Assembly: GCA_029194535.1 (NCBI GenBank)
Contig: JARFXR010000001.1
Location: forward strand, 806,001 to 870,000
Direction of reading: 5' to 3'
Source: Nitrospira sp.
GTDB lineage: Bacteria > Nitrospirota > Nitrospiria > Nitrospirales > Nitrospiraceae
Length of the DNA stretch: 64,000 bases
This document shows, in pieces, positions 1-64,000 of this stretch. Both the position numbers and the translations under genes were made by a program. Every line of letters begins with the position of its first letter. The stretch's first letter is position 1. The notes under the pieces are model-generated. The model was given only the letters and a program-made list of their open reading frames with translations. It had not been told where the DNA came from and did not search any database.

Positions 1-539
1 CTGTCTCGCACGGACTGATCTTGCAGGAGCTGATTTGCCTGGATCAGATCCCGATTGGTCGCCGACAGTTTCGTGACGAGACGTTCGGTCTCCTGCTGCT
101 GCCGCTTGAGGGCGGTGATGTCGGTGATCGTTTCGATGATATGGGTCGCTCCGGACGTCGTTTCGACTCTGGCCCATTGCATCAGGAGATGTTCATCGTT
201 CGGCAGCGGCACTTCACTGGAGGACAACCGTCCGGTTTCGACTGCTTCCGGCATCCGGCAGAAGCTGCATGGTGTGGCACAGCCGGCGATCTTTTCGTGG
301 CAGCTTGCATTCGAGATGTCTCCGAACTTGGTCCGCGAACGATCGTTCTGAAACACGACTGTATGGGTGAGCGGGTCAATCACCGTCACAATAAAGGGGT
401 GCGAGTTGAGCAACAGCTGTGAATCGTATTGAGGTGGAGTGGGTGATTCGGCCATGATGTTGAGCGGCGGCAGAACGATTGGATTCTGCTGCAGTATCCC
501 ACCGATGGCACAGAGGTCAAGGAATTGTCGGTTTTTCAT
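1..539 (-). CDS. PAS-domain sensor protein, 5' part (cut by window edge)
   Basis: An open frame on the minus strand starts at ATG 539 and runs off the left edge, so only the first 179 or so residues are visible. The translation begins MKNRQFLDLC and contains a PAS-like fold (HPFIVTVIDPLTHTVVFQND) that ends in the typical junction TITDITALKRQQQE and then enters a coiled coil. A cysteine cluster, C-x6-C-x3-C-x2-C (CHEKIAGCATPCSFC), lies inside the PAS region and could bind a metal or an Fe-S cluster; that is inference. The missing C-terminus is probably a histidine kinase or diguanylate cyclase output domain. The gene is divergent from the one starting at 623. An internal ATG at 455 is an alternative start, but the frame is open and protein-like from 539. 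Confidence 0.7.
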   Translation of the reverse strand, partial: MKNRQFLDLCAIGGILQQNPIVLPPLNIMAESPTPPQYDSQLLLNSHPFIVTVIDPLTHTVVFQNDRSRTKFGDISNASCHEKIAGCATPCSFCRMPEAVETGRLSSSEVPLPNDEHLLMQWARVETTSGATHIIETITDITALKRQQQETERLVTKLSATNRDLIQANQLLQDQSVRD

Positions 540-566
540 GCGGCTGCGCTTCGAAACCCATATCCT

Positions 567-597
567 TGTAGTCGCTCCTCAAGAACGGTGCTAGAAT
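567..597 (+). promoter_or_regulatory. sigma70-like promoter
   Basis: A -10 box TAGAAT lies at 592-597 with a weak -35 (TTGTAG, 567-572, spacing 19). It serves the YkgJ-DUF2156 gene. The -10 overlaps the upstream ATG at 596, which argues that translation starts at the later ATG at 623. Confidence 0.45.
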
Positions 598-622
598 GAG
601 CGAAAAATCAAGGAGTTCCTCG

Positions 623-2128
623 ATGGCGGTGCCGACCGCGCAGAGCCTGTCTCCTTCCAAGCCGACCCGCTCCGTTCCGCAGTTGGTTCCCAGCAGCACC
701 TGCCTCCGATGCGACGTGTGCTGTCGGTTTCCTGACCCGGACAGCCCGCTCCGGCCGTACTTTACGGCCGAAGAAGTCACCCGGGCGGTGGCCGGAGGTG
801 TGGATGCCGGCCGGTTTCCCTCCCAGCAGGGAAGTCAGATCACCCTGGTCCCCGACGAGGAGGGCGATGGATTCCACTGCCCCGCCTTCGACTCCGCCAG
901 TGCCCGCTGTCTCATTTACGACCAGAGACCCTTTGATTGCCGACTCTATCCCCTGGCGTTGATGTGGAGTGAAGGGCACGACCAAGTGGTGCTGGGATGG
1001 GACAGCAAGTGTCCCTTCATGCGAGAGCAGGTTCCGGACTCCATTCGGCGACATGCCGATCAGACGACGGCCCGACTCAATGACCCGGACCTGCTCAAGA
1101 CAGTCGTGGATCATCCCAGGCTGATCGGGCGCTTCCAGCCGGATGTCGTAGAATTGTCGAGGCTGCCGGCGTTGACTCACGCCGTACAGGCGCGCTGGGG
1201 GACGGTGGCGTTGCACCGGCTCACCCTCGAGGATGTCCCGAGAGTGACGGAAGCATTGGACGCTTCCGGACTCACCGACGCGCAGGGCCTGGCCGCGCAC
1301 TCCGTGCCCTCCGTCTACCTGTGCACGACTCTGCTGAGTTATTGGTGGGCGGAACTGTACGGCGCCTTCTGTCTCTTCGCCGAATCGGCGGACGGCTGGT
1401 TCATGCCCCTTCCTCCTCTGGGGGGCGGATCGATCCAGGAGTCGATCGGCGCAGCCTTCGATCTGATGCGCCGCAGAAACGGGGCCGACTCACCGGTCCA
1501 CCGGATCGACAACGTTTCCCCTGCGCTGGCTGCTCGACTGGAAGTCTTGGGGTATCGACTCGAAGCTGGAGACGGTGATTATCTGTACCGGGCGGGAGAT
1601 CTGGCCGCGCTTTCCGGTGACCGGTTCAAATCGCAACGCGCGCTCTGCAACAAGGTCGAGCGGTCGGGCCAGGTGCGGGTGGCTCCGTATGCGCTTCGGG
1701 ACCGCACGGAATGCCGCCGGTTGCTCCAGCGATGGCGAGAACAGAAACAGGCGGGTGTACTCGACCCATTCGGGCGGCTGTTGCTGGAAGACGCCGCCTC
1801 AACGCACGAGATCGCCTGGTCTCATTTCTCGGACTTGGGCTTAAGCGGAACCGTGGTGCGCGTCGAGGGGGAGATCCGGGCCTATACATTCGGCTGCTGG
1901 CTGACGCCCGCCACCTGGTGCGTGCTGCTGGAAGTCGCGGACCGCGCGATTTCCGGTCTCGCCCAGTACCTGTTTCGAGAGACCTGCCGTGAGGCGGTGG
2001 CCCGCGGGGCGGGATTCATCAACACCATGGACGGGGCCGGCCTGTCGGGATTGAGTCGATCCAAGGACTCGTATCACCCGATCATGCGGGTCCGACAGTA
2101 CAGGCTTCTCGAGGACCGTCGTAGCTGA
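623..2128 (+). CDS. YkgJ-type cysteine-cluster domain fused to DUF2156 acyltransferase-like domain
   Basis: This 501-residue protein has two parts. The N-terminal ~150 residues carry the YkgJ/flagellin N-methylase-type cluster: CLRCDVCCRFP early, then a second cysteine set with CLIYDQRPFDCRLYP. That pattern is known to bind a metal or Fe-S cluster. The C-terminal ~300 residues resemble DUF2156, the catalytic fold of phosphatidylglycerol lysyltransferases (GNAT-like), with motifs such as FKSQRALCNKVER and INTMDGAGLSGL. I chose ATG 623 over ATG 596 because AAGGAG (610-615) sits 7 nt upstream of it and a likely -10 box overlaps 596. The gene is followed after 2 nt by the hybrid kinase, so the two are probably cotranscribed. 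Substrate unknown. Confidence 0.8.
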   Translation: MAVPTAQSLSPSKPTRSVPQLVPSSTCLRCDVCCRFPDPDSPLRPYFTAEEVTRAVAGGVDAGRFPSQQGSQITLVPDEEGDGFHCPAFDSASARCLIYDQRPFDCRLYPLALMWSEGHDQVVLGWDSKCPFMREQVPDSIRRHADQTTARLNDPDLLKTVVDHPRLIGRFQPDVVELSRLPALTHAVQARWGTVALHRLTLEDVPRVTEALDASGLTDAQGLAAHSVPSVYLCTTLLSYWWAELYGAFCLFAESADGWFMPLPPLGGGSIQESIGAAFDLMRRRNGADSPVHRIDNVSPALAARLEVLGYRLEAGDGDYLYRAGDLAALSGDRFKSQRALCNKVERSGQVRVAPYALRDRTECRRLLQRWREQKQAGVLDPFGRLLLEDAASTHEIAWSHFSDLGLSGTVVRVEGEIRAYTFGCWLTPATWCVLLEVADRAISGLAQYLFRETCREAVARGAGFINTMDGAGLSGLSRSKDSYHPIMRVRQYRLLEDRRS

Positions 2129-2130
2129 CG

Positions 2131-5100
2131 ATGCCGAATTTTCAAACACCGCTCATCTCGCAACGCTATCGATGGCTGCCGCTGTCCATCGTCCTGCTCA
2201 CGTTTGTGGCGTCGGGAGTGGGTGTCGTGCTGCTGCGCCATGTGGAACATCGTCTTGTCGCGGCGGCCGGTGAAGATCTGATGGTGGCCGCCGCCGAAGC
2301 CTCCGATAAGCTCGATCGCCTGTTGTTCGAACGGCGTGGTGACGTCCAACTGCTGGCCCGGGCGTTTTCGCTCAGTCCGTTCGATTCTGCCTACCTCACC
2401 GGCTATCTGGGATGGATGAAGTCGACCTACGCCCCGGTCTACCACTGGATGGGCGTCACGGACGACCAGGGAGTCGTTGTGGCGTCGACGGATCCTGCCC
2501 TGCGCGGAAAGAGCCAGGCGTCGACCGCATGGTTCCAAGAAGTCCGGGCCACGAAGAAATTGTTGATCCAGGACGTCGCAGTGCACGAAGCGGACCAGGG
2601 GATTGAAACCGTCGCGTTCACCGCTCCGATTCTGGATTCCGAAGGCGCGTTCCTGGGGGCCGTGACGACGCGGGTCGCGGTTCCCGTTCTTGAAGAAGTG
2701 ACGATGCGGACCGCACGGTCGCTCGAAACGCGGCAGGAATTTGCAGGTCCCGTGTCCTACCAGATGGTGACGGGCAGCGGAGTGGTGTTTGCTGATTCCG
2801 ATCTCCTGCACAAGAGTCCCCAAGATCTCGGCCAGATTCGTCCGCCATCCACGGCCGCCAGCAAGGCAGGCGGCCCGGGCTTTGTGGAAGAAGAGTACCG
2901 TGGCGTCCCCGTGGTGACGGGCTATGCGCAGACCAAGGGGTTCGGCGACATCCCCGCACTGGGCTGGCATGTGTTGGTGCGCATGGAGCAGGATCGGATT
3001 TTCGATCCGATCCGATCGATCCTATGGAAGGTCGGGATCTCCGGCGCCGCCGTGTGGCTGCCCATGCTGTTTATGGTCCTCTGGTCGACGTCCAAATTGC
3101 GCAAAGAGTATCAGCAGGCGCAGCAGGAAAGCGCCTGGGCGCGGGCGGCCGAGGCGGCCCTGTTGCAGAGCCAGGAACGGAACCGCGCCATCGTGGATAC
3201 GGCGCTGGACGGCGTCGTGACGATCGATTCACGCGGCATCGTCACCGACTGGAACGCGCAAGCGGCCGCGATTTTCGGATGGGGACGCGACGAAGCGCTG
3301 GGGCGTCTCCTGGGCGAAGTGATCATTCCGCCGCGGGATCGCGAGGCCCACGAGCGCGGACTCCGCCACTATTTGGCCAGCGGTGAAAGCCACATCCTCA
3401 ATAAGCGTGTCGAGGTGCTGGCGCTCCATCGTTCGGGTCGAGAGTTCCCGGTCGAGCTGTCGATCTCTCCGGTACGGATCGGGGATACGTTCTTCTTCAG
3501 CGCCTTCGCCCGGGACATCACCGAGCGTCGAGAAGCGGAGACGAAGCTTCGGGAGAGCGAAGTCCGCTACCGGTCGGTCGTGAATGCGCTGGATGAAGGC
3601 GTGCTCGTCATCGACGATCAAGGTGTGCTCCGCACAGGGAATGCCAGCGCGGAGCGGATCCTGGGCATGCCCTTGGCAGAACTCATGAAGCGGCCGCTTG
3701 ACGATCCGATGTGGAAGACCATCTACGAAGACGGACGGCCGTTTCCTCCTGAGCACCACCCCGTGGCGGTGACGCTGCGGAGCGGAGCGTCCTGTTCCGG
3801 CGTAGTCATGGGTTTCTACAAGGCCGACGGAGAGGTGAGATGGCTGGAGGTGAATTCCCGGCCGGTAGGATTGAAGGGACAGGGAGCGCCCGCCCTCGCG
3901 GTCGTTTCATTCTCCGATATCACCATGAGGAAACGTGCGGAAGAGCGTCTGACGGTCCAGTATTCAGTCACGAGGGTGCTCGCGGAATCCCGCACGTTGG
4001 AAGAAGCCGTGCCCAAGATCGTTCAGGCGGTGGGGCAGAATCTGGAATGGGACTACGGGGTTTTCTGGCGGGTCGACAAGGCGGAGGGGGCGTTGCGATG
4101 CATCGATCAATGGCCGCACCCGTCGATCGGGTTCGAGGCGTTTTCGGCGGTCACCTGGACGAGTCTCGTCAAGTCCGGAGAGGGGCTTCCGGGACGCATC
4201 TGGGCCACCGAACGGCCGGCTTGGGTCACCGACGTCACGGTGGACGAGCAATCGCCGTACGCCGAGCAGGCGCGGGCGGCCGGACTCCACGGCGCCTTCG
4301 GTTTTCCGGTCCGCGTCGGAACCGAGGTCGAAGGGGTCATTGAACTGTTCAGCCGACAGGTTCGGCCGCCGGACGACGAACTGCTGAAAATGATCGACGA
4401 CATCTGTCTGAAGATCGGCCAGCTCGGCGAGCGGACGAGGACGGAGGACGCGTTGCGCCAGACCGAGGCGCAATTGCAGCAGGCGCAAAAAATGGAAGCC
4501 GTCGGACGGTTGGCAGGAGGGGTGGCGCACGACTTCAACAATCTCCTGACCGTCATCCGAGGTTACAGCGAATTGCTGCTCGCGCGTCTGCGGCCGGGTG
4601 ATTCCATGCGCAAAGACATGGAAGAAGTGAAGAAGGCGGCCGATCGCGCCTCGGGATTGACGCGGCAGTTGCTGGCGTTCAGCCGCCGGCAGTTCATCGC
4701 TCCCAAGCTCGTCGATCTGAACGCGCTCGTCGCCAACATGGACGGCATGCTGCGCCGCTTGCTCGGTGAGGACATCATCGATCTCTGCGCCGAGCTTGCG
4801 CCGAACATCGGCGCGATCCGGGCCGATCCCGGGCAGATGGAGCAGGTCATCATGAACCTCGCGGTCAACGCGAGGGATGCCATGCCGAAGGGCGGCCGGC
4901 TGACCATCGAGACGTGCAACGTCACGATCGGGAAAGGGTCGCGCAAGAATGCCGTCGGCGTGGAGCCGGGCGCCTATGTTCAGTTGACGGTACGCGATAC
5001 GGGGCACGGCATGGACGCCGAAACCCGCTCACACTTGTTTGAGCCCTTCTTTACCACCAAGGAAAAGGGCAAGGGCACAGGGCTGGGATTGTCGACGGTG

Positions 5101-5622
5101 TACGGCATCGTCAGACAGAGCAACGGGACCATCGCCGTGGAGAGCGTGCCCGGACAAGGCACCGTGTTCAAGATCTACTTTCCTCTGGTCGCGGAGGACC
5201 GGCCGGGAGCAAGCGGATCCGGCGAGACCGTCGATCCGGCACACGGCCGGGAGACCATCTTATTGGTCGAAGATGAGCCGGCGGTCCGTGGCCTGGTCCA
5301 TGAAACCCTCCGCCTGCACGGCTACACGGTGCTCGAGGCTCGTCACGGCATCGAAGCGCTGATGACCGTCGCTAAACACACGGGTCCCATCCATTTGTTG
5401 TTGACGGATGTGGTCATGCCTCAGATGAGCGGACCGGAAGTCGCCGAAAAGCTTCGCGGCCTTCGTCCGGAAACCAAAGTGCTCTATATGTCCGGATATC
5501 CCGATCATCCGGTGTTCGAGCAAGGCGGGGTCTCGCGCGAAACGTCCTTCCTTCCCAAGCCCTTTACCCCGGTCGGCTTGGCCAGGAAGGTGCGGGAGGT
5601 CCTCGACGGCGTGAATGCGTGA
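2131..5622 (+). CDS. hybrid sensor histidine kinase (Cache-PAS-PAS-GAF-HisKA-HATPase-REC)
   Basis: This 1163-residue membrane sensor kinase has TM helices at about 16-35 and 300-321 enclosing a periplasmic dCache-like region. Two PAS domains follow (about 350-460 and 475-605, each ending in a DIT motif), then a GAF domain (about 615-770). The H-box GGVAHDFNNLLTVIRGYSEL places the phospho-acceptor at His800. The N-box (MNLAVNARDAMPKGG) and the G boxes (DTGHGMD, GKGTGLGLSTVYG) show a complete HATPase domain. The C-terminal receiver has ILLVEDEPAVR and LLLTDVVMPQMSG, making Asp1093 the phospho-acceptor. It should autophosphorylate and pass phosphate to its own receiver. No output domain or partner regulator is adjacent. 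Its start lies 2 nt after the upstream stop, so it probably shares that gene's promoter. Confidence 0.93.
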   Translation: MPNFQTPLISQRYRWLPLSIVLLTFVASGVGVVLLRHVEHRLVAAAGEDLMVAAAEASDKLDRLLFERRGDVQLLARAFSLSPFDSAYLTGYLGWMKSTYAPVYHWMGVTDDQGVVVASTDPALRGKSQASTAWFQEVRATKKLLIQDVAVHEADQGIETVAFTAPILDSEGAFLGAVTTRVAVPVLEEVTMRTARSLETRQEFAGPVSYQMVTGSGVVFADSDLLHKSPQDLGQIRPPSTAASKAGGPGFVEEEYRGVPVVTGYAQTKGFGDIPALGWHVLVRMEQDRIFDPIRSILWKVGISGAAVWLPMLFMVLWSTSKLRKEYQQAQQESAWARAAEAALLQSQERNRAIVDTALDGVVTIDSRGIVTDWNAQAAAIFGWGRDEALGRLLGEVIIPPRDREAHERGLRHYLASGESHILNKRVEVLALHRSGREFPVELSISPVRIGDTFFFSAFARDITERREAETKLRESEVRYRSVVNALDEGVLVIDDQGVLRTGNASAERILGMPLAELMKRPLDDPMWKTIYEDGRPFPPEHHPVAVTLRSGASCSGVVMGFYKADGEVRWLEVNSRPVGLKGQGAPALAVVSFSDITMRKRAEERLTVQYSVTRVLAESRTLEEAVPKIVQAVGQNLEWDYGVFWRVDKAEGALRCIDQWPHPSIGFEAFSAVTWTSLVKSGEGLPGRIWATERPAWVTDVTVDEQSPYAEQARAAGLHGAFGFPVRVGTEVEGVIELFSRQVRPPDDELLKMIDDICLKIGQLGERTRTEDALRQTEAQLQQAQKMEAVGRLAGGVAHDFNNLLTVIRGYSELLLARLRPGDSMRKDMEEVKKAADRASGLTRQLLAFSRRQFIAPKLVDLNALVANMDGMLRRLLGEDIIDLCAELAPNIGAIRADPGQMEQVIMNLAVNARDAMPKGGRLTIETCNVTIGKGSRKNAVGVEPGAYVQLTVRDTGHGMDAETRSHLFEPFFTTKEKGKGTGLGLSTVYGIVRQSNGTIAVESVPGQGTVFKIYFPLVAEDRPGASGSGETVDPAHGRETILLVEDEPAVRGLVHETLRLHGYTVLEARHGIEALMTVAKHTGPIHLLLTDVVMPQMSGPEVAEKLRGLRPETKVLYMSGYPDHPVFEQGGVSRETSFLPKPFTPVGLARKVREVLDGVNA

Positions 5623-5700
5623 CCGCACCTCCGTTCGCGGCGCGCCTTCTTCCCTTGATCTTCAGCCGCGGTTCCGTTTATCGTGCCCGTCAAGGATTCA

Positions 5701-6531
5701 ATGGGGAACGGCGTGACCGAACCGGCGCATGAGATCGACATTGGGCGCTACCGCGTCGCCCAGGAACCGTACTACGCGAACGTCCGAGGCGAGGTGCAGC
5801 TCTTTCTGACGGCCGCCAAGTGCCGCATGCCCGTCATGCTCAAAGGACCGACCGGATGCGGCAAGACGCGGTTCGTCCAGCACATGGCCTACCGGTTGAA
5901 TCGGCCTCTCATCACGGTGGCCTGTCATGAGGATCTCACCGCCTCCGATCTGGTGGGTCGCTATCTGCTGAAAGGACAGGAGACCGTCTGGGTGGACGGT
6001 CCGCTCACGCTCGGGGTCAAGCACGGGGCCATCGTCTATCTTGACGAGGTGGTCGAGGCACGAAAGGACACCACGGTCATCATCCATCCGCTCAGCGACG
6101 ATCGGCGGCTTCTGCCGATTGAGAAGAAAGGCCAGGTCATCGAGGCCGCGGAGGAATTCCTGCTCGTCATTTCCTACAATCCCGGCTATCAAAGCGTGCT
6201 CAAGGATCTCAAGCCGAGCACCAAGCAGCGGTTCATGGCCATTGAGTTTGATTATCCCGCTGCCGAGGTGGAGATGGAGATCGTCCGGCGAGAAGCGGGC
6301 GTCGACTCGGAGGTCGCCGGGAAACTGGTCAAGTTGGGGGCCAAAGTCCGCAATCTCAAGAATCACGGGTTGGAAGAAGGCGTCAGCACCAGGCTCTTAA
6401 TCTATGCCGCGACGCTGATTCGGGAAGGCATTCCGGTCGGCCAGGCCTGCGACGTGGCCGTGGCTAGACCGGTGACCGACGATCCGGACATGCAGCGCAG
6501 CATCCTGGAACTGGTCAAAGCGATCTTCTAG
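5701..6531 (+). CDS. cbbQ: MoxR-type AAA+ ATPase, CbbQ/NirQ/NorQ family
   Basis: This 276-residue AAA+ ATPase has Walker A GPTGCGKT, Walker [11 protein letters not shown], a sensor-1 region ([10 protein letters not shown]) and the CbbQ-type C-terminus. Members of this family work with a VWA partner (CbbO/NorD) to remodel or activate a metalloenzyme such as RuBisCO or NO reductase. The partner is probably the gene at 8457, about 2 kb downstream on the same strand. ATG 5701 is preferred, with AAGGA 4 nt upstream; an in-frame GTG at 5683 would add six residues. No RuBisCO or NO reductase gene lies in the window, so the target enzyme is unknown. Confidence 0.85.
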
Positions 6532-6557
6532 CGCGCCCCTCGTACTCGAGCTGTTGG

Positions 6558-6866
6558 ATGACGACCCCGCTACTGTGCGACGGGAAAGACGGTGCGGTCC
6601 TGACCATCCATCTGCAGCCGAAATCATCACACACAGCCTGGGCGGGCAAACACGGAAACGCGCTGAAAATCCGTGTGGCCGCCGCTCCCGCGAATGGGGA
6701 GGCCAACGATGCGCTCATTGCATTTTTGGCCGACGAGTTCGACGTTCCCTTGCGTGCGATCTGCATCGAATCGGGCGTCACCGCGCGGCGCAAGCGGCTG
6801 CTGATCCGCGGTGTGTCCGCCCGGCAGCTTGAGGCCCATCTGGCCCGCTACAGTTGGTGGTCATGA
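6558..6866 (+). CDS. DUF167 (YggU-family) protein
   Basis: A 102-residue protein with the DUF167 signature: strand-forming TIHLQPKSSH, then the conserved core VAAAPANGEANDALIAFLA and a late ARRKRLLIRG segment. The family is small, cytoplasmic and widely conserved; its biochemical role is not established. It lies 26 nt after the CbbQ gene and its stop overlaps the next start (ATGA at 6863-6866), so it is part of the same operon and probably translationally coupled to the lipoprotein gene. Confidence 0.88.
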   Translation: MTTPLLCDGKDGAVLTIHLQPKSSHTAWAGKHGNALKIRVAAAPANGEANDALIAFLADEFDVPLRAICIESGVTARRKRLLIRGVSARQLEAHLARYSWWS

Positions 6867-7285
6867 ACACAAGGCAGGTCATTGTGGCGGTCAGTGCCGC
6901 CGCACTTGTGGCTTGCGCCGGTCCCAAGCCCATCTTGTATCCCAACGCACATCTGCAGTCGGTCGGGACGGAAGCTGCGGAAGCCGATATCAAGGACTGC
7001 AGGCAAATGGCCGAGTCAGCCGGTGCCGACGAGGCAACAGGGAAGGCGGGAGGTGTCGCAAAGAGCACAGCCGTGGGCGCCGGCATCGGCGCCGCCAGCG
7101 GCGCCGTCGGAGGCGCCATCACCGGTTCGCCCGGCCTGGGGGCCGCCATCGGCGCAGCGAGCGGAGCCACATGGGGATTCCTCATGGGGCTGTTCACCTC
7201 CAAGTCACAGGGCAATCCTGCATACACCAATTTTGTGAACCGCTGTTTGCAGGAGAAAGGCTACGAGGTCACGGGATGGAATTAG
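6863..7285 (+). CDS. glycine-zipper lipoprotein, copy 1
   Basis: A 140-residue exported protein with an N-terminal signal ending in a lipobox-like ALVACAG, so Cys is the probable lipidation site. A Gly/Ala-rich glycine-zipper stretch follows (GAGIGAASGAVGGAITG), consistent with tight helix packing in a membrane. It ends in KGYEVTGWN, nearly the same ending as the downstream paralogue. Start ATG 6863 overlaps the DUF167 stop as ATGA. No enzymatic motif is visible; an outer-membrane or envelope structural role is inferred from the family only. Confidence 0.82.
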   Translation: MNTRQVIVAVSAAALVACAGPKPILYPNAHLQSVGTEAAEADIKDCRQMAESAGADEATGKAGGVAKSTAVGAGIGAASGAVGGAITGSPGLGAAIGAASGATWGFLMGLFTSKSQGNPAYTNFVNRCLQEKGYEVTGWN

Positions 7286-7818
7286 ATCAGTCGCAGGACA
7301 AGCGGTTCGCCGCGGCGAGACAGGGGACTCGGCTCATGGTCCCGGCCTCCCAACCGCCAGGTCTGCTGCCGCGCACGGGAGGATCGCGGAGTGGAAAGCC
7401 CGTGCTCGCGCTCCTCCTGATGGCCGTCGCGACCGCCGCCTGCGCAGGGCCTCAGCCGCTGTTGCGGGCGAATGCGACCTACCAACTTCAAGGACGCGAG
7501 GGAGCAAAACTGGACGTTGCGGAATGTCAGCGGAAGGCGGAGGCGGCCGGGTTGAAACCGGGAACAGAGGCACGGAGCGGCAATGTCGCGGCCGGCGCCG
7601 GGCTCGGATTGATCGCTGGCGCAGCCGTCGGGGCGACCAGCGGTATCGCCGGCGGTCCGACCGGCGTTGCCATCGGCGCCGCAGCCGGGGCTGGGCTCGG
7701 TCTGATCATCGGATCGTTGGGAGGGGCCTATCGTCCGCTTGAACCGGACCCGCCCTATGCGGACGCGGTGGTGCACTGTCTGATCGAGAAGGGGTATGAG
7801 GTGACGGGCTGGGACTAG
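7276..7818 (+). CDS. glycine-zipper lipoprotein, copy 2 (tandem paralogue)
   Basis: Up to 180 residues, with a hydrophobic segment and lipobox-like ATAACAG, a cysteine pair flanking an acidic region, a glycine zipper (GAGLGLIAGAAVGATSG) and the same C-terminal pattern as copy 1 (KGYEVTGWD). The proteins are clearly tandem paralogues. ATG 7276 overlaps the end of copy 1 by 10 nt; ATG 7336 would give a shorter N-region before the signal helix and is a fair alternative. A longer upstream reading in this frame overlaps copy 1 and DUF167 and is not real. Confidence 0.75.
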   Translation: MELDQSQDKRFAAARQGTRLMVPASQPPGLLPRTGGSRSGKPVLALLLMAVATAACAGPQPLLRANATYQLQGREGAKLDVAECQRKAEAAGLKPGTEARSGNVAAGAGLGLIAGAAVGATSGIAGGPTGVAIGAAAGAGLGLIIGSLGGAYRPLEPDPPYADAVVHCLIEKGYEVTGWD

Positions 7819-7923
7819 CCGGGTGGGGCTCCCGCTGCGGGCGGACGGGCGCCCAGGTCAACGTCACCCGCTCGTTCATTCACCCGAGCTTCGGCAAGAG
7901 TCGCACGAAGGAATTTCATCCGA

Positions 7924-8346
7924 TCAAGGTTTCTCCGCAGCAGGCGTGAGAGAGGATTGAACCGCTTTGTGTTTCAGCGCCCGGCCTTTGTCCGGCGTGG
8001 GATCGGTGACGATTCCGTAGACTTCCCGCCCTTCGTGACCTTCCGGTAGATACTCGGTGATCGGCATTCCGTCCTCTCGCACGAACAGCAGGCAGTGGCA
8101 ATATTTGTAGATCTGCATCTCGTCGCAGGCGCACATCCAGCGACGCAGTTTGGCTTCGGCCTGCTTGTCTTTGTAGAAATTGCAGGGGCACAGCGGCTTC
8201 CCAAGTTCGTCCACGTGCATGGCCAGACCCTTGACCACCGCTTCGGTCACGGCAGGATTGGGATGCATGGTCGTGCCGCTTTTCTCGGCAAAGCCCTTTA
8301 CATATTTCCGCATCTTGTCGAGGCTCTCCTGCGTCGGTTCTGCCAC
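7924..8346 (-). CDS. ferredoxin-thioredoxin reductase, catalytic subunit
   Basis: A 140-residue protein with the FTR beta-chain cysteine pattern: PLCPCNFYKD, RRWMCACDEM and YKYCHCLLFV. These residues form the active-site disulfide next to a 4Fe-4S cluster. The family reduces thioredoxin with electrons from ferredoxin. It is encoded opposite to its neighbours, between the lipoproteins and the VWA gene. No variable (alpha) subunit is adjacent, which is usual for the non-photosynthetic FTR-like proteins. The last ~20 residues after VTDPTPDKG are an extension beyond the conserved core. Confidence 0.88.
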   Translation of the reverse strand: MAEPTQESLDKMRKYVKGFAEKSGTTMHPNPAVTEAVVKGLAMHVDELGKPLCPCNFYKDKQAEAKLRRWMCACDEMQIYKYCHCLLFVREDGMPITEYLPEGHEGREVYGIVTDPTPDKGRALKHKAVQSSLTPAAEKP

Positions 8347-8396
8347 GGCGGCGCTCCTATGCTGATTCTGAAGGATGAAAGAGGACCGAAAGCTAG

Positions 8397-8425
8397 TTTA
8401 CAAGCGGCAGGGGCTCCTTTACAAT
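8397..8425 (+). promoter_or_regulatory. sigma70-like promoter for the CbbO/NorD-type gene
   Basis: TTTACA (8397-8402), a 17-nt spacer and TACAAT (8420-8425) form a close match to a housekeeping promoter. The predicted transcript start, near 8432, leaves about 25 nt of leader before ATG 8457. It shows that the VWA gene has its own promoter, separate from that of the CbbQ-type gene. Confidence 0.6.
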
Positions 8426-8456
8426 CCGAGCCCCTGCATGGACCGAAACGGAAATC

Positions 8457-11400
8457 ATGACCGGCGTACCAGCACAACAGCAGCTCCTCAGCCGTCTTGC
8501 GACGGAACTCGGTCCGGCCGCGGGCGGACGAGTGGGGCGGCGTCTGGCCGACGAATCGGTCCCGCCGGCCGCCGTGCTGACGCTCTTAGAGGAGTTGGAC
8601 TCCGTGTCTGCGAAGGCGGCTCGGGCGGCGATCGAGGCGCTGCCGGAGCTGGATCGTCGCTCCGCGTTGTCTTCGGTGCTCGCGTGGCTCGATCTGGGTA
8701 TCGCACTGTCCGAGACCTCCGGCGCGACGGCGCTTCGATATTTCAGGGATAGTCCCCTGATCCTGGGCGTCATCGAGCCGCCCGCGTCGCGGGCGGACGT
8801 CCTTGCCATCTGCCTCGAACTGGCCGATCAGGATCCCAACGTCGCCTTCGAGTATCTACGGACGTCTCCCCAGCTCGTGTCCTCTCTGCCCGGCGAGCAC
8901 CTGCGTGGCTGGCTCGATGTCGGAGTCGAGCTGACGGCCGTGGATGTGGTGGTCGGGCTCGAATATATCCGACAGATTCCGGCCCTCGTTCCCGTGCTGC
9001 CGCTGGATGAGGTGCGTCGGTGGCTCTCGTTCGGCATGATGTTGATCACGCCGAACAGCTTGGGGAAGCCGGATTACGTCGCTACGATCGAATTTCTCCG
9101 GACCAGTCCCGCGATTCTGCGGGACGTCGAACCGAGCCCACTTCGATCCAAGGTCGTGGCCTTGGGCGCCCTCCTGGCCGGGCGCGCGCCGCAGGCCGGC
9201 ATCGAGTGGTTGGCGGAATCTCCCCGCCTCTTGCGCTCATTGCCGTCGACCGAGCTGCGGCTAAAGGTCCTCCAGTATGGTCTCCTGGTGGCGGAGCAAG
9301 ATGCCGAATCGGCCCTGGCCTATCTCCGGCGCGCCCCGGACGTCGTCGCCCTGATCGGCGACGGTCCTGAGGCCGGGTCCCGTTTTGAAGAGTGGTTCAA
9401 ATCGGGCATGGAGGTACTGGCGTACAATGCCGAAGGCGCGCGCGCCTACTTCGCGACGGAGACCCACAAGGCCCTCGCGTCGGTCGAACAGGCCTTGAGC
9501 GGAGTGCCGCTCAGACGGGTCGCTCGCCGGCTGAAGTTGTTCGTGCAAGGGCTCTGCGGTACCGACGTCGCGATGGCGGCTCGTTCCGATTCCGACGTCT
9601 CGACCACGGCCCGCGCAACCGTCAGCGCCGACGGTCGGACGATCTTCCTGCCCGCCCTGCTGCGCCGCTATCCGACCGCCGACCGGAACGAGCGGCTGTA
9701 TCTTGTCATGGCCGCCCATGAAGCGGGTCATCTGCAATTCGGAACCTATCGTCTGAAGCTCGAGTCTCTATCCGACCTCTGCGGCACCGTTTCACAGCGA
9801 TATGACCGCGCCATCGATCCGCCGCTCGGGTCGCTGGGGGAGCTGTTTCGTCTTTATCCGCATCCCGGCTTAATGCGAGACCTATGGATGCTGTTGGAAG
9901 ACGCCCGGGTCGAGCGGTTACTGCGTGAAGAGTATCCCGGTTTACGCGAGGACCTGGCCCGGCTGGCCGAAGAGGCCGTGACGCCGCGCGATCCGGCCCA
10001 GGGCTTGACCGCGAAGGAATTGATCGTGGATTGTCTTCTGCGGCTCACGACCGGAGAATCAGCGGACACCGCCGTTCCCCATGGAGTGCGCAATGAAGTG
10101 GCGATCCTCTGGACACTGTGCCGGTCGGTGCTCGAGGGAACATCGACGGCCGAAGACTCGGTCCGTTGCGCGCACGAGGTATACGTCCAGATGGAAGAGC
10201 TGTTGGCGCCGCGGACCGAAATGATCGCCGGCGACCGGCGGGATGAGGAGCAGGAGGTCGGCATGGGACCGGCCTCCGCCGAGCACGGCGGTGACCGCTA
10301 CCGGCCGGTGACGAATTGGGCCTATCGCGGCGAGATGAATCCCGAGTTCGTGACAGGGGACGGCGACGAGACGGCGCAGCCGAACGACGCCGTCGGGCGA
10401 TCGGCGCATCCGGATGAGCAGCCGACGGCCCAACCGTCCGAGGGGGAGCAGTCCCAACAGGGAGACCGAGAATCGGCGGGGGACGTTCTGGGCGGCGGCC
10501 GATCACTCCCGTCAGTGGTAGAAGAGCTGCTGGCGCTCGACGTGGATGCCCAGCCGACGCCCGTCACGCGAACCGATGGGGCACGAGCCGTGTATTACCC
10601 CGAATGGGACAGCGTCATTCAGGATTACAGGGTGAATTGGTGTCGGGTGATCGAGCGGCAGGCCGAGGCCGGGTCGGACGAGTGCGTGTCCTCGGTGCTG
10701 ACGTCGCATCGTAGCGCGATAGTGTCGCTGCGGCGGGCGTTCGAATGCCTGCGCCCTCCGGCATGGCGGCGCGTATCGGGGCAAATTGACGGGGAGGATA
10801 TCGACCTCGATGCGGTCGTGCGGCGGTTCGCCGATCTTCTGGCAGGGGCTGAAGGGGGCGATCGGGTCTACCTCAGACGAGAGAAGCGTGAGCGCGACGT
10901 GGCGGCGGCATTCCTGGTCGATGTGAGCGGGTCCACCGGCAAGCAGGTGAATGGGGCGCGGCGGGTGATCGATGTCGAGAAAGAAAGCCTCGTGTTGCTC
11001 TGTGAAGCCATGGATGCCCTGGGCGATCGCTATGCTCTGTACGCCTATTCCGGGCAAGGCCGCGCGTCGGTCGAGTTCTTGACCGTCAAGGACTTCGACG
11101 AGCGGCTGGGCAGCGTCACCGCTCATCGAGTGGGCGGGCTTCGTCCGCGACAGCAGAACCGGGACGGCGCCGCGATCCGCCATGCATCGGCGAAGCTGCT
11201 GGCTCACGACGCGAAAACACGCCTCTTGCTGCTGCTGAGCGACGGGAGGCCGCTGGACGGGGAATACAAAGACGACTATGCGCTGGAGGACACGAAGGCG
11301 GCGTTGCAGGAAGCGAAGCGGCGCGGCATCATTCCCTTTTGCGTGACCATCGACCGGGAATCGGATACGTATCTCCGACGAATGTACGGGGACGTGGGTT

Positions 11401-11480
11401 ATGCGGTGATCGATCGTGTCGAGGCGCTTCCGGCGAAGCTGCCGCGGATTTATCAGAGGCTGATGGCTTCGAGGGGATAA
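8457..11480 (+). CDS. CbbO/NorD-type VWA-domain activation protein
   Basis: A 1007-residue protein. Residues ~60-340 are a run of helical repeats of about 40-50 residues, with recurring phrases of the type EYLRTSPQL and EFLRTSPAIL. At 421-425 lies HEAGH, an HExxH-type zinc motif, with further acidic residues downstream (LLEDARVERLL). A low-complexity acidic linker precedes the C-terminal VWA domain, whose MIDAS motif is DVSGSTG (Asp822, Ser824, Ser826). The family acts with a CbbQ/NorQ ATPase to activate a metalloenzyme. The likely partner is the ATPase gene at 5701. The protein is longer than the typical ~640-800-residue CbbO/NorD, mostly through the repeat region. Confidence 0.85.
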   Translation: MTGVPAQQQLLSRLATELGPAAGGRVGRRLADESVPPAAVLTLLEELDSVSAKAARAAIEALPELDRRSALSSVLAWLDLGIALSETSGATALRYFRDSPLILGVIEPPASRADVLAICLELADQDPNVAFEYLRTSPQLVSSLPGEHLRGWLDVGVELTAVDVVVGLEYIRQIPALVPVLPLDEVRRWLSFGMMLITPNSLGKPDYVATIEFLRTSPAILRDVEPSPLRSKVVALGALLAGRAPQAGIEWLAESPRLLRSLPSTELRLKVLQYGLLVAEQDAESALAYLRRAPDVVALIGDGPEAGSRFEEWFKSGMEVLAYNAEGARAYFATETHKALASVEQALSGVPLRRVARRLKLFVQGLCGTDVAMAARSDSDVSTTARATVSADGRTIFLPALLRRYPTADRNERLYLVMAAHEAGHLQFGTYRLKLESLSDLCGTVSQRYDRAIDPPLGSLGELFRLYPHPGLMRDLWMLLEDARVERLLREEYPGLREDLARLAEEAVTPRDPAQGLTAKELIVDCLLRLTTGESADTAVPHGVRNEVAILWTLCRSVLEGTSTAEDSVRCAHEVYVQMEELLAPRTEMIAGDRRDEEQEVGMGPASAEHGGDRYRPVTNWAYRGEMNPEFVTGDGDETAQPNDAVGRSAHPDEQPTAQPSEGEQSQQGDRESAGDVLGGGRSLPSVVEELLALDVDAQPTPVTRTDGARAVYYPEWDSVIQDYRVNWCRVIERQAEAGSDECVSSVLTSHRSAIVSLRRAFECLRPPAWRRVSGQIDGEDIDLDAVVRRFADLLAGAEGGDRVYLRREKRERDVAAAFLVDVSGSTGKQVNGARRVIDVEKESLVLLCEAMDALGDRYALYAYSGQGRASVEFLTVKDFDERLGSVTAHRVGGLRPRQQNRDGAAIRHASAKLLAHDAKTRLLLLLSDGRPLDGEYKDDYALEDTKAALQEAKRRGIIPFCVTIDRESDTYLRRMYGDVGYAVIDRVEALPAKLPRIYQRLMASRG

Positions 11481-11528
11481 AGGGGGCGACCGGATAGAGG
11501 GGGAACGAGATCGAGGCGGGAAGGATTG

Positions 11529-11933
11529 ATGACGAACGTCTCAGGGAAACCGACCGTGCCGCCGTGGCTCTATAAACTCTTCACGGGCCACCAGTATCCC
11601 TACGTGCGGCGCTTGGCGAAGTTTGCGCAGCCGATCAAACCGGGCGAAGACCGTCCCGAGCCGACGAAGGACATGATCGAAGCCAAGTTCTGGGAGGTCT
11701 ACCCTCGGTGTTCGATCAAGGTCCTGCAGGAAGTCAAAGTGGGTATGATCGTGGTCTTTCACGATCTCGGTGAATACCCGGCCGGGGGCTATCAGGAACT
11801 GGTCGACAATCCGGAGGATTTTCTGGCCCGGACGTACGGCAAGAAAAAGATCAAGGTCAATTTCTACGACGGGGAAAATTTCGTGTGTACGATCAATTTC
11901 AAGGTGGCCGGATGGACGGAGCACGAACACTGA
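11529..11933 (+). CDS. conserved hypothetical protein
   Basis: A 134-residue soluble protein I do not recognise. It has no signal peptide or membrane segment and contains aromatic-rich stretches (KFWEVYPRCSIK, KKIKVNFYDGENFV). It is charged throughout and ends in TEHEH, a possible metal-binding tail. It follows the VWA gene after 48 nt and could belong to that transcription unit. Base composition and codon use match its neighbours, so it is probably a real gene. ATG 11529 is favoured because AAGGATTG lies just upstream. Confidence 0.6.
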   Translation: MTNVSGKPTVPPWLYKLFTGHQYPYVRRLAKFAQPIKPGEDRPEPTKDMIEAKFWEVYPRCSIKVLQEVKVGMIVVFHDLGEYPAGGYQELVDNPEDFLARTYGKKKIKVNFYDGENFVCTINFKVAGWTEHEH

Positions 11934-12030
11934 TGAGCAGTGCTGAGCGGAACGTGCTCAGTGCTGAGACGCTCTGGGACGGGACGACCCTGCTCTTTGC
12001 TCAACACTCAGGACTCAGCACTCAGGACTG
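11934..12030. repeat. short CTCAG-type intergenic repeats
   Basis: The gap before malate dehydrogenase contains TGAGCAGTGCTGAG, GCTCAGTGCTGAG and CTCAGGACTCAGCACTCAGG, a cluster of short direct and inverted copies of an ACTCAGCACTCAG-like unit. They can form a hairpin (TGAGCAGTGCTGAGC with GCTCAGTGCTGAG). Such motifs occur in intergenic DNA of many high-GC bacteria. A role as terminator or spacer repeat is unproven. Confidence 0.55.
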
Positions 12031-12042
12031 ACCGGAGGAAGT

Positions 12043-12981
12043 ATGAAGCGACACAAGATCACCGTAGTCGGCGCGGGAAACGTCGGCGGCACCACGGCGC
12101 AACGATTGGCGGAAAAGGACGCCTATGACGTCGTGCTCGTGGATATCATCGAGGGCGTCCCCCAGGGGAAGGCGCTCGACATCTCGCAGGCCGGCCCGGT
12201 CTGCGGCTACAGCACGCAGGTGGTCGGAAGCAACGGCTATGAGGCGACGGCCGGTTCGTCGGTCGCAGTCATCACGTCCGGCATACCGCGCAAGCCCGGT
12301 ATGAGTCGTGACGAACTCCTGACCACCAATGCCCGGATCGTGAAGTCGGTGGTGAGCGAGCTGGTTTCGCGTTCTCCGGGCATCATTCTGATTCTGGTCA
12401 CCAATCCGTTGGACGCCATGGTGCACGTGGCGCTCCGGGTGAGCGGTTTGCCGAAAGCCCGGATCATCGGCATGGCCGGCGTGCTCGATTCCGCGCGGAT
12501 GCGCACTTTCATCGCCGCCGAGCTGAACGTGCCGGGCCCCGAGGTGGAAGCGATGGTGTTGGGCGGACACGGCGACACCATGGTGCCGCTGCCACGGTAT
12601 ACGACGGTCAAAGGCCGTCCGGTGTCGGAGCTATTGGCGAAGGAGCGGTTGGATGCCATCGTGAAGCGCACCAGAGACGGCGGGGCGGAAATCGTCGGAC
12701 TGCTGAAAACCGGCAGCGCGTTCTACGCGCCGTCCGCCGCCGCTGTGGACATGGTGGAGGCCATCCACCGAGATCAAAAGCGGGTGTTGCCTTGCGCGGT
12801 GCTGTGCGACGGCGAGTACGGACTCAACAACGTCGTCGTCGGCGTGCCGGTGAAGATCGGCAGGGGCGGGGCCGAGCAGGTGGTCGAGTACGAGTTGACC
12901 GCCGAGGAACGCCGCGCGCTCTCCGCCTCGGCGGAGGCGGTGCGGGAGCTGTGTCAGACGGTCGATCGCCTGATGGCCTGA
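12043..12981 (+). CDS. mdh: malate dehydrogenase
   Basis: A 312-residue NAD-dependent dehydrogenase of the LDH-like MDH family, the usual length. The Rossmann motif GAGNVGG is at the N-terminus. The substrate loop [13 protein letters not shown] carries the arginines that favour malate/oxaloacetate over pyruvate/lactate. The motifs TNPLD, DSARMR and the catalytic [10 protein letters not shown] are all present. It interconverts malate and oxaloacetate in the citric acid cycle; in a Nitrospira-like host this would be the reductive cycle. GGAGGAAGT upstream of ATG 12043 is a good ribosome binding site. Confidence 0.95.
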
Positions 12982-13046
12982 GAAACGCGACTCGTCGACC
13001 GTGAGCCGGACAGCCACCGATCGGAAGGGTGGCAATCCCGCCTCGC

Positions 13047-13076
13047 TTGACAAGCGAAGAGAGGCTACAGTAGAGA
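13047..13076 (+). promoter_or_regulatory. possible promoter for the PuuD-like gene
   Basis: TTGACA (13047-13052), an 18-nt spacer and TAGAGA (13071-13076) sit 36 nt upstream of ATG 13112. The -35 is perfect but the -10 is weak, so this is tentative. Confidence 0.3.
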
Positions 13077-13111
13077 ACACGTTCCAGCACCGCACTGAAT
13101 GAGGAGACCCT

Positions 13112-13699
13112 ATGAAATTTCTTGAAGATCCGATGCAAACGATGGGAGCCGGTTTTGCGCTCGCCGTCGTGTTGATTATTGTCTTTCTCGGCCTCTCGGG
13201 CGTGGGCGCCGGCGACGCGGATTGGACCGGAATTCTGTTGCGCTGGATCCACTTCCTGGCGGGGATCACCTGGATCGGGTTGCTGTATTTCTTCAACTTG
13301 ATCAATGCCGCGTTCCTGAAAAGCCTGGATGGTCCGACGAAGAACGCCGTGATCCCGAAACTGATGCCGTCGGCCTTGAACTGGTTTCGTCACGGCGCGA
13401 CGGTGACGGTGCTCGCCGGCATCCTGCTGTACGGGAAGCTGTACATGAACGGCGGGACCGGCGCCTACGCCCTCGCTATCGGCGGCCTGTTGGGGATCAT
13501 CATGATGGCGAACGTGCATGCCGTCATCTGGCCGAACCAAAAGAAAATCATCGCGGCGGTGACGGCGGCGGCACAGGGTACGCCGGCTCCGGCCGAAATG
13601 GCCCAGTGGGGTCGTACGGCGTTGCTGGCCTCCCGCGTCAATTTCCTCCTGTCCATTCCCATGCTGTTCTTCATGGGCGCAGGCAGCCACTTCAAGTAG
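13112..13699 (+). CDS. PuuD-like integral membrane protein
   Basis: A 195-residue protein with about five hydrophobic segments, including FALAVVLIIVFLGL, an IHFLAGITWIGLLYFFNLIN helix, and a late NFLLSIPMLFFMGAG. It resembles the membrane domain of PuuD-type urate hydroxylases, with conserved His in RWIHFLAG and NVHAVIWPNQ that could bind heme. The full PuuD protein has a C-terminal cytochrome c domain that is absent here, so urate oxidation is not implied. It stands alone between mdh and nuoF, and an 11-bp hairpin follows its stop. ATG 13112 has GAGGAGACCCT upstream. Confidence 0.72.
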   Translation: MKFLEDPMQTMGAGFALAVVLIIVFLGLSGVGAGDADWTGILLRWIHFLAGITWIGLLYFFNLINAAFLKSLDGPTKNAVIPKLMPSALNWFRHGATVTVLAGILLYGKLYMNGGTGAYALAIGGLLGIIMMANVHAVIWPNQKKIIAAVTAAAQGTPAPAEMAQWGRTALLASRVNFLLSIPMLFFMGAGSHFK

Positions 13700-13707
13700 T
13701 CGATAAT

Positions 13708-13742
13708 ACGAGGCCGGCCCAGTTCGCGGGACCGGCCTCGTA
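13708..13742 (+). terminator. strong hairpin after the PuuD-like gene
   Basis: TACGAGGCCGG (13708-13718) and CCGGCCTCGTA (13732-13742) form a perfect 11-bp stem with a 13-nt loop. It begins 8 nt after the stop codon. No T-run follows, so it may be a Rho-independent terminator of weak type or an mRNA-stabilising hairpin. Confidence 0.5.
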
Positions 13743-13834
13743 CATCTACCGGCTTCCCAGACCAATATACCCAGTCCACCCTAGGGCTGTGGTCCTAACC
13801 TGTTGAGATTCAGGCCTATTCTCTTCGCCTTGCC

Positions 13835-13863
13835 TTGACGGGCCGGCCCGTCCCCCGTATAGT
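13835..13863 (+). promoter_or_regulatory. promoter giving a nearly leaderless nuoF transcript
   Basis: TTGACG (13835-13840), a 17-nt spacer and TATAGT (13858-13863) match a housekeeping promoter closely. ATG 13873 begins 9 nt after the -10 box, so transcription should start at or within a few bases of the start codon. Confidence 0.65.
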
Positions 13864-13872
13864 ACCCGCACT

Positions 13873-15174
13873 ATGGTGACGTTGACGGAGCCTCGTGTCC
13901 TTCAAAAGCTCGACGGTCCGCCCTGGGACATCGACGCCTATCTCAAGGTCGGAGGATATGAGGCCTGGAAGAAATGTGTCCGAGAACTCTCTCCGGAGCA
14001 GGTAGTCCAGGAGCTCAAAGCCTCCGGTCTCCGGGGCCGCGGCGGGGCCGGATTTCCCACCGGCGTCAAATGGGACAAGGTCTTAAATCACCGGGTGAAA
14101 GAGCATTATTTCGTCTGCAATGCCGGGGAGCATGAGCCCGGGACATTCAAAGACCGCCATCTACTGAAGACCGCTCCTCACCAGCTGATCGAGGGCTGTC
14201 TCATCGCTGCCCGCACCGCCCAGGCCAAGGCCTCCTTCATCTATGTGAATCACGAGTACGAGGAGGAGCGCGAGAATCTGAAGCGCGCATTGGCCCAGGC
14301 CAAGGAACGAGGCTTCGTCGGCAAGAACATTCTCGGCAGCGGCATCGACATCGATCTCCAAGTGTTCGAAGGGCACGGCAGCTACGTGGCCGGCGAAGAG
14401 ACGGCGATGCTGGAATCCATGCAAGGGCGGCCCGCGATGCCGCGCCAAAAGCCGCCGTTCTATCCGACCGACTTCGGCCTCTACGGCAAGCCGACGCTCG
14501 TCAATAACGTCGAGACGCTGTGCAACATCCCGCGCATTCTGTCCAAGGGTGCCCAGTGGTTTGCGCAGGTAGGCACCGACAAATGCCCGGGGACGATGAT
14601 GTTCTCGCTGAGCGGGGCGGTCAACCGTCCCGGCGTCTATGAAATGCCGATGGGGATCACGATTCGGGATTTGATCGAAACCTGCGGCGGCGGCGTGCCG
14701 GGCGGACGAAAGATCAAAGCGGTGTTTCCGGGCGGTCCCGCATTCTCAATGGTCACCGCCGACCAATTGGATCTGGCGATGGATTTCGATTCGCTGAAGA
14801 AGGCGGGCACCGGACTCGGATCGGCCGGCGTGATCGTGGTCGACGACGCGACCTGCATGGTCCGTCAGACCCTGAAGTTCTCGAATTTTTTCAAAGGCGA
14901 GAGTTGCGGCCAGTGCCCGCCTTGCCGGATGGGCACCATCAACCTCGCGAACCTGATGACCAAGATCGAAGCCGGCGAGGGGACTCAGCAGGATCTGGAC
15001 AGCTTGCTCCAGCTCTGTGGTTTTGTGAAGGGGACGGGGTATTGCACGCTCGTGACCGGTGCCTCTGTGTTGGTGCAGAGCAGCCTGAAGCTGTTCCGGC
15101 ATGAGTTCGAAGAGCACATTCGCTTGCGGCGATGTCCGTTCCCGGCCGCGCCGGTCGACACGACGGTCCATTGA
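13873..15174 (+). CDS. nuoF: NADH dehydrogenase subunit F-like flavoprotein
   Basis: A 433-residue NuoF/Nqo1-family protein. It has the NADH/FMN-binding glycine-rich loop GLRGRGGAGFPTG, the segment SYVAGEETAMLESMQG, and the N3 4Fe-4S ligands CGQCPPCRMGT plus a last Cys in GYCTLV. It would oxidise NADH, or reduce NAD+, through FMN and Fe-S centres. The usual NAxE.EPGT.KDR motif reads CNAGEHEPGTFKDR, with Gly where Asp is common. No other nuo genes are adjacent. The next gene is a 2Fe-2S ferredoxin 10 nt downstream, suggesting a stand-alone diaphorase exchanging electrons between NAD(H) and ferredoxin. Confidence 0.9.
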   Translation: MVTLTEPRVLQKLDGPPWDIDAYLKVGGYEAWKKCVRELSPEQVVQELKASGLRGRGGAGFPTGVKWDKVLNHRVKEHYFVCNAGEHEPGTFKDRHLLKTAPHQLIEGCLIAARTAQAKASFIYVNHEYEEERENLKRALAQAKERGFVGKNILGSGIDIDLQVFEGHGSYVAGEETAMLESMQGRPAMPRQKPPFYPTDFGLYGKPTLVNNVETLCNIPRILSKGAQWFAQVGTDKCPGTMMFSLSGAVNRPGVYEMPMGITIRDLIETCGGGVPGGRKIKAVFPGGPAFSMVTADQLDLAMDFDSLKKAGTGLGSAGVIVVDDATCMVRQTLKFSNFFKGESCGQCPPCRMGTINLANLMTKIEAGEGTQQDLDSLLQLCGFVKGTGYCTLVTGASVLVQSSLKLFRHEFEEHIRLRRCPFPAAPVDTTVH

Positions 15175-15184
15175 CGAGGGGTGG

Positions 15185-15532
15185 ATGCCTCACGTGACGT
15201 TTCTTCATCCGAAGGGCACGAGCGGCACGGTGGTGCGGAATACCACCCTGCTCGACGCCGCGAAGGAGTTGGGGTTTCCGTTGAACCACGACTGCGGCGG
15301 CAACGCCTCCTGCACGACCTGCCGTGTCGAGGTTCAGAGCGGGGGAGAGCATCTGTCGGAGATCGATTTCGAAGAACAGGATCTGTTGGACCGCGAAGCG
15401 CTCAGCGAGCCTTGGCATCGGCTCGGGTGTCAGGCTAAGATCCTGGGCGACGTTGTGGTGAAAGTACCGGAAACCAAGTGGACGGCGCCGACCACTGGAC
15501 AATCCGAGGCGCGGGGTGTTGATATTCGGTAG
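15185..15532 (+). CDS. 2Fe-2S ferredoxin
   Basis: A 115-residue ferredoxin of the ISC/adrenodoxin type. The ligand pattern C-x5-C-x2-C...C is visible in HDCGGNASCTTCRVEV and WHRLGCQAKI. The family carries single electrons at low potential. It follows nuoF by 10 nt and is probably its electron partner. ATG 15185 (MPHVTFLHPKG) is chosen because GAGGGGTGG precedes it and the family begins at this point; an upstream ATG in the frame lies inside nuoF. The last ~20 residues are a short non-conserved tail. Confidence 0.88.
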   Translation: MPHVTFLHPKGTSGTVVRNTTLLDAAKELGFPLNHDCGGNASCTTCRVEVQSGGEHLSEIDFEEQDLLDREALSEPWHRLGCQAKILGDVVVKVPETKWTAPTTGQSEARGVDIR

Positions 15533-15546
15533 AGAGGTGTTACACT
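15519..15546 (+). promoter_or_regulatory. promoter of erpA
   Basis: TTGATA (15519-15524), a 16-nt spacer and TACACT (15541-15546) precede ATG 15601 with a leader of about 48 nt. The -35 overlaps the end of the ferredoxin gene. Confidence 0.5.
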
Positions 15547-15600
15547 AAAGCGAATCCAGGCAGGCCCGGAAGGTCTGGCTGACGAGTAAGGAGGCCCACG

Positions 15601-15921
15601 ATGGTGACGATCACAGCGGTGGCGGAACAGAAGATTCAAGAATTGATGAAGGAAGAAAAGGACGTGGTCGGACTGCGGATCTACGTCCGCGGCGGCGGCT
15701 GTCACGGCTATCAGTACGGCATGGCGTTCGAGTCCAAGATGGCCGAGGATGATACCGTGATTGAAAAGGGCGACGTCAAGGTCATTATGGATTCCCAGAG
15801 CGCACCGCTCCTCCAGGGCGCGGAAGTGGATTACGTCGACAGCGTACAGGGTTCCGGATTCTCCATCAAGAATCCGCAAGCCAAGACGACCTGCGGGTGC
15901 GGCAGCTCATTCAGCGCCTAA
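15601..15921 (+). CDS. erpA: A-type iron-sulfur insertion protein (ErpA/IscA family)
   Basis: A 106-residue HesB/IscA-family carrier that delivers Fe-S clusters to apo-proteins. The three conserved cysteines are present: one in GGGCHGYQYG and two in the C-terminal TTCGCGSSF. AAGGAGG lies 8 nt upstream of ATG 15601. It follows the ferredoxin gene but has its own likely promoter and a strong terminator downstream, so it is probably monocistronic. The Fe-S proteins NuoF and ferredoxin encoded just upstream are possible clients. Confidence 0.92.
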   Translation: MVTITAVAEQKIQELMKEEKDVVGLRIYVRGGGCHGYQYGMAFESKMAEDDTVIEKGDVKVIMDSQSAPLLQGAEVDYVDSVQGSGFSIKNPQAKTTCGCGSSFSA

Positions 15922-15970
15922 CGGCTTACGGGCTTGCCGTACGAGCGCCGACGATAGGGAGTGACGAAGG

Positions 15971-16017
15971 AAGCCAGGGTCGCTCGGTCGAACGGGCGGT
16001 CCTGGCTTTTCGTTTTT
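15971..16017 (+). terminator. Rho-independent terminator after erpA
   Basis: AAGCCAGG (15971-15978) pairs with CCTGGCTT (16001-16008), the loop contains a second short stem, and the hairpin is followed by TTCGTTTTT. This is a good intrinsic terminator between erpA and the PTPS gene. Confidence 0.7.
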
Positions 16018-16045
16018 CGCGAGGACCCCGGATCCACCGACAAGC

Positions 16046-16459
16046 ATGCCGCAACTCAGCATGACCAGACGGTATCGGTTCTGCGCCGCGCACCGGCTGC
16101 ATACGGACCATTTGACGCCCGAAGAAAACCGGACGGCGTTCGGCAAGTGCAACAATCCGAACGGCCATGGCCATAATTACGTCGTGCTGGTCACGGTCCG
16201 AAGCGGCCCCGGCGGCGACGCCGTTCCGCTTGAGCGCTTGGATCGGATCGTCGAGGAGACGATCGTCGAACGGTTCGATCATCAGGATCTGAATCGAGAT
16301 TCGGAATTTTCCGCGCTCACCACAACCGGCGAGAATCTGGTCAAGCTCATCTGGAGCCTGCTGGCGCCCAAGCTGCCGGTCGGACGGCTGGAAAAAGTGG
16401 GCGTCATTGAAACGCGGGACAACTATTTCGAGTACGCGGCCCCGGCGGTACCTCGCTGA
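16046..16459 (+). CDS. queD: 6-pyruvoyl-tetrahydropterin / 6-carboxytetrahydropterin synthase
   Basis: A 137-residue PTPS/QueD-family enzyme. Zinc-binding histidines are visible in CAAHRL and NGHGHNY, with the catalytic Cys in FGKCNNPNGHGHNY and the late Glu in VIETRDNYFEY. The family acts on dihydroneopterin triphosphate, the product of FolE, toward queuosine or tetrahydropterin. The folE gene follows 27 nt downstream, so the two likely work in sequence. ATG 16046 and ATG 16061 are both possible starts; the family core starts at the second. Which product is made (queD versus ptpS) cannot be settled here. Confidence 0.88.
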   Translation: MPQLSMTRRYRFCAAHRLHTDHLTPEENRTAFGKCNNPNGHGHNYVVLVTVRSGPGGDAVPLERLDRIVEETIVERFDHQDLNRDSEFSALTTTGENLVKLIWSLLAPKLPVGRLEKVGVIETRDNYFEYAAPAVPR

Positions 16460-16486
16460 ACGCATCCGCGAAGGATAGGACTCTCC

Positions 16487-17128
16487 ATGGCTATATCACG
16501 TCGTCGTGTCTTGCAGCGCACCGAAGACCTCCCGTCCATCAAGCGGCCGGCGAGTGAGGAGCGGATCCAATCCTTAGTCGCGCAACTGCTCGACGCGTTG
16601 GGAGAGACATCGAGCCGCAACGGTCTGCTCAAGACGCCCGAACGCGTCGCCAAGGCGCTGCAGTTCATGACCAAGGGGTATCATCACAACATCGATCAGC
16701 TCCTCAACGGCGCAATGTTTCCGATCGAATACGATGAAATGGTCATCGTCAAGGACATCGATTTCTTCAGCCTGTGCGAGCACCACATGCTTCCGTTCTT
16801 CGGGAAGTGTCATGTGGGCTATCTGCCGAACAAGAAAGTCGTGGGCCTCAGCAAGATCCCTCGCGTCGTGGACGTGTTCAGCCGCCGTTTACAAGTACAG
16901 GAACGACTGACGACGCAAATCGCTGAAACGTTGAAGCAGCAGCTGAACGCGCACGGTGTCGGTGTCGTCATGGAAGCTCAGCATCTCTGCATGATGATGC
17001 GCGGAGTCGAGAAACAGAACACCATCGCCGTCACCAGCTCGATGCTCGGCGCGTTCAGGACCCAACAGCAGACCCGCGCGGAATTTCTCAAGTTGATCAG
17101 CCGGAACGGGGTGGGAGATTTGGGCTAG
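16487..17128 (+). CDS. folE: GTP cyclohydrolase I
   Basis: A 213-residue type I GTP cyclohydrolase that converts GTP to dihydroneopterin triphosphate for folate, queuosine and pterin synthesis. Zinc ligands are seen in [13 protein letters not shown] and in the late [11 protein letters not shown]. The phrases [17 protein letters not shown] and [20 protein letters not shown] are classic for the family. It follows the PTPS gene directly in the same direction. Its last 4 nt overlap the end of the convergent hydrolase gene. Confidence 0.95.
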
Positions 17129-17940
17129 CGGCTCTCGGCGGAGAGTCTGCCTGCGAATTCCGTCAGCGCATGGTTGAACAGGTCCGGCTGTTCCATGTTG
17201 CTCAAGTGCCCCGCATCGGGAATCGTGACCAGCCGGGCTCCAGGAATCCCCTGCGCGATCCGCCGGGCATCGGCCGGTGGAGTCAGCACGTCGTCCTCAC
17301 CGACGATCACCAGGACCGGCCGCGCGATCGTTGAGAGCAATTCGCTCGAGTCGGGTCGCTCCGCCATCGCCATCAAGTCTCCGACGATTCCGTGGACCGG
17401 CGCCGCAGCGATGATCGCACGGACTTCTTCGACCAGGTCGGCACGCCGCCCATAGGCGTTCGGAGACAGCAGCTTCGGCAGCATGTCGTCGATGACCGCG
17501 GAGGGGCCCACGGCCGCAGTTCGTTGCGCCAGATCGAACCGCCACTTGACCTGCTCCGCCCGGTCCGCTTCCGCTCTCGTGTCGGCGAAGACCAAGGCCA
17601 GTATCAGATCCGGACAATGTCGGTACAGGGCGAACTCCAGGTAGCCGCCCATGGACAATCCGACAAACACCGCGCGCGACACGCCGAGCCGGTCCAGAAG
17701 TCTCTGCACGTCGGCGGCATATTGACCCAGGCTATAGCGCCAGGCCGGCGCGTCGGATTCCCCATGTCCTCGAAGGTCAACGGTGATGATCCGGAACCGG
17801 GACGCCAGCGCTTCCTGTCGGGCCCACATCGTCCGATTGAACGGGAAGGCATGGAGGAACACGAGCGGAAGCCCCGCCCCCCGGTCGGTGTAGCCCAATC
17901 GTATTCCGTTCACCTCCTGAATCACGGTGGCCTCCGGCAA
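17125..17940 (-). CDS. alpha/beta-fold hydrolase
   Basis: A 271-residue hydrolase. The nucleophile elbow is GLSMGG, with an oxyanion region [12 protein letters not shown], a late acid in [11 protein letters not shown] and the catalytic His in [12 protein letters not shown]. The closest look is to small esterase or 3-oxoadipate enol-lactonase-like proteins, but the substrate cannot be read from sequence. It is convergent with folE, overlapping by 4 nt. No pathway partner is evident nearby. Confidence 0.88.
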
Positions 17941-18076
17941 CCTCCGTCTCCTAGCAACTTCGGCTCGATGCCGTCAAGTGCTTCCAAGACCTTCTCCTCA
18001 GCAGTGAGTCATGATCGAGCAGTGGATGCCCGCCTTCGTGGGCAAGACGCAAGCGGACGCTGACCCACTACCGGGA

Positions 18077-18105
18077 TTTGCAGTCCTTTGAAGGAGCCGT
18101 ATAGA
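18077..18105 (+). promoter_or_regulatory. promoter giving a nearly leaderless rarA transcript
   Basis: TTTGCA (18077-18082), a 17-nt spacer and TATAGA (18100-18105) lie directly before ATG 18113. The start codon is 7 nt beyond the -10 box, which leaves essentially no 5' leader. Confidence 0.55.
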
Positions 18106-18112
18106 ATCCTCC

Positions 18113-19408
18113 ATGCCGCGTGACGAAGGCGATCGACTGGACCTCTTCGCGGATCAGAGTCGGGACAAGGGTGCCGGCGCGGCTCCGCTCGCCGAACGGC
18201 TCCGCCCCCGTTCCTTCGACGAGTTGGTCGGACAGGAAGACGTCGTCGGCGTCGATCGTCCCCTGCGCAAGGCGATCGAGTCGGACCGTCTGGCGTCGCT
18301 GATTTTTTGGGGACCGCCCGGCTGCGGCAAGACGACGCTCGCCTCCTTGATCGCCCGGCACACGAAGGCGCATTTCGTCTCCTTCTCGGCGGTGACCAGC
18401 GGCATTCCCGAACTCCGAGAGATCGTCAAGACGTCGGAACACCGATCGGCGACGAGCGGCCGGCGCACAGTGCTCTTCGTCGATGAAATCCATCGCTTCA
18501 ATAAGGCGCAGCAGGACGCATTTCTTCCCCATGTCGAACGGGGCACGATCATTCTGGTCGGCGCAACGACCGAAAATCCGTCCTTCGAAGTCATCGCGCC
18601 GCTCTTGTCCCGGTCGCTGGTCGTCGCCCTGCAGCCGTTGACTGAAGAGGCGCTCGAGCGAATCCTGACCCGCGCGCTCCATGATGTTGAATCGGGGCTG
18701 GGCGCGTTTCATTTGGAACTGACCGACGAGGCGAAGCGGCGGCTCCTGAACTACGCGAACGGCGACGCCCGCTCGCTGTTGACCGCGCTGGAATTCGTCG
18801 CGGGACAGGCCGCCCAGGATGAGACGGGCGTCGGACGAGTCGATGACGCGGTGATGGAGGCGTCGCTGCTCAGGAAGACCCTCCGCTACGACAAGGCGGG
18901 TGAGGAGCACTACAATCTGATTTCCGCCTACATTAAGAGTCTAAGGGATTCCGATCCGGATGGAGCGCTCTATTGGTTGGCCAGGATGTTGGAAGCCGGG
19001 GAAGATCCCAAGTTCGTCGCCAGGAGGCTCGTCATCTTCGCTTCCGAAGATGTGGGGAATGCCGACCCGACCGGTCTATTGGTGGCCACGGCCGTGGCCC
19101 AAGCGGTCCAGTTCGTCGGATTGCCGGAAGCGCAGATCAACCTCGCGCAGGGCACGACTTATCTGGCCACCAGAGCGAAGGACAATGCGTCCTACATCGG
19201 TCTCCTCGAAGCGATGAACGACGCGAGAGCCTTGGGAAATCTCGGTGTTCCGCTTCATTTGCGCAATGCAGTCACCTCGCTGATGCGGGATCACGGGTAT
19301 GGAAAAGGCTATCGATATGTCCATGACGATCCCGGTGCAGCGGCGAACCAGACGCATCTGCCCGAGCCCCTCCGGGGCCGCCGTTACTTCCGCCCTAAAG
19401 ACCGATAG
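18113..19408 (+). CDS. rarA: replication-associated recombination protein A (MgsA/WRNIP1 family AAA+)
   Basis: A 431-residue AAA+ ATPase that acts at stalled replication forks. It has ADLL-like N-terminal phrases (LAERLRPRSFDELVGQED), Walker A GPPGCGKTTLA, Walker B FVDEIHRFNKAQQD, a sensor-1 segment VGATTENPSFE and the characteristic C-terminal AGEDPKFVARRLVIFASEDV and MNDAR. Length and domain order are typical. An AAGGAG lies within the promoter rather than the message, and the likely leaderless mRNA means that it probably does not serve as a ribosome binding site. Confidence 0.94.
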   Translation: MPRDEGDRLDLFADQSRDKGAGAAPLAERLRPRSFDELVGQEDVVGVDRPLRKAIESDRLASLIFWGPPGCGKTTLASLIARHTKAHFVSFSAVTSGIPELREIVKTSEHRSATSGRRTVLFVDEIHRFNKAQQDAFLPHVERGTIILVGATTENPSFEVIAPLLSRSLVVALQPLTEEALERILTRALHDVESGLGAFHLELTDEAKRRLLNYANGDARSLLTALEFVAGQAAQDETGVGRVDDAVMEASLLRKTLRYDKAGEEHYNLISAYIKSLRDSDPDGALYWLARMLEAGEDPKFVARRLVIFASEDVGNADPTGLLVATAVAQAVQFVGLPEAQINLAQGTTYLATRAKDNASYIGLLEAMNDARALGNLGVPLHLRNAVTSLMRDHGYGKGYRYVHDDPGAAANQTHLPEPLRGRRYFRPKDR

Positions 19409-19422
19409 GGCCATCTTCTCGA

Positions 19423-19450
19423 TGGACAAAGATTTCCCATCGGTTATACT
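19423..19450 (+). promoter_or_regulatory. promoter of the PilZ gene
   Basis: TGGACA (19423-19428), a 16-nt spacer and TATACT (19445-19450) are followed by ATG 19463 only 13 nt later. The leader would be about 6 nt with no Shine-Dalgarno sequence. Confidence 0.45.
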
Positions 19451-19462
19451 TATACGTAGTCG

Positions 19463-19852
19463 ATGAAAAAGTCGGAATCCAAATCAACTCCGACCGCAGC
19501 CACCGGCAGCGAACGACGCAAGCTCGTCCGCGCGACCCTGGTCGGCTCCGCTTTGGTCTCTCCCAAAAGCGGTTCCAAGGCCATTACGGCCGTCTTAGAC
19601 AATGTCAACAAGGTCGGAGCCGGCTTCCATGCCAAGGAAAAACTGGGCATGGGTGAGCGGGTCACGGTATCCCTGGCGTTTCTCGACTCCGATCGTATGG
19701 AACAGCAGGAAAAGCTGGACGGAGCGGTCGCTTGGGTCAAGCCTTGGGAAAAGGGCTACTTGATCGGGGTCGTCTGGGATGAGGTCGTCACGAAAGAGAA
19801 GAACCGCTGGCTGTATTATTATCTGGAAGAGACGATCAAGTCCTCGTCCTGA
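19463..19852 (+). CDS. PilZ-domain protein
   Basis: A 129-residue single-domain protein. The N-terminal SERRKLVRATLVG resembles the RxxxR arginine motif of c-di-GMP-binding PilZ domains. The second motif, usually D/NxSxxG, appears as NVNKVGAGF, so ligand binding is plausible but not certain. Later strands (VTVSLAFLD, LDGAVAWVKPWEKGYLIGV) fit the PilZ barrel. It stands alone between rarA and the ABC-F gene, and it probably senses c-di-GMP for motility or surface behaviour, by family analogy. Confidence 0.78.
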   Translation: MKKSESKSTPTAATGSERRKLVRATLVGSALVSPKSGSKAITAVLDNVNKVGAGFHAKEKLGMGERVTVSLAFLDSDRMEQQEKLDGAVAWVKPWEKGYLIGVVWDEVVTKEKNRWLYYYLEETIKSSS

Positions 19853-19963
19853 CCCACCTGACTCGCGGCGCTCGCGTCGGTTTCGCTGCTTCCCGAACAA
19901 ACCATCACGACAAGGTGTCATCCGAGGCGGCAGGCCGATGCAACCGCGTTCCGCCCTGTGTCG

Positions 19964-21832
19964 CTAGGCAAAGGCTTCGAGCTTCTGTTTCACGTCGCTG
20001 AGTTCGGCAGACAACGATTCCCATCGAGCGGTGAGTCGCTCCAATTCCTTCTTCCAGGACTCCTGCTCCTGGTGTAAATCGTTCCATTTGGCGAAATCCT
20101 GGTAGAGCGCAGGATCCGCGAGAACCTGGTCGCGTTCCTTGATGCGCCCTTCCTGCGCCGCAATGTCGGACTCCGCGCGCGCGACCTGCTTCTCCAGTCG
20201 GGCCTGCGTCTTGTTCAGGTCGCGCCGATCTCCGGCCGAGGATTTCGGCTGTGATTGGGAGGTCATGGCCTTGGTCGGAGCCGGCCCACCTGCCTGAGCG
20301 GCCTTCCCCCCGCTCCGGCCGGATTTGGCGTCTTCCAACTCCTCGCTGTTCTCTTTGATCGAGTCCAGCTCCTGCGCCTTCTTCCACAAATAGTATTCAT
20401 AGTCGCCGAAGAAGTTCCTGGCCTTGCCCTCCTCGATTTCGACGATGCGCGTCGAGATGCGTGTCAGGAACGTAGGATCATGCGAGATAAAGATGATCGT
20501 GCCCGGAAATTCGGTCAACGCGTCGGTGAGCACGTCGACGGACGCCGGATCCAGGTGGTTCGTCGGCTCGTCCAAGAGGAGCGTATTCGCCGGCTCGACC
20601 AGCATCCGAGCCAGCGCCACCCGGTTCCGCTCGCCTCCGCTCAGCGCCTTGATCGGCTTTTTTTGATCCGGACCGGAAAATAAGAAGGCGCCGGCGAGTC
20701 CCCGGAGAAAATTGGTCTCCGCCGTACTGGAGACTTCGCCCAGGGATTCCAGAATCGTATGCTCGGGATTGAGGGTTTCGGCCTGATGTTGGGCGAAGTA
20801 ATGGAGGCTGACGCCGTGCCCGACCGTACGCGTGCCCTTGTCGGAGGGCAGTACGCCGGCCAGCATCTTCAGCAGCGTGCTCTTGCCCGCGCCGTTTTCG
20901 CCGACCAGCGCGATCCGCTGCCCGCGCTCGACCGAGAAATCCAGAGACTCATAGACGATCTTCTCGCCGTAGCGCTTGGCGACTCCGGCCAGGTCCAGCA
21001 CGTGGCGGCCGCTGGTGGAGGGTAGCGGGAACCTGAACTTCACGCGTTTGGCGTCGCGCTGCAGCTCGATCAGCTTGACCTTCTCCAATTGCTTGATGCG
21101 TGACTGAACCTGACGAGCTTTGTTGGCCTGATAGCGAAACCGATCGACGAACTGCTGGACCCGCGCCACTTCCTTGGCCTGCCGGTTGGCCGCCGCCTGC
21201 AGTTGGGCGTCGCGCTCGGCCCGTAGCTCCCGGAACTTCGTGTAGTTGCCGCGGTATTCCTGGATGCTCCGGTCCCGCAATTCCCAGATGTGCGTCACGG
21301 TGCGATCGAGAAAGGCGGTATCGTGGCTGATGACCAGCAGGGTCAACTTCGAATTCAGCAGGAAGTCCTCGAACCATCGTTGCGTGGGCTTGTCCAAATG
21401 GTTGGTGGGCTCGTCCAGCATGAGCACGTCCGGGTTGGACAGCAGCAGGTGCGCCAGCGCCACACGCATCCGGTAGCCGCCTGAGAGGTTCTCGACCGGC
21501 CTGGCGAAGTCGGCTTCGCCGAATCCGAGGCCGGAGAGGATTCGTTTGGCTTCGTGCTCGGGGTACTGGTCCCTGTGGGCCGCGTCCAGCGCCGTCTTGC
21601 CCACGATTGTTTCGAGCTCCTGAGGCAGGTAGCCGATCTGCAATCGCGGCCGTTTCCGGATCGCTCCCTCGTCCGGAGATTCCTCTCCGAGAATCATCTT
21701 GAAGAGCGTGGTCTTGCCCGTTCCATTCGGACCGACGAGTCCGACGCGGCTATGAGGACGCAGATGGGCCGACGCGTCGTTGAACAGCACCTTGGTGGAG
21801 AATTGCTTATGGACAGACTCAATTTGCAGCAT
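19964..21832 (-). CDS. ABC-F family ATPase
   Basis: A 622-residue soluble protein with two ATP-binding cassettes and no membrane domain. Walker A motifs are GPNGTGKTT and GENGAGKST; signatures are LSGGYRMRVALAHLL and LSGGERNRVALARML; both Walker B regions read LDEPTNHLD. The inter-domain linker is charged and coiled, and the C-terminus (from about residue 530) is another predicted coiled coil, as in Uup/YheS-type members. ABC-F proteins act on the ribosome or on recombination intermediates; which subfamily this one belongs to is not certain. Confidence 0.92.
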   Translation of the reverse strand: MLQIESVHKQFSTKVLFNDASAHLRPHSRVGLVGPNGTGKTTLFKMILGEESPDEGAIRKRPRLQIGYLPQELETIVGKTALDAAHRDQYPEHEAKRILSGLGFGEADFARPVENLSGGYRMRVALAHLLLSNPDVLMLDEPTNHLDKPTQRWFEDFLLNSKLTLLVISHDTAFLDRTVTHIWELRDRSIQEYRGNYTKFRELRAERDAQLQAAANRQAKEVARVQQFVDRFRYQANKARQVQSRIKQLEKVKLIELQRDAKRVKFRFPLPSTSGRHVLDLAGVAKRYGEKIVYESLDFSVERGQRIALVGENGAGKSTLLKMLAGVLPSDKGTRTVGHGVSLHYFAQHQAETLNPEHTILESLGEVSSTAETNFLRGLAGAFLFSGPDQKKPIKALSGGERNRVALARMLVEPANTLLLDEPTNHLDPASVDVLTDALTEFPGTIIFISHDPTFLTRISTRIVEIEEGKARNFFGDYEYYLWKKAQELDSIKENSEELEDAKSGRSGGKAAQAGGPAPTKAMTSQSQPKSSAGDRRDLNKTQARLEKQVARAESDIAAQEGRIKERDQVLADPALYQDFAKWNDLHQEQESWKKELERLTARWESLSAELSDVKQKLEAFA

Positions 21833-21990
21833 GCCGGTACCCGATTAGGGTGGTTAAACAGACGCTCAGAAAAGGAATCAGCTTAAGTGAAGTAGGGGAG
21901 GGAGGCGCATGACCGGAAACGAATTCATGAGTGTGTGGCTACTCGCAGACCGGTTGAACACGTTGAGAACCCGATGCTTGAGGTGTTTAT

Positions 21991-22140
21991 CCGTCGGCGT
22001 CAATGACGATAACCCGATGAATCGCCGACGGTACGAGCAAGCTTGGTATTTCAAACAAACCCACAAGGGTTGAAGTCTCTATCCGGTCGCAGCAATCACG
22101 ATACGGCCCAAAAGAGCGACCGGCACGAGCAAGCTTGGTT
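21991..22140. repeat. two tandem copies of a covarying hairpin element
   Basis: Copy A: CCGTCGGCG (21991-21999) pairs with CGCCGACGG (22023-22031) and is followed by TACGAGCAAGCTTGGTA. Copy B: CCGGTCGC (22083-22090) pairs with GCGACCGG (22116-22123) and is followed by CACGAGCAAGCTTGGTT. The loops share CAATNACGATA-like sequence. The stem sequences differ between copies while pairing is kept, and the flanking 3' segment is nearly identical. Copy B abuts the CCA end of tRNA-Ala. This looks like a structured RNA or DNA element; I know of no name for it. Confidence 0.7.
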
Positions 22141-22216
22141 TGGTGGAGCTGGCGGGGATTGAACCCGCGACCTCGTGAATGCCATTCACGCGCGCTCCCA
22201 GCTGCGCCACAGCCCC
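22141..22216 (-). tRNA. tRNA-Ala (GGC anticodon)
   Basis: A complete cloverleaf on the minus strand. Acceptor GGGGCTG pairs with CAGCTCC and includes the G3:U70 pair that identifies alanine tRNA. The anticodon arm is CGTGA-ATGGCAT-TCACG, giving anticodon GGC for GCC/GCU codons. The T arm is GCGGG-TTCAATC-CCCGC, and the 3' CCA is encoded at 22143-22141. Confidence 0.96.
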
Positions 22217-22318
22217 ACACGTCAGATTGTCAACAATGTTCAATCGAAATGCGGTGTTCAGACAAAGTCGCATGCTAACACCCTAGGCGGCGGCCCGTCA
22301 ACAAATCCCCTTCGCTCC

Positions 22319-22347
22319 TTGACAAACATTAGAGGGGTCCATACCAT
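22319..22347 (+). promoter_or_regulatory. promoter of purA
   Basis: TTGACA (22319-22324), a 17-nt spacer and TACCAT (22342-22347) lie upstream of purA. The leader would be about 120 nt; I see no known riboswitch in it. Confidence 0.55.
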
Positions 22348-22360
22348 GCCCCGGTTCTGA

Positions 22361-23788
<1,428 letters not shown>

Positions 23789-23895
23789 GCCGTTCTATTC
23801 CGGAGCCGGTCGTACGACCGTCGGCGGGCGTTGCAGAACGAGTGGAAGACACGGCAATATAGTAGCCCATGAATCAGAAAGAGAAAGACGGCTTC

Positions 23896-24021
23896 GCAGG
23901 ATGTTCAAAAAGGCCGTTCGGCGAGGCCGCAACGAGCGAGGGGGTGACGCGTACTTTTTCTCGTACGTGGAGCCTCCGAGTGATGTGAGAACGAAGCAGA
24001 CGGTCTTTTTCAACATCCTGC
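23896..24021. repeat. MITE-like inverted-repeat element
   Basis: A 126-bp non-coding element with imperfect terminal inverted repeats: it begins GCAGGATGTTCAAAAAGGCC and ends GGTCTTTTTCAACATCCTGC. The interior holds a second palindromic tract (TACTTTTTCTCGTACG). I associate this sequence type with dispersed repeats in Nitrospira genomes; that is from memory. It lies between purA and tRNA-Lys and codes for nothing. Confidence 0.72.
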
Positions 24022-24028
24022 CATAGGT

Positions 24029-24104
24029 GAGCCGCTAGCTCAGACGGTAGAGCATCGCCCTTTTAAGGCGAGGGCCCTGGGTTCGAGTCCCAGGCGGCTC
24101 ACCA
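24029..24104 (+). tRNA. tRNA-Lys (UUU anticodon)
   Basis: A complete cloverleaf. Acceptor GAGCCGC pairs with GCGGCTC, the D arm is GCTC-AGACGGTA-GAGC, and the anticodon arm TCGCC-CTTTTAA-GGCGA gives anticodon TTT. The T arm is CTGGG-TTCGAGT-CCCAG and CCA is encoded at 24102-24104. A perfect 10-bp inverted repeat (CTCACCACTT, 24098-24107, with AAGTGGTGAG, 24111-24120) overlaps its 3' end. The accessory region starts just downstream, as expected of a tRNA integration site. Confidence 0.96.
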
Positions 24105-24146
24105 CTTTTCAAGTGGTGAGGATTTCTCACCGCGACCGCCTTCTGT

Positions 24147-24471
24147 TCATCGACCAAACCATCGACCATTTTGAACTCCTGGTGGAGGAGTTGGACAGCC
24201 TGGCGCAGCTTGTGATCCCGAGCTGGGCTCTCGTGTGAGTAGGTCGCGGTCATAGGGGTGTGCTCGCTTCTTTGCCATCTCATACGGCATCTTCAACGGT
24301 GTGAGCAGACGAAGGACGGTGAAGGGCGCCGTGAAGCCTCCCACCTTCTCGTGCTGCTCGGCTAACGGTCACATAATAGAACCAGTGATTATAAACGTGG
24401 GCCACGCCATGACGCGGGTGGACAAGATATGCGCTAAGAGTGATAAAGAAATGATATGAGAAATGGATCAT
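24147..24471 (-). pseudogene. decayed DUF72 (YecE-like) gene fragment
   Basis: Two minus-strand reading frames here match consecutive parts of the intact DUF72 protein encoded at 62356-63255. The first contains HGVAHVYNHW and the second GGFTAPFTVLRLLTPLKMPY, followed by EMAKKRAHPYDRDLL. In the intact protein the same order reads HGVAHVYNHW, then GRFTAPFTVVRLLTPLKMSY. The frame changes between them, both ends are missing and the remaining sequence down to the tRNA is unrelated. It is a remnant, not a functional gene. Apart from it, the 24105-24554 gap shows no gene. Confidence 0.78.
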
Positions 24472-24554
24472 AAAGTGGAAATATGTGCCATCTACGATAT
24501 TGAAGATTTATTTGCAATAGCGCATAATGAGAGAACTGGAGAGGAGAAGTGCTG

Positions 24555-24806
24555 ATGGCTGATCTAGCGCGAGATCCGAGACAAATTGGAAACCTGATCC
24601 GACGAGCCCGGAAGAAGCAAGGTTGGAGTCAAACGCAACTCGGTAGGCTAGCCGGACTGCGGCAGGAGACGATTTCGCTGATCGAGACAGGGAATCCGTC
24701 GACGACACTGGAGACGATCTTGAGCGTGCTGGCCGCGCTTGACCTGGAGTTTAGGGCAATGCCGCGATCCAAAAGTCGGGCTTCCGATATTGAGGAGATC
24801 TTCTGA
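24555..24806 (+). CDS. hipB: HipB-like antitoxin (Xre-family regulator)
   Basis: An 83-residue helix-turn-helix protein: IGNLIRRARKKQGWSQTQL is helix 1-2, AGLRQETISLIETG the recognition region. HipB binds its own operon promoter and neutralises HipA. The stop overlaps the hipA start (TGATG), which is typical of the pair. ATG 24555 is preferred over GTG 24549 because GAGGAG lies 8 nt upstream of it. Confidence 0.88.
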   Translation: MADLARDPRQIGNLIRRARKKQGWSQTQLGRLAGLRQETISLIETGNPSTTLETILSVLAALDLEFRAMPRSKSRASDIEEIF

Positions 24807-26128
24807 TGCCGCGCCGCCGCACCCATGCGCCTCTGCTCGTACTCCTCAATAACCGGCGGGTCGGCGAGTTGAGCAAGGCGGCCACTGGCGCGATCGATTT
24901 CCGGTATGAGCCAGAATGGCTAGCATGGGAGCATGCGCTGCCGGTTTCGTTGTCGCTGCCGTTGCGGGAAGATCCCTACAGAGGCGAAGCAGTCACGGCC
25001 GCGTTCGATAATCTGCTGCCGGATTCCGATGCGCTGCGCCGGCGCGTGGCCGAACGAGTTGGTGCAGACGGAACGGATGCGTATAGTCTTCTAGCCGCCA
25101 TCGGTAGGGATTGCGTCGGGGCACTGCAATTCATCGGAGTTGAGGATGAATATGAGGGCGACGGTGCCATCAAGGGAGAATCTGTCAATGAAGCAGCCAT
25201 TGAGCGGTTGCTGCAGGGGCTGGCACAGGCGCCGCTCGGCTTGAGTCGGGCCGAGGATTTCCGTATTTCGGTGGCTGGCGTGCAGGAAAAAACCGCGCTG
25301 CTTCGGCACAAGGGCCGGTGGTGGAAGCCTTCAGGCACCACGCCGACCACACATATTTTCAAGAAACAGATCGGTCTATTGCCGAACGGCCTTAACCTGT
25401 CGGACAGCGTCGAGAATGAATTCTACTGCCTGAAGCTGGGAGCGGCTTTCGGGCTGCCGGTCAACAAGGCGGAGATTCACGACTACAACGAGACCCGAGC
25501 TCTAGTCATTGAGCGGTTCGACCGGCGGTGGACAAAGGACGGGCGCCTGCTGCGCCTGCCGCAGGAGGATTGCTGCCAGGCGCTATCTGTGCCGCCGACG
25601 AGGAAATATCAAAGCGAAGGCGGGCCTGGGTTGGTGAAGATCCTGGAATTATTGAAAGGCAGTGATACTCCAGTTGCCGACCGGGCGACCGTCTTTAAAG
25701 CACAGATGTTCTTCTGGCTGATCGGCGCCACGGACGGGCATGCGAAGAACTTCAGTATTTTTCTAGGCCCGGGGGGGACATATCACCTGACGCCGCTCTA
25801 CGACGTGCTGACCGCACAACCAAGTCTCGATGCGGGACAGATCGATCGGAAACAGATGAAGCTCTCCATGTCGGTTGGCACAAATTGCCACTACAGAATC
25901 AGTGAGATCCGCGGACGACATTTCGTGCAGACCGGGAAGGCGGCAGGCCTGGCGGAATCTGTTGTCCGTGCGGTGCTCGCGGAGATAGCGGATTCGGCGG
26001 AGAAGGCTCTGCAAAAAGTCGAAAGCGCATTACCCCAGGGGTTCCCCGCGTCGATCCATGCATCGGTCAGCAGGGGCGTGAAGAACCGCATTGACTTGCT
26101 TGCCGTCGGGGCTGGAGGGAAAAAATAA
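24806..26128 (+). CDS. hipA: HipA-like serine/threonine kinase toxin
   Basis: A 440-residue HipA-family kinase, the usual size. The N-terminal subdomain-1 ends near LPDSDALRRRVAER, the ATP-binding region includes SVAGVQEKTALL and PTTHIFKK, and the catalytic/metal-binding region is IGATDGHAKNFSIFL with PLYDVLTAQP. HipA toxins phosphorylate a tRNA synthetase (GltX in E. coli) and cause growth arrest. It is coupled to hipB by a 1-nt overlap. All key motifs look intact, so the pair is probably functional. Confidence 0.9.
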   Translation: MPRRRTHAPLLVLLNNRRVGELSKAATGAIDFRYEPEWLAWEHALPVSLSLPLREDPYRGEAVTAAFDNLLPDSDALRRRVAERVGADGTDAYSLLAAIGRDCVGALQFIGVEDEYEGDGAIKGESVNEAAIERLLQGLAQAPLGLSRAEDFRISVAGVQEKTALLRHKGRWWKPSGTTPTTHIFKKQIGLLPNGLNLSDSVENEFYCLKLGAAFGLPVNKAEIHDYNETRALVIERFDRRWTKDGRLLRLPQEDCCQALSVPPTRKYQSEGGPGLVKILELLKGSDTPVADRATVFKAQMFFWLIGATDGHAKNFSIFLGPGGTYHLTPLYDVLTAQPSLDAGQIDRKQMKLSMSVGTNCHYRISEIRGRHFVQTGKAAGLAESVVRAVLAEIADSAEKALQKVESALPQGFPASIHASVSRGVKNRIDLLAVGAGGKK

Positions 26129-26207
26129 GCCTTTCGGCAGGAGGAGAGTGGCCATCTTGATTCTCCGCCGGTAGGATTAGACTTGGTTATCATGCCGGGG
26201 TCGCTTC

Positions 26208-26633
26208 ATGAGGATCCTCTTCTTGATCGTCCTGCTTCTTGTTCCCCGCGGGGTGGAGGCCGAATATCTCGGTAATCTCTCGGCCGACCCCTTCGATCCG
26301 GACTCGACTGCAAACCCCTTCGGCGCCGGCAACCCCTTCGATCCCGACAGCGTCAACAATCCCTTTGGACCCTATGGCAGTCCATTCAGCAACCAATCAG
26401 CGACCAATCCCTTCGCCACCGACTCGCCCCGGCTCTATGACCGGGAAGGGAATTACCACGGCAAGCTGAGCGCGAACCCGTTTGATCCGGATTCCACGAG
26501 TAATCCATTTGGTCAGTACGGGTCTCCCTTTTCTCCTGACTCCATGAACAATCAATTCGGCGCGGGGAATCCGTATCGGGCTGATTCCCCAAATAATCCT
26601 TATGGCAAGGGGTGGAGCATCGAGGGTAAGTAA
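26208..26633 (+). CDS. secreted NPFDPDS-repeat protein
   Basis: A 141-residue protein with a cleavable signal peptide (MRILFLIVLLLVPRGVEA) and then a series of short repeats built on NPFDPDS, NPFG.YGSPFS and DSMNNQFGAGNPY. I recognise similar small repeat proteins in many bacteria, but their function is unknown. The repeats are Asn/Pro/Asp/Gly-rich and probably unstructured or calcium-binding. It lies alone between hipA and the large helicase genes. Confidence 0.75.
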   Translation: MRILFLIVLLLVPRGVEAEYLGNLSADPFDPDSTANPFGAGNPFDPDSVNNPFGPYGSPFSNQSATNPFATDSPRLYDREGNYHGKLSANPFDPDSTSNPFGQYGSPFSPDSMNNQFGAGNPYRADSPNNPYGKGWSIEGK

Positions 26634-26890
26634 GCGATGATGGCATGGAAGATTGGTTCGCAGGCCCGCTGGAAAGACAGCGGAGAACGCGTATGCGACC
26701 CTTTATAGTTGATGGGTGGTGTCCTTCCCGGCAGGTGTTTCGACGAAACGGTCTCGGCGTTGGGAAAAGCCTATCTGAGTTGGTGTGCCGGAATATCAGG
26801 AAAGAATAAGATGTTGAGTGTGGGCACGACCTAGGGGACCAACAGCCGATCCGACGAGCCTTCCCTGACCTCTGAATAAGCAGGGGCAAC
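26634..26890. other. intergenic, no feature seen
   Basis: This 257-bp gap before the nuclease-helicase gene holds no convincing ORF, RNA or repeat. It ends with AGCAGGGGCAAC just before ATG 26891, a weak ribosome binding site. It should contain the promoter of the downstream locus, but I see no clear -35/-10 pair. Confidence 0.5.
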
Positions 26891-29800
26891 ATGAAAAAGA
26901 CCGTCAATGGCCAACGGGTGTACTCTCCGAGCGATCTCGTCCGCTACCTCGCCTCGCCCTTCGCTTCCTGGATGGATCGCTATTACCTTGAGAATCCAGA
27001 CGCCGTCACGCCCGATGAAGATAGTGAGGAGGGCCGGCTGATTGCACAAACTGGACAAGAACATGAGCGGACGGTTCTTGCGGAATTGAAAAGCGCCCCT
27101 GCCGGAGTCGTCGAAATTTCGACGAAGAACTCAGCGACCGCACGCCAGGAAACACTCTCCGCGATTGAATCCAAATCCGCGGTGATTTATCAGGCTGCCT
27201 TACATAGCGGCCAGTTCGCCGGCTATGCCGACTTCCTTATGCTGGACGCAGGCGGACGGTACCAAGTTTGGGATACCAAGCTGGCGAAGTCTCCGAGACC
27301 CTATTACGCCATTCAACTGTGCTGTTATGCAGAGATGCTCGCCGATGTGATTCAAGCACCGGTCTCCGACCGGTTCGGAATCATTCTTGGGACAAAGGAA
27401 CGGCTTGAACATCGGCTTGAAGACTTCGTCCACTATTATCGGCACATCAAAAGATCGTTCCTCGAGATGCAGGAAGCTTTCACTGGCCGTCTGGCGGACC
27501 GTCCGGAACCGCTCCCCCGCGCAGATCACTACCAATGGACGACTCATGCCGAGAAGTTTTTCGAGGAGTCCGATCATCTCGTCCGGATCGCGAACATCAC
27601 GACGGGCCAGATCAAGAAGCTGAACAAAGCCGGCATCACGACGATGGCCCAATTGGCACAGGCGACCGGGCTCACGATTCCAAGGCTCAACCAAGATACT
27701 TTCGAAAAGCTGGTCGCTCAAGCGCGCCTCCAATGCGGGACGATGGCTGATCGCACCACGAGCGCCGATGCTCCGCCCCGATATGAGGTATTGTCGCACA
27801 TAAGAAACAACGGAGAGCTCGTCGGGCTTGCGGCGCTTCCAGCAGACGATCCTGCCGATGTGTTTTTCGATATGGAGGGATATCCGTTGGCAGCTGGTGG
27901 GCTGGAATACCTCTTCGGCGTCTGCCAGTGGAATCCCTCAACGCGCTCAGACAAATTTAAGGACTGGTGGGCGCATGACAGGGACGAAGAAAAGAGGGCC
28001 TTCGAAGGGCTTATCGATTGGGTCTATGCCCAATGGAAGAGCCATCCGCGCATGCATATCTACCATTACGCCGATTATGAAGTGAGTGCGGTGAGACGGC
28101 TCAGCACGCGCCACGACACACGCCAAGACGAGGTGGACGAGTTGTTGCGGAACGAAGTCTTTGTGGATCTCTTCCGGATCGTCCGGCAAGGGCTGATCAT
28201 TGGGGAAGATAGTTACTCCATCAAATCGGTTGAGCTGTTGTATCGGTCAAAGCGGGAGACGAGGGTGGCCACCGCGGCAGATTCAATCGTTCAATACTAC
28301 CGTTGGATGGAGAGTCAAGAATCACGAGACTGGAACAAGAGTCCTATCCTCAAAGGCATCAGGGACTATAACGAGGTTGATTGTCAGTCCACGGCGCAGT
28401 TGGCTCGCTGGTTGAGAACCGTCGCGAAGGAACACCAGATTGACGCAGCGCTTCAGCATTCGGTCGCACCGCAGACGGAAGAACGCGAATTGCCACCGGA
28501 AGTCATAGCCCGGCTAGCTACGTCCAAACAACTTCGGAATAGCGGGGACAGCGCATCGGTGGTGCTCGGTGATGTGATCGATTTTCACCGACGCGAGCAG
28601 AAGCCGATGTGGTGGCGAATGTTCGATCGAGCCGCTGCCATGCCGGAAGAACGACGAGATGATCCGGGTTGTATCGAAGGGATTACAGCGCAGGGATCGT
28701 GTGAGAATGAGAAGCAATCACTCATCCAAACTTACAGCTTTGATCCATCCCAGGAGTGCAAGTTGGCCGGTGACGACAAGGTCCGATTCACACACAATCT
28801 TGACGCCACCTTTACGCTCTCAGAGATCGATGCCTCGGCGGGGCGACTGAGGTTGAAAATTGGCAGGAAGAGCTTGGATGCCAAATGTGCCGGAACGTTC
28901 CCCGCGCAAGGTGCTTTGCTTGCGGATGAATTCGTCTCACCGGCTGGAATTCCAGATGCGCTGACAGCCGTCGCGGCTGGGCACTTGTCGGGGCACCTCC
29001 ATCCACCAGTCGCTGCGCTGTTAGACCGTCGCCCACCGGCCAGGTCGATGCAAGTGGCCGGGGAGCCAACCATCGATGCCGCTATTCGGGTCGCTGGCTT
29101 GATGTCGGGAGGCTGTCTGGTCATACAAGGTCCGCCAGGAACAGGAAAGACGTATGCAGCCGCCAGGGTGATCAGTGCGCTGCTTGCCACCAATAGGAAA
29201 GTTGGCATTGCGTCGAACAGCCACAAGGCGATCGTCAATTTGATGGAGGAGTGCGGCCAGGCGGAACGCGAGAGGAGACGAGATATCCAAGGGATCAAAG
29301 TCGGCGGTGACCAAGATCTGCGCTTCTTGGAAGCCAATCCGCGTATAGATTATGTCGGCAGCTCTAATGACGCGCGATCGGCATATACAGGAGGTGTCGT
29401 AGGCGGAACAGCGTGGCTGTTTAGTCGGCCGGAATGGGAGGGTGTTCTGGACTTTCTCTTCATCGACGAAGCGGGGCAGGTGGCGCTGGCCAATGCCATC
29501 GCGATGGCGAGATGCGCCAAGAACCTCGTCCTGCTGGGTGATCAGATGCAGTTAGAGCAACCGATCCAGGGTGCACATCCCGGTGATGCCGGCCTGTCCG
29601 TGCTGCAGTATGCCCTCAAAGACACAGTAGCCAGCGGACCAGACTCCCCTGTGTTCCATGCCGTGGTGCCTCCGGATTACGGCCTGTTCTTGGGTGAATC
29701 TCGCCGCATGCACCCCTCCGTCTGCCGCTTCATCTCTGAAAGCATGTACGAGGGACGCCTCTACTCCCATCCCGACTGTTCTCGTCAGCGGATCGAATTG

Positions 29801-30316
29801 CGGCCAGGCAATGAGCGCCTCATCAAGAAAGAGAACGGCATTGTCTTCAGCCCGGTCGAGCATGATGGGAACACCCAGCAGAGTGATGAGGAACTCGCGC
29901 GCGTGAAGGCGATCTTCAACGAGCTGCTCGGTCGTTCGTATACCGATAAAGAAGGCAAAACTAGGTCGTTGGCTCTTGAAGATTTTCTCTTCATCGCGCC
30001 CTACAACGCCCAGGTCCGGGCGCTCAAGACCACCCTTCCGCAAGGCGCACGGGTGGGGAGTGTGGACAAATTCCAGGGGCAGGAAGCGCCGGTCTGCATC
30101 CTGTCGCTCTGTTCGAGTTACGGCGAATACGGCTCCAGAGGATTGGGTTTCATTCTAGATCGTAACAGAGTCAATGTTGCCATATCGCGCGCCCAGTGCA
30201 TGGCTGTCGTTGTGGCCGATCCTCGGATTGCTCGTGCTATCCCAAGCTCGCTGGATGAAATGATGTTGATCAATCTGTTCTGCAAATTAGCCGAGTATTC
30301 AGAGGCCCGGCCATGA
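26891..30316 (+). CDS. TM0106-type RecB-like nuclease / exonuclease / SF1 helicase fusion
   Basis: A 1141-residue three-part protein. Residues ~1-200 resemble a RecB/Cas4-like nuclease, with GYADFLML and VWDTKLAK supplying the D...DxK residues (Asp114, Asp128, Lys130). Residues ~320-510 are a DEDD-type exonuclease/RNase H-like domain: FFDMEGYP (Asp327, Glu329), a middle HIYHYADYE and a late YNEVDCQST. Residues ~700-1130 are an SF1 helicase: Walker A GPPGTGKT (747-754), LFIDEAGQ, LLGDQMQLEQP, ESRRMHPSV, VDKFQGQEAP and NRVNVAISRAQ. This is the TM0106 family architecture. It starts the defence-like locus and is 159 bp upstream of the DUF1998 helicase. Confidence 0.88.
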   Translation: MKKTVNGQRVYSPSDLVRYLASPFASWMDRYYLENPDAVTPDEDSEEGRLIAQTGQEHERTVLAELKSAPAGVVEISTKNSATARQETLSAIESKSAVIYQAALHSGQFAGYADFLMLDAGGRYQVWDTKLAKSPRPYYAIQLCCYAEMLADVIQAPVSDRFGIILGTKERLEHRLEDFVHYYRHIKRSFLEMQEAFTGRLADRPEPLPRADHYQWTTHAEKFFEESDHLVRIANITTGQIKKLNKAGITTMAQLAQATGLTIPRLNQDTFEKLVAQARLQCGTMADRTTSADAPPRYEVLSHIRNNGELVGLAALPADDPADVFFDMEGYPLAAGGLEYLFGVCQWNPSTRSDKFKDWWAHDRDEEKRAFEGLIDWVYAQWKSHPRMHIYHYADYEVSAVRRLSTRHDTRQDEVDELLRNEVFVDLFRIVRQGLIIGEDSYSIKSVELLYRSKRETRVATAADSIVQYYRWMESQESRDWNKSPILKGIRDYNEVDCQSTAQLARWLRTVAKEHQIDAALQHSVAPQTEERELPPEVIARLATSKQLRNSGDSASVVLGDVIDFHRREQKPMWWRMFDRAAAMPEERRDDPGCIEGITAQGSCENEKQSLIQTYSFDPSQECKLAGDDKVRFTHNLDATFTLSEIDASAGRLRLKIGRKSLDAKCAGTFPAQGALLADEFVSPAGIPDALTAVAAGHLSGHLHPPVAALLDRRPPARSMQVAGEPTIDAAIRVAGLMSGGCLVIQGPPGTGKTYAAARVISALLATNRKVGIASNSHKAIVNLMEECGQAERERRRDIQGIKVGGDQDLRFLEANPRIDYVGSSNDARSAYTGGVVGGTAWLFSRPEWEGVLDFLFIDEAGQVALANAIAMARCAKNLVLLGDQMQLEQPIQGAHPGDAGLSVLQYALKDTVASGPDSPVFHAVVPPDYGLFLGESRRMHPSVCRFISESMYEGRLYSHPDCSRQRIELRPGNERLIKKENGIVFSPVEHDGNTQQSDEELARVKAIFNELLGRSYTDKEGKTRSLALEDFLFIAPYNAQVRALKTTLPQGARVGSVDKFQGQEAPVCILSLCSSYGEYGSRGLGFILDRNRVNVAISRAQCMAVVVADPRIARAIPSSLDEMMLINLFCKLAEYSEARP

Positions 30317-30475
30317 GTGTACCTGGATGAAAGAGCCAGTAAAAACATGTCCTATTCTGGCTGCCTCGCTATCGCTTCCGGTAGATCTCCCCTTCCGAAA
30401 GGATTGCTTTCTTCAAGAGACATAGGTATTCCTTTCCGCCAAGATGACCCGAAGTCTTGAAGGCTAGAGTAGTCG

Positions 30476-33400
30476 ATGAACATCTTCCAAACCCATTCCA
30501 GCATCGTTTCTGACTATGCCAGCTACATCAGCAGCTTCATCAAGATTTCCGATCCGGACATACAAAGAGTCGTCGAGGCAGAGTTAGTCCGCGGCAAGCT
30601 CTGGCCCGAGCCGTTACTCCAGTTCAATCCCTCCTTCGAAATCGTCGGCAACATCGATCATATTGCGGGGACCGAGGGGCTTCATCCCGATATCCGTCAC
30701 ATCTTCAGCAACTTCAAGCTCTATCGTCACCAGATTGACGCGATGCGACTGGGCTTAGCGGGAAAAGACTTCGTCGTTACATCGGGGACAGGATCTGGTA
30801 AATCGCTCACGTACATTGGCTCAATCTTCAACTACATCCTCTCCACCCCCGGGACTAAGGGGGTCGCGGCAGTCGTTGTCTATCCGATGAACGCCCTCAT
30901 CAATTCACAGTTTGAGGAGTTCACGCGTTACCAAAAGAATTTCGAGGAAGCAACCGGGAAACAATTTCCCATCTCGTTCGGCCAATACACGGGCCAAGAG
31001 AAGGAAGACGCCCGCACAAAGATGCGGGAAGAACCGCCGCAAATTCTGCTGACCAACTACATGATGTTGGAACTTCTCTTGACTCGCGTGCGGGAGCGTT
31101 CGATCCGAGACGGCATCTATCAGAATCTCCGGTTCTTAGTCTTCGATGAACTGCACACCTATCGCGGCCGCCAGGGATCGGATGTGGCTCTCCTCATTCG
31201 GCGGATTCGGTCCCACTGCAGCAGGCCAGTCGTGTGCATCGGAACATCTGCAACCATGGTGTCTGCTGGAACCCCAGCCGCAAAACGAGCCGAGGTGGCA
31301 ACAGTTGCCACGAAGCTCTTCGGGAAACCATTTACCTCTGAGCAGATTGTCATTGAAACACTGGATAGGTCTTGCTCGTTCAACGGAACGGTACCAGGCT
31401 CAAGAGAATTGGCCGCAGCTCTTCAGGCGATCCTTCCATCCGAAACCGATCTGCAAGGGCTGAAAGACAATCCGGTAGCCATCTGGCTTGAAAACCGAAT
31501 GGCTCTGGATGTGCAAGACGGAGAGTTAGTGCGGGGGAAGCCACGTCGAATCTCCGAGATTGTCGTGTTGCTTTCTCAGGAATCAGGAGTTCCTGTGGAC
31601 TCCTGTCGCCGATTTCTCGAACAGCTCCTGCAATCGATCAGCGCAGCCAATAAGCGACTCCGAGATGCTGGGATCATCTATACGTTGTTGCCATTCAAGC
31701 TGCACCAATTCATCTCCCAGACTGGGTCTGTGTATACGACCTTGGATCAGGACGAAAACCGATTCATCACGCTGGAGCCAGGCATCTATAAACAGGACGA
31801 GGACGACAAGAAGCCCATATTCCCTCTCGTCTTCAGCCGTGCGAGTGGTCATCCCTTCATTTGTGTATCACATACGGGCAACCGCCTAGAACCGCGAGAA
31901 TTCCGCGAAAGTTCCGAAGATGACGACCAGGGAAACGACGGGTATGTGATTCCGGGAGAAGGCCTATGGGATCCCGCAGAGGACATCGACTTCTTGCCGG
32001 AATCCTGGCTTCGGTTAACCAAGTCGGGGCCCGTCCCGGATACAAAGAAGAAGCCGTATTTCCCCAGCAAGATCTATTTTGATGAATTTGGCAATTGCTC
32101 TGATACCACCCCGCTGAAATGGGAGGGGTGGTTCATGAAGGCCCCATTGCTCTTTGATCCGACCGCAGGGGTCTTCTACGACACAAAGACGAATGAAGGG
32201 ACGAAGCTCACCAAGCTCGGAAGCGAGGGCCGAAGTACGTCAACAGCAATCACCGCCTTTTCAATTCTGAACCGGCTGGCAGACGCCGACATACGACCAG
32301 AAGACCAAAAACTTTTGAGCTTCACGGACAATCGCCAAGACGCCGCGTTGCAAGCTGGTCATTTCAATGACTTTGTGCAAGTCGTTCGCCTGCGAGCCGG
32401 TATCCATAAGGCCCTTGTCCAAGCCCCGTCCGGATCGCTCAACTACGCGAACATCGGTGAAGCTGTTCGCAAGGCATTGGGATTACCTTTTGTTGATTTT
32501 GCCAACAAGAATGAGGAGCCGGTGCTCGCACCTGTGCGGCGAAACTATGAACAGTCCTTCCAAGATTATTTGTTGTACCGAGCCATTGCAGATCTGCGTC
32601 GAAGCTGGCGAATTGTGCTCCCCAATCTGGAGCAATGTGGCCTCCTCAATGTCGAGTACGCCGATCTCGATGAAATAGCAGCTACCGAAGAGTTTTGGAA
32701 AGACACACCCTTATTGGGCGACGTGAAGACAGAGGATCGCAAAGAACTCGTGGCGACGGTCCTCGATTTCTTCCGGTTGGAGTTTGCCATCCAGAGCGAG
32801 AATTATCTGACCCAATCGCGCATCAAGGAAAACGAAAAGCAGTTCCGTGAGCTATTGCGCCCACCGTGGACGTTAGATCGTAACGAGCAGCTTCGTGAGC
32901 CATTCGCAATCCGTCTCGATCCGCTTCACAGAAGCGCCAGGGTCTTTTCAAAAAGCATGGGGCCGGCAAGCTCACTCGGAAAATTCATCAAGCTCTATGT
33001 GAAGCAGAAGGCGCTCCATATTCCCCTCAAGGGGCAGCAGTATCGAGATGCGATTCTTCAGATCATGGGCAAGCTGGAACAGGCGGATTATCTGAAGTCG
33101 CAAATCGCCAAATCCGAGAACAACGAGGATGTCCCTATCTATCGTCTCCGATTGGAGAAGATCATCTGGAAGCGAGGCGACGGCACGGTCAAAAGCGACG
33201 TGATTAAGCAGCGGGCCTATAAAGATCAAGCGCCTAAGCCGAACAAATTCTTCCGGGCGCTCTATCAGCGTGATTTTGCCACGGTGAAGCGACTTCGAGG
33301 AGAAGATCACACGGGCCAGCTCGGCACGGATCTTCGAATCGAGCGTGAGGGACTGTTCAGAGAGGGGAAGATCAGTGCCCTCTTTTGTTCCCCCACGATG

Positions 33401-35584
33401 GAGCTGGGGATTGATATTCGTAACTTGAACGTCGTGCATATGCGCAATGCACCGCCTAACCCATCGAATTATGCGCAACGTTCTGGGCGAGCGGGGCGAA
33501 GTGGGCAGGCCGCCTTGATATTCACCTATTGCTCCACCTACTCGCCGCACGATCGGCATTATTTCAATGAGCAGGAAGCGCTTGTGGCAGGAGAGGTCCT
33601 GGCACCACGCCTCGACCTATGTAATCGGGAACTTCTGGAGTCACACCTGAATGCCTTGGTGGTATCCGAAATCGGATTGCCCGGTCTTGACTCAACGGGA
33701 GACACCAATCCCTCTCTGATGCGTCTGGTCACAGATGATAATGACAGGATGCCATTGTCGCCCGGTGTCCGGGCTGGTCTGACCGTTTCACCGGCCACAT
33801 TCGACCGTCTCAAGAATGGCTTTAAGCGAGCGATTGGAGAGTTAGAAGGACCTCTGAAGGAGACGACCTGGTACACGGACCAGTGGATAGAGCAAAACCT
33901 CGCAAAGATAGCAGACCATCTCGACAAGTCGCTGGATCGATGGCGCGCGCTCTATCGTTCGGCTCGGACCATACTCACGCGTGCGACCCAAAAACTCGAA
34001 AGCGGGACGCTGACCATCGCCAGTGAGGAGTACCGCAAATACAAACGCAATCTCGATCAGGCCACGCGCCAGTTAGACCTTCTTCGGAATGATCTTTCCG
34101 GGAAAGCGTCCGAACTCTCCGAGTTCTACCCCTATCGCTATTTGGCCTCGGAGGGATTTCTCCCCGGCTACAATTTCACTCGGTTGCCCCTGCGCGTCTT
34201 CCTGCCGACCAGCGATTCGTCAGGCGAATTTGTGTCTCGTCCGCGCCCAATCGCGCTCAGGGAGTTCGGGCCCCAGAACATCATCTATCACAACGGCCGC
34301 AAGTATCGAGTGTGTCAGCTCGTGGTGCAGGATGCAGAATCGGCGCTGACCGAAGCGAAGCTCAGTACCAAGGCCGGGTATTTTCTCACGATGGATCAAA
34401 AAGATTTGGAGATTTGTCCATTCTCGGGTCTCAATCTTGGGGATAATGCCAACAAGACCCACCTGCATCATCTCCTAGAGATGACTGAGTCCCGCGCAGA
34501 AGAAATCGACCGAATCTCATGTGAAGAAGAGGAGCGGCTATCCAGAGGCTATGAGATCGAAACCTATTTTTCGGTCGATGCAGGACATCTCGAACGGGTC
34601 AAGAAAGCCGTCGCGCAATCGAGCGAGACCAATTTACTGAACCTCCGATACATCCCGGCGGCCCGGCTCGTTCATGTGAATTACAAATGGCGTTCCCAGA
34701 CTTCGGATGGATTTCCGATCGGCCTCGTATCTGGAGACTGGCGGAGCTCGATACCGGCCAACAACAGCAATACCAATGAAAACTTCAAGTCGGTCAAGCT
34801 CTGGACCTCCAATCTCGCCGATGCCTTGCATATTGAACCGATCCAGCCACTGGGCCTCAAGGCAGAAGGGGTCATTACCCTGCAGCATGCGCTCAAGCGC
34901 GCGATCGAATCGGTCTTCCAGGTCGAATCGCGGGAAGTGGGTGTCGTCACGGTTGGTGATCCTGATGCTCCGAATATTCTCCTCTACGAAGCATCGGAAG
35001 GCAGTCTCGGAATCCTGTCGCAATTTGTGGAAGATGTGAACGTTTTCCATAGGGTGATCCGTGAAGCGATTGCCCTCTGCCGGTATCATGATCCCGCGTA
35101 TAAGGGGCCCGCGTCCTATAGCGATCTGCTCAGCTACTACAACCAGCGTGACCACAAGATCATCGACCGGCATCTCATCAAGGATGCGCTGCACAAGCTC
35201 CTGATCTGCACCATCGAGATTCAGGCCAATCTGAACTATAGGAACTATGAAGACCACTACCAGGCACTCCTCCGGGCGTTCGACCCGAGCTCAACAACCG
35301 AACGGAAGTTCCTGGAGCATCTGTATACGAACGGGCTCCGGTTGCCCGACGCGGCCCAGAGGCGAGTCGACGGGATCTATGTTCAGCCGGATTTCTACTA
35401 TGAGCCGCGTATCTGGATCTTCTGCGACGGGACTCCCCATGATGAACCGGATGTGAAAGCCAGGGATGAAGAACAGCGCCAGGCGATTATCGCGAAGGGT
35501 GATGAAGTCTGGGTCTACTACTACAAGGACAATTTGGCTGAGAAGGTGGCCGCTCGTCCGGATATCTTCAAGAAAGTACGATGA
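30476..35584 (+). CDS. large DEAD/DEAH helicase with DUF1998 and C-terminal nuclease-like domain
   Basis: A 1702-residue SF2 helicase. The Q-like motif LYRHQIDAM is followed by Walker A TSGTGSGKS (103-110), motif II DELH (224-227), motif III GTSATM, FTDNRQDAALQAGHFND, and late motifs CSPTMELGIDIRNL and YAQRSGRAGRSGQA. A DUF1998 region (GVITLQHALKRAIESVFQ, LLYEASEGSLGILSQF) lies at about 1440-1560. The last ~95 residues (VQPDFYYEPRIWIFCDG...H) look like a PD-(D/E)xK or Vsr-like fold, with Asp/Glu-rich continuation DEPDVKARDEEQR. In its parts it resembles DrmA plus DrmB of DISARM or DruE of Druantia. Its stop overlaps the SNF2 start (ATGA). Confidence 0.86.
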   Translation: MNIFQTHSSIVSDYASYISSFIKISDPDIQRVVEAELVRGKLWPEPLLQFNPSFEIVGNIDHIAGTEGLHPDIRHIFSNFKLYRHQIDAMRLGLAGKDFVVTSGTGSGKSLTYIGSIFNYILSTPGTKGVAAVVVYPMNALINSQFEEFTRYQKNFEEATGKQFPISFGQYTGQEKEDARTKMREEPPQILLTNYMMLELLLTRVRERSIRDGIYQNLRFLVFDELHTYRGRQGSDVALLIRRIRSHCSRPVVCIGTSATMVSAGTPAAKRAEVATVATKLFGKPFTSEQIVIETLDRSCSFNGTVPGSRELAAALQAILPSETDLQGLKDNPVAIWLENRMALDVQDGELVRGKPRRISEIVVLLSQESGVPVDSCRRFLEQLLQSISAANKRLRDAGIIYTLLPFKLHQFISQTGSVYTTLDQDENRFITLEPGIYKQDEDDKKPIFPLVFSRASGHPFICVSHTGNRLEPREFRESSEDDDQGNDGYVIPGEGLWDPAEDIDFLPESWLRLTKSGPVPDTKKKPYFPSKIYFDEFGNCSDTTPLKWEGWFMKAPLLFDPTAGVFYDTKTNEGTKLTKLGSEGRSTSTAITAFSILNRLADADIRPEDQKLLSFTDNRQDAALQAGHFNDFVQVVRLRAGIHKALVQAPSGSLNYANIGEAVRKALGLPFVDFANKNEEPVLAPVRRNYEQSFQDYLLYRAIADLRRSWRIVLPNLEQCGLLNVEYADLDEIAATEEFWKDTPLLGDVKTEDRKELVATVLDFFRLEFAIQSENYLTQSRIKENEKQFRELLRPPWTLDRNEQLREPFAIRLDPLHRSARVFSKSMGPASSLGKFIKLYVKQKALHIPLKGQQYRDAILQIMGKLEQADYLKSQIAKSENNEDVPIYRLRLEKIIWKRGDGTVKSDVIKQRAYKDQAPKPNKFFRALYQRDFATVKRLRGEDHTGQLGTDLRIEREGLFREGKISALFCSPTMELGIDIRNLNVVHMRNAPPNPSNYAQRSGRAGRSGQAALIFTYCSTYSPHDRHYFNEQEALVAGEVLAPRLDLCNRELLESHLNALVVSEIGLPGLDSTGDTNPSLMRLVTDDNDRMPLSPGVRAGLTVSPATFDRLKNGFKRAIGELEGPLKETTWYTDQWIEQNLAKIADHLDKSLDRWRALYRSARTILTRATQKLESGTLTIASEEYRKYKRNLDQATRQLDLLRNDLSGKASELSEFYPYRYLASEGFLPGYNFTRLPLRVFLPTSDSSGEFVSRPRPIALREFGPQNIIYHNGRKYRVCQLVVQDAESALTEAKLSTKAGYFLTMDQKDLEICPFSGLNLGDNANKTHLHHLLEMTESRAEEIDRISCEEEERLSRGYEIETYFSVDAGHLERVKKAVAQSSETNLLNLRYIPAARLVHVNYKWRSQTSDGFPIGLVSGDWRSSIPANNSNTNENFKSVKLWTSNLADALHIEPIQPLGLKAEGVITLQHALKRAIESVFQVESREVGVVTVGDPDAPNILLYEASEGSLGILSQFVEDVNVFHRVIREAIALCRYHDPAYKGPASYSDLLSYYNQRDHKIIDRHLIKDALHKLLICTIEIQANLNYRNYEDHYQALLRAFDPSSTTERKFLEHLYTNGLRLPDAAQRRVDGIYVQPDFYYEPRIWIFCDGTPHDEPDVKARDEEQRQAIIAKGDEVWVYYYKDNLAEKVAARPDIFKKVR

Positions 35585-38454
35585 CAGTCGCGTTTCAACC
35601 GGGAAAATTGATTACGCTCCGTGGACGCACCTGGATCGTCCTCCCATCGGAAGACCCCGATCTCCTGGTCGTGAAACCGCTCGGGGGATCCGAAGAGGAG
35701 ATTGCAGGAATTTATTTGCCCTTGGGCGTCGAAAGCGACCGACCAGCGGATGCCACGTTCCGCCCACCGGCCAAGGAAGATCTCGGGGATATCAGCACCG
35801 CGCGGTTGCTGTATGACTCCGCTCGCCTGGCCTTCCGCAACGGAGCTGGCCCATTTCGCTCCCTGGCCAAGCTCTCCTTCCGACCACGTTCGTATCAGAT
35901 GGTTCCCCTCATCATGGCCCTCCGGCAGGAATCAGTGCGGCTGATGGTGGCCGATGACGTGGGTGTCGGGAAGACAGTCGAAGCGCTCGTGGTGGTAAAG
36001 GAACTCCTCGAACGTCGGAAGATCACACGCTTTGCCGTCGTCTGCTTACCGCACCTGTGCGACCAATGGCAGGCCGAAATCCGCGACAAGCTGGATCTCG
36101 AAGCGGTGATTATCCGTTCGAACACGCAGGCACGACTGGACCGGCAGATCCAAGGCGACATGAGCGTCTATGACTATTACCCCTACCAGGTCATCAGCAT
36201 CGACTTTATCAAGTCAGACACCAGACGGGATGTGTTCATCGAACAATGCCCTGAACTTGTCATCGTCGATGAAGCCCACACCTGCGCACGACCTGCCGGC
36301 GCTTCGGCAAGTCAGCAACAGCGCTACCATCTCGTCAGTCGGATCGCCAGAAAGCCGAAGCAACAACTGATTCTGCTCACGGCGACCCCCCACAGTGGAA
36401 AACCGGAGGAGTTTCATTCGCTCCTCGGCCTCTTGAAGCCTGAATTCGAAGAGATCGATCTTCCCGCTTCGACCCAGACACAACGGCGAGATCTCGCGAA
36501 ATATTTTGTCCAGCGGAAGCGGGCCGACGTTGAGAGATGGATGGGCGAGAACACGCCGTTTCCGAAGCGGGAAGCGTTCGAATGGCCCTACGATCTCTCT
36601 CGGGGATACAGTCGGTTCTTTGAGCAGATCCTCGACTTTGCCAAGAAGCTGGTCTCGCCTGATGAGGACAAAGATGGAAAGCGTCGAGTGCAATATTGGA
36701 CGGCACTGGCTCTCCTCCGCGGGGTCATGTCGAGCCCGGCCGCCGGCATCGAAATGCTGAATACCCGTCTCGACGATCTTGGACCTGGAGCAGGAGACGA
36801 GGCTAAGACAGTCAGTCTTCTCGATTACGCCTCCGGGGAGAACCCAGTCCGCGACACGGAATTTGGGTCTGATGGAGACAGCACCCCGCAACAAGTCGTG
36901 GAGCACAATGAGTGGACCGCCACTCAGCGGCAACAACTGCGCGCCTTTTCAGACCAGCTTAGCGGGCTCTCGAATTTGAAAGATGACCAGAAGCTCGCGT
37001 CGGCAGAACTCATTCTAGGCGAATGGCTGGGAAAGGGGATCAGCCCGGTCGTCTTCTGCCGCTACATTAAGACGGCGGACTATGTGGGGGAGAAACTGGC
37101 CCCTGCGGTGAAGGCGAAATTCCCCAAGCTCGATCTGCAAGTCATCACCAGTGAACTACCGGACGATCTGCGCAAGCAACGAATCGAAGAGATGGGCAAA
37201 TCCAGCCTTCGTGTGCTGATTGCCACAGACTGCCTGAGCGAGGGGATCAACCTCCAGCAACATTTTACCGGGGTCCTGCACTACGATTTGCCCTGGAACC
37301 CCAATCGGCTGGAACAGCGAGAAGGACGCGTCGATCGATTCGGCCAGACGGCAAAGGAAGTAAAAGCCTGTCTACTGTACGGGGCAGATAATCCCATCGA
37401 TGGCATCGTATTGGATGTGTTGCTGAGAAAGGTCCGAGAGATCAAGCGCGCAACCGGTATCAACGTCCCCTTCCCGGAGGATTCGCAAAGTATCATTGAT
37501 ACGATCACCCAAGCCCTCCTGCTCAATCCGGACCGGAAGATTGCCCGCCACCGCGATAAGAATCAGATTGAGTTCAGTTTCGACGAGTTCGACGAAGCCG
37601 CCAAGTCAAAAGCACAGGTGACCCGCAAGGTCGACGAAGCTGCTGAGCGCGAAAAGGTCTCCCGCAGCATCTTTGCACAAAACGCCATCAAGGCCGAAGA
37701 GATCGAAACGGACCTGCGAGAGGTGGACGAAGCGATCGGGGATCCCAAAGCAGTCGAGGAATTCGTGACCGCTACGTTGGACAATCTCCTAGGCGTGCAG
37801 GTGATCAAGGATGCGAAGGGTTACCGCATTGTGATGGGGAACATGCCGCCTCAGCTTCGGGAAGCGTTGCCCACCGGCGATCCGGTCAAAGTAAGTTTCG
37901 AGTCGCCGACCCCGGAAGGCTATCGCTACCTAGGCCGCAACAACCGCTTTGTCGAGCAATTGTGCCAGTTGGTGATGGGCAACACGTTGTCGCGAATGGA
38001 TAAACGGGCGGCGCGGGCGGCCGTCATCCGAACGAACCAGGTTGAGACGAAAACGACGCTCTTGCTGTTCCGCTGTCGGAACGTGATCGAGCAACAGAAA
38101 GGCCGGCATCAAATCGTCGCGGAAGAGATGCTCCTCTGGGGCTGGCGCGGAACACCGCAGCAAAAGGAATTCCTCGACCATGGCCAGGCCAAAGCGCTAC
38201 TCGCCGCGGCGAGGGCCACATCGGAACTCACGGTCCAGGCTCGGGCGGGTTTTCTCGAAAATGAATTGAAGTTGCTGGAGACGCTGCAGGCGGACTTTTC
38301 TACGGTCGCAGAACAGCAGTCGAAGAAACTGGTGCAGGCTCACGAGCGGTTCAGCTCGCTCATGGATGCCCAGCGGTTTCAGGTCGTGTATCCGGTCCTG
38401 CCCATGGATCTCCTCGGCATGTACATCCTCTTGCCCGACGGAGCATCGGCCTAA
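35581..38454 (+). CDS. SNF2/RapA-like helicase (DrmD-like)
   Basis: A 957-residue SNF2-family ATPase. Key motifs are ADDVGVGKTVEALVV (Walker A 128-132 region, with Asp-Asp-Val in place of the usual Asp-Glu-x), IVDEAHTCARP (230-233), LLTATPHSGK, VVFCRYIKTADYV, IATDCLSEGINLQ and the late NRLEQREGRVDRFGQ. The C-terminal ~250 residues are charged and helical with no known domain. It overlaps the upstream helicase by 4 nt and is followed after 21 nt by the methyltransferase, so three genes form one operon. In class 1 DISARM an SNF2 helicase (DrmD) has this place beside the methylase. Confidence 0.9.
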   Translation: MTVAFQPGKLITLRGRTWIVLPSEDPDLLVVKPLGGSEEEIAGIYLPLGVESDRPADATFRPPAKEDLGDISTARLLYDSARLAFRNGAGPFRSLAKLSFRPRSYQMVPLIMALRQESVRLMVADDVGVGKTVEALVVVKELLERRKITRFAVVCLPHLCDQWQAEIRDKLDLEAVIIRSNTQARLDRQIQGDMSVYDYYPYQVISIDFIKSDTRRDVFIEQCPELVIVDEAHTCARPAGASASQQQRYHLVSRIARKPKQQLILLTATPHSGKPEEFHSLLGLLKPEFEEIDLPASTQTQRRDLAKYFVQRKRADVERWMGENTPFPKREAFEWPYDLSRGYSRFFEQILDFAKKLVSPDEDKDGKRRVQYWTALALLRGVMSSPAAGIEMLNTRLDDLGPGAGDEAKTVSLLDYASGENPVRDTEFGSDGDSTPQQVVEHNEWTATQRQQLRAFSDQLSGLSNLKDDQKLASAELILGEWLGKGISPVVFCRYIKTADYVGEKLAPAVKAKFPKLDLQVITSELPDDLRKQRIEEMGKSSLRVLIATDCLSEGINLQQHFTGVLHYDLPWNPNRLEQREGRVDRFGQTAKEVKACLLYGADNPIDGIVLDVLLRKVREIKRATGINVPFPEDSQSIIDTITQALLLNPDRKIARHRDKNQIEFSFDEFDEAAKSKAQVTRKVDEAAEREKVSRSIFAQNAIKAEEIETDLREVDEAIGDPKAVEEFVTATLDNLLGVQVIKDAKGYRIVMGNMPPQLREALPTGDPVKVSFESPTPEGYRYLGRNNRFVEQLCQLVMGNTLSRMDKRAARAAVIRTNQVETKTTLLLFRCRNVIEQQKGRHQIVAEEMLLWGWRGTPQQKEFLDHGQAKALLAAARATSELTVQARAGFLENELKLLETLQADFSTVAEQQSKKLVQAHERFSSLMDAQRFQVVYPVLPMDLLGMYILLPDGASA

Positions 38455-38475
38455 TCGAGGGGATATGCAGGCTCC

Positions 38476-41400
38476 ATGAACTATCCCAGCATCCGCATCG
38501 AAGGAGCGATCCTTTCACCAGACCTCCTTGATCGGCTCGACGACATCGCCGGACAGCGTCCCAGCGATTTTGCATTCGACGGGTCGGTCAAGGTGAAGGA
38601 CGAGATCGCCCGGGCCTGGGCCGACGCGCAGGACTATTGGCGGATCTTCCAACGCAAGCTCGAAACCCTGAAAGCCGATTCCCCCGCCACCACAGAGACT
38701 CGCAATCTCTGGATCGTGCCCCTTCTCGGGTTGCTCGGCTATCAGCTTGAGTATCAGGCGAGGGGGGTAGAACTAAACGGCAAGAACTATCCCATCTCTC
38801 ACAGGGTCGTCAATCGCGGACAGACCGCGCTCCATATCATCGGATACCGCGAAGCTGCCGGGCTGGACAAGAAACCGGATCGGACCACGGTGCGAATGTC
38901 GGCCCACGCATTGGTGCAGGAATACCTGAATCTGAGTGACCAGGTCTATGGGGGAGTCACCAATGGACGCCTGCTCAGGCTTCTGCGTGATAGCTCCCGT
39001 CTTGTCAAGCTCACCTATCTGGAGTTTGATCTGGATCGGATCTTCACCGATGGTTTGTTTGCCGATTTTGCCGTCCTCTACCGGCTGCTCCACGTCTCTC
39101 GGTTGCCCGCGTCACCTGACGCGACGGCCGAGAGCCTGATCGAGCGCTACCATCAAGACTCACTCGAATCAGGGGCCCGCATTCGAGATGGGCTCAGCAA
39201 GGCCGTTGAACAGGCCATCCTGTCGTTCGCCAACGGATTTCTCACGCATCCCAACAATGAGACGTTGCGACAAGCGGTCAATACCAGCGAGATCAAGCCG
39301 GATGCCTACTATCAGTACCTGCTCCGCCTGATCTACCGGCTCCTGTTCCTCTTGGTTATTGAGGAGCGTGATCTGGTCTATCCTGCTTCAGTGCCGAGCG
39401 CAAAGCGACAGGTGTACGACCGATACTACAGCCTGCAACGGCTCCGACGACTGTCTGAGAAGCGGTATCTCGCGGATCACCGGCACCATGATCTGTGGTT
39501 GAGCCTCCTCGCCACCTTCCGACTATTTGAGGCCGATGGGCCGGGAAGTAAGCTCGGTCTGGCGCCGTTAGCGGGAGATTTGTTTGGGGCTGATGCCATC
39601 GGGCCACTGAACCGATGCATGTTGACGAACGAGGTGCTGCTTGGCTGCCTAAGGTCCCTGGGCCTCTATCAGCATCCCGATACCAAACAGGTCATCCGGG
39701 TCAACTATGCGGCCCTGAATGTTGAGGAGTTTGGGTCGGTCTATGAGGGATTGCTGGAATACGAGCCGGTCTTTCACACCACCGGCAACCAAGCTGAATT
39801 TACCTTTTCAAAGGGAGAGGAACGAGCTGCTACGGGATCTCATTACACTCCGGACGAATTGGTCCAACCGCTCCTCAAACATTCGCTCGATTATCTCATC
39901 GCAGAGAAGCTCAAGGAGACGGATAAGGAAAAGGCGCTGCTCTCATTGCGCGTGGCCGATATCGCCTGCGGCTCCGGCCATATCTTGCTCGCTGCGGCCC
40001 GACGGATCGCCACAGAACTAGCGATTGTCCGAACAGGCGAAGAGCAGCCGTCACCTGGCGCGTTTCGCACGGCTGTCCGGGATGTCATCCGCGAGTGCAT
40101 CTACGGCGTGGACTATAACCCTCTGGCGGTCGAACTGTGCAAGGTGGCCTTCTGGCTCGAAGCCCATAATCCCGGCCAGCCACTGAACTTTCTCGATCAT
40201 CACATCAAGTGCGGGAACGCCATCGTTGGGTATGTGAGGCGAGAGGAGTTGGATAAGGGAGTCCCTGACGAGGCCTTCGCCACTATGCCTGGGGACGACA
40301 AGAAAGTCGCGGCCGAATTCCGAAAGCAAAATAAAGCTGAACGAAAGGCCCAAGACCAAACTCCGTTGAATCTCGCGCCGGAGATTCAGAGACAACTCGA
40401 CCAAATTCTAGAGCGCTGGCGAGAACTGTCAGTACTGCCCGAGGCGACGCCTAACCAGATTGCGGCCAAGAAACAACGGTATAAGGACTTTACCAAGAGC
40501 CAAGATGCCTGGCTGCTGAATCAGATCGCCTGCATTCCGATCGCCCAGTTCTATCTTCCGAAAACACAGCAGAATCATTCTAAACTGATATCAGACGCAG
40601 AGTTTCGCCTGTACTGGTCAGGCCAGCGCCATCCACAGGGCCAAGCGACGGCAGCGGCCTGGGTGACATCGATACAGAAACGATTCTTTCATTGGTTCTT
40701 GGAATTTCCAGAGATCATTGAGCGTGGAGGGTTTGATTGCATACTGGGCAACCCGCCTTATCTTGGCGGCCAAGCTCTCAGTGGCACTTACGGCCATCCC
40801 TTTTGCCAGTACGTCAAATGGCAATATTCGCCGGCTGGTTTGAGCGAATTGGTAGTGTATTTCGTGCGGCGAATCTTCAGCCTCTTACGGTCAGGCGGGC
40901 TTACGGCATTTATCACAACCAATTCGATTAAAGACGGCGATATCCGGAAAGACGGACTCGAACAAATACTGGCGAGTAACGGTGGGATCAACTTCGCTAT
41001 CCGCGGTACTAAATGGCCGGGGCGGGCCAATCTTGTAGTGTCTTTGGTGGCGATCCACAAGGGCGACTGGCACGGTAAGAGAGTGCTCGACGGAAAAGAA
41101 GTTTCAGTCATCAGCGCTTACTTCGAGGATAGCCTCGACATAGGCGAGCCGATGCCACTTTCTGAGAATGAGGACCGAGTTTTTCAGGGGTCCATCTTTC
41201 TCGGTGATGGCTTCTTACTGTCACATGAGGAAGCTGATCGACTGACCCAGGCTTATTCACGTAATAGGGATGTGATCTTTCGCACGATTAACGGCGAAGA
41301 GGTAAATAATAGTCCTATACAGGCGCCCGGGAGATCCATTATCAACTTCTTCGATTGGGGAATTGATAGAGCTCAGGAATATGCGGAGCCTTTTCGCATA

Positions 41401-42288
41401 ATAGAGGAGAAGGTCAACCCCTTTCGGGCTAGGCAAAAGCGAAAACGTAACCGTGACATATGGTGGATCTATGCCGAGCATCGTCCGGGGCTGAACAGAG
41501 CTCTCCGGTCTCTTGACCAATGTTTTGTTGCTGCGGCAACGACTAAGCATCTCAACTTCTCTGCTACCCCGACTACCTATGTTTTCTCTCATGCCCTCTA
41601 TGTCTTCGTGACAAGCCGTTGGGACATTTTCTCGGTGGTCCAATCTACCCTCCACGAAGTCTGGGCGCGCAAATATAGTGGTGCGCTTGAAACGAGGCTT
41701 CGCTATTCGCCTTCCGACTGCTTCGAGACTTTTCCCTTCCCCGAAGGCTTGTGGCGGACGGCGAATCCGGAGCTGGCAGATATCGGCGAGCGCTACCACG
41801 AGCACCGCCGTGTCCTCATGCGCCAGCTCTGGTTGGGCTTGACCGATATTTACAATCTCTTCCACACCCGTGATCTCACACCTGAGGTAGTTGGCAAGGT
41901 CAGTAAGAAGTCCGCTGAAGAGGCGGAGGCAGGTTATCGTGGTCTTCTCAAGCTGCGCCAATTGCATCAAAAGCTCGACGACGCCGTCCGCGACGCCTAC
42001 GGCTGGCAAGACCTCAAGCTCGACCACGACTTCTATGAAGTCGAAACCCTCCCCGAAAACGACCGCGTCCGCTACACAATCAGCCCCACCGCCCGCAAAG
42101 AAGTCCTCCGCCGCCTCCTCGCTCTCAACCACGCCCGCGCGAAGATGGAAGCAGAGGCTCAGACGTCTCAGGTAGCGGCATCGCCGAAAAGCACATCTCG
42201 AAAAGGTCGAAAATCCAAGAACCGTGGCAACTCAACGTTGTATCAGGGAGACGATTTGACTGTGCCAGAGGGCGAAAGCAGTGCCTGA
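38476..42288 (+). CDS. Eco57I-type adenine-specific DNA methyltransferase
   Basis: A 1270-residue N6-adenine methyltransferase. SAM motif I is ADIACGSGHILLAAARR (about 492-508), catalytic motif IV is ILGNPPYLGG (NPPY at about 759-762), and motif VI-like FFVRRIFSLLRSGG follows. The ~490-residue N-terminal region (NLWIVPLLGLLGYQLEYQAR, FLLVIEERDLVYP) is the helical type found in DrmMI/PglX-like enzymes. The C-terminus is a target-recognition-like part ending in a Lys/Arg-rich tail. Residues 1176-1223 are duplicated almost exactly at 45107-45250. It should mark self DNA for the helicase-nuclease genes upstream. Confidence 0.9.
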   Translation: MNYPSIRIEGAILSPDLLDRLDDIAGQRPSDFAFDGSVKVKDEIARAWADAQDYWRIFQRKLETLKADSPATTETRNLWIVPLLGLLGYQLEYQARGVELNGKNYPISHRVVNRGQTALHIIGYREAAGLDKKPDRTTVRMSAHALVQEYLNLSDQVYGGVTNGRLLRLLRDSSRLVKLTYLEFDLDRIFTDGLFADFAVLYRLLHVSRLPASPDATAESLIERYHQDSLESGARIRDGLSKAVEQAILSFANGFLTHPNNETLRQAVNTSEIKPDAYYQYLLRLIYRLLFLLVIEERDLVYPASVPSAKRQVYDRYYSLQRLRRLSEKRYLADHRHHDLWLSLLATFRLFEADGPGSKLGLAPLAGDLFGADAIGPLNRCMLTNEVLLGCLRSLGLYQHPDTKQVIRVNYAALNVEEFGSVYEGLLEYEPVFHTTGNQAEFTFSKGEERAATGSHYTPDELVQPLLKHSLDYLIAEKLKETDKEKALLSLRVADIACGSGHILLAAARRIATELAIVRTGEEQPSPGAFRTAVRDVIRECIYGVDYNPLAVELCKVAFWLEAHNPGQPLNFLDHHIKCGNAIVGYVRREELDKGVPDEAFATMPGDDKKVAAEFRKQNKAERKAQDQTPLNLAPEIQRQLDQILERWRELSVLPEATPNQIAAKKQRYKDFTKSQDAWLLNQIACIPIAQFYLPKTQQNHSKLISDAEFRLYWSGQRHPQGQATAAAWVTSIQKRFFHWFLEFPEIIERGGFDCILGNPPYLGGQALSGTYGHPFCQYVKWQYSPAGLSELVVYFVRRIFSLLRSGGLTAFITTNSIKDGDIRKDGLEQILASNGGINFAIRGTKWPGRANLVVSLVAIHKGDWHGKRVLDGKEVSVISAYFEDSLDIGEPMPLSENEDRVFQGSIFLGDGFLLSHEEADRLTQAYSRNRDVIFRTINGEEVNNSPIQAPGRSIINFFDWGIDRAQEYAEPFRIIEEKVNPFRARQKRKRNRDIWWIYAEHRPGLNRALRSLDQCFVAAATTKHLNFSATPTTYVFSHALYVFVTSRWDIFSVVQSTLHEVWARKYSGALETRLRYSPSDCFETFPFPEGLWRTANPELADIGERYHEHRRVLMRQLWLGLTDIYNLFHTRDLTPEVVGKVSKKSAEEAEAGYRGLLKLRQLHQKLDDAVRDAYGWQDLKLDHDFYEVETLPENDRVRYTISPTARKEVLRRLLALNHARAKMEAEAQTSQVAASPKSTSRKGRKSKNRGNSTLYQGDDLTVPEGESSA
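42001..42144. repeat. 144-bp direct repeat, copy 1 (inside the methyltransferase)
   Basis: This stretch is repeated in the same orientation at 45107-45250. The first 113 bases are identical and the last 31 hold four mismatches, 140 of 144 in total. It encodes GWQDLKLDHDFYEVETLPEN and the next 28 residues in the same frame in both genes. Confidence 0.92.
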
Positions 42289-42342
42289 CAAAATGGCCCG
42301 ACTTAGTGGAGGTTCCAAGCTTACCACCACGATTCATAGGAT

Positions 42343-43404
42343 ATGAAGGTAGATAGACATACAGCCCTGGCACAAAAAGCTCTGAGGCTAAAGAAGGCGT
42401 GGTTAGTCGGAGCAGCACTATTCGGCGCGGGCGATCGGCTAGGAGCGGCGGAGCTAACCATCCCAAATTATGCTTCTTGGAATAACAAACGGCTCAAGTT
42501 GCACATTGACGATTTGGAAAAGGATTTCGGTCAAATAGCCAAAAACATTCTGCTGCATTGGAGAAAAGCATCTCTGTCTTCAGTTATACGGTGGCTTTCA
42601 GAACAGTTTGATGCGTGGCACAAGTCGGGTAGGCAGATCTATAGTCTCGGCAGGGTCTATGAGGTAGAAGCAGCGATTGGACCATTGATGCACCGGCGAG
42701 CTATAGATTGTCCGCCCTATGCAGAGGTATTGCTTCAAGGGTTTCACGGCTCAGCCATTCGTCATCCCGAGTATCATCTCGCTTCAGACTTGGCTCTGCT
42801 TTATAACCTCTTTCTTGATGCGTGCGCGATTATGGATGAGGCTGAGCGTCAGCAACAATTTCATACTTCAGAGTCTAGTCAGTCGCTGGGCAGGAGCGTG
42901 ATTTTAGCATGTTTTAATTTACTCGAATCTTTTGTCAGTGGCCTGGCAACTGCGTGGTTGATGGAACGTCAGCACGACGAATCAGCGCTGGTCGACAAGG
43001 TGCGAGACACACTGAACGATAAGAGGCTGTCACTACGAAAACGACTGCTTGCGATAACGCCTCTCATTAGCGGGAACCAAACCGCGCTCGACGAATCGAG
43101 TTCGCCCATCGGACCTCTGTTTAACGAATGCAAGCAGCGTCGGGATTCATTCGTGCATTGTGAGCCGGGGCCGAATCCCACGCAGTGGGGGTACATCAAA
43201 GAGGAACGATTCCACGATGTCAGCCTCGCTGCTGTTCAAAAGACCGTTGATTTGACATGCGAGACCATCAGCCTCGTTTGGAAAGCGGTGCATGGAAGGG
43301 AGAAGCCATCGTGGCTTCGGCCAAGAGAGGATAATGGGCGGTTTTCCCGTGTGGATGTCACGCTCAGGTATGCAGATGTCACAACCTCTGAGGGGATGAA
43401 GTAG
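42343..43404 (+). CDS. HEPN-like protein, unknown function
   Basis: A 353-residue, mostly helical protein I do not recognise by name. A segment FNECKQRRDSFVHCEP contains an Rx4H motif (Arg267-His272), the signature of HEPN ribonuclease-like domains. Upstream regions (YAEVLLQGFHGSAIRHPEYH, ILACFNLLESFVSG) are helical and fit a HEPN-type bundle. It starts 54 nt after the methyltransferase stop, and codon use is less GC-rich than the backbone. If the motif is real, it may be an RNA-cleaving effector attached to the defence locus. Confidence 0.6.
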   Translation: MKVDRHTALAQKALRLKKAWLVGAALFGAGDRLGAAELTIPNYASWNNKRLKLHIDDLEKDFGQIAKNILLHWRKASLSSVIRWLSEQFDAWHKSGRQIYSLGRVYEVEAAIGPLMHRRAIDCPPYAEVLLQGFHGSAIRHPEYHLASDLALLYNLFLDACAIMDEAERQQQFHTSESSQSLGRSVILACFNLLESFVSGLATAWLMERQHDESALVDKVRDTLNDKRLSLRKRLLAITPLISGNQTALDESSSPIGPLFNECKQRRDSFVHCEPGPNPTQWGYIKEERFHDVSLAAVQKTVDLTCETISLVWKAVHGREKPSWLRPREDNGRFSRVDVTLRYADVTTSEGMK

Positions 43405-43417
43405 ACGACAATCTGAC

Positions 43418-44152
43418 TTGCAGGGAAGAGGTATGCCGCCTAGACAGGACTCCTTTGCTGGGACAGTTTCCGATCTGACAGTACTCTACTTGGCCGCCTT
43501 TCCTCGCACCCCGACAAAAGGACAGCAGTCGCTCAGCGATCGCATTCGAAGAGCCCTCTCCTGGATGAATCGCGCAGCCGCGGTGTCCCATGAAGATCGA
43601 CCACCACGTTATGTCGATCTCTGGATCGCGCTCAATGCCTTATATGGTCAACGATATTACGGAATAGGAAGCGAAACCAAAGGAAAAGACTACAAAGACT
43701 TCCAGGAATTTGTGCACTCACTGGCGCAGATTAACAGAGCGGGCGCTGAACTCAAGAGGTGGATCGGCAAGCGGCATGTTCAAGGCCGTATCAGACACCT
43801 GGTGGAGAACCAATTCCTCTATGTGGAATATTGGGAAGGTAAGACGGATGCGCTCGCGGGCGCCATTAAACATCAGTCCGAGGGTCTTGAACGGGCATTT
43901 CGAAATCACCAAGCAGGCCAAGCGCTTGAGCTGCTATTCAATCGCCTCATCGCTCTCCGTAATCAGATCGTGCATGGCAGTGCATCGGCCGACACACGAA
44001 GAAACAAAGATGCGCTTGTCCCAGGGATTCTTATTTTGGAGGAGCTGTTGCCTCTTCTCGTGACGCTCCTCATTGAGCATGGAAGAGGGCGGCCATGGCC
44101 GGATGTCCCGTACCCGGGGATCCGGACGCCACTTCACACCCCGCCACGGTGA
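43418..44152 (+). CDS. ApeA-like HEPN-domain protein
   Basis: A 244-residue protein with the phrase RYVDLWIALNALYG, typical of ApeA-like HEPN proteins, and the Rx4H motif RNQIVHG (Arg181-His186). HEPN domains of this kind are RNA-binding or RNase effectors in defence and toxin-antitoxin systems. It follows the previous HEPN-like gene by 13 nt, so the two are in one operon. The last part (LEELLPLLVTLLIEHGRG) is helical. Confidence 0.72.
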   Translation: MQGRGMPPRQDSFAGTVSDLTVLYLAAFPRTPTKGQQSLSDRIRRALSWMNRAAAVSHEDRPPRYVDLWIALNALYGQRYYGIGSETKGKDYKDFQEFVHSLAQINRAGAELKRWIGKRHVQGRIRHLVENQFLYVEYWEGKTDALAGAIKHQSEGLERAFRNHQAGQALELLFNRLIALRNQIVHGSASADTRRNKDALVPGILILEELLPLLVTLLIEHGRGRPWPDVPYPGIRTPLHTPPR

Positions 44153-44227
44153 GGATTGAGTATACGCGCAAGGAAGATCTGTAACTCTGGGTGGTTGAGG
44201 CTCTAAAGAAAGCATCACGGTGGCAAT

Positions 44228-45367
44228 GTGACAGATGAAGCAAATGCGGCCAGATCGTTGCTGGATCAGCTGCTGATTGACTCTCACCTGTACAAGCACA
44301 GTCAAGCCTACAAGAACCTCCTCGACTTCGTGGTCAAGCTCAGAAACTTCGCTCCGTTCAACGCCATGCTTCTTCAATTACAGAAGCCTGGGCTGAGCTA
44401 CGCGGCGTCCGCTCATGACTGGAAGACTCGGTTTGATCGTTGGCCAAGAGAAGGCGCACGTCCACTCTTGATCCTCTGGCCCTTTGGCCCCGTCGCTCTT
44501 GTGTACGACATACAAGATACGGAAGGAAAAGATATCCCTCCGGGTATTGCGTCTTTCTTTGCGCGGGGTTCGATATCCAAGGAACAGATTGAATCTTATC
44601 CATCCATCCTGTGGAGGAAGAGGATTGAGTGGCTTCCCGTAGACGCCGGGGACCGCAACGCAGGATTGATCCGAGTGGTATCCCGCGGGCGTACTCCAAG
44701 TGAGCACTCACATTATCGAATCCAGATCAATCGCAATCACGATCCTCCGATAAAATTTGCTACTTTAGCGCATGAGCTAGGCCACCTCTTTCTTGGCCAT
44801 CTTGGCCCCGACAAAGCGCTTGGTGTGTCAGATCGACCCCGAATGAGCCATAGCCAGCGCGAACTCGAGGCCGAATCACTAGCGTACCTCGTGTGTGCTC
44901 GAAACGGCGTATCCTGCAAGTCAGAGCAATACCTCTCGGATTATGTCTCGCAACATACGACGATCGATGACATCGATCTGTACCACGTGATGCATGCCGC
45001 CGGCCAAATCGAGACCTTACTTGGGCTCACCGGACACACGGTTCGAGAAACCGATGAGAAATTCAGGTGCCGAGAAATGACAACCGGGGCGCTTCGTTCA
45101 ACCATCGGCTGGCAAGACCTCAAGCTCGACCACGACTTCTATGAAGTCGAAACCCTCCCCGAAAACGACCGCGTCCGCTACACAATCAGCCCCACCGCCC
45201 GCAAAGAAGTCCTCCGCCGACTCCTCGCCCTCAACCACGACCGGGCGAAGGCCGAACAAGCCGCTGCTGTTGCTATCCCGAAAACAAAAAGAAGCTCGAA
45301 GAGAAAGACCCCACAATCAGCGGCGGGCCTTTATACCGACAGTACAGAAGTTGTCGAGCTGGACTGA
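44228..45367 (+). CDS. ImmA/IrrE-like metallopeptidase with methyltransferase-derived C-terminus
   Basis: A 379-residue chimera. Residues ~1-290 are an ImmA/IrrE-type zinc peptidase. An ArdC-like N-terminal part (NFAPFNAMLLQLQKPG) precedes FATLAHELGHLFLGHLG (His182, Glu183, His186) and a third-ligand region RELEAESLAYLVC. Residues 294-341 are the near-identical copy of the methyltransferase C-terminus, followed by a Lys-rich tail (PKTKRSSKRKTPQSA). The natural peptidase probably ends near CREMTTGALRS. The start is GTG 44228. The fused tail is in frame, so a fusion protein may be made. Its usual partners are repressors, which ImmA cleaves. Confidence 0.75.
   Translation: MTDEANAARSLLDQLLIDSHLYKHSQAYKNLLDFVVKLRNFAPFNAMLLQLQKPGLSYAASAHDWKTRFDRWPREGARPLLILWPFGPVALVYDIQDTEGKDIPPGIASFFARGSISKEQIESYPSILWRKRIEWLPVDAGDRNAGLIRVVSRGRTPSEHSHYRIQINRNHDPPIKFATLAHELGHLFLGHLGPDKALGVSDRPRMSHSQRELEAESLAYLVCARNGVSCKSEQYLSDYVSQHTTIDDIDLYHVMHAAGQIETLLGLTGHTVRETDEKFRCREMTTGALRSTIGWQDLKLDHDFYEVETLPENDRVRYTISPTARKEVLRRLLALNHDRAKAEQAAAVAIPKTKRSSKRKTPQSAAGLYTDSTEVVELD
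45107..45250. repeat. 144-bp direct repeat, copy 2 (inside the peptidase gene)
   Basis: The partner of the repeat at 42001-42144, with 140 of 144 bases identical. It is in frame after the ImmA-like part. The 3' sequence continues as a Lys-rich tail that resembles, but does not copy, the methyltransferase tail, so it looks like the end of a second methyltransferase gene. Confidence 0.92.
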
Positions 45368-45378
45368 TTGTATTATGG

Positions 45379-46080
45379 GTGAAATGCGTGACGGCTATCG
45401 CTGACAGATCGAAGACCGACGGGTTGCCGGATGAACCGGTCCTGACAGGGCGCCAGAGAGCATTGTTTCAGGCTTTAGGGAAGAAGGATCCTCAATTGGC
45501 TTCCATGTACCTCGGCGCCCTTTGGGTTTTAGAAGTTACATCAAATCCAGACCGTATTGCCCAAACCGCGCATAGTCTAAGAGAGTTGCTCGAGAAACTC
45601 CCGCGCATTCTCGACATCCCCCTTCCAGCTAAACCGCCAAGTATGATGGACAAGATTAGGCCGCTAGAGAAAGCGTGGAGCAAGGCGAAGAGCGAGTCGT
45701 CAGGCTTAAATGCTAATCCGCGCTCCGATACCATTGATACATCTCTTCGGAGGTTCTTGGACGAGGCGGAAGCGTTTTTTACCTGGCTCGCGTCCAGTCG
45801 GCCCACAAGAAAGCAGCAGGCAGCTATTGTGGTAAGGGGACTCGACCCATTAAAGAAACTGCTTCCAGAAACGATAGAGAGCTTACACGTTAAAGAATGG
45901 GATAGTTACCGCGACCATTTTGAACTGGTGTCGCATCATCAAATCATGGAAAACCTCGAAGAGTTCCTAAAGTGGGTCGAGGGTTTTGAGGGGTATCTAA
46001 TCGATCGATTAATTCCAAGAACGTTTGACGATTTTTCAAGGCTGGACACTATCATTGGTGAAGGTGAAGCCAATGGTTAA
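45379..46080 (+). CDS. hypothetical protein, first gene of an unknown operon
   Basis: A 233-residue soluble, mainly helical protein I do not recognise. It has no signal peptide, membrane segment or catalytic motif that I can see. GTG 45379 or GTG 45388 are possible starts. Its last 8 nt overlap the start of the next gene, so it is cotranslated with it. The window region 45379-50171 has lower GC than the backbone and reads as a horizontally acquired four-gene operon of unknown role. Confidence 0.6.
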   Translation: MKCVTAIADRSKTDGLPDEPVLTGRQRALFQALGKKDPQLASMYLGALWVLEVTSNPDRIAQTAHSLRELLEKLPRILDIPLPAKPPSMMDKIRPLEKAWSKAKSESSGLNANPRSDTIDTSLRRFLDEAEAFFTWLASSRPTRKQQAAIVVRGLDPLKKLLPETIESLHVKEWDSYRDHFELVSHHQIMENLEEFLKWVEGFEGYLIDRLIPRTFDDFSRLDTIIGEGEANG

Positions 46081-48976
46081 CCAGGAAGCAGTGCAGAAAG
46101 CTAAAGCAGCAATAAAGCGAAGTGCAGATTTCGACTACTTTTTCGATAACTTGATCTCTCCTGCTTGGATTATGCCGCTGTTTCAGGAGGGGTTTTTTGA
46201 CAATCCCTATCCGCCGATACGTGACGAGCAGTATATCCGGTTCCCGATATGGCCTGCCTCCCGGTATCTCGTTCGGATGGCTGAATTGTCACCGAATGAA
46301 GTGGCGCACGTAGCCTTGCGGATCTCTGATACCAGTAATGTTCGAGTGTGGGAGGATCTGGCTGAGATCGCTTTCAAATTGCCACCCCCCCTCGCCGCTA
46401 AGTTTGTCCCGCTCGCTGAGCGGTGGTTTCAATCGCCCATTCAACTTCTCCTGCCGGAAAAAATGGGCCAGTTGGTTTCTCATCTTGCCAAGGGAGGGCA
46501 ATTTCCTGCGGCCTTGCAACTTGCAAAATGGCTTATTGTGGTGTTGCCAGACCCTAAATCAGAAGAGGCGGGTACTGAGGAAGAGAAGAAGTATCGACTA
46601 TCTCCCACACCTCGATCCCAGTTTGAAGAGTGGGAGTATCAGCGCATTCTCACGCGGAATATTCCAGATTTAATAGCTGCTTCCTGGAAGGAATCATTTA
46701 CTTGGTTATGCGATCTTCTTGAGCAGGCAATAGCCTTCTCTCGTTATTCAAAAGACGACACCGGGCCTGAAGACTATTCGTATATCTGGAGGCGAGCTAT
46801 CGAGGATCATGAGCAGAATGTCCATCATGGAGTAAAAGAGCTCTTGGTCACCGCTGTGCGCGATTCGGGGCAGCAAGTAGCCGTGTTACACCCTCAATGT
46901 GTGGGGGAGGTGATTAGCATCCTAGAAGCCCGGCCATGGAAAGTGTTTCACCGCCTGGCACTACATCTGATGCGGCAGCACCCAGATGCAGTTCTTGATG
47001 TGATCACGGCCCGCCTTACCGATTACGACCAGTTTGAGGAAGCAGTTCATGAGTATCGACTCCTTCTTCAGGCCATGTGGACTAGGATTGGCATCGAAGC
47101 ACAGAACATGATTTTGGGATGGATTGAAGCAGGCCCTACGGACATCGAGGAGCGAAGCTCGTGGTGGGAAAAGGAAAAGGGAGAGCGACCCTCTCCGGAG
47201 CAAGAGCAGAACTACAAGAAGACTTGGCAGCTAAAGAAACTTGCCTTAATTCACAAGGACCTCAATCAAACATGGCAAGATTATTACCAGGCCCTTCTCC
47301 GAGAGGTTGGGGAACCGGAACATCCTGAATTTTCTTCGTACACAGTAACCTGGAGGGGGCCAACTAGTCCAAAAGACAAACAGGAACTTCAGTCATTATC
47401 GGTAACCGCATTGAGAAGTTTCCTGGATACTTGGAGGCCAGGAAAAGATTGGCGTGGCTTTGCTCCAACCCCGGAAGGTTTAGGGCGAACGCTTACGACG
47501 CTGATAAGCGAAGAGCCAAGTCGGTATGCAGAATCGGCATTGGAGTTCCGTGGGCTGGATCCTACCTACGTTCGTTCAATCCTTGATGGCTTTGTTCAGG
47601 CGCTTGGTCACAATCGCTCCTTTCTCTGGCAGCCCGTTCTCGATCTCTGTGGCTGGGTTATAGAGCAGCCGATTAGCCTACCCGGGCGAGTCATTTCAGA
47701 CCGGGATGCTGATCCAGATTGGGGATGGACGCGGAAATCGATTGCGCGGCTACTCTCGTCTGGATTTAACCACGATACCCTAATGCCACAGTTCAACCTT
47801 CGGGAAATACTTTGGGGGATACTGGAGCCATTGACAAAAGATCCAGATCCCACCCCAGAGGATGAAGCCGAGAATGAGGGTAATAAATGGGAACCGACGA
47901 CGTTACCTATCAATACCACGCGTGGTAATGCACTGCATGCGCTAATCCGTTATGCAGTCTGGGTTCAAGAGTGCCTCGATAAATCCGCTGGGGAAGCGTT
48001 ACCGAACAATCACAGCTTCCAAGCAATGCCGGAGGTCAGGCAGGTTCTAGACTATCACCTCGATCCTGCAAATGATCCATCAGCAGCGATCCGTTCCATT
48101 TACGGACAATCGCTATCCAATCTGCATTGGCTCGATCCTTCATGGGTTGCGTCGAATATAAAGACCATCTTCCCTCCAGATGCCGTTGGATTCCGACTCC
48201 ATTTAGCTGCGTGGGACGCTTTTATAGGTTTCACTAACCCGTACAAGAAGCTCTATCAGCTGCTAAAGGATGAGTATAGAGCTGCGGTTGAGCGAATAGG
48301 TGCGGATCTCCCAGAACAGCAACTTTCAGCTGATCGAGATGAGCGTCTGGCCGAGCACCTCATGGCACTGTATTGGTGGGGAGAGCTGTCTATAGAAGAA
48401 CACCAGGGATTGATGGCGCGATTTTATGAGAAGGCCTCGCCAGAATTGTCTGCTCACGCGATGGATTTCCTTGGCCGATGTTTGCGCGATAATAACGAAT
48501 TGCCCATAGAGGCAATTGACAGGCTTAAAGCCTTCTGGATTTGGCGCTATACGCAGATAACAACGACTGGCAAATCAAAGCACCACGCCAGGGAACTTTC
48601 AGAGTTTGGAGGATGGTTCGCTTCAGGTCACCTGGACCTCGACTGGTCCATTTCTCAGCTCCTGGATGTTCTCAAGCGTACAGGCAAGGCGGAACCGGAT
48701 CACTTAGTCATTGAACGGTTGGTTTCGATCCGTGAGGCCATGCCGGGCAAGGTAATCGAATGTTTGCGGCTTCTCATTGAGGGAGATAAGGAAGGTTGGC
48801 TTTTGCTTGGTGAACAAGAGCACGTACGTGAAATACTCTCTGCTGGTGTGGCTTCATCTGATCAACATGTCAGGGAGGCAGCTACTGAACTTATTAACTG
48901 GTTGGCTGCTCGAGGAAACCGGGAATTCCTCAGCCTGTTATTTAAGCACTCTGGTCAGAACCACGCCGGACTGTAG
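46073..48976 (+). CDS. large helical-repeat hypothetical protein
   Basis: A 967-residue protein I cannot assign. The N-terminus has a recognisable phrase (FDYFFDNLISPAWIMPLFQE, then FPIWPASRYLVRMAEL) that I associate with large proteins of defence-type gene clusters, from memory only. The rest is regular helical repeat in appearance (WEDLAEIAFKLPPPLAAKFV, ALQLAKWLIVVLPDP). I see no Walker A, nuclease or membrane motif. ATG 46073 overlaps the upstream gene by 8 nt. Its stop is 4 nt before the next ATG, so it lies in the middle of the operon. Confidence 0.7.
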   Translation: MVNQEAVQKAKAAIKRSADFDYFFDNLISPAWIMPLFQEGFFDNPYPPIRDEQYIRFPIWPASRYLVRMAELSPNEVAHVALRISDTSNVRVWEDLAEIAFKLPPPLAAKFVPLAERWFQSPIQLLLPEKMGQLVSHLAKGGQFPAALQLAKWLIVVLPDPKSEEAGTEEEKKYRLSPTPRSQFEEWEYQRILTRNIPDLIAASWKESFTWLCDLLEQAIAFSRYSKDDTGPEDYSYIWRRAIEDHEQNVHHGVKELLVTAVRDSGQQVAVLHPQCVGEVISILEARPWKVFHRLALHLMRQHPDAVLDVITARLTDYDQFEEAVHEYRLLLQAMWTRIGIEAQNMILGWIEAGPTDIEERSSWWEKEKGERPSPEQEQNYKKTWQLKKLALIHKDLNQTWQDYYQALLREVGEPEHPEFSSYTVTWRGPTSPKDKQELQSLSVTALRSFLDTWRPGKDWRGFAPTPEGLGRTLTTLISEEPSRYAESALEFRGLDPTYVRSILDGFVQALGHNRSFLWQPVLDLCGWVIEQPISLPGRVISDRDADPDWGWTRKSIARLLSSGFNHDTLMPQFNLREILWGILEPLTKDPDPTPEDEAENEGNKWEPTTLPINTTRGNALHALIRYAVWVQECLDKSAGEALPNNHSFQAMPEVRQVLDYHLDPANDPSAAIRSIYGQSLSNLHWLDPSWVASNIKTIFPPDAVGFRLHLAAWDAFIGFTNPYKKLYQLLKDEYRAAVERIGADLPEQQLSADRDERLAEHLMALYWWGELSIEEHQGLMARFYEKASPELSAHAMDFLGRCLRDNNELPIEAIDRLKAFWIWRYTQITTTGKSKHHARELSEFGGWFASGHLDLDWSISQLLDVLKRTGKAEPDHLVIERLVSIREAMPGKVIECLRLLIEGDKEGWLLLGEQEHVREILSAGVASSDQHVREAATELINWLAARGNREFLSLLFKHSGQNHAGL

Positions 48977-48980
48977 ATTT

Positions 48981-49904
48981 ATGTTCAAACAAAGTGAACG
49001 TGAACTTTTAGAAAATCTAGTGGAACGATTGGTGAGACTTGAGGGCTTGTCTGGCACTGAGGGCCTTGATCACAAAATCCAATTTCTGTGCTTCGTATCG
49101 GAACAATTGAAGTTTGAACGTGGTGGTGACAACGATGAAATCAGCTTTGAAGAGTACATGCAATCGACAGTAAGCATCTGGGACAACCAACTGATTATCT
49201 CCGCTCCACCGCTATTCCAAAATGTAGGTTCAGGGACAAGTCCGATCCAACTGCAGGCGCCTCTTCTTTTGTTTTTGTTGCTAAATCATAAGGAGCGGTA
49301 TCAGGTTCTCGACATCATCAGGCTGTTCGTAGAGCAGATGCGTGGTGAACTAACATTTCTCGACTTCAAAAAGACTAAGACAGGTGTAACTCGCTGTTTC
49401 ACAAACACTCGGTTTGCTGCTCACGTACTCCGTGATTACGGACTACTGAAATTCACAAATCAGCAGGCCTTTAAAACCTGGGAATTGTCCTTGGCAGGTT
49501 TTCTAGTTGCAGCATCCATCCTGCAGCAACGTGCTAGTCAGAAAAGGCCCTGGTACGACCTGGGGCCGGCACGAGATGGGAGTTTTGATCTTCTGTCTGA
49601 GATTCGTGATGCCTGTAGAGGGATTACCTCTTATGACGAGTTCGTCGTCCGCCTCGCTGCCATTTGTGAGCCTGACGCCGCCCTATTTAAGTCATTCCAG
49701 CCCGCATTGAAAGAGGCCTATGCTCTGCTGCAAGGGTACTGGGCGATCTTGAGCGATCAGAGTAAAACGCATAAGGAACGCCGCGAAGCTAGCTTGGAAC
49801 GGATCAAGCGTTTGGACAGCCTTGGCGAAGAGTTTTTCCGTGAACTGTCCCGTTGCGTCCAGATCAACGACGCACTTCGCAGAATAATGCAGAGTGCCAA
49901 ATGA
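48981..49904 (+). CDS. hypothetical protein, third gene of the unknown operon
   Basis: A 307-residue protein of unknown function. A winged-helix-like region may lie at about 85-160 (FLLLNHKERYQVLDIIRLFV, then VTRCFTNTRFAAHVLRDYGL), which would fit a DNA- or partner-binding role, but this is an impression. ATG 48981 lies 4 nt after the previous stop. The last codons overlap the fourth gene (ATGATG at 49901-49906), so translation is coupled. Confidence 0.7.
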   Translation: MFKQSERELLENLVERLVRLEGLSGTEGLDHKIQFLCFVSEQLKFERGGDNDEISFEEYMQSTVSIWDNQLIISAPPLFQNVGSGTSPIQLQAPLLLFLLLNHKERYQVLDIIRLFVEQMRGELTFLDFKKTKTGVTRCFTNTRFAAHVLRDYGLLKFTNQQAFKTWELSLAGFLVAASILQQRASQKRPWYDLGPARDGSFDLLSEIRDACRGITSYDEFVVRLAAICEPDAALFKSFQPALKEAYALLQGYWAILSDQSKTHKERREASLERIKRLDSLGEEFFRELSRCVQINDALRRIMQSAK

Positions 49905-50171
49905 TGTTTATTCCTCTCCTCTCAGCCAAAGCCACCACTGTCAGCGCCGAACGCACGATCGACCCGCTCGGCCTCTATCAACATCAAGGGAACAAGGATC
50001 GCGAGACTGACGTAGAAAGCGCCCCCTGGTTCAAGGTCTTCACAGGTGAGCGCATCAACGATCATCATCTCAGCCTGGACGACAAGAGAAAGGCTCGACA
50101 TTCTGCAGTCGAGCGCGGCTCTGCGCGTCAATCCTGAGTGTGGTGGCTTGCGCAGCCTCTATTGCAATTAA
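49901..50171 (+). pseudogene. frameshifted fourth gene of the unknown operon
   Basis: The frame from ATG 49901 reads MMFIPLLSAKATTVSAERTI, then DPLGLYQ, and continues to LSLDDKR before ending in an unnatural tail at 50137. Shifting by one base near 50085 restores a natural C-terminus, ERLDILQSSAALRVNPECGG and RSLYCN, ending at TAA 50169-50171. One extra base in the AGAGAAAGG stretch would explain this. The repaired product would be about 90 residues. The short length suggests an internal deletion as well, which I infer. Confidence 0.62.
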
Positions 50172-50188
50172 ATAGGTGAGCAGCCTAT

Positions 50189-50218
50189 TGTCAGAAAAAA
50201 CGATCGCTTTTTCTGACA
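50189..50218. promoter_or_regulatory. perfect 11-bp palindromic operator
   Basis: TGTCAGAAAAA (50189-50199) and TTTTTCTGACA (50208-50218) are exact inverted repeats around ACGATCGC, which holds CGATCG. The site lies 10 nt before the AbiEi-type start. Operators of this kind are bound by the AbiEi antitoxin family, which represses its own promoter. A terminator role for the operon upstream is an alternative. Confidence 0.7.
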
Positions 50219-50228
50219 TTAATCCGCC

Positions 50229-50459
50229 ATGAAAGTCTCTCACCCCATTGCCCGTAAGTTGTTAGCCAGGCTTGAATCATCGGCTGGGGCGGTCGTTTCC
50301 GTGAGGGACCTCACCGAATTAGGGTCTCGGGCTGCTGTAGATCAAGCGCTCTCGCGGTTGGTGCGTGAGGGTCGGATTCAGCGGGTTCGACGAGGTCTGT
50401 ACGCCTGGCCTCGCACCAGCGCATTGCTCAAACGACCGGCGGTCCCATCGCCTGATTGA
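50229..50459 (+). pseudogene. AbiEi/DUF6088-type regulator, truncated by an insertion sequence
   Basis: The 76-residue frame has the winged-helix N-terminus of type IV antitoxin AbiEi-like proteins: KLLARLESSAGAVVSVRDL, then VREGRIQRVRRGLYAWP. Full family members run to about 200 residues. Here the reading frame ends in a TGA that belongs to the terminal repeat of the IS element starting at 50457, and no continuation is seen on the other side of it. The cognate toxin gene is absent. The truncated protein may still bind the palindrome. Confidence 0.78.
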
Positions 50460-50530
50460 CCTTCCCCCCGAAAACTAGACCATTGGCAAGGCAGTTCGGC
50501 TGTGCTGAGATGGGCCCACAGAAGGGGGCC

Positions 50531-50722
50531 ATGACGCGCAAACGGCACACGGAGGAACAGATTATCGCAGTGCTCAAGGATGCCCACGCGGGCATCGGGG
50601 TCCAAGAGCTCTGCCGCAAGCACGGCATCTCGGACGCCACCTTTTATAAGTGGCGGGCGAAATATGCCGGCCTCGAGGTCAGCGACGTGAAGAAACTCCG
50701 CCAACTGGAAGACGAAAACTGA
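50531..50722 (+). pseudogene. IS3-family orfA with premature stop
   Basis: The frame starts MTRKRHTEEQIIAVLKDAHA, an HTH protein of the IS3 family orfA type, and stops at TGA 50720-50722 in the sequence DEN-stop-RLKQM. The usual reading is DENRRLKQM, so CGA has become TGA. The frame would otherwise continue to a TAG at 50796-50798 (about 89 residues). Confidence 0.8.
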
Positions 50723-50798
50723 CGGCTCAAGCAGATGGTGGCGGACCAAGCGCTGGACATCCAAGCGCTGAAAGCCATTAACGCAAAAAACTGGTAGG

Positions 50799-51656
50799 GC
50801 CCAAGGCGAAGCGAGCGCACAGTGGGTCACGGCGTGCTTTGGGCTCAGTCAGCGGCGGGTGTGCCGCGTCCTGGCACTCGATCGGAACACGCTCCGGTAT
50901 CGCAGCCGACGCCCGAACGATGCCGCCCTGCGGACGCGGATCCGCGAGATGGCCGAGCGCAAGCGCCGCTATGGCTGTCCGCGGATTTATGTCTGGTTGC
51001 GACGGAAAGGGTAGCCGGTGAATCATAAGAAGGTAGAGCGCCTCTATTATCGAGAGGAGCAGCTCTCCCTCCGCCGGCGACGCCGGAGAAAGGCGGCCGC
51101 GGTCCCTCGCGTCGCCCTCCCGGGGCCAACCCGGCCCGGACTCTATTACGCGATGGATTTTGCACATGACCGTTTGGTGACGGGGCGACGGTACAAGTGT
51201 TTGACGATGACGCATCCCTGTTCGCAAGAAGCCTCGGTGATTGAAGTCGCTGTCTCCCTTGGCGGGGCGCGGGTGTGTAGAATTCTCGATCGGCTGATTC
51301 TCACTCGCCCATTGCCAGAGACCCTGATCCTGGATAACGGGCCCGAATTCGCCGGGACGGCGCTGGATGCGTGGGCGGCTCAGCATGGGGTCCATCTCCA
51401 CTTCATTCAGCCTGGAAAGCCCGTGCAGAATGCCTTTATCGAGAGCTTCAACGGCAAGTTTCGGGATGAATGCCTCAACGAGCACTGGTTTCTGACCCTG
51501 CAGGAAGCGCAGCTCGTGATCGAAGCGTGGCGGCGGGAATACAACGAGGAGCGGACGCACAGCGCGATTGGGGATGTGACACCCCAGAAGTTCATTACTC
51601 ACTATCAAAACGGGGCCCAGCTGACACAGGAGGCAACTTCCTCAGCTCTGGTGTAA
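50799..51656 (+). pseudogene. IS3-family orfB (DDE transposase) with one nonsense codon
   Basis: The transposase reads through VTACFGLSQRRVCRVLALDR, RYGCPRIYVWLRRKG, then TAG (51012-51014) where Trp is usual, and continues [12 protein letters not shown]. Downstream it keeps the DDE region: [22 protein letters not shown] and [15 protein letters not shown]. It ends at TAA 51654-51656. The catalytic core is intact, but a full-length product needs suppression of one TAG. The exact start is unclear and would normally be reached by frameshifting from orfA. Confidence 0.82.
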
Positions 51657-51670
51657 TAAACGGGGGAAGG

Positions 51671-52225
51671 TCAAGATGCTCTCAAACCATTCCGATAAAG
51701 CGACAAGTATCCTGCCTGTTCCACCTTCTCTAAAACCTTCTCCACACAACGCTCAGGAGTGTCCATATCAGTCTCTAAGACGACTTCCGGGGACAACGGT
51801 TCTTCATAAGGATCTGAGATGCCTGTGAAGTTCAAAACTTTTCCGTCCAAGGCCTTTCGATAGAGGCCTTTCGTATCCCTACAAATGAGCACTTCCAGGG
51901 AACACTTGCAGTACACCTCAATGAAATGACCGATCTTCTCTCGTACTTTCTCACGAGCTGCGCGGTAAGGGGAAATTGCCGCAACAATAGAAACTATTCC
52001 ATTTCGCGATAACAATTGACACACAAAACCAATGCGTTCAATGTTTCGCTCACGATCTTCTTTTGAGAAACCCAGATCTTTACACAAATTTGTTCGGACA
52101 ATATCGCCATCCAGAACCTCCACCTTTTGGCCCAATGCGCGGAGCTCCGCCTCAACCAACCGTGCAATCGTCGTCTTACCCGCTCCTGACAAACCCGTAA
52201 TCCATATAGTCACTCCTTGATCCAT
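51671..52225 (-). CDS. cysC: adenylylsulfate (APS) kinase
   Basis: A 184-residue APS kinase that phosphorylates APS to PAPS, the sulfate donor. Walker A is GLSGAGKTT, the LDGDIVRTNL and GFSKEDRERNIERIG motifs are diagnostic, and the late KALDGKVLNFTGISDPYEEP is typical. Its reading frame ends in a TGA contributed by the IS terminal repeat (51671-51673), so the last residues after EQAGYL may be foreign; the core is complete. A PAPS-dependent sulfotransferase is encoded at 58595, which suggests this enzyme serves sulfation rather than cysteine synthesis. Confidence 0.9.
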   Translation of the reverse strand: MDQGVTIWITGLSGAGKTTIARLVEAELRALGQKVEVLDGDIVRTNLCKDLGFSKEDRERNIERIGFVCQLLSRNGIVSIVAAISPYRAAREKVREKIGHFIEVYCKCSLEVLICRDTKGLYRKALDGKVLNFTGISDPYEEPLSPEVVLETDMDTPERCVEKVLEKVEQAGYLSLYRNGLRAS

Positions 52226-52448
52226 CAGCTTATTGTCCTTTCCAGTCGAAGTTTCCCATCTTGCTATCTCAAGTTTGTTCTAGGATGGTCAAGCCTAAAT
52301 GTCCGTCTTATGTTCCGGCCGCCGCCTCGTGTGAGTCCCGTTCCGGCAACAGCCGTTTCCGCCACGGATGGTCCGGCTTCGGCACGATCGGGCACAGGGG
52401 TCGCTGGACCGCCTTGGACTCCACCGGACTCGACAGCCGGCCGCGGGC
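52226..52448. other. intergenic, no feature seen
   Basis: A 223-bp gap between the APS kinase and the epimerase, both on the minus strand. I see no convincing ORF, tRNA, repeat or terminator. A minus-strand reading across it is an out-of-frame extension from the epimerase region. Confidence 0.45.
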
Positions 52449-53453
52449 CTATGGCGCGATCAAACCGGCAGCCCGAAACCAGCCCAGGGCTTCTGCCACA
52501 GCGACGGAGCAGTCGCGCATCGGTTTCAGTCTCAATTCCAGCGCCGACTGACGTCCGTCGAAGCGAAAGTGCCTCTGCGTCAGTCGAACCCCCGTGACCG
52601 TTGCCATGGGTATAGCTCCGGTGAAGTGGCTGCAAACCCGTTCTTCGAGATGAGCAAAGGCGAGGGCAAGCGCGTAGGGAATTCGCCATCGGGGCACGGG
52701 TCGACCGGTCAGCTTGGCCAACAAACGCAAGATGTCAAGGATGCTCCAGTCTTCAGCGGCCAGCAGATAGCGACGTCCAATCTCGCCGTGCTCGGCAGCA
52801 GCCCAGATTCCGGCGGCGGCGTCGCGAACGTCGATGAGATTGAGACCGCCGTCCAGATAGCCTTTGATCCGGCCGTTGCAAAAATCACAGATCAAACGGG
52901 ATGGTGGCCCCTGGTTAACGTCGCCGGGACCAACAGCGATGGTGGGCCGAACGATCACCACCGGTTGTCCGGCTTCCACGGCTTCCTGGGCAGCCTGTTC
53001 GGCGAGCCACTTGCTGCGACAGTACAGCCCGATCATGTCGCACAGTGAGGTTCGGGTTTCTTCCGTGATCACTTCCTGACCACGCGCCGCCGCGAGAATT
53101 GATTCTGTGGAGACGTGGACGATGCGGCGTGCGCCGGCGTTCTGGGCGGCTTCGAGCACATGGCGCGTCCCTTGGTGGTTGACTTGCTCGAAGTCATCCG
53201 GGTTGCGCGCCCACAGGTTGGGATTGGCCGCCAAGTGCAGCACAACATCACAGTCGCCGGTTGCCCGCGCCACGGCTGCTCCATCGCGGATGTCGGCGAA
53301 GACGATCTCGATCCGGTCTTGCGGCAAGTGCGAGACCGAAACTCCCGGCTTCTCTAGCACACGCACCGCATGACTCGCAGCGACGAGCTGCCCCACCAGA
53401 TGCGAGCCGATGAATCCCGCGCCGCCCGTGACTAGAACCCTGCGTGGCTTCAT
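52449..53453 (-). CDS. HpnA-like NAD-dependent epimerase/dehydratase
   Basis: A 334-residue extended-SDR enzyme. The NAD site is TGGAGFIGSH, the catalytic tyrosine/lysine pair is YCRSK, and the segment RPTIAVGPGDVNQGPPSRLI with GYLDGGLNLIDVRDAAAG closely matches hopanoid-associated sugar epimerase HpnA. HpnA acts on nucleotide sugars linked to hopanoid side-chain synthesis. Its start overlaps the stop of the gene upstream on the minus strand by 4 nt (53450-53453), so the two are coupled. The cluster context below supports a lipid role. Confidence 0.85.
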   Translation of the reverse strand: MKPRRVLVTGGAGFIGSHLVGQLVAASHAVRVLEKPGVSVSHLPQDRIEIVFADIRDGAAVARATGDCDVVLHLAANPNLWARNPDDFEQVNHQGTRHVLEAAQNAGARRIVHVSTESILAAARGQEVITEETRTSLCDMIGLYCRSKWLAEQAAQEAVEAGQPVVIVRPTIAVGPGDVNQGPPSRLICDFCNGRIKGYLDGGLNLIDVRDAAAGIWAAAEHGEIGRRYLLAAEDWSILDILRLLAKLTGRPVPRWRIPYALALAFAHLEERVCSHFTGAIPMATVTGVRLTQRHFRFDGRQSALELRLKPMRDCSVAVAEALGWFRAAGLIAP

Positions 53454-54442
53454 AGGATCAGCTCGTCCAGCCTCTGCAGAGCCGGTTGGAGAGATTCTTT
53501 TTCCATGCGTTTGAGCAGCGCGTAGGCGCGACGATTGAGGGGACAGGGACGATCGCCCGCCAGGTGCAGAAGATGTCCGTTATAGTTGTCGATCTCGGTG
53601 CGACCTTTGGGAACGTCTCCTGACATGGAACAATACGTGTTGCGCAAGCTCACGGAAAACGGCCATGCGAGCATCCAGGCGAGCGGTCGGAATCGCAGGA
53701 TACGGTCGACTGCGTCAGGGTGAAATGGTCCGACCTTACCCAAAGGCACCTGGGCATCTTTGAGGATCCGGTAATTCTCGCGCAACATGGCGAAGAACAG
53801 CTGCCGCGCCCTGCGATTGATCAGCAGCTGGCTGTTATCAAGTCCCGCAGCCGCCGCGAGCGGGCTGATGGCGGAGTTATACATCAATTTTGCATACTTG
53901 TAGGGCAGGATCTCTGCGACCTTCCGGACCCGAAAGCGGCCGTGTCGCCGCAGTACTTCGATCAGCGATTCCACAGAGGTAGATTCGCGGCGGTGTTCGC
54001 TCAAGGCAGTGTGCCCAATATGCAGACTCCCCCCTCGGGTGATTCGCGTGTGCGTTTTTTGAGGAAAACACTCGGAGACGAACGAGGCAATGCCTTCGAT
54101 ATGACTGTGCTCGATCAGGTCGGGATCAAAGCCGTTCTGAACTGGAATGACGGTCACTGTCGGGGGCAGTCGATTCAGCACCGCCTTGTTGTCATAGCAT
54201 TTCGTACAAAGAAGGATAATGCCCTCTTGCGGCGGCTGCCACTCCGCAAAATGGACGAACTTTGCCGGAAGCAAGGGATGTCCATCAAGACCCACGCCAT
54301 GAGAGCGCCCCCAGTGCACTTTGGCTGGGTCGGCCTCGACAAAGATCGCATCGATCCCGCCCGCGCGCAACGCGTAGCCCAGGGCGCATCCGATGCCGCC
54401 AGCTCCCACCACGAAGACTGCGTTCGAAAGCTGATTGGCCAT
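53450..54442 (-). CDS. ketopantoate reductase-family (PanE/ApbA-like) dehydrogenase
   Basis: A 330-residue NAD(P)-dependent reductase. The Rossmann motif is VVGAGGIGCALGYALRAGG, an ILLCTKCYDNKAVLN segment follows, and the late PYKYAKLMYNSAISPLAAA contains the family lysine/asparagine residues. True PanE makes pantoate, but this copy is longer and in a lipid-type cluster, so another 2-oxoacid or related substrate is possible. It shares a 4-nt overlap with the epimerase. Confidence 0.78.
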   Translation of the reverse strand: MANQLSNAVFVVGAGGIGCALGYALRAGGIDAIFVEADPAKVHWGRSHGVGLDGHPLLPAKFVHFAEWQPPQEGIILLCTKCYDNKAVLNRLPPTVTVIPVQNGFDPDLIEHSHIEGIASFVSECFPQKTHTRITRGGSLHIGHTALSEHRRESTSVESLIEVLRRHGRFRVRKVAEILPYKYAKLMYNSAISPLAAAAGLDNSQLLINRRARQLFFAMLRENYRILKDAQVPLGKVGPFHPDAVDRILRFRPLAWMLAWPFSVSLRNTYCSMSGDVPKGRTEIDNYNGHLLHLAGDRPCPLNRRAYALLKRMEKESLQPALQRLDELIL

Positions 54443-54809
54443 TTCCCTCTGACTATAAGGCCTCTTTATCGCTTGCCCGCAGAAAGCGGAAAGGGATAAT
54501 AGGTTCCGTTGAGCAAAAAATCAATCGCTTGGCTTATGTGGTGGGCCTGCCCCGCCGCCCTCGCCTCGCTGCCGGCGACCTCGCGTCTGTGGTCGCATGA
54601 AACGCGACCTTGCCAAGGTCACCAGCTTGAAGGGCTGGGAGATTCGTGGTTTCGCCCATCCGGCAAGGGAGGCTGACGGCGGCATCATCAATTGTCAGAC
54701 TGTGTGGGGAAACATTGAAGACCTCGATGGGGTCGATGTACTATCCTGGAGTCGTGGGACATCCCGCCGTCTGAGTATATCGAGACATGTCTGGCAAGGA
54801 GGACTGCTC
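54443..54809. other. intergenic with a possible small signal-peptide ORF
   Basis: This 367-bp gap separates the divergent reductase and HpnM-like genes and should carry both promoters. A 55-codon ORF from TTG 54509 to TGA 54676 reads SKKSIAWLMWWACPAALASL, which looks like a signal peptide, but no partner or homologue is apparent and there is no clear Shine-Dalgarno sequence. I treat it as unproven. Confidence 0.3.
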
Positions 54810-55436
54810 GTGTGTCTCAAGAAGCGTGCCTTCGCCGGCTTCTCTCTTCTGATGTTCTGCGCGGTTCTGGTTCTGCCTATGCCCATCAGGGGTGAGACGC
54901 CAGGGGCCGCCCAAGTCATCTCACGCTTCAACGGGGCACTGATCGAAGCAATGAGGGGTGGCAAGCAGTTGGGGTTCAGCGGCCGCTACCGACTGCTTGA
55001 GCCAGTCGTGACAGAGACCTTCTTGCCTCCTTACATGGCGAGTGTCTCTCTAGGCAGACACTGGAAAACCCTCACGCAGGAGCAGCAGCGGCAGTTTGAA
55101 GAAATCTATGCCGAATGGTTGATTGCGAGCTATGCGAAGAATTTTCACTCATACGCAGGAGAGCGCTTCGAGATCACGAAACAGTCCCAGACGGCAGGCG
55201 GCGCGGCGATCATGAGCAAATTTCTGAACTCTCAAGGCAAAGCAACGGAGTTCGACTACCGTCTGCGACTGACGGAGGATGCCTGGCGTATTGTGGACAT
55301 ACGCATTGCTGGCGTGAGTCAGCTTGCCAATACGCGCGCTCAATTTGTGAGCGTCGTTGATCAAAAGGGTTTTGACGAGCTCGTTGCGTCGATCAAGCAA
55401 AAGATTCGGGACTTCTCCCGGAGCGATGGGCAATGA
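54810..55436 (+). CDS. HpnM/MlaC-like (Ttg2D-type) periplasmic lipid-binding protein
   Basis: A 208-residue exported protein of the MlaC/Ttg2 family. A signal peptide (RAFAGFSLLMFCAVLVLP) is followed by the ISRFNGALIEAMRGG segment, GRYRLLEPVVTETF and a late WRIVDIRIAGVSQLANTRAQ that are typical. The family moves lipids across the periplasm; HpnM is the hopanoid-associated member. The start is GTG 54810, chosen because AAGGAGG lies 7 nt upstream and the signal peptide begins there. The MMPL transporter of HpnN type is the next gene, as in hopanoid clusters. Confidence 0.83.
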   Translation: MCLKKRAFAGFSLLMFCAVLVLPMPIRGETPGAAQVISRFNGALIEAMRGGKQLGFSGRYRLLEPVVTETFLPPYMASVSLGRHWKTLTQEQQRQFEEIYAEWLIASYAKNFHSYAGERFEITKQSQTAGGAAIMSKFLNSQGKATEFDYRLRLTEDAWRIVDIRIAGVSQLANTRAQFVSVVDQKGFDELVASIKQKIRDFSRSDGQ

Positions 55437-55865
55437 GCCAAGGCCCACGTCACGGCTGGCATGTGACCTCTGACTTCCTCGAAAACTGCATCGAGTTCGA
55501 CCAGGACAGGCGGTCTGCCCACACTCAGATAGATGAACGGGCGAGTGTTTCCGCAGCCTGCTAACCCACACTATTCATGACGGTTCGTGACCCTTCGACT
55601 TGCTCAGGGTCCCGAGCCCAGTCGAGGGACGAACCCGCCAGGACACCATGCGCGGTCCACGGCGGAAGAATAATGAGCGCCACGCTTGTGGACGCCGTCG
55701 AGCCGGTGAGACGGCGGTGTCTTGCACGCGGAGCTGTGAGGAAGGCAGACCGTTGGGCGGAACCTCGATCAGATCCGGTTCGGGAGACAGACAGAGGGGT
55801 GATACACCCGGCTGAATGACTGAAATAATCTGAAGAGCCAACACTTACACCGACCCGAACCAACC
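55437..55865. other. intergenic with repeat, no gene seen
   Basis: This 429-bp gap before the MMPL gene holds no believable ORF. It contains the inverted-repeat element listed separately (55582-55636). Short ORFs on both strands overlap each other and have no family look. Confidence 0.45.
55582..55636. repeat. CTTCGAC...GTCGAGG inverted-repeat element
   Basis: GGTTCGT-GA-CCCTTCGACT is followed by TGCTCAGGGTCCCGAGCCC and AGTCGAGGG-ACGAACC, an imperfect hairpin of about 55 bp. Elements built on CCCTTCGAC and GCTCAGGG are widespread intergenic repeats in bacteria. It may be a REP-like site or a terminator. Confidence 0.6.
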
Positions 55866-58505
55866 ATGTTCACCGAGCCTCCCCTTACGCGCACACAGCG
55901 CCTGCTGAGCACATGGGTTCTCCTCGTTCAGCATCATGCAGTCGCCGTACTCGTGGCCGGTGTCCTGCTGACGTTTGGGACCCTCTATTACTCCGCCGCC
56001 AATTTCAAGATCAACGCCGACATCCGCGGCATGATGTCCGACAAGCTGTCCTACCGCGGATTGTACAAGGAGTTCTCCAAGGCCTTTCCACAACTGAGCG
56101 ACACCGTCGTCGTGGTCATCGATGGCACCACCACGGAACAGGCAGAGGCAGCGCGGAAAACCATCGCCGAGCAACTGAGGAAAGAACAGGCGATCTTTGC
56201 CGACGTCTATGAACCAGGGGCCGGAGCGTTCTTTCAAAAGAACGGCCTCCTGTACCTGAACACTGAAGAACTGGAGAGACTCGGAGACCGACTCTCGGCA
56301 GCCCAACCCTTTCTAGCGCGTCTGTCCAAGGACCTCAGCATCCGCGGACTTTTCGAGGTCGTTGAAAAGGCCTTGGAGCAAGAAGATCTCAGTCAGGCCC
56401 AAGACCGCGCTCTTGCCCTACTCCTCGATGGGATGAGCAACGCCTTCGATAGCGCGGTTCACGGAACGGTCTACCAGATGTCATGGGAGGGCCTGGCGCT
56501 CGGTGGAGAGCAGACCGCGAGGCAATACCGCCAGTTCATCCTACTGAAGCCACGAGTTGCGGATTCATCCCTGGCTGCGGGACGCGTCCACATCGAGACC
56601 ATTCGCGGGATTGTCAGGCAGTTTGGCTACAATCAGACCGGAACCGCGCGAGTGCGGATCACGGGAGATTTCGCACTCGCTTACGAAACCCTCCTAGAAG
56701 TCCGCAACAGCACAGGAATTGCGACCGTTGCGTCTCTCCTGCTTGTGGCGCTGATCCTTTCCGTGGGTCTCTACTTCTCATGGCGCCTCATCTTTTGCAG
56801 CCTTGTCACATTGATCACGGGGCTCATCTGGTCCACCGCATTCGCTCTTGCCACCGTGGGTAGTCTCAACATGATCTCCGTCACATTCGCGGTGCTGTTC
56901 ATCGGACTGGGCATCGACTACAGCATACAGTTCTGCCTCAGATATCGGGAGCTGCTTGTGCAAAGCGGCCATCAGCAGCATAGCATCACTTCGACGGCCA
57001 CCAGTGTCGGCAGAAGTCTCTTCTTCAGCGCTGCAACTACGGCACTCGGCTTCTACGCCTTCGTTCCCACTGCCTATGCAGGAGTGGCTGAACTGGGCTT
57101 CATCTCAGGGTCAAGTATGTTCATCAGCTTCTTCGGAAACTTGACCGTGTTGCCCGCTTTACTGACCATCCTCCCCGTGAAGGAGAGCCGGGGGTGGGAA
57201 CCCTCCTGGCCGTGGCTCGTCAACCTGCCTTACAGGTATCCGCGCGGTGTCGTCGCCGTCGGTGCGCTATGGGCGTTGGCCTCTCTCTTGACCCTTCCAC
57301 GAGTCTTCTTCGACTACAACCCGCTCAACCTCCACGACCAGTCCTCAGAGTCTGTGGCAACCATGAAAGAACTCTTCAATGACCCTAAAGGCCAGCCATG
57401 GACCGCTTCGGTGCTTGCGGACGGTGAGGACAGGGCCCTTCGTCTCGCGGAGCAGCTGAAGCGCCTTAACGAAGTCAGAACGGCCATAACGATACATGAT
57501 TTCATACCGGGCAATCAGCAGGACAAGATCAATCTTATTTCCGACATCGCTCTTTTCATGTCACCCGAGCTCGAGCGGCCTCACGTCACGCGCCCCACCT
57601 ATGAGCAGAACATTCAAGCGCTTGCACGCCTTGAGCGGTCTCTCGAGAGCCATCTCAACGGACTTCGGCATTCCACCAGAGAGTCGGCGCAGAAGCTGTA
57701 TGTCAGCATCAGAAGATTCACGGCTCTTCTTGAAGACAACCAGCGCGGCCTGTCCGCCCTTGCCCTGCTCGACGAGAGTTTGACGCCTGGGCTTCCCATG
57801 CTCCTCGAGAGACTCGGGCCATCGCTGCAGCCAAGCCTGGTGGAGGGACCATCCTCCCTTCCTCGAGAATTGCGGAGCCAGTACGTATCCTCAGACGGCC
57901 GCTTCCGTGTGCAGGTGTTCCCGCGGGACGACATCACGAACCTGGCAAGTCTGGAAGGATTTGTCCGTGCAGTCAGGTCGGTGGCGCCAGACGCTACCGA
58001 CACACCTGTGATGGTTTACGAAGCAGGCAGGGCCATAGCGGCCTCTTTCAGGGAGGCGTCGCTTTACGCGGTGATCATAATCTGCGCCTTTGTGCTCGTC
58101 GGTCTCAGAAGCAGCTCCAAGACGCTTCTGATACTCACCCCTATGGTGCTCGCCTTCCTGCTCACAGCCGCCGCGTCGGTGTTGCTCGGTGTGCCTCTCA
58201 ATTTCGCCAACGTCATCGTGGTGCCTCTGATTCTCGGGATCGGGGTCCACAGCGGCGTCATATTCATCGTCCGAGACTGGAAAGACCCGAGACGGAAGGA
58301 CAACCTTCTGAAGTCCAGTATGGCCCGCGCCACGCTGTTCAGCAATCTGGCCACGATGATCAGTACTGCAAGCCTCGCCTTCTCTCCACACCAGGGGATT
58401 GCGAGCATCGGTATACTCCTGAGCATCTGTCTCGCGTTCCTCATTCTTTCAACGCTTCTCTTTCTGCCGTCATTGATCGTGCTGCTCAAAGTGCGGCTTG
58501 AGTAA
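55866..58505 (+). CDS. HpnN-like MMPL/RND-family transporter
   Basis: An 879-residue RND-superfamily protein. Two sets of about six TM helices surround two large periplasmic loops. The first set includes VAVLVAGVLLTFGTLYY and LNMISVTFAVLFIGLGIDYS; the second VIIICAFVLVGLRSSSKTLL and VIVVPLILGIGVHSGVIF. The length, and the pairing with an HpnM/MlaC-like gene, match HpnN, which carries hopanoids from the inner to the outer membrane. The start is ATG 55866. The cargo here may be a different, possibly sulfated, lipid. Confidence 0.87.
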   Translation: MFTEPPLTRTQRLLSTWVLLVQHHAVAVLVAGVLLTFGTLYYSAANFKINADIRGMMSDKLSYRGLYKEFSKAFPQLSDTVVVVIDGTTTEQAEAARKTIAEQLRKEQAIFADVYEPGAGAFFQKNGLLYLNTEELERLGDRLSAAQPFLARLSKDLSIRGLFEVVEKALEQEDLSQAQDRALALLLDGMSNAFDSAVHGTVYQMSWEGLALGGEQTARQYRQFILLKPRVADSSLAAGRVHIETIRGIVRQFGYNQTGTARVRITGDFALAYETLLEVRNSTGIATVASLLLVALILSVGLYFSWRLIFCSLVTLITGLIWSTAFALATVGSLNMISVTFAVLFIGLGIDYSIQFCLRYRELLVQSGHQQHSITSTATSVGRSLFFSAATTALGFYAFVPTAYAGVAELGFISGSSMFISFFGNLTVLPALLTILPVKESRGWEPSWPWLVNLPYRYPRGVVAVGALWALASLLTLPRVFFDYNPLNLHDQSSESVATMKELFNDPKGQPWTASVLADGEDRALRLAEQLKRLNEVRTAITIHDFIPGNQQDKINLISDIALFMSPELERPHVTRPTYEQNIQALARLERSLESHLNGLRHSTRESAQKLYVSIRRFTALLEDNQRGLSALALLDESLTPGLPMLLERLGPSLQPSLVEGPSSLPRELRSQYVSSDGRFRVQVFPRDDITNLASLEGFVRAVRSVAPDATDTPVMVYEAGRAIAASFREASLYAVIIICAFVLVGLRSSSKTLLILTPMVLAFLLTAAASVLLGVPLNFANVIVVPLILGIGVHSGVIFIVRDWKDPRRKDNLLKSSMARATLFSNLATMISTASLAFSPHQGIASIGILLSICLAFLILSTLLFLPSLIVLLKVRLE

Positions 58506-58594
58506 CGGGGGCTCGCAAACCCTGGGAACCTCCTTGGCGAACGTGATAAAAGTTGGACTAAAAGTTAGCCTGCTCAGTTACAGGAGACGTCTTC

Positions 58595-59836
58595 ATGAAT
58601 AACGCGGGCCGACAGCGCTGGATGGTGAGACGCTCCTTCCTCGTCCACACAATCAACGCGCTGGGCGGCATTGTCAGTCCGGCAACATTGGCAAGCCTTG
58701 AGGAAGATGAACTTATAAAGGCGGCATGCCGCCGAACCGGTCATGACGACTTTGGCGATGGATCCTTTCGAGAACCCCTCCGCCGCCTCGTTTCGGCTCT
58801 TCAGACGGAAGCACATCTTCACCCGTTAGGGCGACTGGCCGCCCGTCACGAACTGACCAGGCTCCTGGTCAACCGCTTGCGGCTGCAGGAAGATCGCAGG
58901 CGTCATCCCGGTATCGTTGAGCAGCAAATTCGACAACCGATCATCGTAACGGGCCTGCCCCGCACCGGGACGACGTTTCTCCATGGCCTGCTGGCTCTTG
59001 ACCCGGCCAACCGGATTCCACGCACCTGGGAAACCGTGTACCCCAGCCCGCCGCCAGAGGCAGAGACGTACCACGTTGACCGGCGCATTGCCCTGGTTGA
59101 TCGTCAGATCCGCTGGTTCCATCGAATGGTTCAGGACTTCAACCGTATTCACCCCGTCGATGCGCGGCTTCCCGAGGAATGTCTCGTGATCTTCAGCCAT
59201 TCTTTCATGAGCTACCAGTTCGCGTCGACCCACCGTCTGCCGTCCTATCTTGACTGGCTTGAATCTCAGGACCTCCGCCCCTCATACGAGATACACCGCA
59301 GGTTCCTGCAGCACTTGCAATGGCGGTGTCCGGGGGAGCGTTGGGTTTTGAAGGCGCCGGCTCACATGTTCGATTTCGAGGCGATGTTCGAGGCCTACCC
59401 TGACGCCTGTGTCGTGATGACCCACCGCGACCCCATAGAGGTGACGGCCTCCCACGCCAGTCTGACGGCAACTCTCAGATCCGCCTTCAGCGACGATGTT
59501 GATCCTATTGAAGTGGGACGAGAGTGCAGTCGAAGATGGGCCGAAGCTGTCAGCAGGGCTCTGCGTTCGCGCGACCGTGGCTGCGTTCCCTCGGAGCGCT
59601 TCCTCGATCTCTACTACACTGACCTGGTTGCTGACCCGGTGGCAGCTGTGGAAAGAGTCTACGGACATTTTGATCTGCCCTTGCCCGACGGACTTCGGGA
59701 ACAGGTTCGGGAATCCGTCAGCAGGAACCCGAAGAACCGTTACGGGAACCACCGGTATCACCTCCACGACTTTGGTTTGGATCTTCAGGAGGAAGAGAAG
59801 AGGTATGCCGTCTACCGGGAGCGTTTTCGCTTGTGA
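58595..59836 (+). CDS. PAPS-dependent sulfotransferase
   Basis: A 413-residue sulfotransferase of the Sulfotransfer_3 type. The 5'-phosphosulfate loop is VTGLPRTGTTFLHGLLALDP, the 3'-phosphate-binding region VVMTHRDPIEVTASHASL, and late residues (RFLDLYYTDLVADPVAAVER) fit the family. It would transfer sulfate from PAPS, made by the APS kinase encoded at 51671, to a hydroxyl or amino group. ATG 58595 has AGGAGACG upstream. Its acceptor is unknown. It follows the MMPL gene by 89 nt and precedes the aminotransferase by 57 nt. Confidence 0.9.
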   Translation: MNNAGRQRWMVRRSFLVHTINALGGIVSPATLASLEEDELIKAACRRTGHDDFGDGSFREPLRRLVSALQTEAHLHPLGRLAARHELTRLLVNRLRLQEDRRRHPGIVEQQIRQPIIVTGLPRTGTTFLHGLLALDPANRIPRTWETVYPSPPPEAETYHVDRRIALVDRQIRWFHRMVQDFNRIHPVDARLPEECLVIFSHSFMSYQFASTHRLPSYLDWLESQDLRPSYEIHRRFLQHLQWRCPGERWVLKAPAHMFDFEAMFEAYPDACVVMTHRDPIEVTASHASLTATLRSAFSDDVDPIEVGRECSRRWAEAVSRALRSRDRGCVPSERFLDLYYTDLVADPVAAVERVYGHFDLPLPDGLREQVRESVSRNPKNRYGNHRYHLHDFGLDLQEEEKRYAVYRERFRL

Positions 59837-59893
59837 TATCGGCGCGCGTGTCTGGGAGGCCCTTCGATTTTGCTGACCGTCTAGGAGATTCTC

Positions 59894-61269
59894 ATGCCCT
59901 TTGATCTGCGCGGATTGATTGAACGAAATCAGGGCCGGCCATATTCCCTGCTTTCGGAGTACATCAATCCCCAGATGGCCAAAGTTCTCAAGACCATTGG
60001 GTTTGACCCCGTGTACGTCCGCGGACAGGGATCTCACCTCTGGGACAATCGCGGCAACGACTACCTCGACATGCTCGCCGGGTTTGGCGTGTTTGCCGTC
60101 GGTCGGTCCCACCCCAAGGTCAAGGAAGCCATCGGACAGTATCTGGATCTGGACAGCCCGAATCTCGTGGAGATGGGAACCCAGCTTTTGGCCGGGCTTC
60201 TGGCTGAAAAACTGATCAGAGACTGTGCCCCACAAGGGCTCGACACGGTCTTCTTCTGCAACTCGGGCGCCGAGGCGGTGGACGGGGCTCTGAAATTTGC
60301 TCATGTCTTTACCCGCAGAAAGAGGTTTCTCTACTGCGACCACGGCTACCACGGTCTGACCCTTGGGACTCTTGCAGTGAACGGATGCAAGGAGTTCCGC
60401 TCCGACTAGGAAGGCCTCTTGTCTGGCGGGACCGAAATTCCCTATGGTGACGTGGCGCGCATGAGGCCGAGATTGCCCGTGGTGATGTCGCGGCGTTTGT
60501 GGTGGAACCCATAATCGGCCACGGCGTTTTCATGCCGCCCGATGATTTTCTGCCCCGGGCACGCGAAGCCTGCACTCGCCATGGTACTCTTCTCATCGCT
60601 GACGAGGTCCAGACCGGCCTGGGCCGCACGGGAAAGCTCTTTGGCTACGAACACTGGGGCGTAGTGCCCGACATCATCACCTTGTCGAAGTCTCTCTCGG
60701 GAGGATACTGCCCGATCGGGGCTATTTTGTACCCCCGCGGGATTTATGATCGGGTCTTCAGTTCAATGGATCGGTGCATGGTGCGCTCCACGACTTTTGG
60801 ACAGAACGACCTGGCCGCAGTCTGCGGCTTGGCGACTCTGGAAGCGATCCATGACGAAGATCTCGTTCAGAACAGCGACGACATGGGGGCGTACCTTCTA
60901 CGTCAGCTCAGCGACCTGGCGACGAGGTATGAGCTCATCCGAGAGGTGCGGGGCCGCGGCCTGATGATCGCTGTCGAATTTGGGCCTCCGCGTTCGCGAG
61001 CATTGAAGCTGGCCTGGCATATGATTCACAGGATCAACAACGATCTCTTCTGCCAGTCCGTTCTGATGCCTCTGATCATGGACCATCATATTCTGGCCCA
61101 GGTCTGCGGCCATGGGAGGGATATCATCAAGCTCATCCCGCCGCTTGTTTTCAGCAAGGCCGATGCGGACAGATTCATTTCGGCCTTTGAACAGGTACTC
61201 TCAGCAGTCCATCGTTTTCCCGGGCCGATCTGGGAGGTTGGCTCCCGCATGGCCAAAGCGATCCGCTAG
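59894..61269 (+). pseudogene. HpnO-like class III aminotransferase, disrupted
   Basis: The gene reads in two pieces. Part 1 (59894-60409) starts MPFDLRGLIERNQGRPYSLL and ends at TAG 60407-60409 after CKEFRSD. The same frame beyond it still reads GLLSGGTEIPYGDV, so the TAG is a nonsense codon. Near 60462 the frame shifts by one base: HEAEIARGDVAAFVVEPIIG restores the family sequence, followed by the PLP-lysine region TLSKSLSGGYCPIG and an intact C-terminus to TAG 61269. The family is HpnO/aspartate aminotransferase-like; HpnO adds the amino group to hopanoid side chains. Either it has decayed or the assembly has errors. Confidence 0.8.
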
Positions 61270-61497
61270 CAGGCTGGACCACAGGCTCACGATCCAAGTC
61301 GTACGTTCCCGCTGAAGAGTTGTCTCGAGAGGGGACCAACATCAGAAGTCAAAAGGTTTCCTCCCGGAGTGTCTCCTTGACGGGAAAGCTTACACTTGGT
61401 CATGATCAGTACGCGTGGAACGAACGGGAACGGAAGGGGTTATTGGCGTAGGCGAAAAGACGAGTTTTCTCCTGGATGAATAGCCGACCGATCGAAT
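61270..61497. other. intergenic, no feature seen
   Basis: This 228-bp gap after the aminotransferase contains no ORF or repeat that I can support. It should hold the promoter of the metallothionein-like gene, but no clear -35/-10 pair stands out. Confidence 0.45.
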
Positions 61498-61671
61498 ATG
61501 AAGCCCACCATCAACTACCCCAAGAACTGTGGACATCAGGCGTGCAGCTGTCAGGCTCAGGAGCACAGTTCCTATTGCAGTGAGGCCTGTGAAAAAGCCT
61601 TGGCCCCTCCACCAGGAGCCCGATGTCCGTGCGGCCATTCGGAGTGCGCGAACACGAAAACGCAACGCTGA
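61498..61671 (+). CDS. metallothionein-like cysteine-rich protein
   Basis: A 57-residue protein beginning MKPTINYPKNCGHQACSCQA and followed by YCSEACEKA and CPCGHSEC. It has eight cysteines (11, 16, 18, 27, 31, 43, 45, 50) and three His, a pattern that closely follows bacterial metallothioneins such as SmtA/PmtA: two CxC pairs, a central YCSEAC and a late CxCGHxxC. The family binds Zn2+, Cd2+ and Cu+. The ribosome binding site is weak. It lies alone after the lipid cluster. Confidence 0.8.
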   Translation: MKPTINYPKNCGHQACSCQAQEHSSYCSEACEKALAPPPGARCPCGHSECANTKTQR

Positions 61672-61704
61672 CCGGCTTTAGTCGTGACGGCTCATCCGAT
61701 GAGC

Positions 61705-61929
61705 ATGAAAAATACCCGGTTTGTGATCTTCTGCGGCCCTGAGCGACTTGGACTTCCAAGCGCACGCTATCTGTCCGACGAGGGAACCCCCACTGAGCTT
61801 CGGCGCAAAGCCGCCAAGTTTCTGACCTACCAGGACGCGGAGACGTTTGCCGAGCAGAATCAGATTGAGCTGACTGACGAGGTCTACATCGGGTTACAAG
61901 AGTTCCCCGATCGAGACCTTCATGGTTAG
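61705..61929 (+). CDS. small hypothetical protein
   Basis: A 74-residue protein from ATG 61705 (MKNTRFVIFCGPERLGLPSA); GTG 61684 or ATG 61699 are alternative starts. It is soluble and acidic with no recognised domain. A late ELTDEVYIGLQEFPDRD gives a plausible fold. It is convergent with the next gene, overlapping by 4 nt, which supports both as real. Function unknown. Confidence 0.5.
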   Translation: MKNTRFVIFCGPERLGLPSARYLSDEGTPTELRRKAAKFLTYQDAETFAEQNQIELTDEVYIGLQEFPDRDLHG

Positions 61930-62162
61930 GCAGGGGTCGAGAGGGTCCCCGAGGCGTGGCAGGAGATCTCAATCACTGATATCCTACCCATAATCCGATC
62001 CGGTTCCTGGAGCAACAGGTCCTGGCAGTCCATCACCAGGACCCGGCATGTGCAGCCCATTTCCTCCGCGACGCGCTCGATATGGGTTTCAAGCGTTTCA
62101 TCCCACTCGTGCTCCCACTTGTGCAGCACCCATTCACAGAAGGCGATTTCGTCCGGGGTCAT
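61926..62162 (-). CDS. small hypothetical protein
   Basis: A 78-residue protein that begins MTPDEIAFCEWVLHKWEHEW and contains EEMGCTCRVLVMDCQDLLLQ. The Trp/Glu-rich start and four cysteines are distinctive, but I do not recognise the family. It ends 4 nt inside the convergent gene. Its start lies 12 nt from the MITE-like element at 62174, which therefore sits upstream of this gene. Confidence 0.5.
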   Translation of the reverse strand: MTPDEIAFCEWVLHKWEHEWDETLETHIERVAEEMGCTCRVLVMDCQDLLLQEPDRIMGRISVIEISCHASGTLSTPA

Positions 62163-62173
62163 GGCGCTTCCTG

Positions 62174-62356
62174 GGAGTCTGTCCGAGTAATCCTTCGTGG
62201 CGAGGCGAAGGAGGTGCAGGCAGATGCAAGGCCACAGGCTCGAAAAAACCGGAAGCGTATTCGGTGTAATACGTTGAGGATTGTTTCGGGCCGAGAACGA
62301 TGCAGATGCCCGCAGATCGTTTGCCGCAGTAGAATGGCATTACTTGGACAGACTCC
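62174..62356. repeat. MITE-like element with 18-bp terminal inverted repeats
   Basis: A 183-bp non-coding element. The ends GGAGTCTGTCCGAGTAAT (62174-62191) and ATTACTTGGACAGACTCC (62339-62356) are inverted repeats with 17 of 18 matches. The interior has no ORF. The last base of the right repeat is part of the DUF72 stop codon, so the element abuts the gene end exactly. I associate this repeat with Nitrospira genomes, from memory. Confidence 0.8.
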
Positions 62357-63255
62357 TAGCGGCGGGGAATTCTCAAAAGGTCTGTGAGGGCCTGTACCGT
62401 GAGGGGGGCGTTCCCTTCTGATCGGTTGTTGATGAGCGCGTAGACCCACCGATTCTCCGCTGCCGCATCCCTAACCAACTCTACCGTGTCCCTCCGCATC
62501 TCGGGCAGTTCCTCGACAATCTTGGTGTAAGGCTCCGCCCGTTTCTTTGCGGCTTCATAGCTCATTTTCAGCGGGGTCAGGAGTCGCACGACCGTGAACG
62601 GCGCCGTGAAGCGGCCCATCTTCCGATGCTGCTCGGCCAACGGCGGCATGTAGGACCAGTGATTGTAGACATGGGCCACGCCGTGGGTGTCGAGCACCTG
62701 GCGATACGTCGGACCGAGTAGCCCGGCGTTGCGGATCTCCACGGCATACCGGAAGTCCTTCGGCAGGTGACGGAAGAACGCATCGAGCTTGCCGCAGAAT
62801 TCTTCCGGCGGAATCCCGTGCCGCTGGAACTCGAACAGGAACGGGCCGCTGTGCGGCTGGAACTTGGCCTCTCGGTACGGCGCGAGGACCAGCTCGTTGA
62901 AGAGCTTCGCGTCGAGAAACCGCGGATTGGGTTGGCCTGCTCGACTGCCGTACCGCGGCTGCTTCGCAAAGACCGGAATGGTCAACTCCTCCCAAACCTT
63001 GAAGCACATCTCAAAGTCTTCGGGGATCTGCGTCAGATAGTGCCGGAGTTGGTTGGCCGTGGGTGGGCGGTAGAACGTCGAATCATTGCCGACCGTGCGG
63101 AAAAGCGGCTCGCCGTTGTAGAGATACTGGCAATATTCCCCGAGGCATTCCCGAGCAAATCGACTCTTGGCGTAGGCCTTCTTATAGACCTGCCCTTGCC
63201 AGCCCTCGTAGGTCCACGTGGAGGTACCAAAGCGAATGAGGGGTGAGAGCGGCAT
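62356..63255 (-). CDS. DUF72 (YecE-like) protein
   Basis: A 299-residue DUF72 protein with a TIM-barrel fold. Diagnostic phrases are IRFGTSTWTYEGWQGQVYKK near the N-terminus, GNDSTFYRPPT, RYAVEIRNAG and the late NNRSEGNAPLTVQALTDLL. Its function is unknown; family members are widespread and cytoplasmic. The stop codon includes the edge base of the MITE-like element. A frameshifted partial copy lies beside tRNA-Lys at 24147-24471. Confidence 0.88.
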   Translation of the reverse strand: MPLSPLIRFGTSTWTYEGWQGQVYKKAYAKSRFARECLGEYCQYLYNGEPLFRTVGNDSTFYRPPTANQLRHYLTQIPEDFEMCFKVWEELTIPVFAKQPRYGSRAGQPNPRFLDAKLFNELVLAPYREAKFQPHSGPFLFEFQRHGIPPEEFCGKLDAFFRHLPKDFRYAVEIRNAGLLGPTYRQVLDTHGVAHVYNHWSYMPPLAEQHRKMGRFTAPFTVVRLLTPLKMSYEAAKKRAEPYTKIVEELPEMRRDTVELVRDAAAENRWVYALINNRSEGNAPLTVQALTDLLRIPRR

Positions 63256-63877
63256 GACGCTGTAGTCTATGAGGACCCCACGCCTTCCTCAAGAGGCTCC
63301 AGCGAGTTTTTCCCCGTATGGGCTGTCAGGAGCGGCAGGGTGTACCCCGTTAGGGGCTACGGTCGGACCAACCGACTAGGAGAAGACGGAACGATGAGAT
63401 ACTACGGTGACGGGGTCGAGTGGGTGTGGTCAGCCGGCTCAGGAGGAACGGCGGCCTCGATTCTCAGATGCGGGGGCTCTGACGCGGCCAGTCGAATGAC
63501 CCCGCTGTAGACGAAGAGCTGGAGGGCCTTCTGCATTCGCAGACGCCTCGCACGAATCAATTTCCCTGTGATCGCCTCGATCCCGTTGGATGGCTCCATG
63601 GGCAGCATCACCCTGCTCACCGTGACATTGAGTCATACTTAGCAGAGTAGAAAGCCGCCTCAAACTTCTTTCGTCTTTTGAGCGAGCGGCGAGATGAAGC
63701 GAGTGAGTCGATGCGAAATGCACGAATTGTCCCTGCGGTCCCGCTTGTCTGTTGGGACCGGTCCTCTTGGAATATGTCCCTCCCAACGAGGCGTCTATGG
63801 ATGAGAAATCCCGCGATGCGTGAGCCGAGTAGCGTGACGATACGAAAGCGGGCACGTCACGGCTTCCCTGACGGGCG
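63256..63877. other. intergenic, only a doubtful small ORF
   Basis: This 622-bp gap contains one possible minus-strand ORF (63402-63620, or from ATG 63599, MEPSNGIEAITGKLIRARRL) with no known family and a low-complexity end. I do not regard it as established. No tRNA, promoter pair or repeat is convincing. The gap separates the DUF72 gene from the small gene at the edge. Confidence 0.35.
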
Positions 63878-64000
63878 TTACCACCAATGGCGACGGAAAT
63901 ACCGTGGAATCCGAGGGTACGGGGCGACTTCGTATAGCCGCACCTGCTGCTCACTGGGTTCCGGGAGTATGGTGACGATCGAGGCGTCGGTCATATCCGG
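63878..64000 (-). CDS. small protein or C-terminus of a gene at the window edge
   Basis: On the minus strand, ATG 63994 gives MTDASIVTILPEPSEQQVRL and then YEVAPYPRIPRYFRRHWW to TAA at 63880-63878, only 38 residues. The frame is open to the window edge, so it may instead be the end of a longer protein that starts beyond 64000. The aromatic, basic C-terminus is distinctive but not recognised. Confidence 0.4.
   Translation of the reverse strand, partial: PDMTDASIVTILPEPSEQQVRLYEVAPYPRIPRYFRRHWW

Follow-up and report, generated by a model that had tools for sequence, protein, structure and literature searches.

ARMADA is a named relative of DISARM that was described in 2025 (Bell et al. 2025, PMC12458937). 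In the main published description, type I consists, in this order, of a YprA helicase, a BrxHII-like helicase and a PglX-like methyltransferase, with a C-terminal Vsr-type nuclease; its published features also include a BrxA-like insertion after RecA1, a MarR-like insertion in RecA2 and a coiled-coil finger. Zinc-binding CxxC modules, including the four-cysteine site of DUF1998, are presented there as a feature of the lineage, and loss of the DUF1998 zinc site is reported for Dpd only (PMC12458937). The same description portrays ARMADA type II as a direct, non-abortive defence that needs all four of its genes, as well as intact helicase and methyltransferase motifs (PMC12458937). In the literature that we searched, only type II had been submitted to a defence test, and no such test was found for any type I ARMADA or for the clade presented below.

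Here, we analysed a 64-kb stretch of a Nitrospira sp. genome (hereafter the window) and propose, with a probability of about 0.8, that its positions 30476-42288 represent an ARMADA type I anti-phage operon, belonging to a distinct zinc-free clade and hosted by a defence island at a tRNA-Lys gene. This reading is built on gene content, gene order, conservation, intact motifs, clade membership and the loss of zinc ligands.

The operon comprises three genes on the forward strand, delineated by their open reading frames together with Pfam and PADLOC matches. An armC-like gene (30476-35584) encodes a YprA-family SF2 helicase of 1702 aa, whose assignment is also based on phylogeny; it is followed by an armA-like gene (35581-38454) for an SNF2/RapA/BrxHII-like helicase of 957 aa, which adjoins YprA across loci, and by an armB-like gene (38476-42288) for an Eco57I/PglX/MmeI-type N6-adenine methyltransferase of 1270 aa. 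Upstream and on the same strand lies a gene for a TM0106 (TIGR03491) nuclease-helicase of 1141 aa (26891-30316), recognised from its reading frame and Pfam/TIGR profiles. The earlier note had read these four genes as a single locus, and its layout was exact: the YprA and SNF2 reading frames overlap by 4 nt (35581-35584) and 21 nt (38455-38475) separate the SNF2 and methyltransferase genes. The TM0106 and YprA genes are 159 nt apart, so the TM0106 gene lacks the tight coupling that links the other three. Scanning the region for sigma-70 sites gave none, and a terminator scan found nothing clearly above chance.

The protein families named in that note were likewise confirmed. In YprA, Pfam delineates DEAD and Helicase_C domains and a degenerate MZB/DUF1998 part, after which comes a C-terminal segment (aa 1553-1702, 35132-35581) that the note had called PD-(D/E)xK-like. 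Four residues of this segment (E1609, D1639, H1655 and D1664) are invariant in an alignment of 50 homologues, and the model predicted for the last 150 residues (pLDDT 91) is matched best, in fold, by the homing nuclease I-Bth0305I (probability 0.99, E-value 0.04), an EDxHD, Vsr-related enzyme. Alignment and model together thus predict a real EDxHD/Vsr-type nuclease domain. The SNF2 protein carries GVGKT and DEAH motifs, while the methyltransferase carries ACGSG and NPPY and an MmeI-type target recognition domain (Pfam), and is matched by the PADLOC model of DrmMI with 740 bits.

Scanning GTDB species genomes with the window SNF2 protein yielded 80 loci, nearly all of which have YprA directly upstream and the methyltransferase downstream wherever the contig reaches that far. 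These loci are spread over a dozen or more phyla, including Nitrospirota, Planctomycetota, Pseudomonadota, Desulfobacterota, Bacteroidota, Verrucomicrobiota/Lentisphaerae, Armatimonadetes, Omnitrophota and KSB1, with operon proteins sharing 39-90% identity. Since the adjacency is conserved at such identities over so many phyla, the three genes form one conserved unit, far beyond chance. In about half of the loci there is a gap between the SNF2 and methyltransferase genes, filled by an SLFN-AlbA_2/HATPase_c_4 protein in 17 loci and by a family of ~200 aa without Pfam match in 5; this position appears as a variable accessory slot (L005, L013, L031, L064, L070, L083 and others). Clustering of neighbours revealed no conserved upstream partner of the operon, the exception being an integrase that lies close to four loci, on one side or the other. 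A gene for an HTH-M78 peptidase followed by a small PIN-like gene also recurs near ARMADA genes, downstream in three loci (L008, L016, L081) and, in a Nitrospirota locus (L180:1221-14987), within the order SNF2, methyltransferase, HTH-M78, PIN-like, YprA.

Two trees were used to place the window YprA. Their type I operons were identified from the genes present and the sequence in which these follow each other, WP_108720193.1, the type I reference, being left out, and the ARMADA II and Druantia III references came from an E. coli Zorya II-Druantia III-ARMADA II array whose gene order was recovered. The first tree placed the window protein in a 17-row clade of YprA-SNF2-methyltransferase operons (support 99/99), apart from ARMADA II, Druantia I/III and DrmA, and the second, with more type I sequences, gave the same placement with a support of 100. 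Alignment with relatives revealed the degradation of three zinc modules. In module 1 (31835-32167), the cysteines of relatives at positions 454/457 and 561/564 are replaced by S/S and D/A; in module 2 (1297/1300/1314/1317; 34364-34426), C1314 is the sole cysteine remaining; and in the DUF1998 four-cysteine site (35078-35125), the cysteines at 1543/1547/1550 have become K/S/D. The flanks align clearly around the lost cysteines, FCRECGQEY of relatives becoming FSRASGHPF and CYxCLLSYYNQ becoming SYxDLLSYYNQ. These alignments and trees place the window YprA in a well-supported clade of 65 sequences without the cysteine pairs of all three modules. CxxC motifs number 0.15 per protein on average in this clade (maximum 2) and are wholly absent from 54 of 63 clade loci, as against 5-11 in proteins outside it (n=15). 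All 15 of these relatives keep CxxC pairs; they include type I sisters from Cyanobacteriota, Chloroflexota, Actinomycetota, Deinococcota, Campylobacterota and Pseudomonadota, one Nitrospirota type I, one other Nitrospirota YprA, ARMADA II and Druantia I/III. In the second tree, the loss maps to one branch with a support of 100.

The window operon therefore resembles ARMADA type I in its gene set and order (YprA, BrxHII-like helicase, PglX-like methyltransferase), in its broad distribution, in the lack of ArmD and, judging from invariant residues and fold match, in its predicted Vsr-type C-terminal nuclease. By contrast, the clade departs from the published lineage feature of zinc-binding CxxC modules, and many of its members carry an extra gene between the SNF2 and methyltransferase genes. 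Because of the missing CxxC modules, we describe it not as a typical member but as a variant clade that phylogeny and gene order place inside ARMADA I, and for the same reason it might be ranked as a type of its own. Compared with the main published description of ARMADA, the new element here would be the loss of all three zinc modules.

Several observations indicate that the operon most likely arrived by horizontal transfer, entering an integration hot spot at the tRNA-Lys gene (24029-24104, forward strand) beside purA. The purA-tRNA-Lys pair is conserved in five relatives while the sequence after the tRNA differs in all of them, the G+C content drops from 0.61 to about 0.50, and the helicases of the operon are 81-90% identical to those of Nitrospira LK70, above the 76% of purA. 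No tRNA repeat of at least 14 nt marking the right end of the island was found in the window. Further features of the region include a HipA-family kinase gene (24806-26128) shortly after the tRNA, at the left end of the island; a 983-aa protein (46025-48976) that resembles the C-terminal part of Dsr1, has no SIR2 match and has relatives downstream of the operon in three loci (L012, L056, L061); and a class III aminotransferase gene that looks broken, being split over two reading frames (59894-60409 and 60499-61269). In addition, a 160-bp direct repeat (93%; 42000-42159 and 45106-45265) copies the 3' end of the methyltransferase gene onto that of an M78-peptidase gene (44228-45367), and a similar tail copy follows an inserted gene in another locus (L013, 20854-21012). 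We considered this shared tail as a general docking domain and rejected the idea; as only the window and that locus hold two tail copies, the duplication looks like an occasional recombination scar.

Assignment to ARMADA I has to be weighed against two other readings of the gene set. The earlier note had proposed a DISARM-like locus, that is, a class 1 variant in which DrmA and DrmB are fused and DrmC is lost. DISARM class 1 does have an SNF2 helicase and an adenine methyltransferase of the same superfamilies and a DUF1998-type module, and the SNF2 and methyltransferase proteins of the window match the DrmD and DrmMI models; the locus is DISARM-related. However, the SNF2 protein reaches 297 bits against the DrmD equivalog, below its cut-off of 610, and YprA scores 267 bits with DruE3 versus 38 bits with DrmA, its profile lying closer to Druantia than to DrmA. 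A helicase core and a DUF1998 module do coexist in one protein, but DrmB does not appear among the best 25 PADLOC matches, and YprA clusters with ARMADA I in the tree, DrmA forming a remote long branch. The PLD nuclease was correctly called missing (no PLD match in ten neighbouring proteins), and DISARM class 1 is itself characterized by split DrmA and DrmB and by the presence of DrmC. Order, tree and C-terminal nuclease fit ARMADA type I, and a DISARM variant is highly improbable. The other described systems also differ: ARMADA type II of E. coli has homologous helicases and a methyltransferase, but is arranged as ArmA-ArmB-ArmC with a UvrD/GajB-like ArmD and a YprA of about 2110 aa with 7-9 CxxC, while no ArmD (GajB/UvrD-like) gene follows the window operon, the next reading frames having no helicase match. 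Druantia provides the nearest PADLOC profile for YprA (DruE), but forms a separate clade, and none of its partners (DruA-D, DruM/F/G, DruH) had a PADLOC match here.

The second reading, also taken from the note, counts TM0106 as a fourth component that may supply the nuclease activity of what could be a distinct DISARM subtype. TM0106 is well preserved: it matches the TIGR03491 RecB-like nuclease profile with 207 bits (cut-off 97), carries RNase_H_2 (DEDD) and AAA_11/AAA_12 SF1 helicase domains, as the note had recognised, and the catalytic residues of all three modules show little or no variation across 26 homologues. Its structure model is good and is best matched by Dna2, which likewise joins a RecB-like nuclease to a Dna2/UPF1-type SF1 helicase in one chain, TM0106 differing by its additional DEDD RNase-H-fold nuclease. 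Mokosh (MkoA/MkoC) was discarded as an identity, since its PADLOC matches are not full-length and their best stretches fall in the C-terminal SF1 helicase part only; searches found no viral relative and, in the literature covered, no paper on this nuclease family. A local addition providing nuclease activity or resection, as ArmD may for type II, would agree with the intact modules and the same-strand position 159 nt upstream. Consistent with it, TM0106 is found ahead of ARMADA I in Sphingomonas sp. MM-1 and at a distance of about 10 kb in Croceicoccus, and a different TM0106-family nuclease lies 0.7 kb downstream in the sister locus of Nitrospira LK70. Yet an SbcD/SbcC-like pair intervenes in Sphingomonas MM-1, no tandem copy precedes the operon in any of the 52 loci with room upstream (one holds a divergent copy), and TM0106 is absent from 10/10 whole operon-bearing genomes. 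Among the genomes sampled, full-length relatives were present in 12 of 296 from the phylum (window genome included) and in 16 of 399 from Pseudomonadota. Two congeners (G001, G004) have TM0106 among conserved chromosomal genes and have no ARMADA; at the matching chromosomal site, where a congener has an intact copy, the window genome keeps a decayed remnant of a second TM0106 gene (L138:9040-9487; G000:C1 about 2109.0-2109.5 kb). Elsewhere, TM0106 flanks BREX, type I RM, McrBC-like pairs, Zac-like genes, TrlF, SbcCD-like pairs or PDH genes, and of the 8 McrC-like genes present in 27 genomes with TM0106, 7 are no more than 9 kb away from it. TM0106 is thus an independent neighbour and not a member of the operon; the note had itself named a lack of such conservation as grounds against its subtype, and with the remaining three genes being the ARMADA I set, the proposed subtype did not hold. 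No outside nuclease is needed either, because YprA has its own predicted nuclease domain, and a genuine fourth component is improbable. Somewhat less so, but still doubtful, is a modular, system-independent effector that digests ends made by whichever ARMADA, BREX, McrBC, type I RM or Zac-like system adjoins it, here the zinc-free ARMADA I. McrBC-like pairs were seen near TM0106 in several loci (L141, L147, L149, L151, L155, L156, L160, L163, L170), and the closest sister operon is adjoined by an NT5C-type nucleotidase and a 484-aa RecB and RNase_H_2 protein without helicase (L004:16682-18801).

The ARMADA I operon is proposed to act in defence by discriminating sites and cleaving DNA. The methyltransferase would mark or inspect host sites through its MmeI-type recognition domain, and the SNF2 translocase and YprA helicase would load on unmarked invading DNA, which the YprA motor would unwind and its own C-terminal EDxHD/Vsr-type nuclease would cut, so that the phage may be cleared without the cell being killed. 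By analogy with ARMADA II, the operon would need no more than its three genes, one of which brings its own nuclease, and the helicase canopy of the zinc-free clade would have to fold without zinc. TM0106, as a separate gene of the island, may add a Dna2-like end-resection in trans, but would not be required. Protection of self DNA by the methyltransferase is favoured over a role in target recognition alone. A less probable mechanism, compatible with ARMADA membership, is an action like that of Druantia III, in which phage replication intermediates containing ssDNA are attacked and the methyltransferase homologue serves as a recognition subunit instead of protecting host DNA. The YprA profile is closest to DruE-type helicases, and Druantia III has been reported, in the published account, to engage such intermediates (PMC13192584). 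Against it, the window methyltransferase keeps ACGSG, NPPY and its target recognition domain, and in ARMADA II a mutation of NPPW is described as abolishing protection, a result that does not separate methylation from binding (PMC12458937).

The recurrence of TM0106 beside unrelated restriction systems makes it a candidate defence gene in its own right, and the small three-gene form of the operon may suit biochemistry. A type I branch that spans phyla and is devoid of all zinc modules, even of the site by which the YprA family is said to be defined, provides a natural experiment on the role of these modules in defensive helicases.
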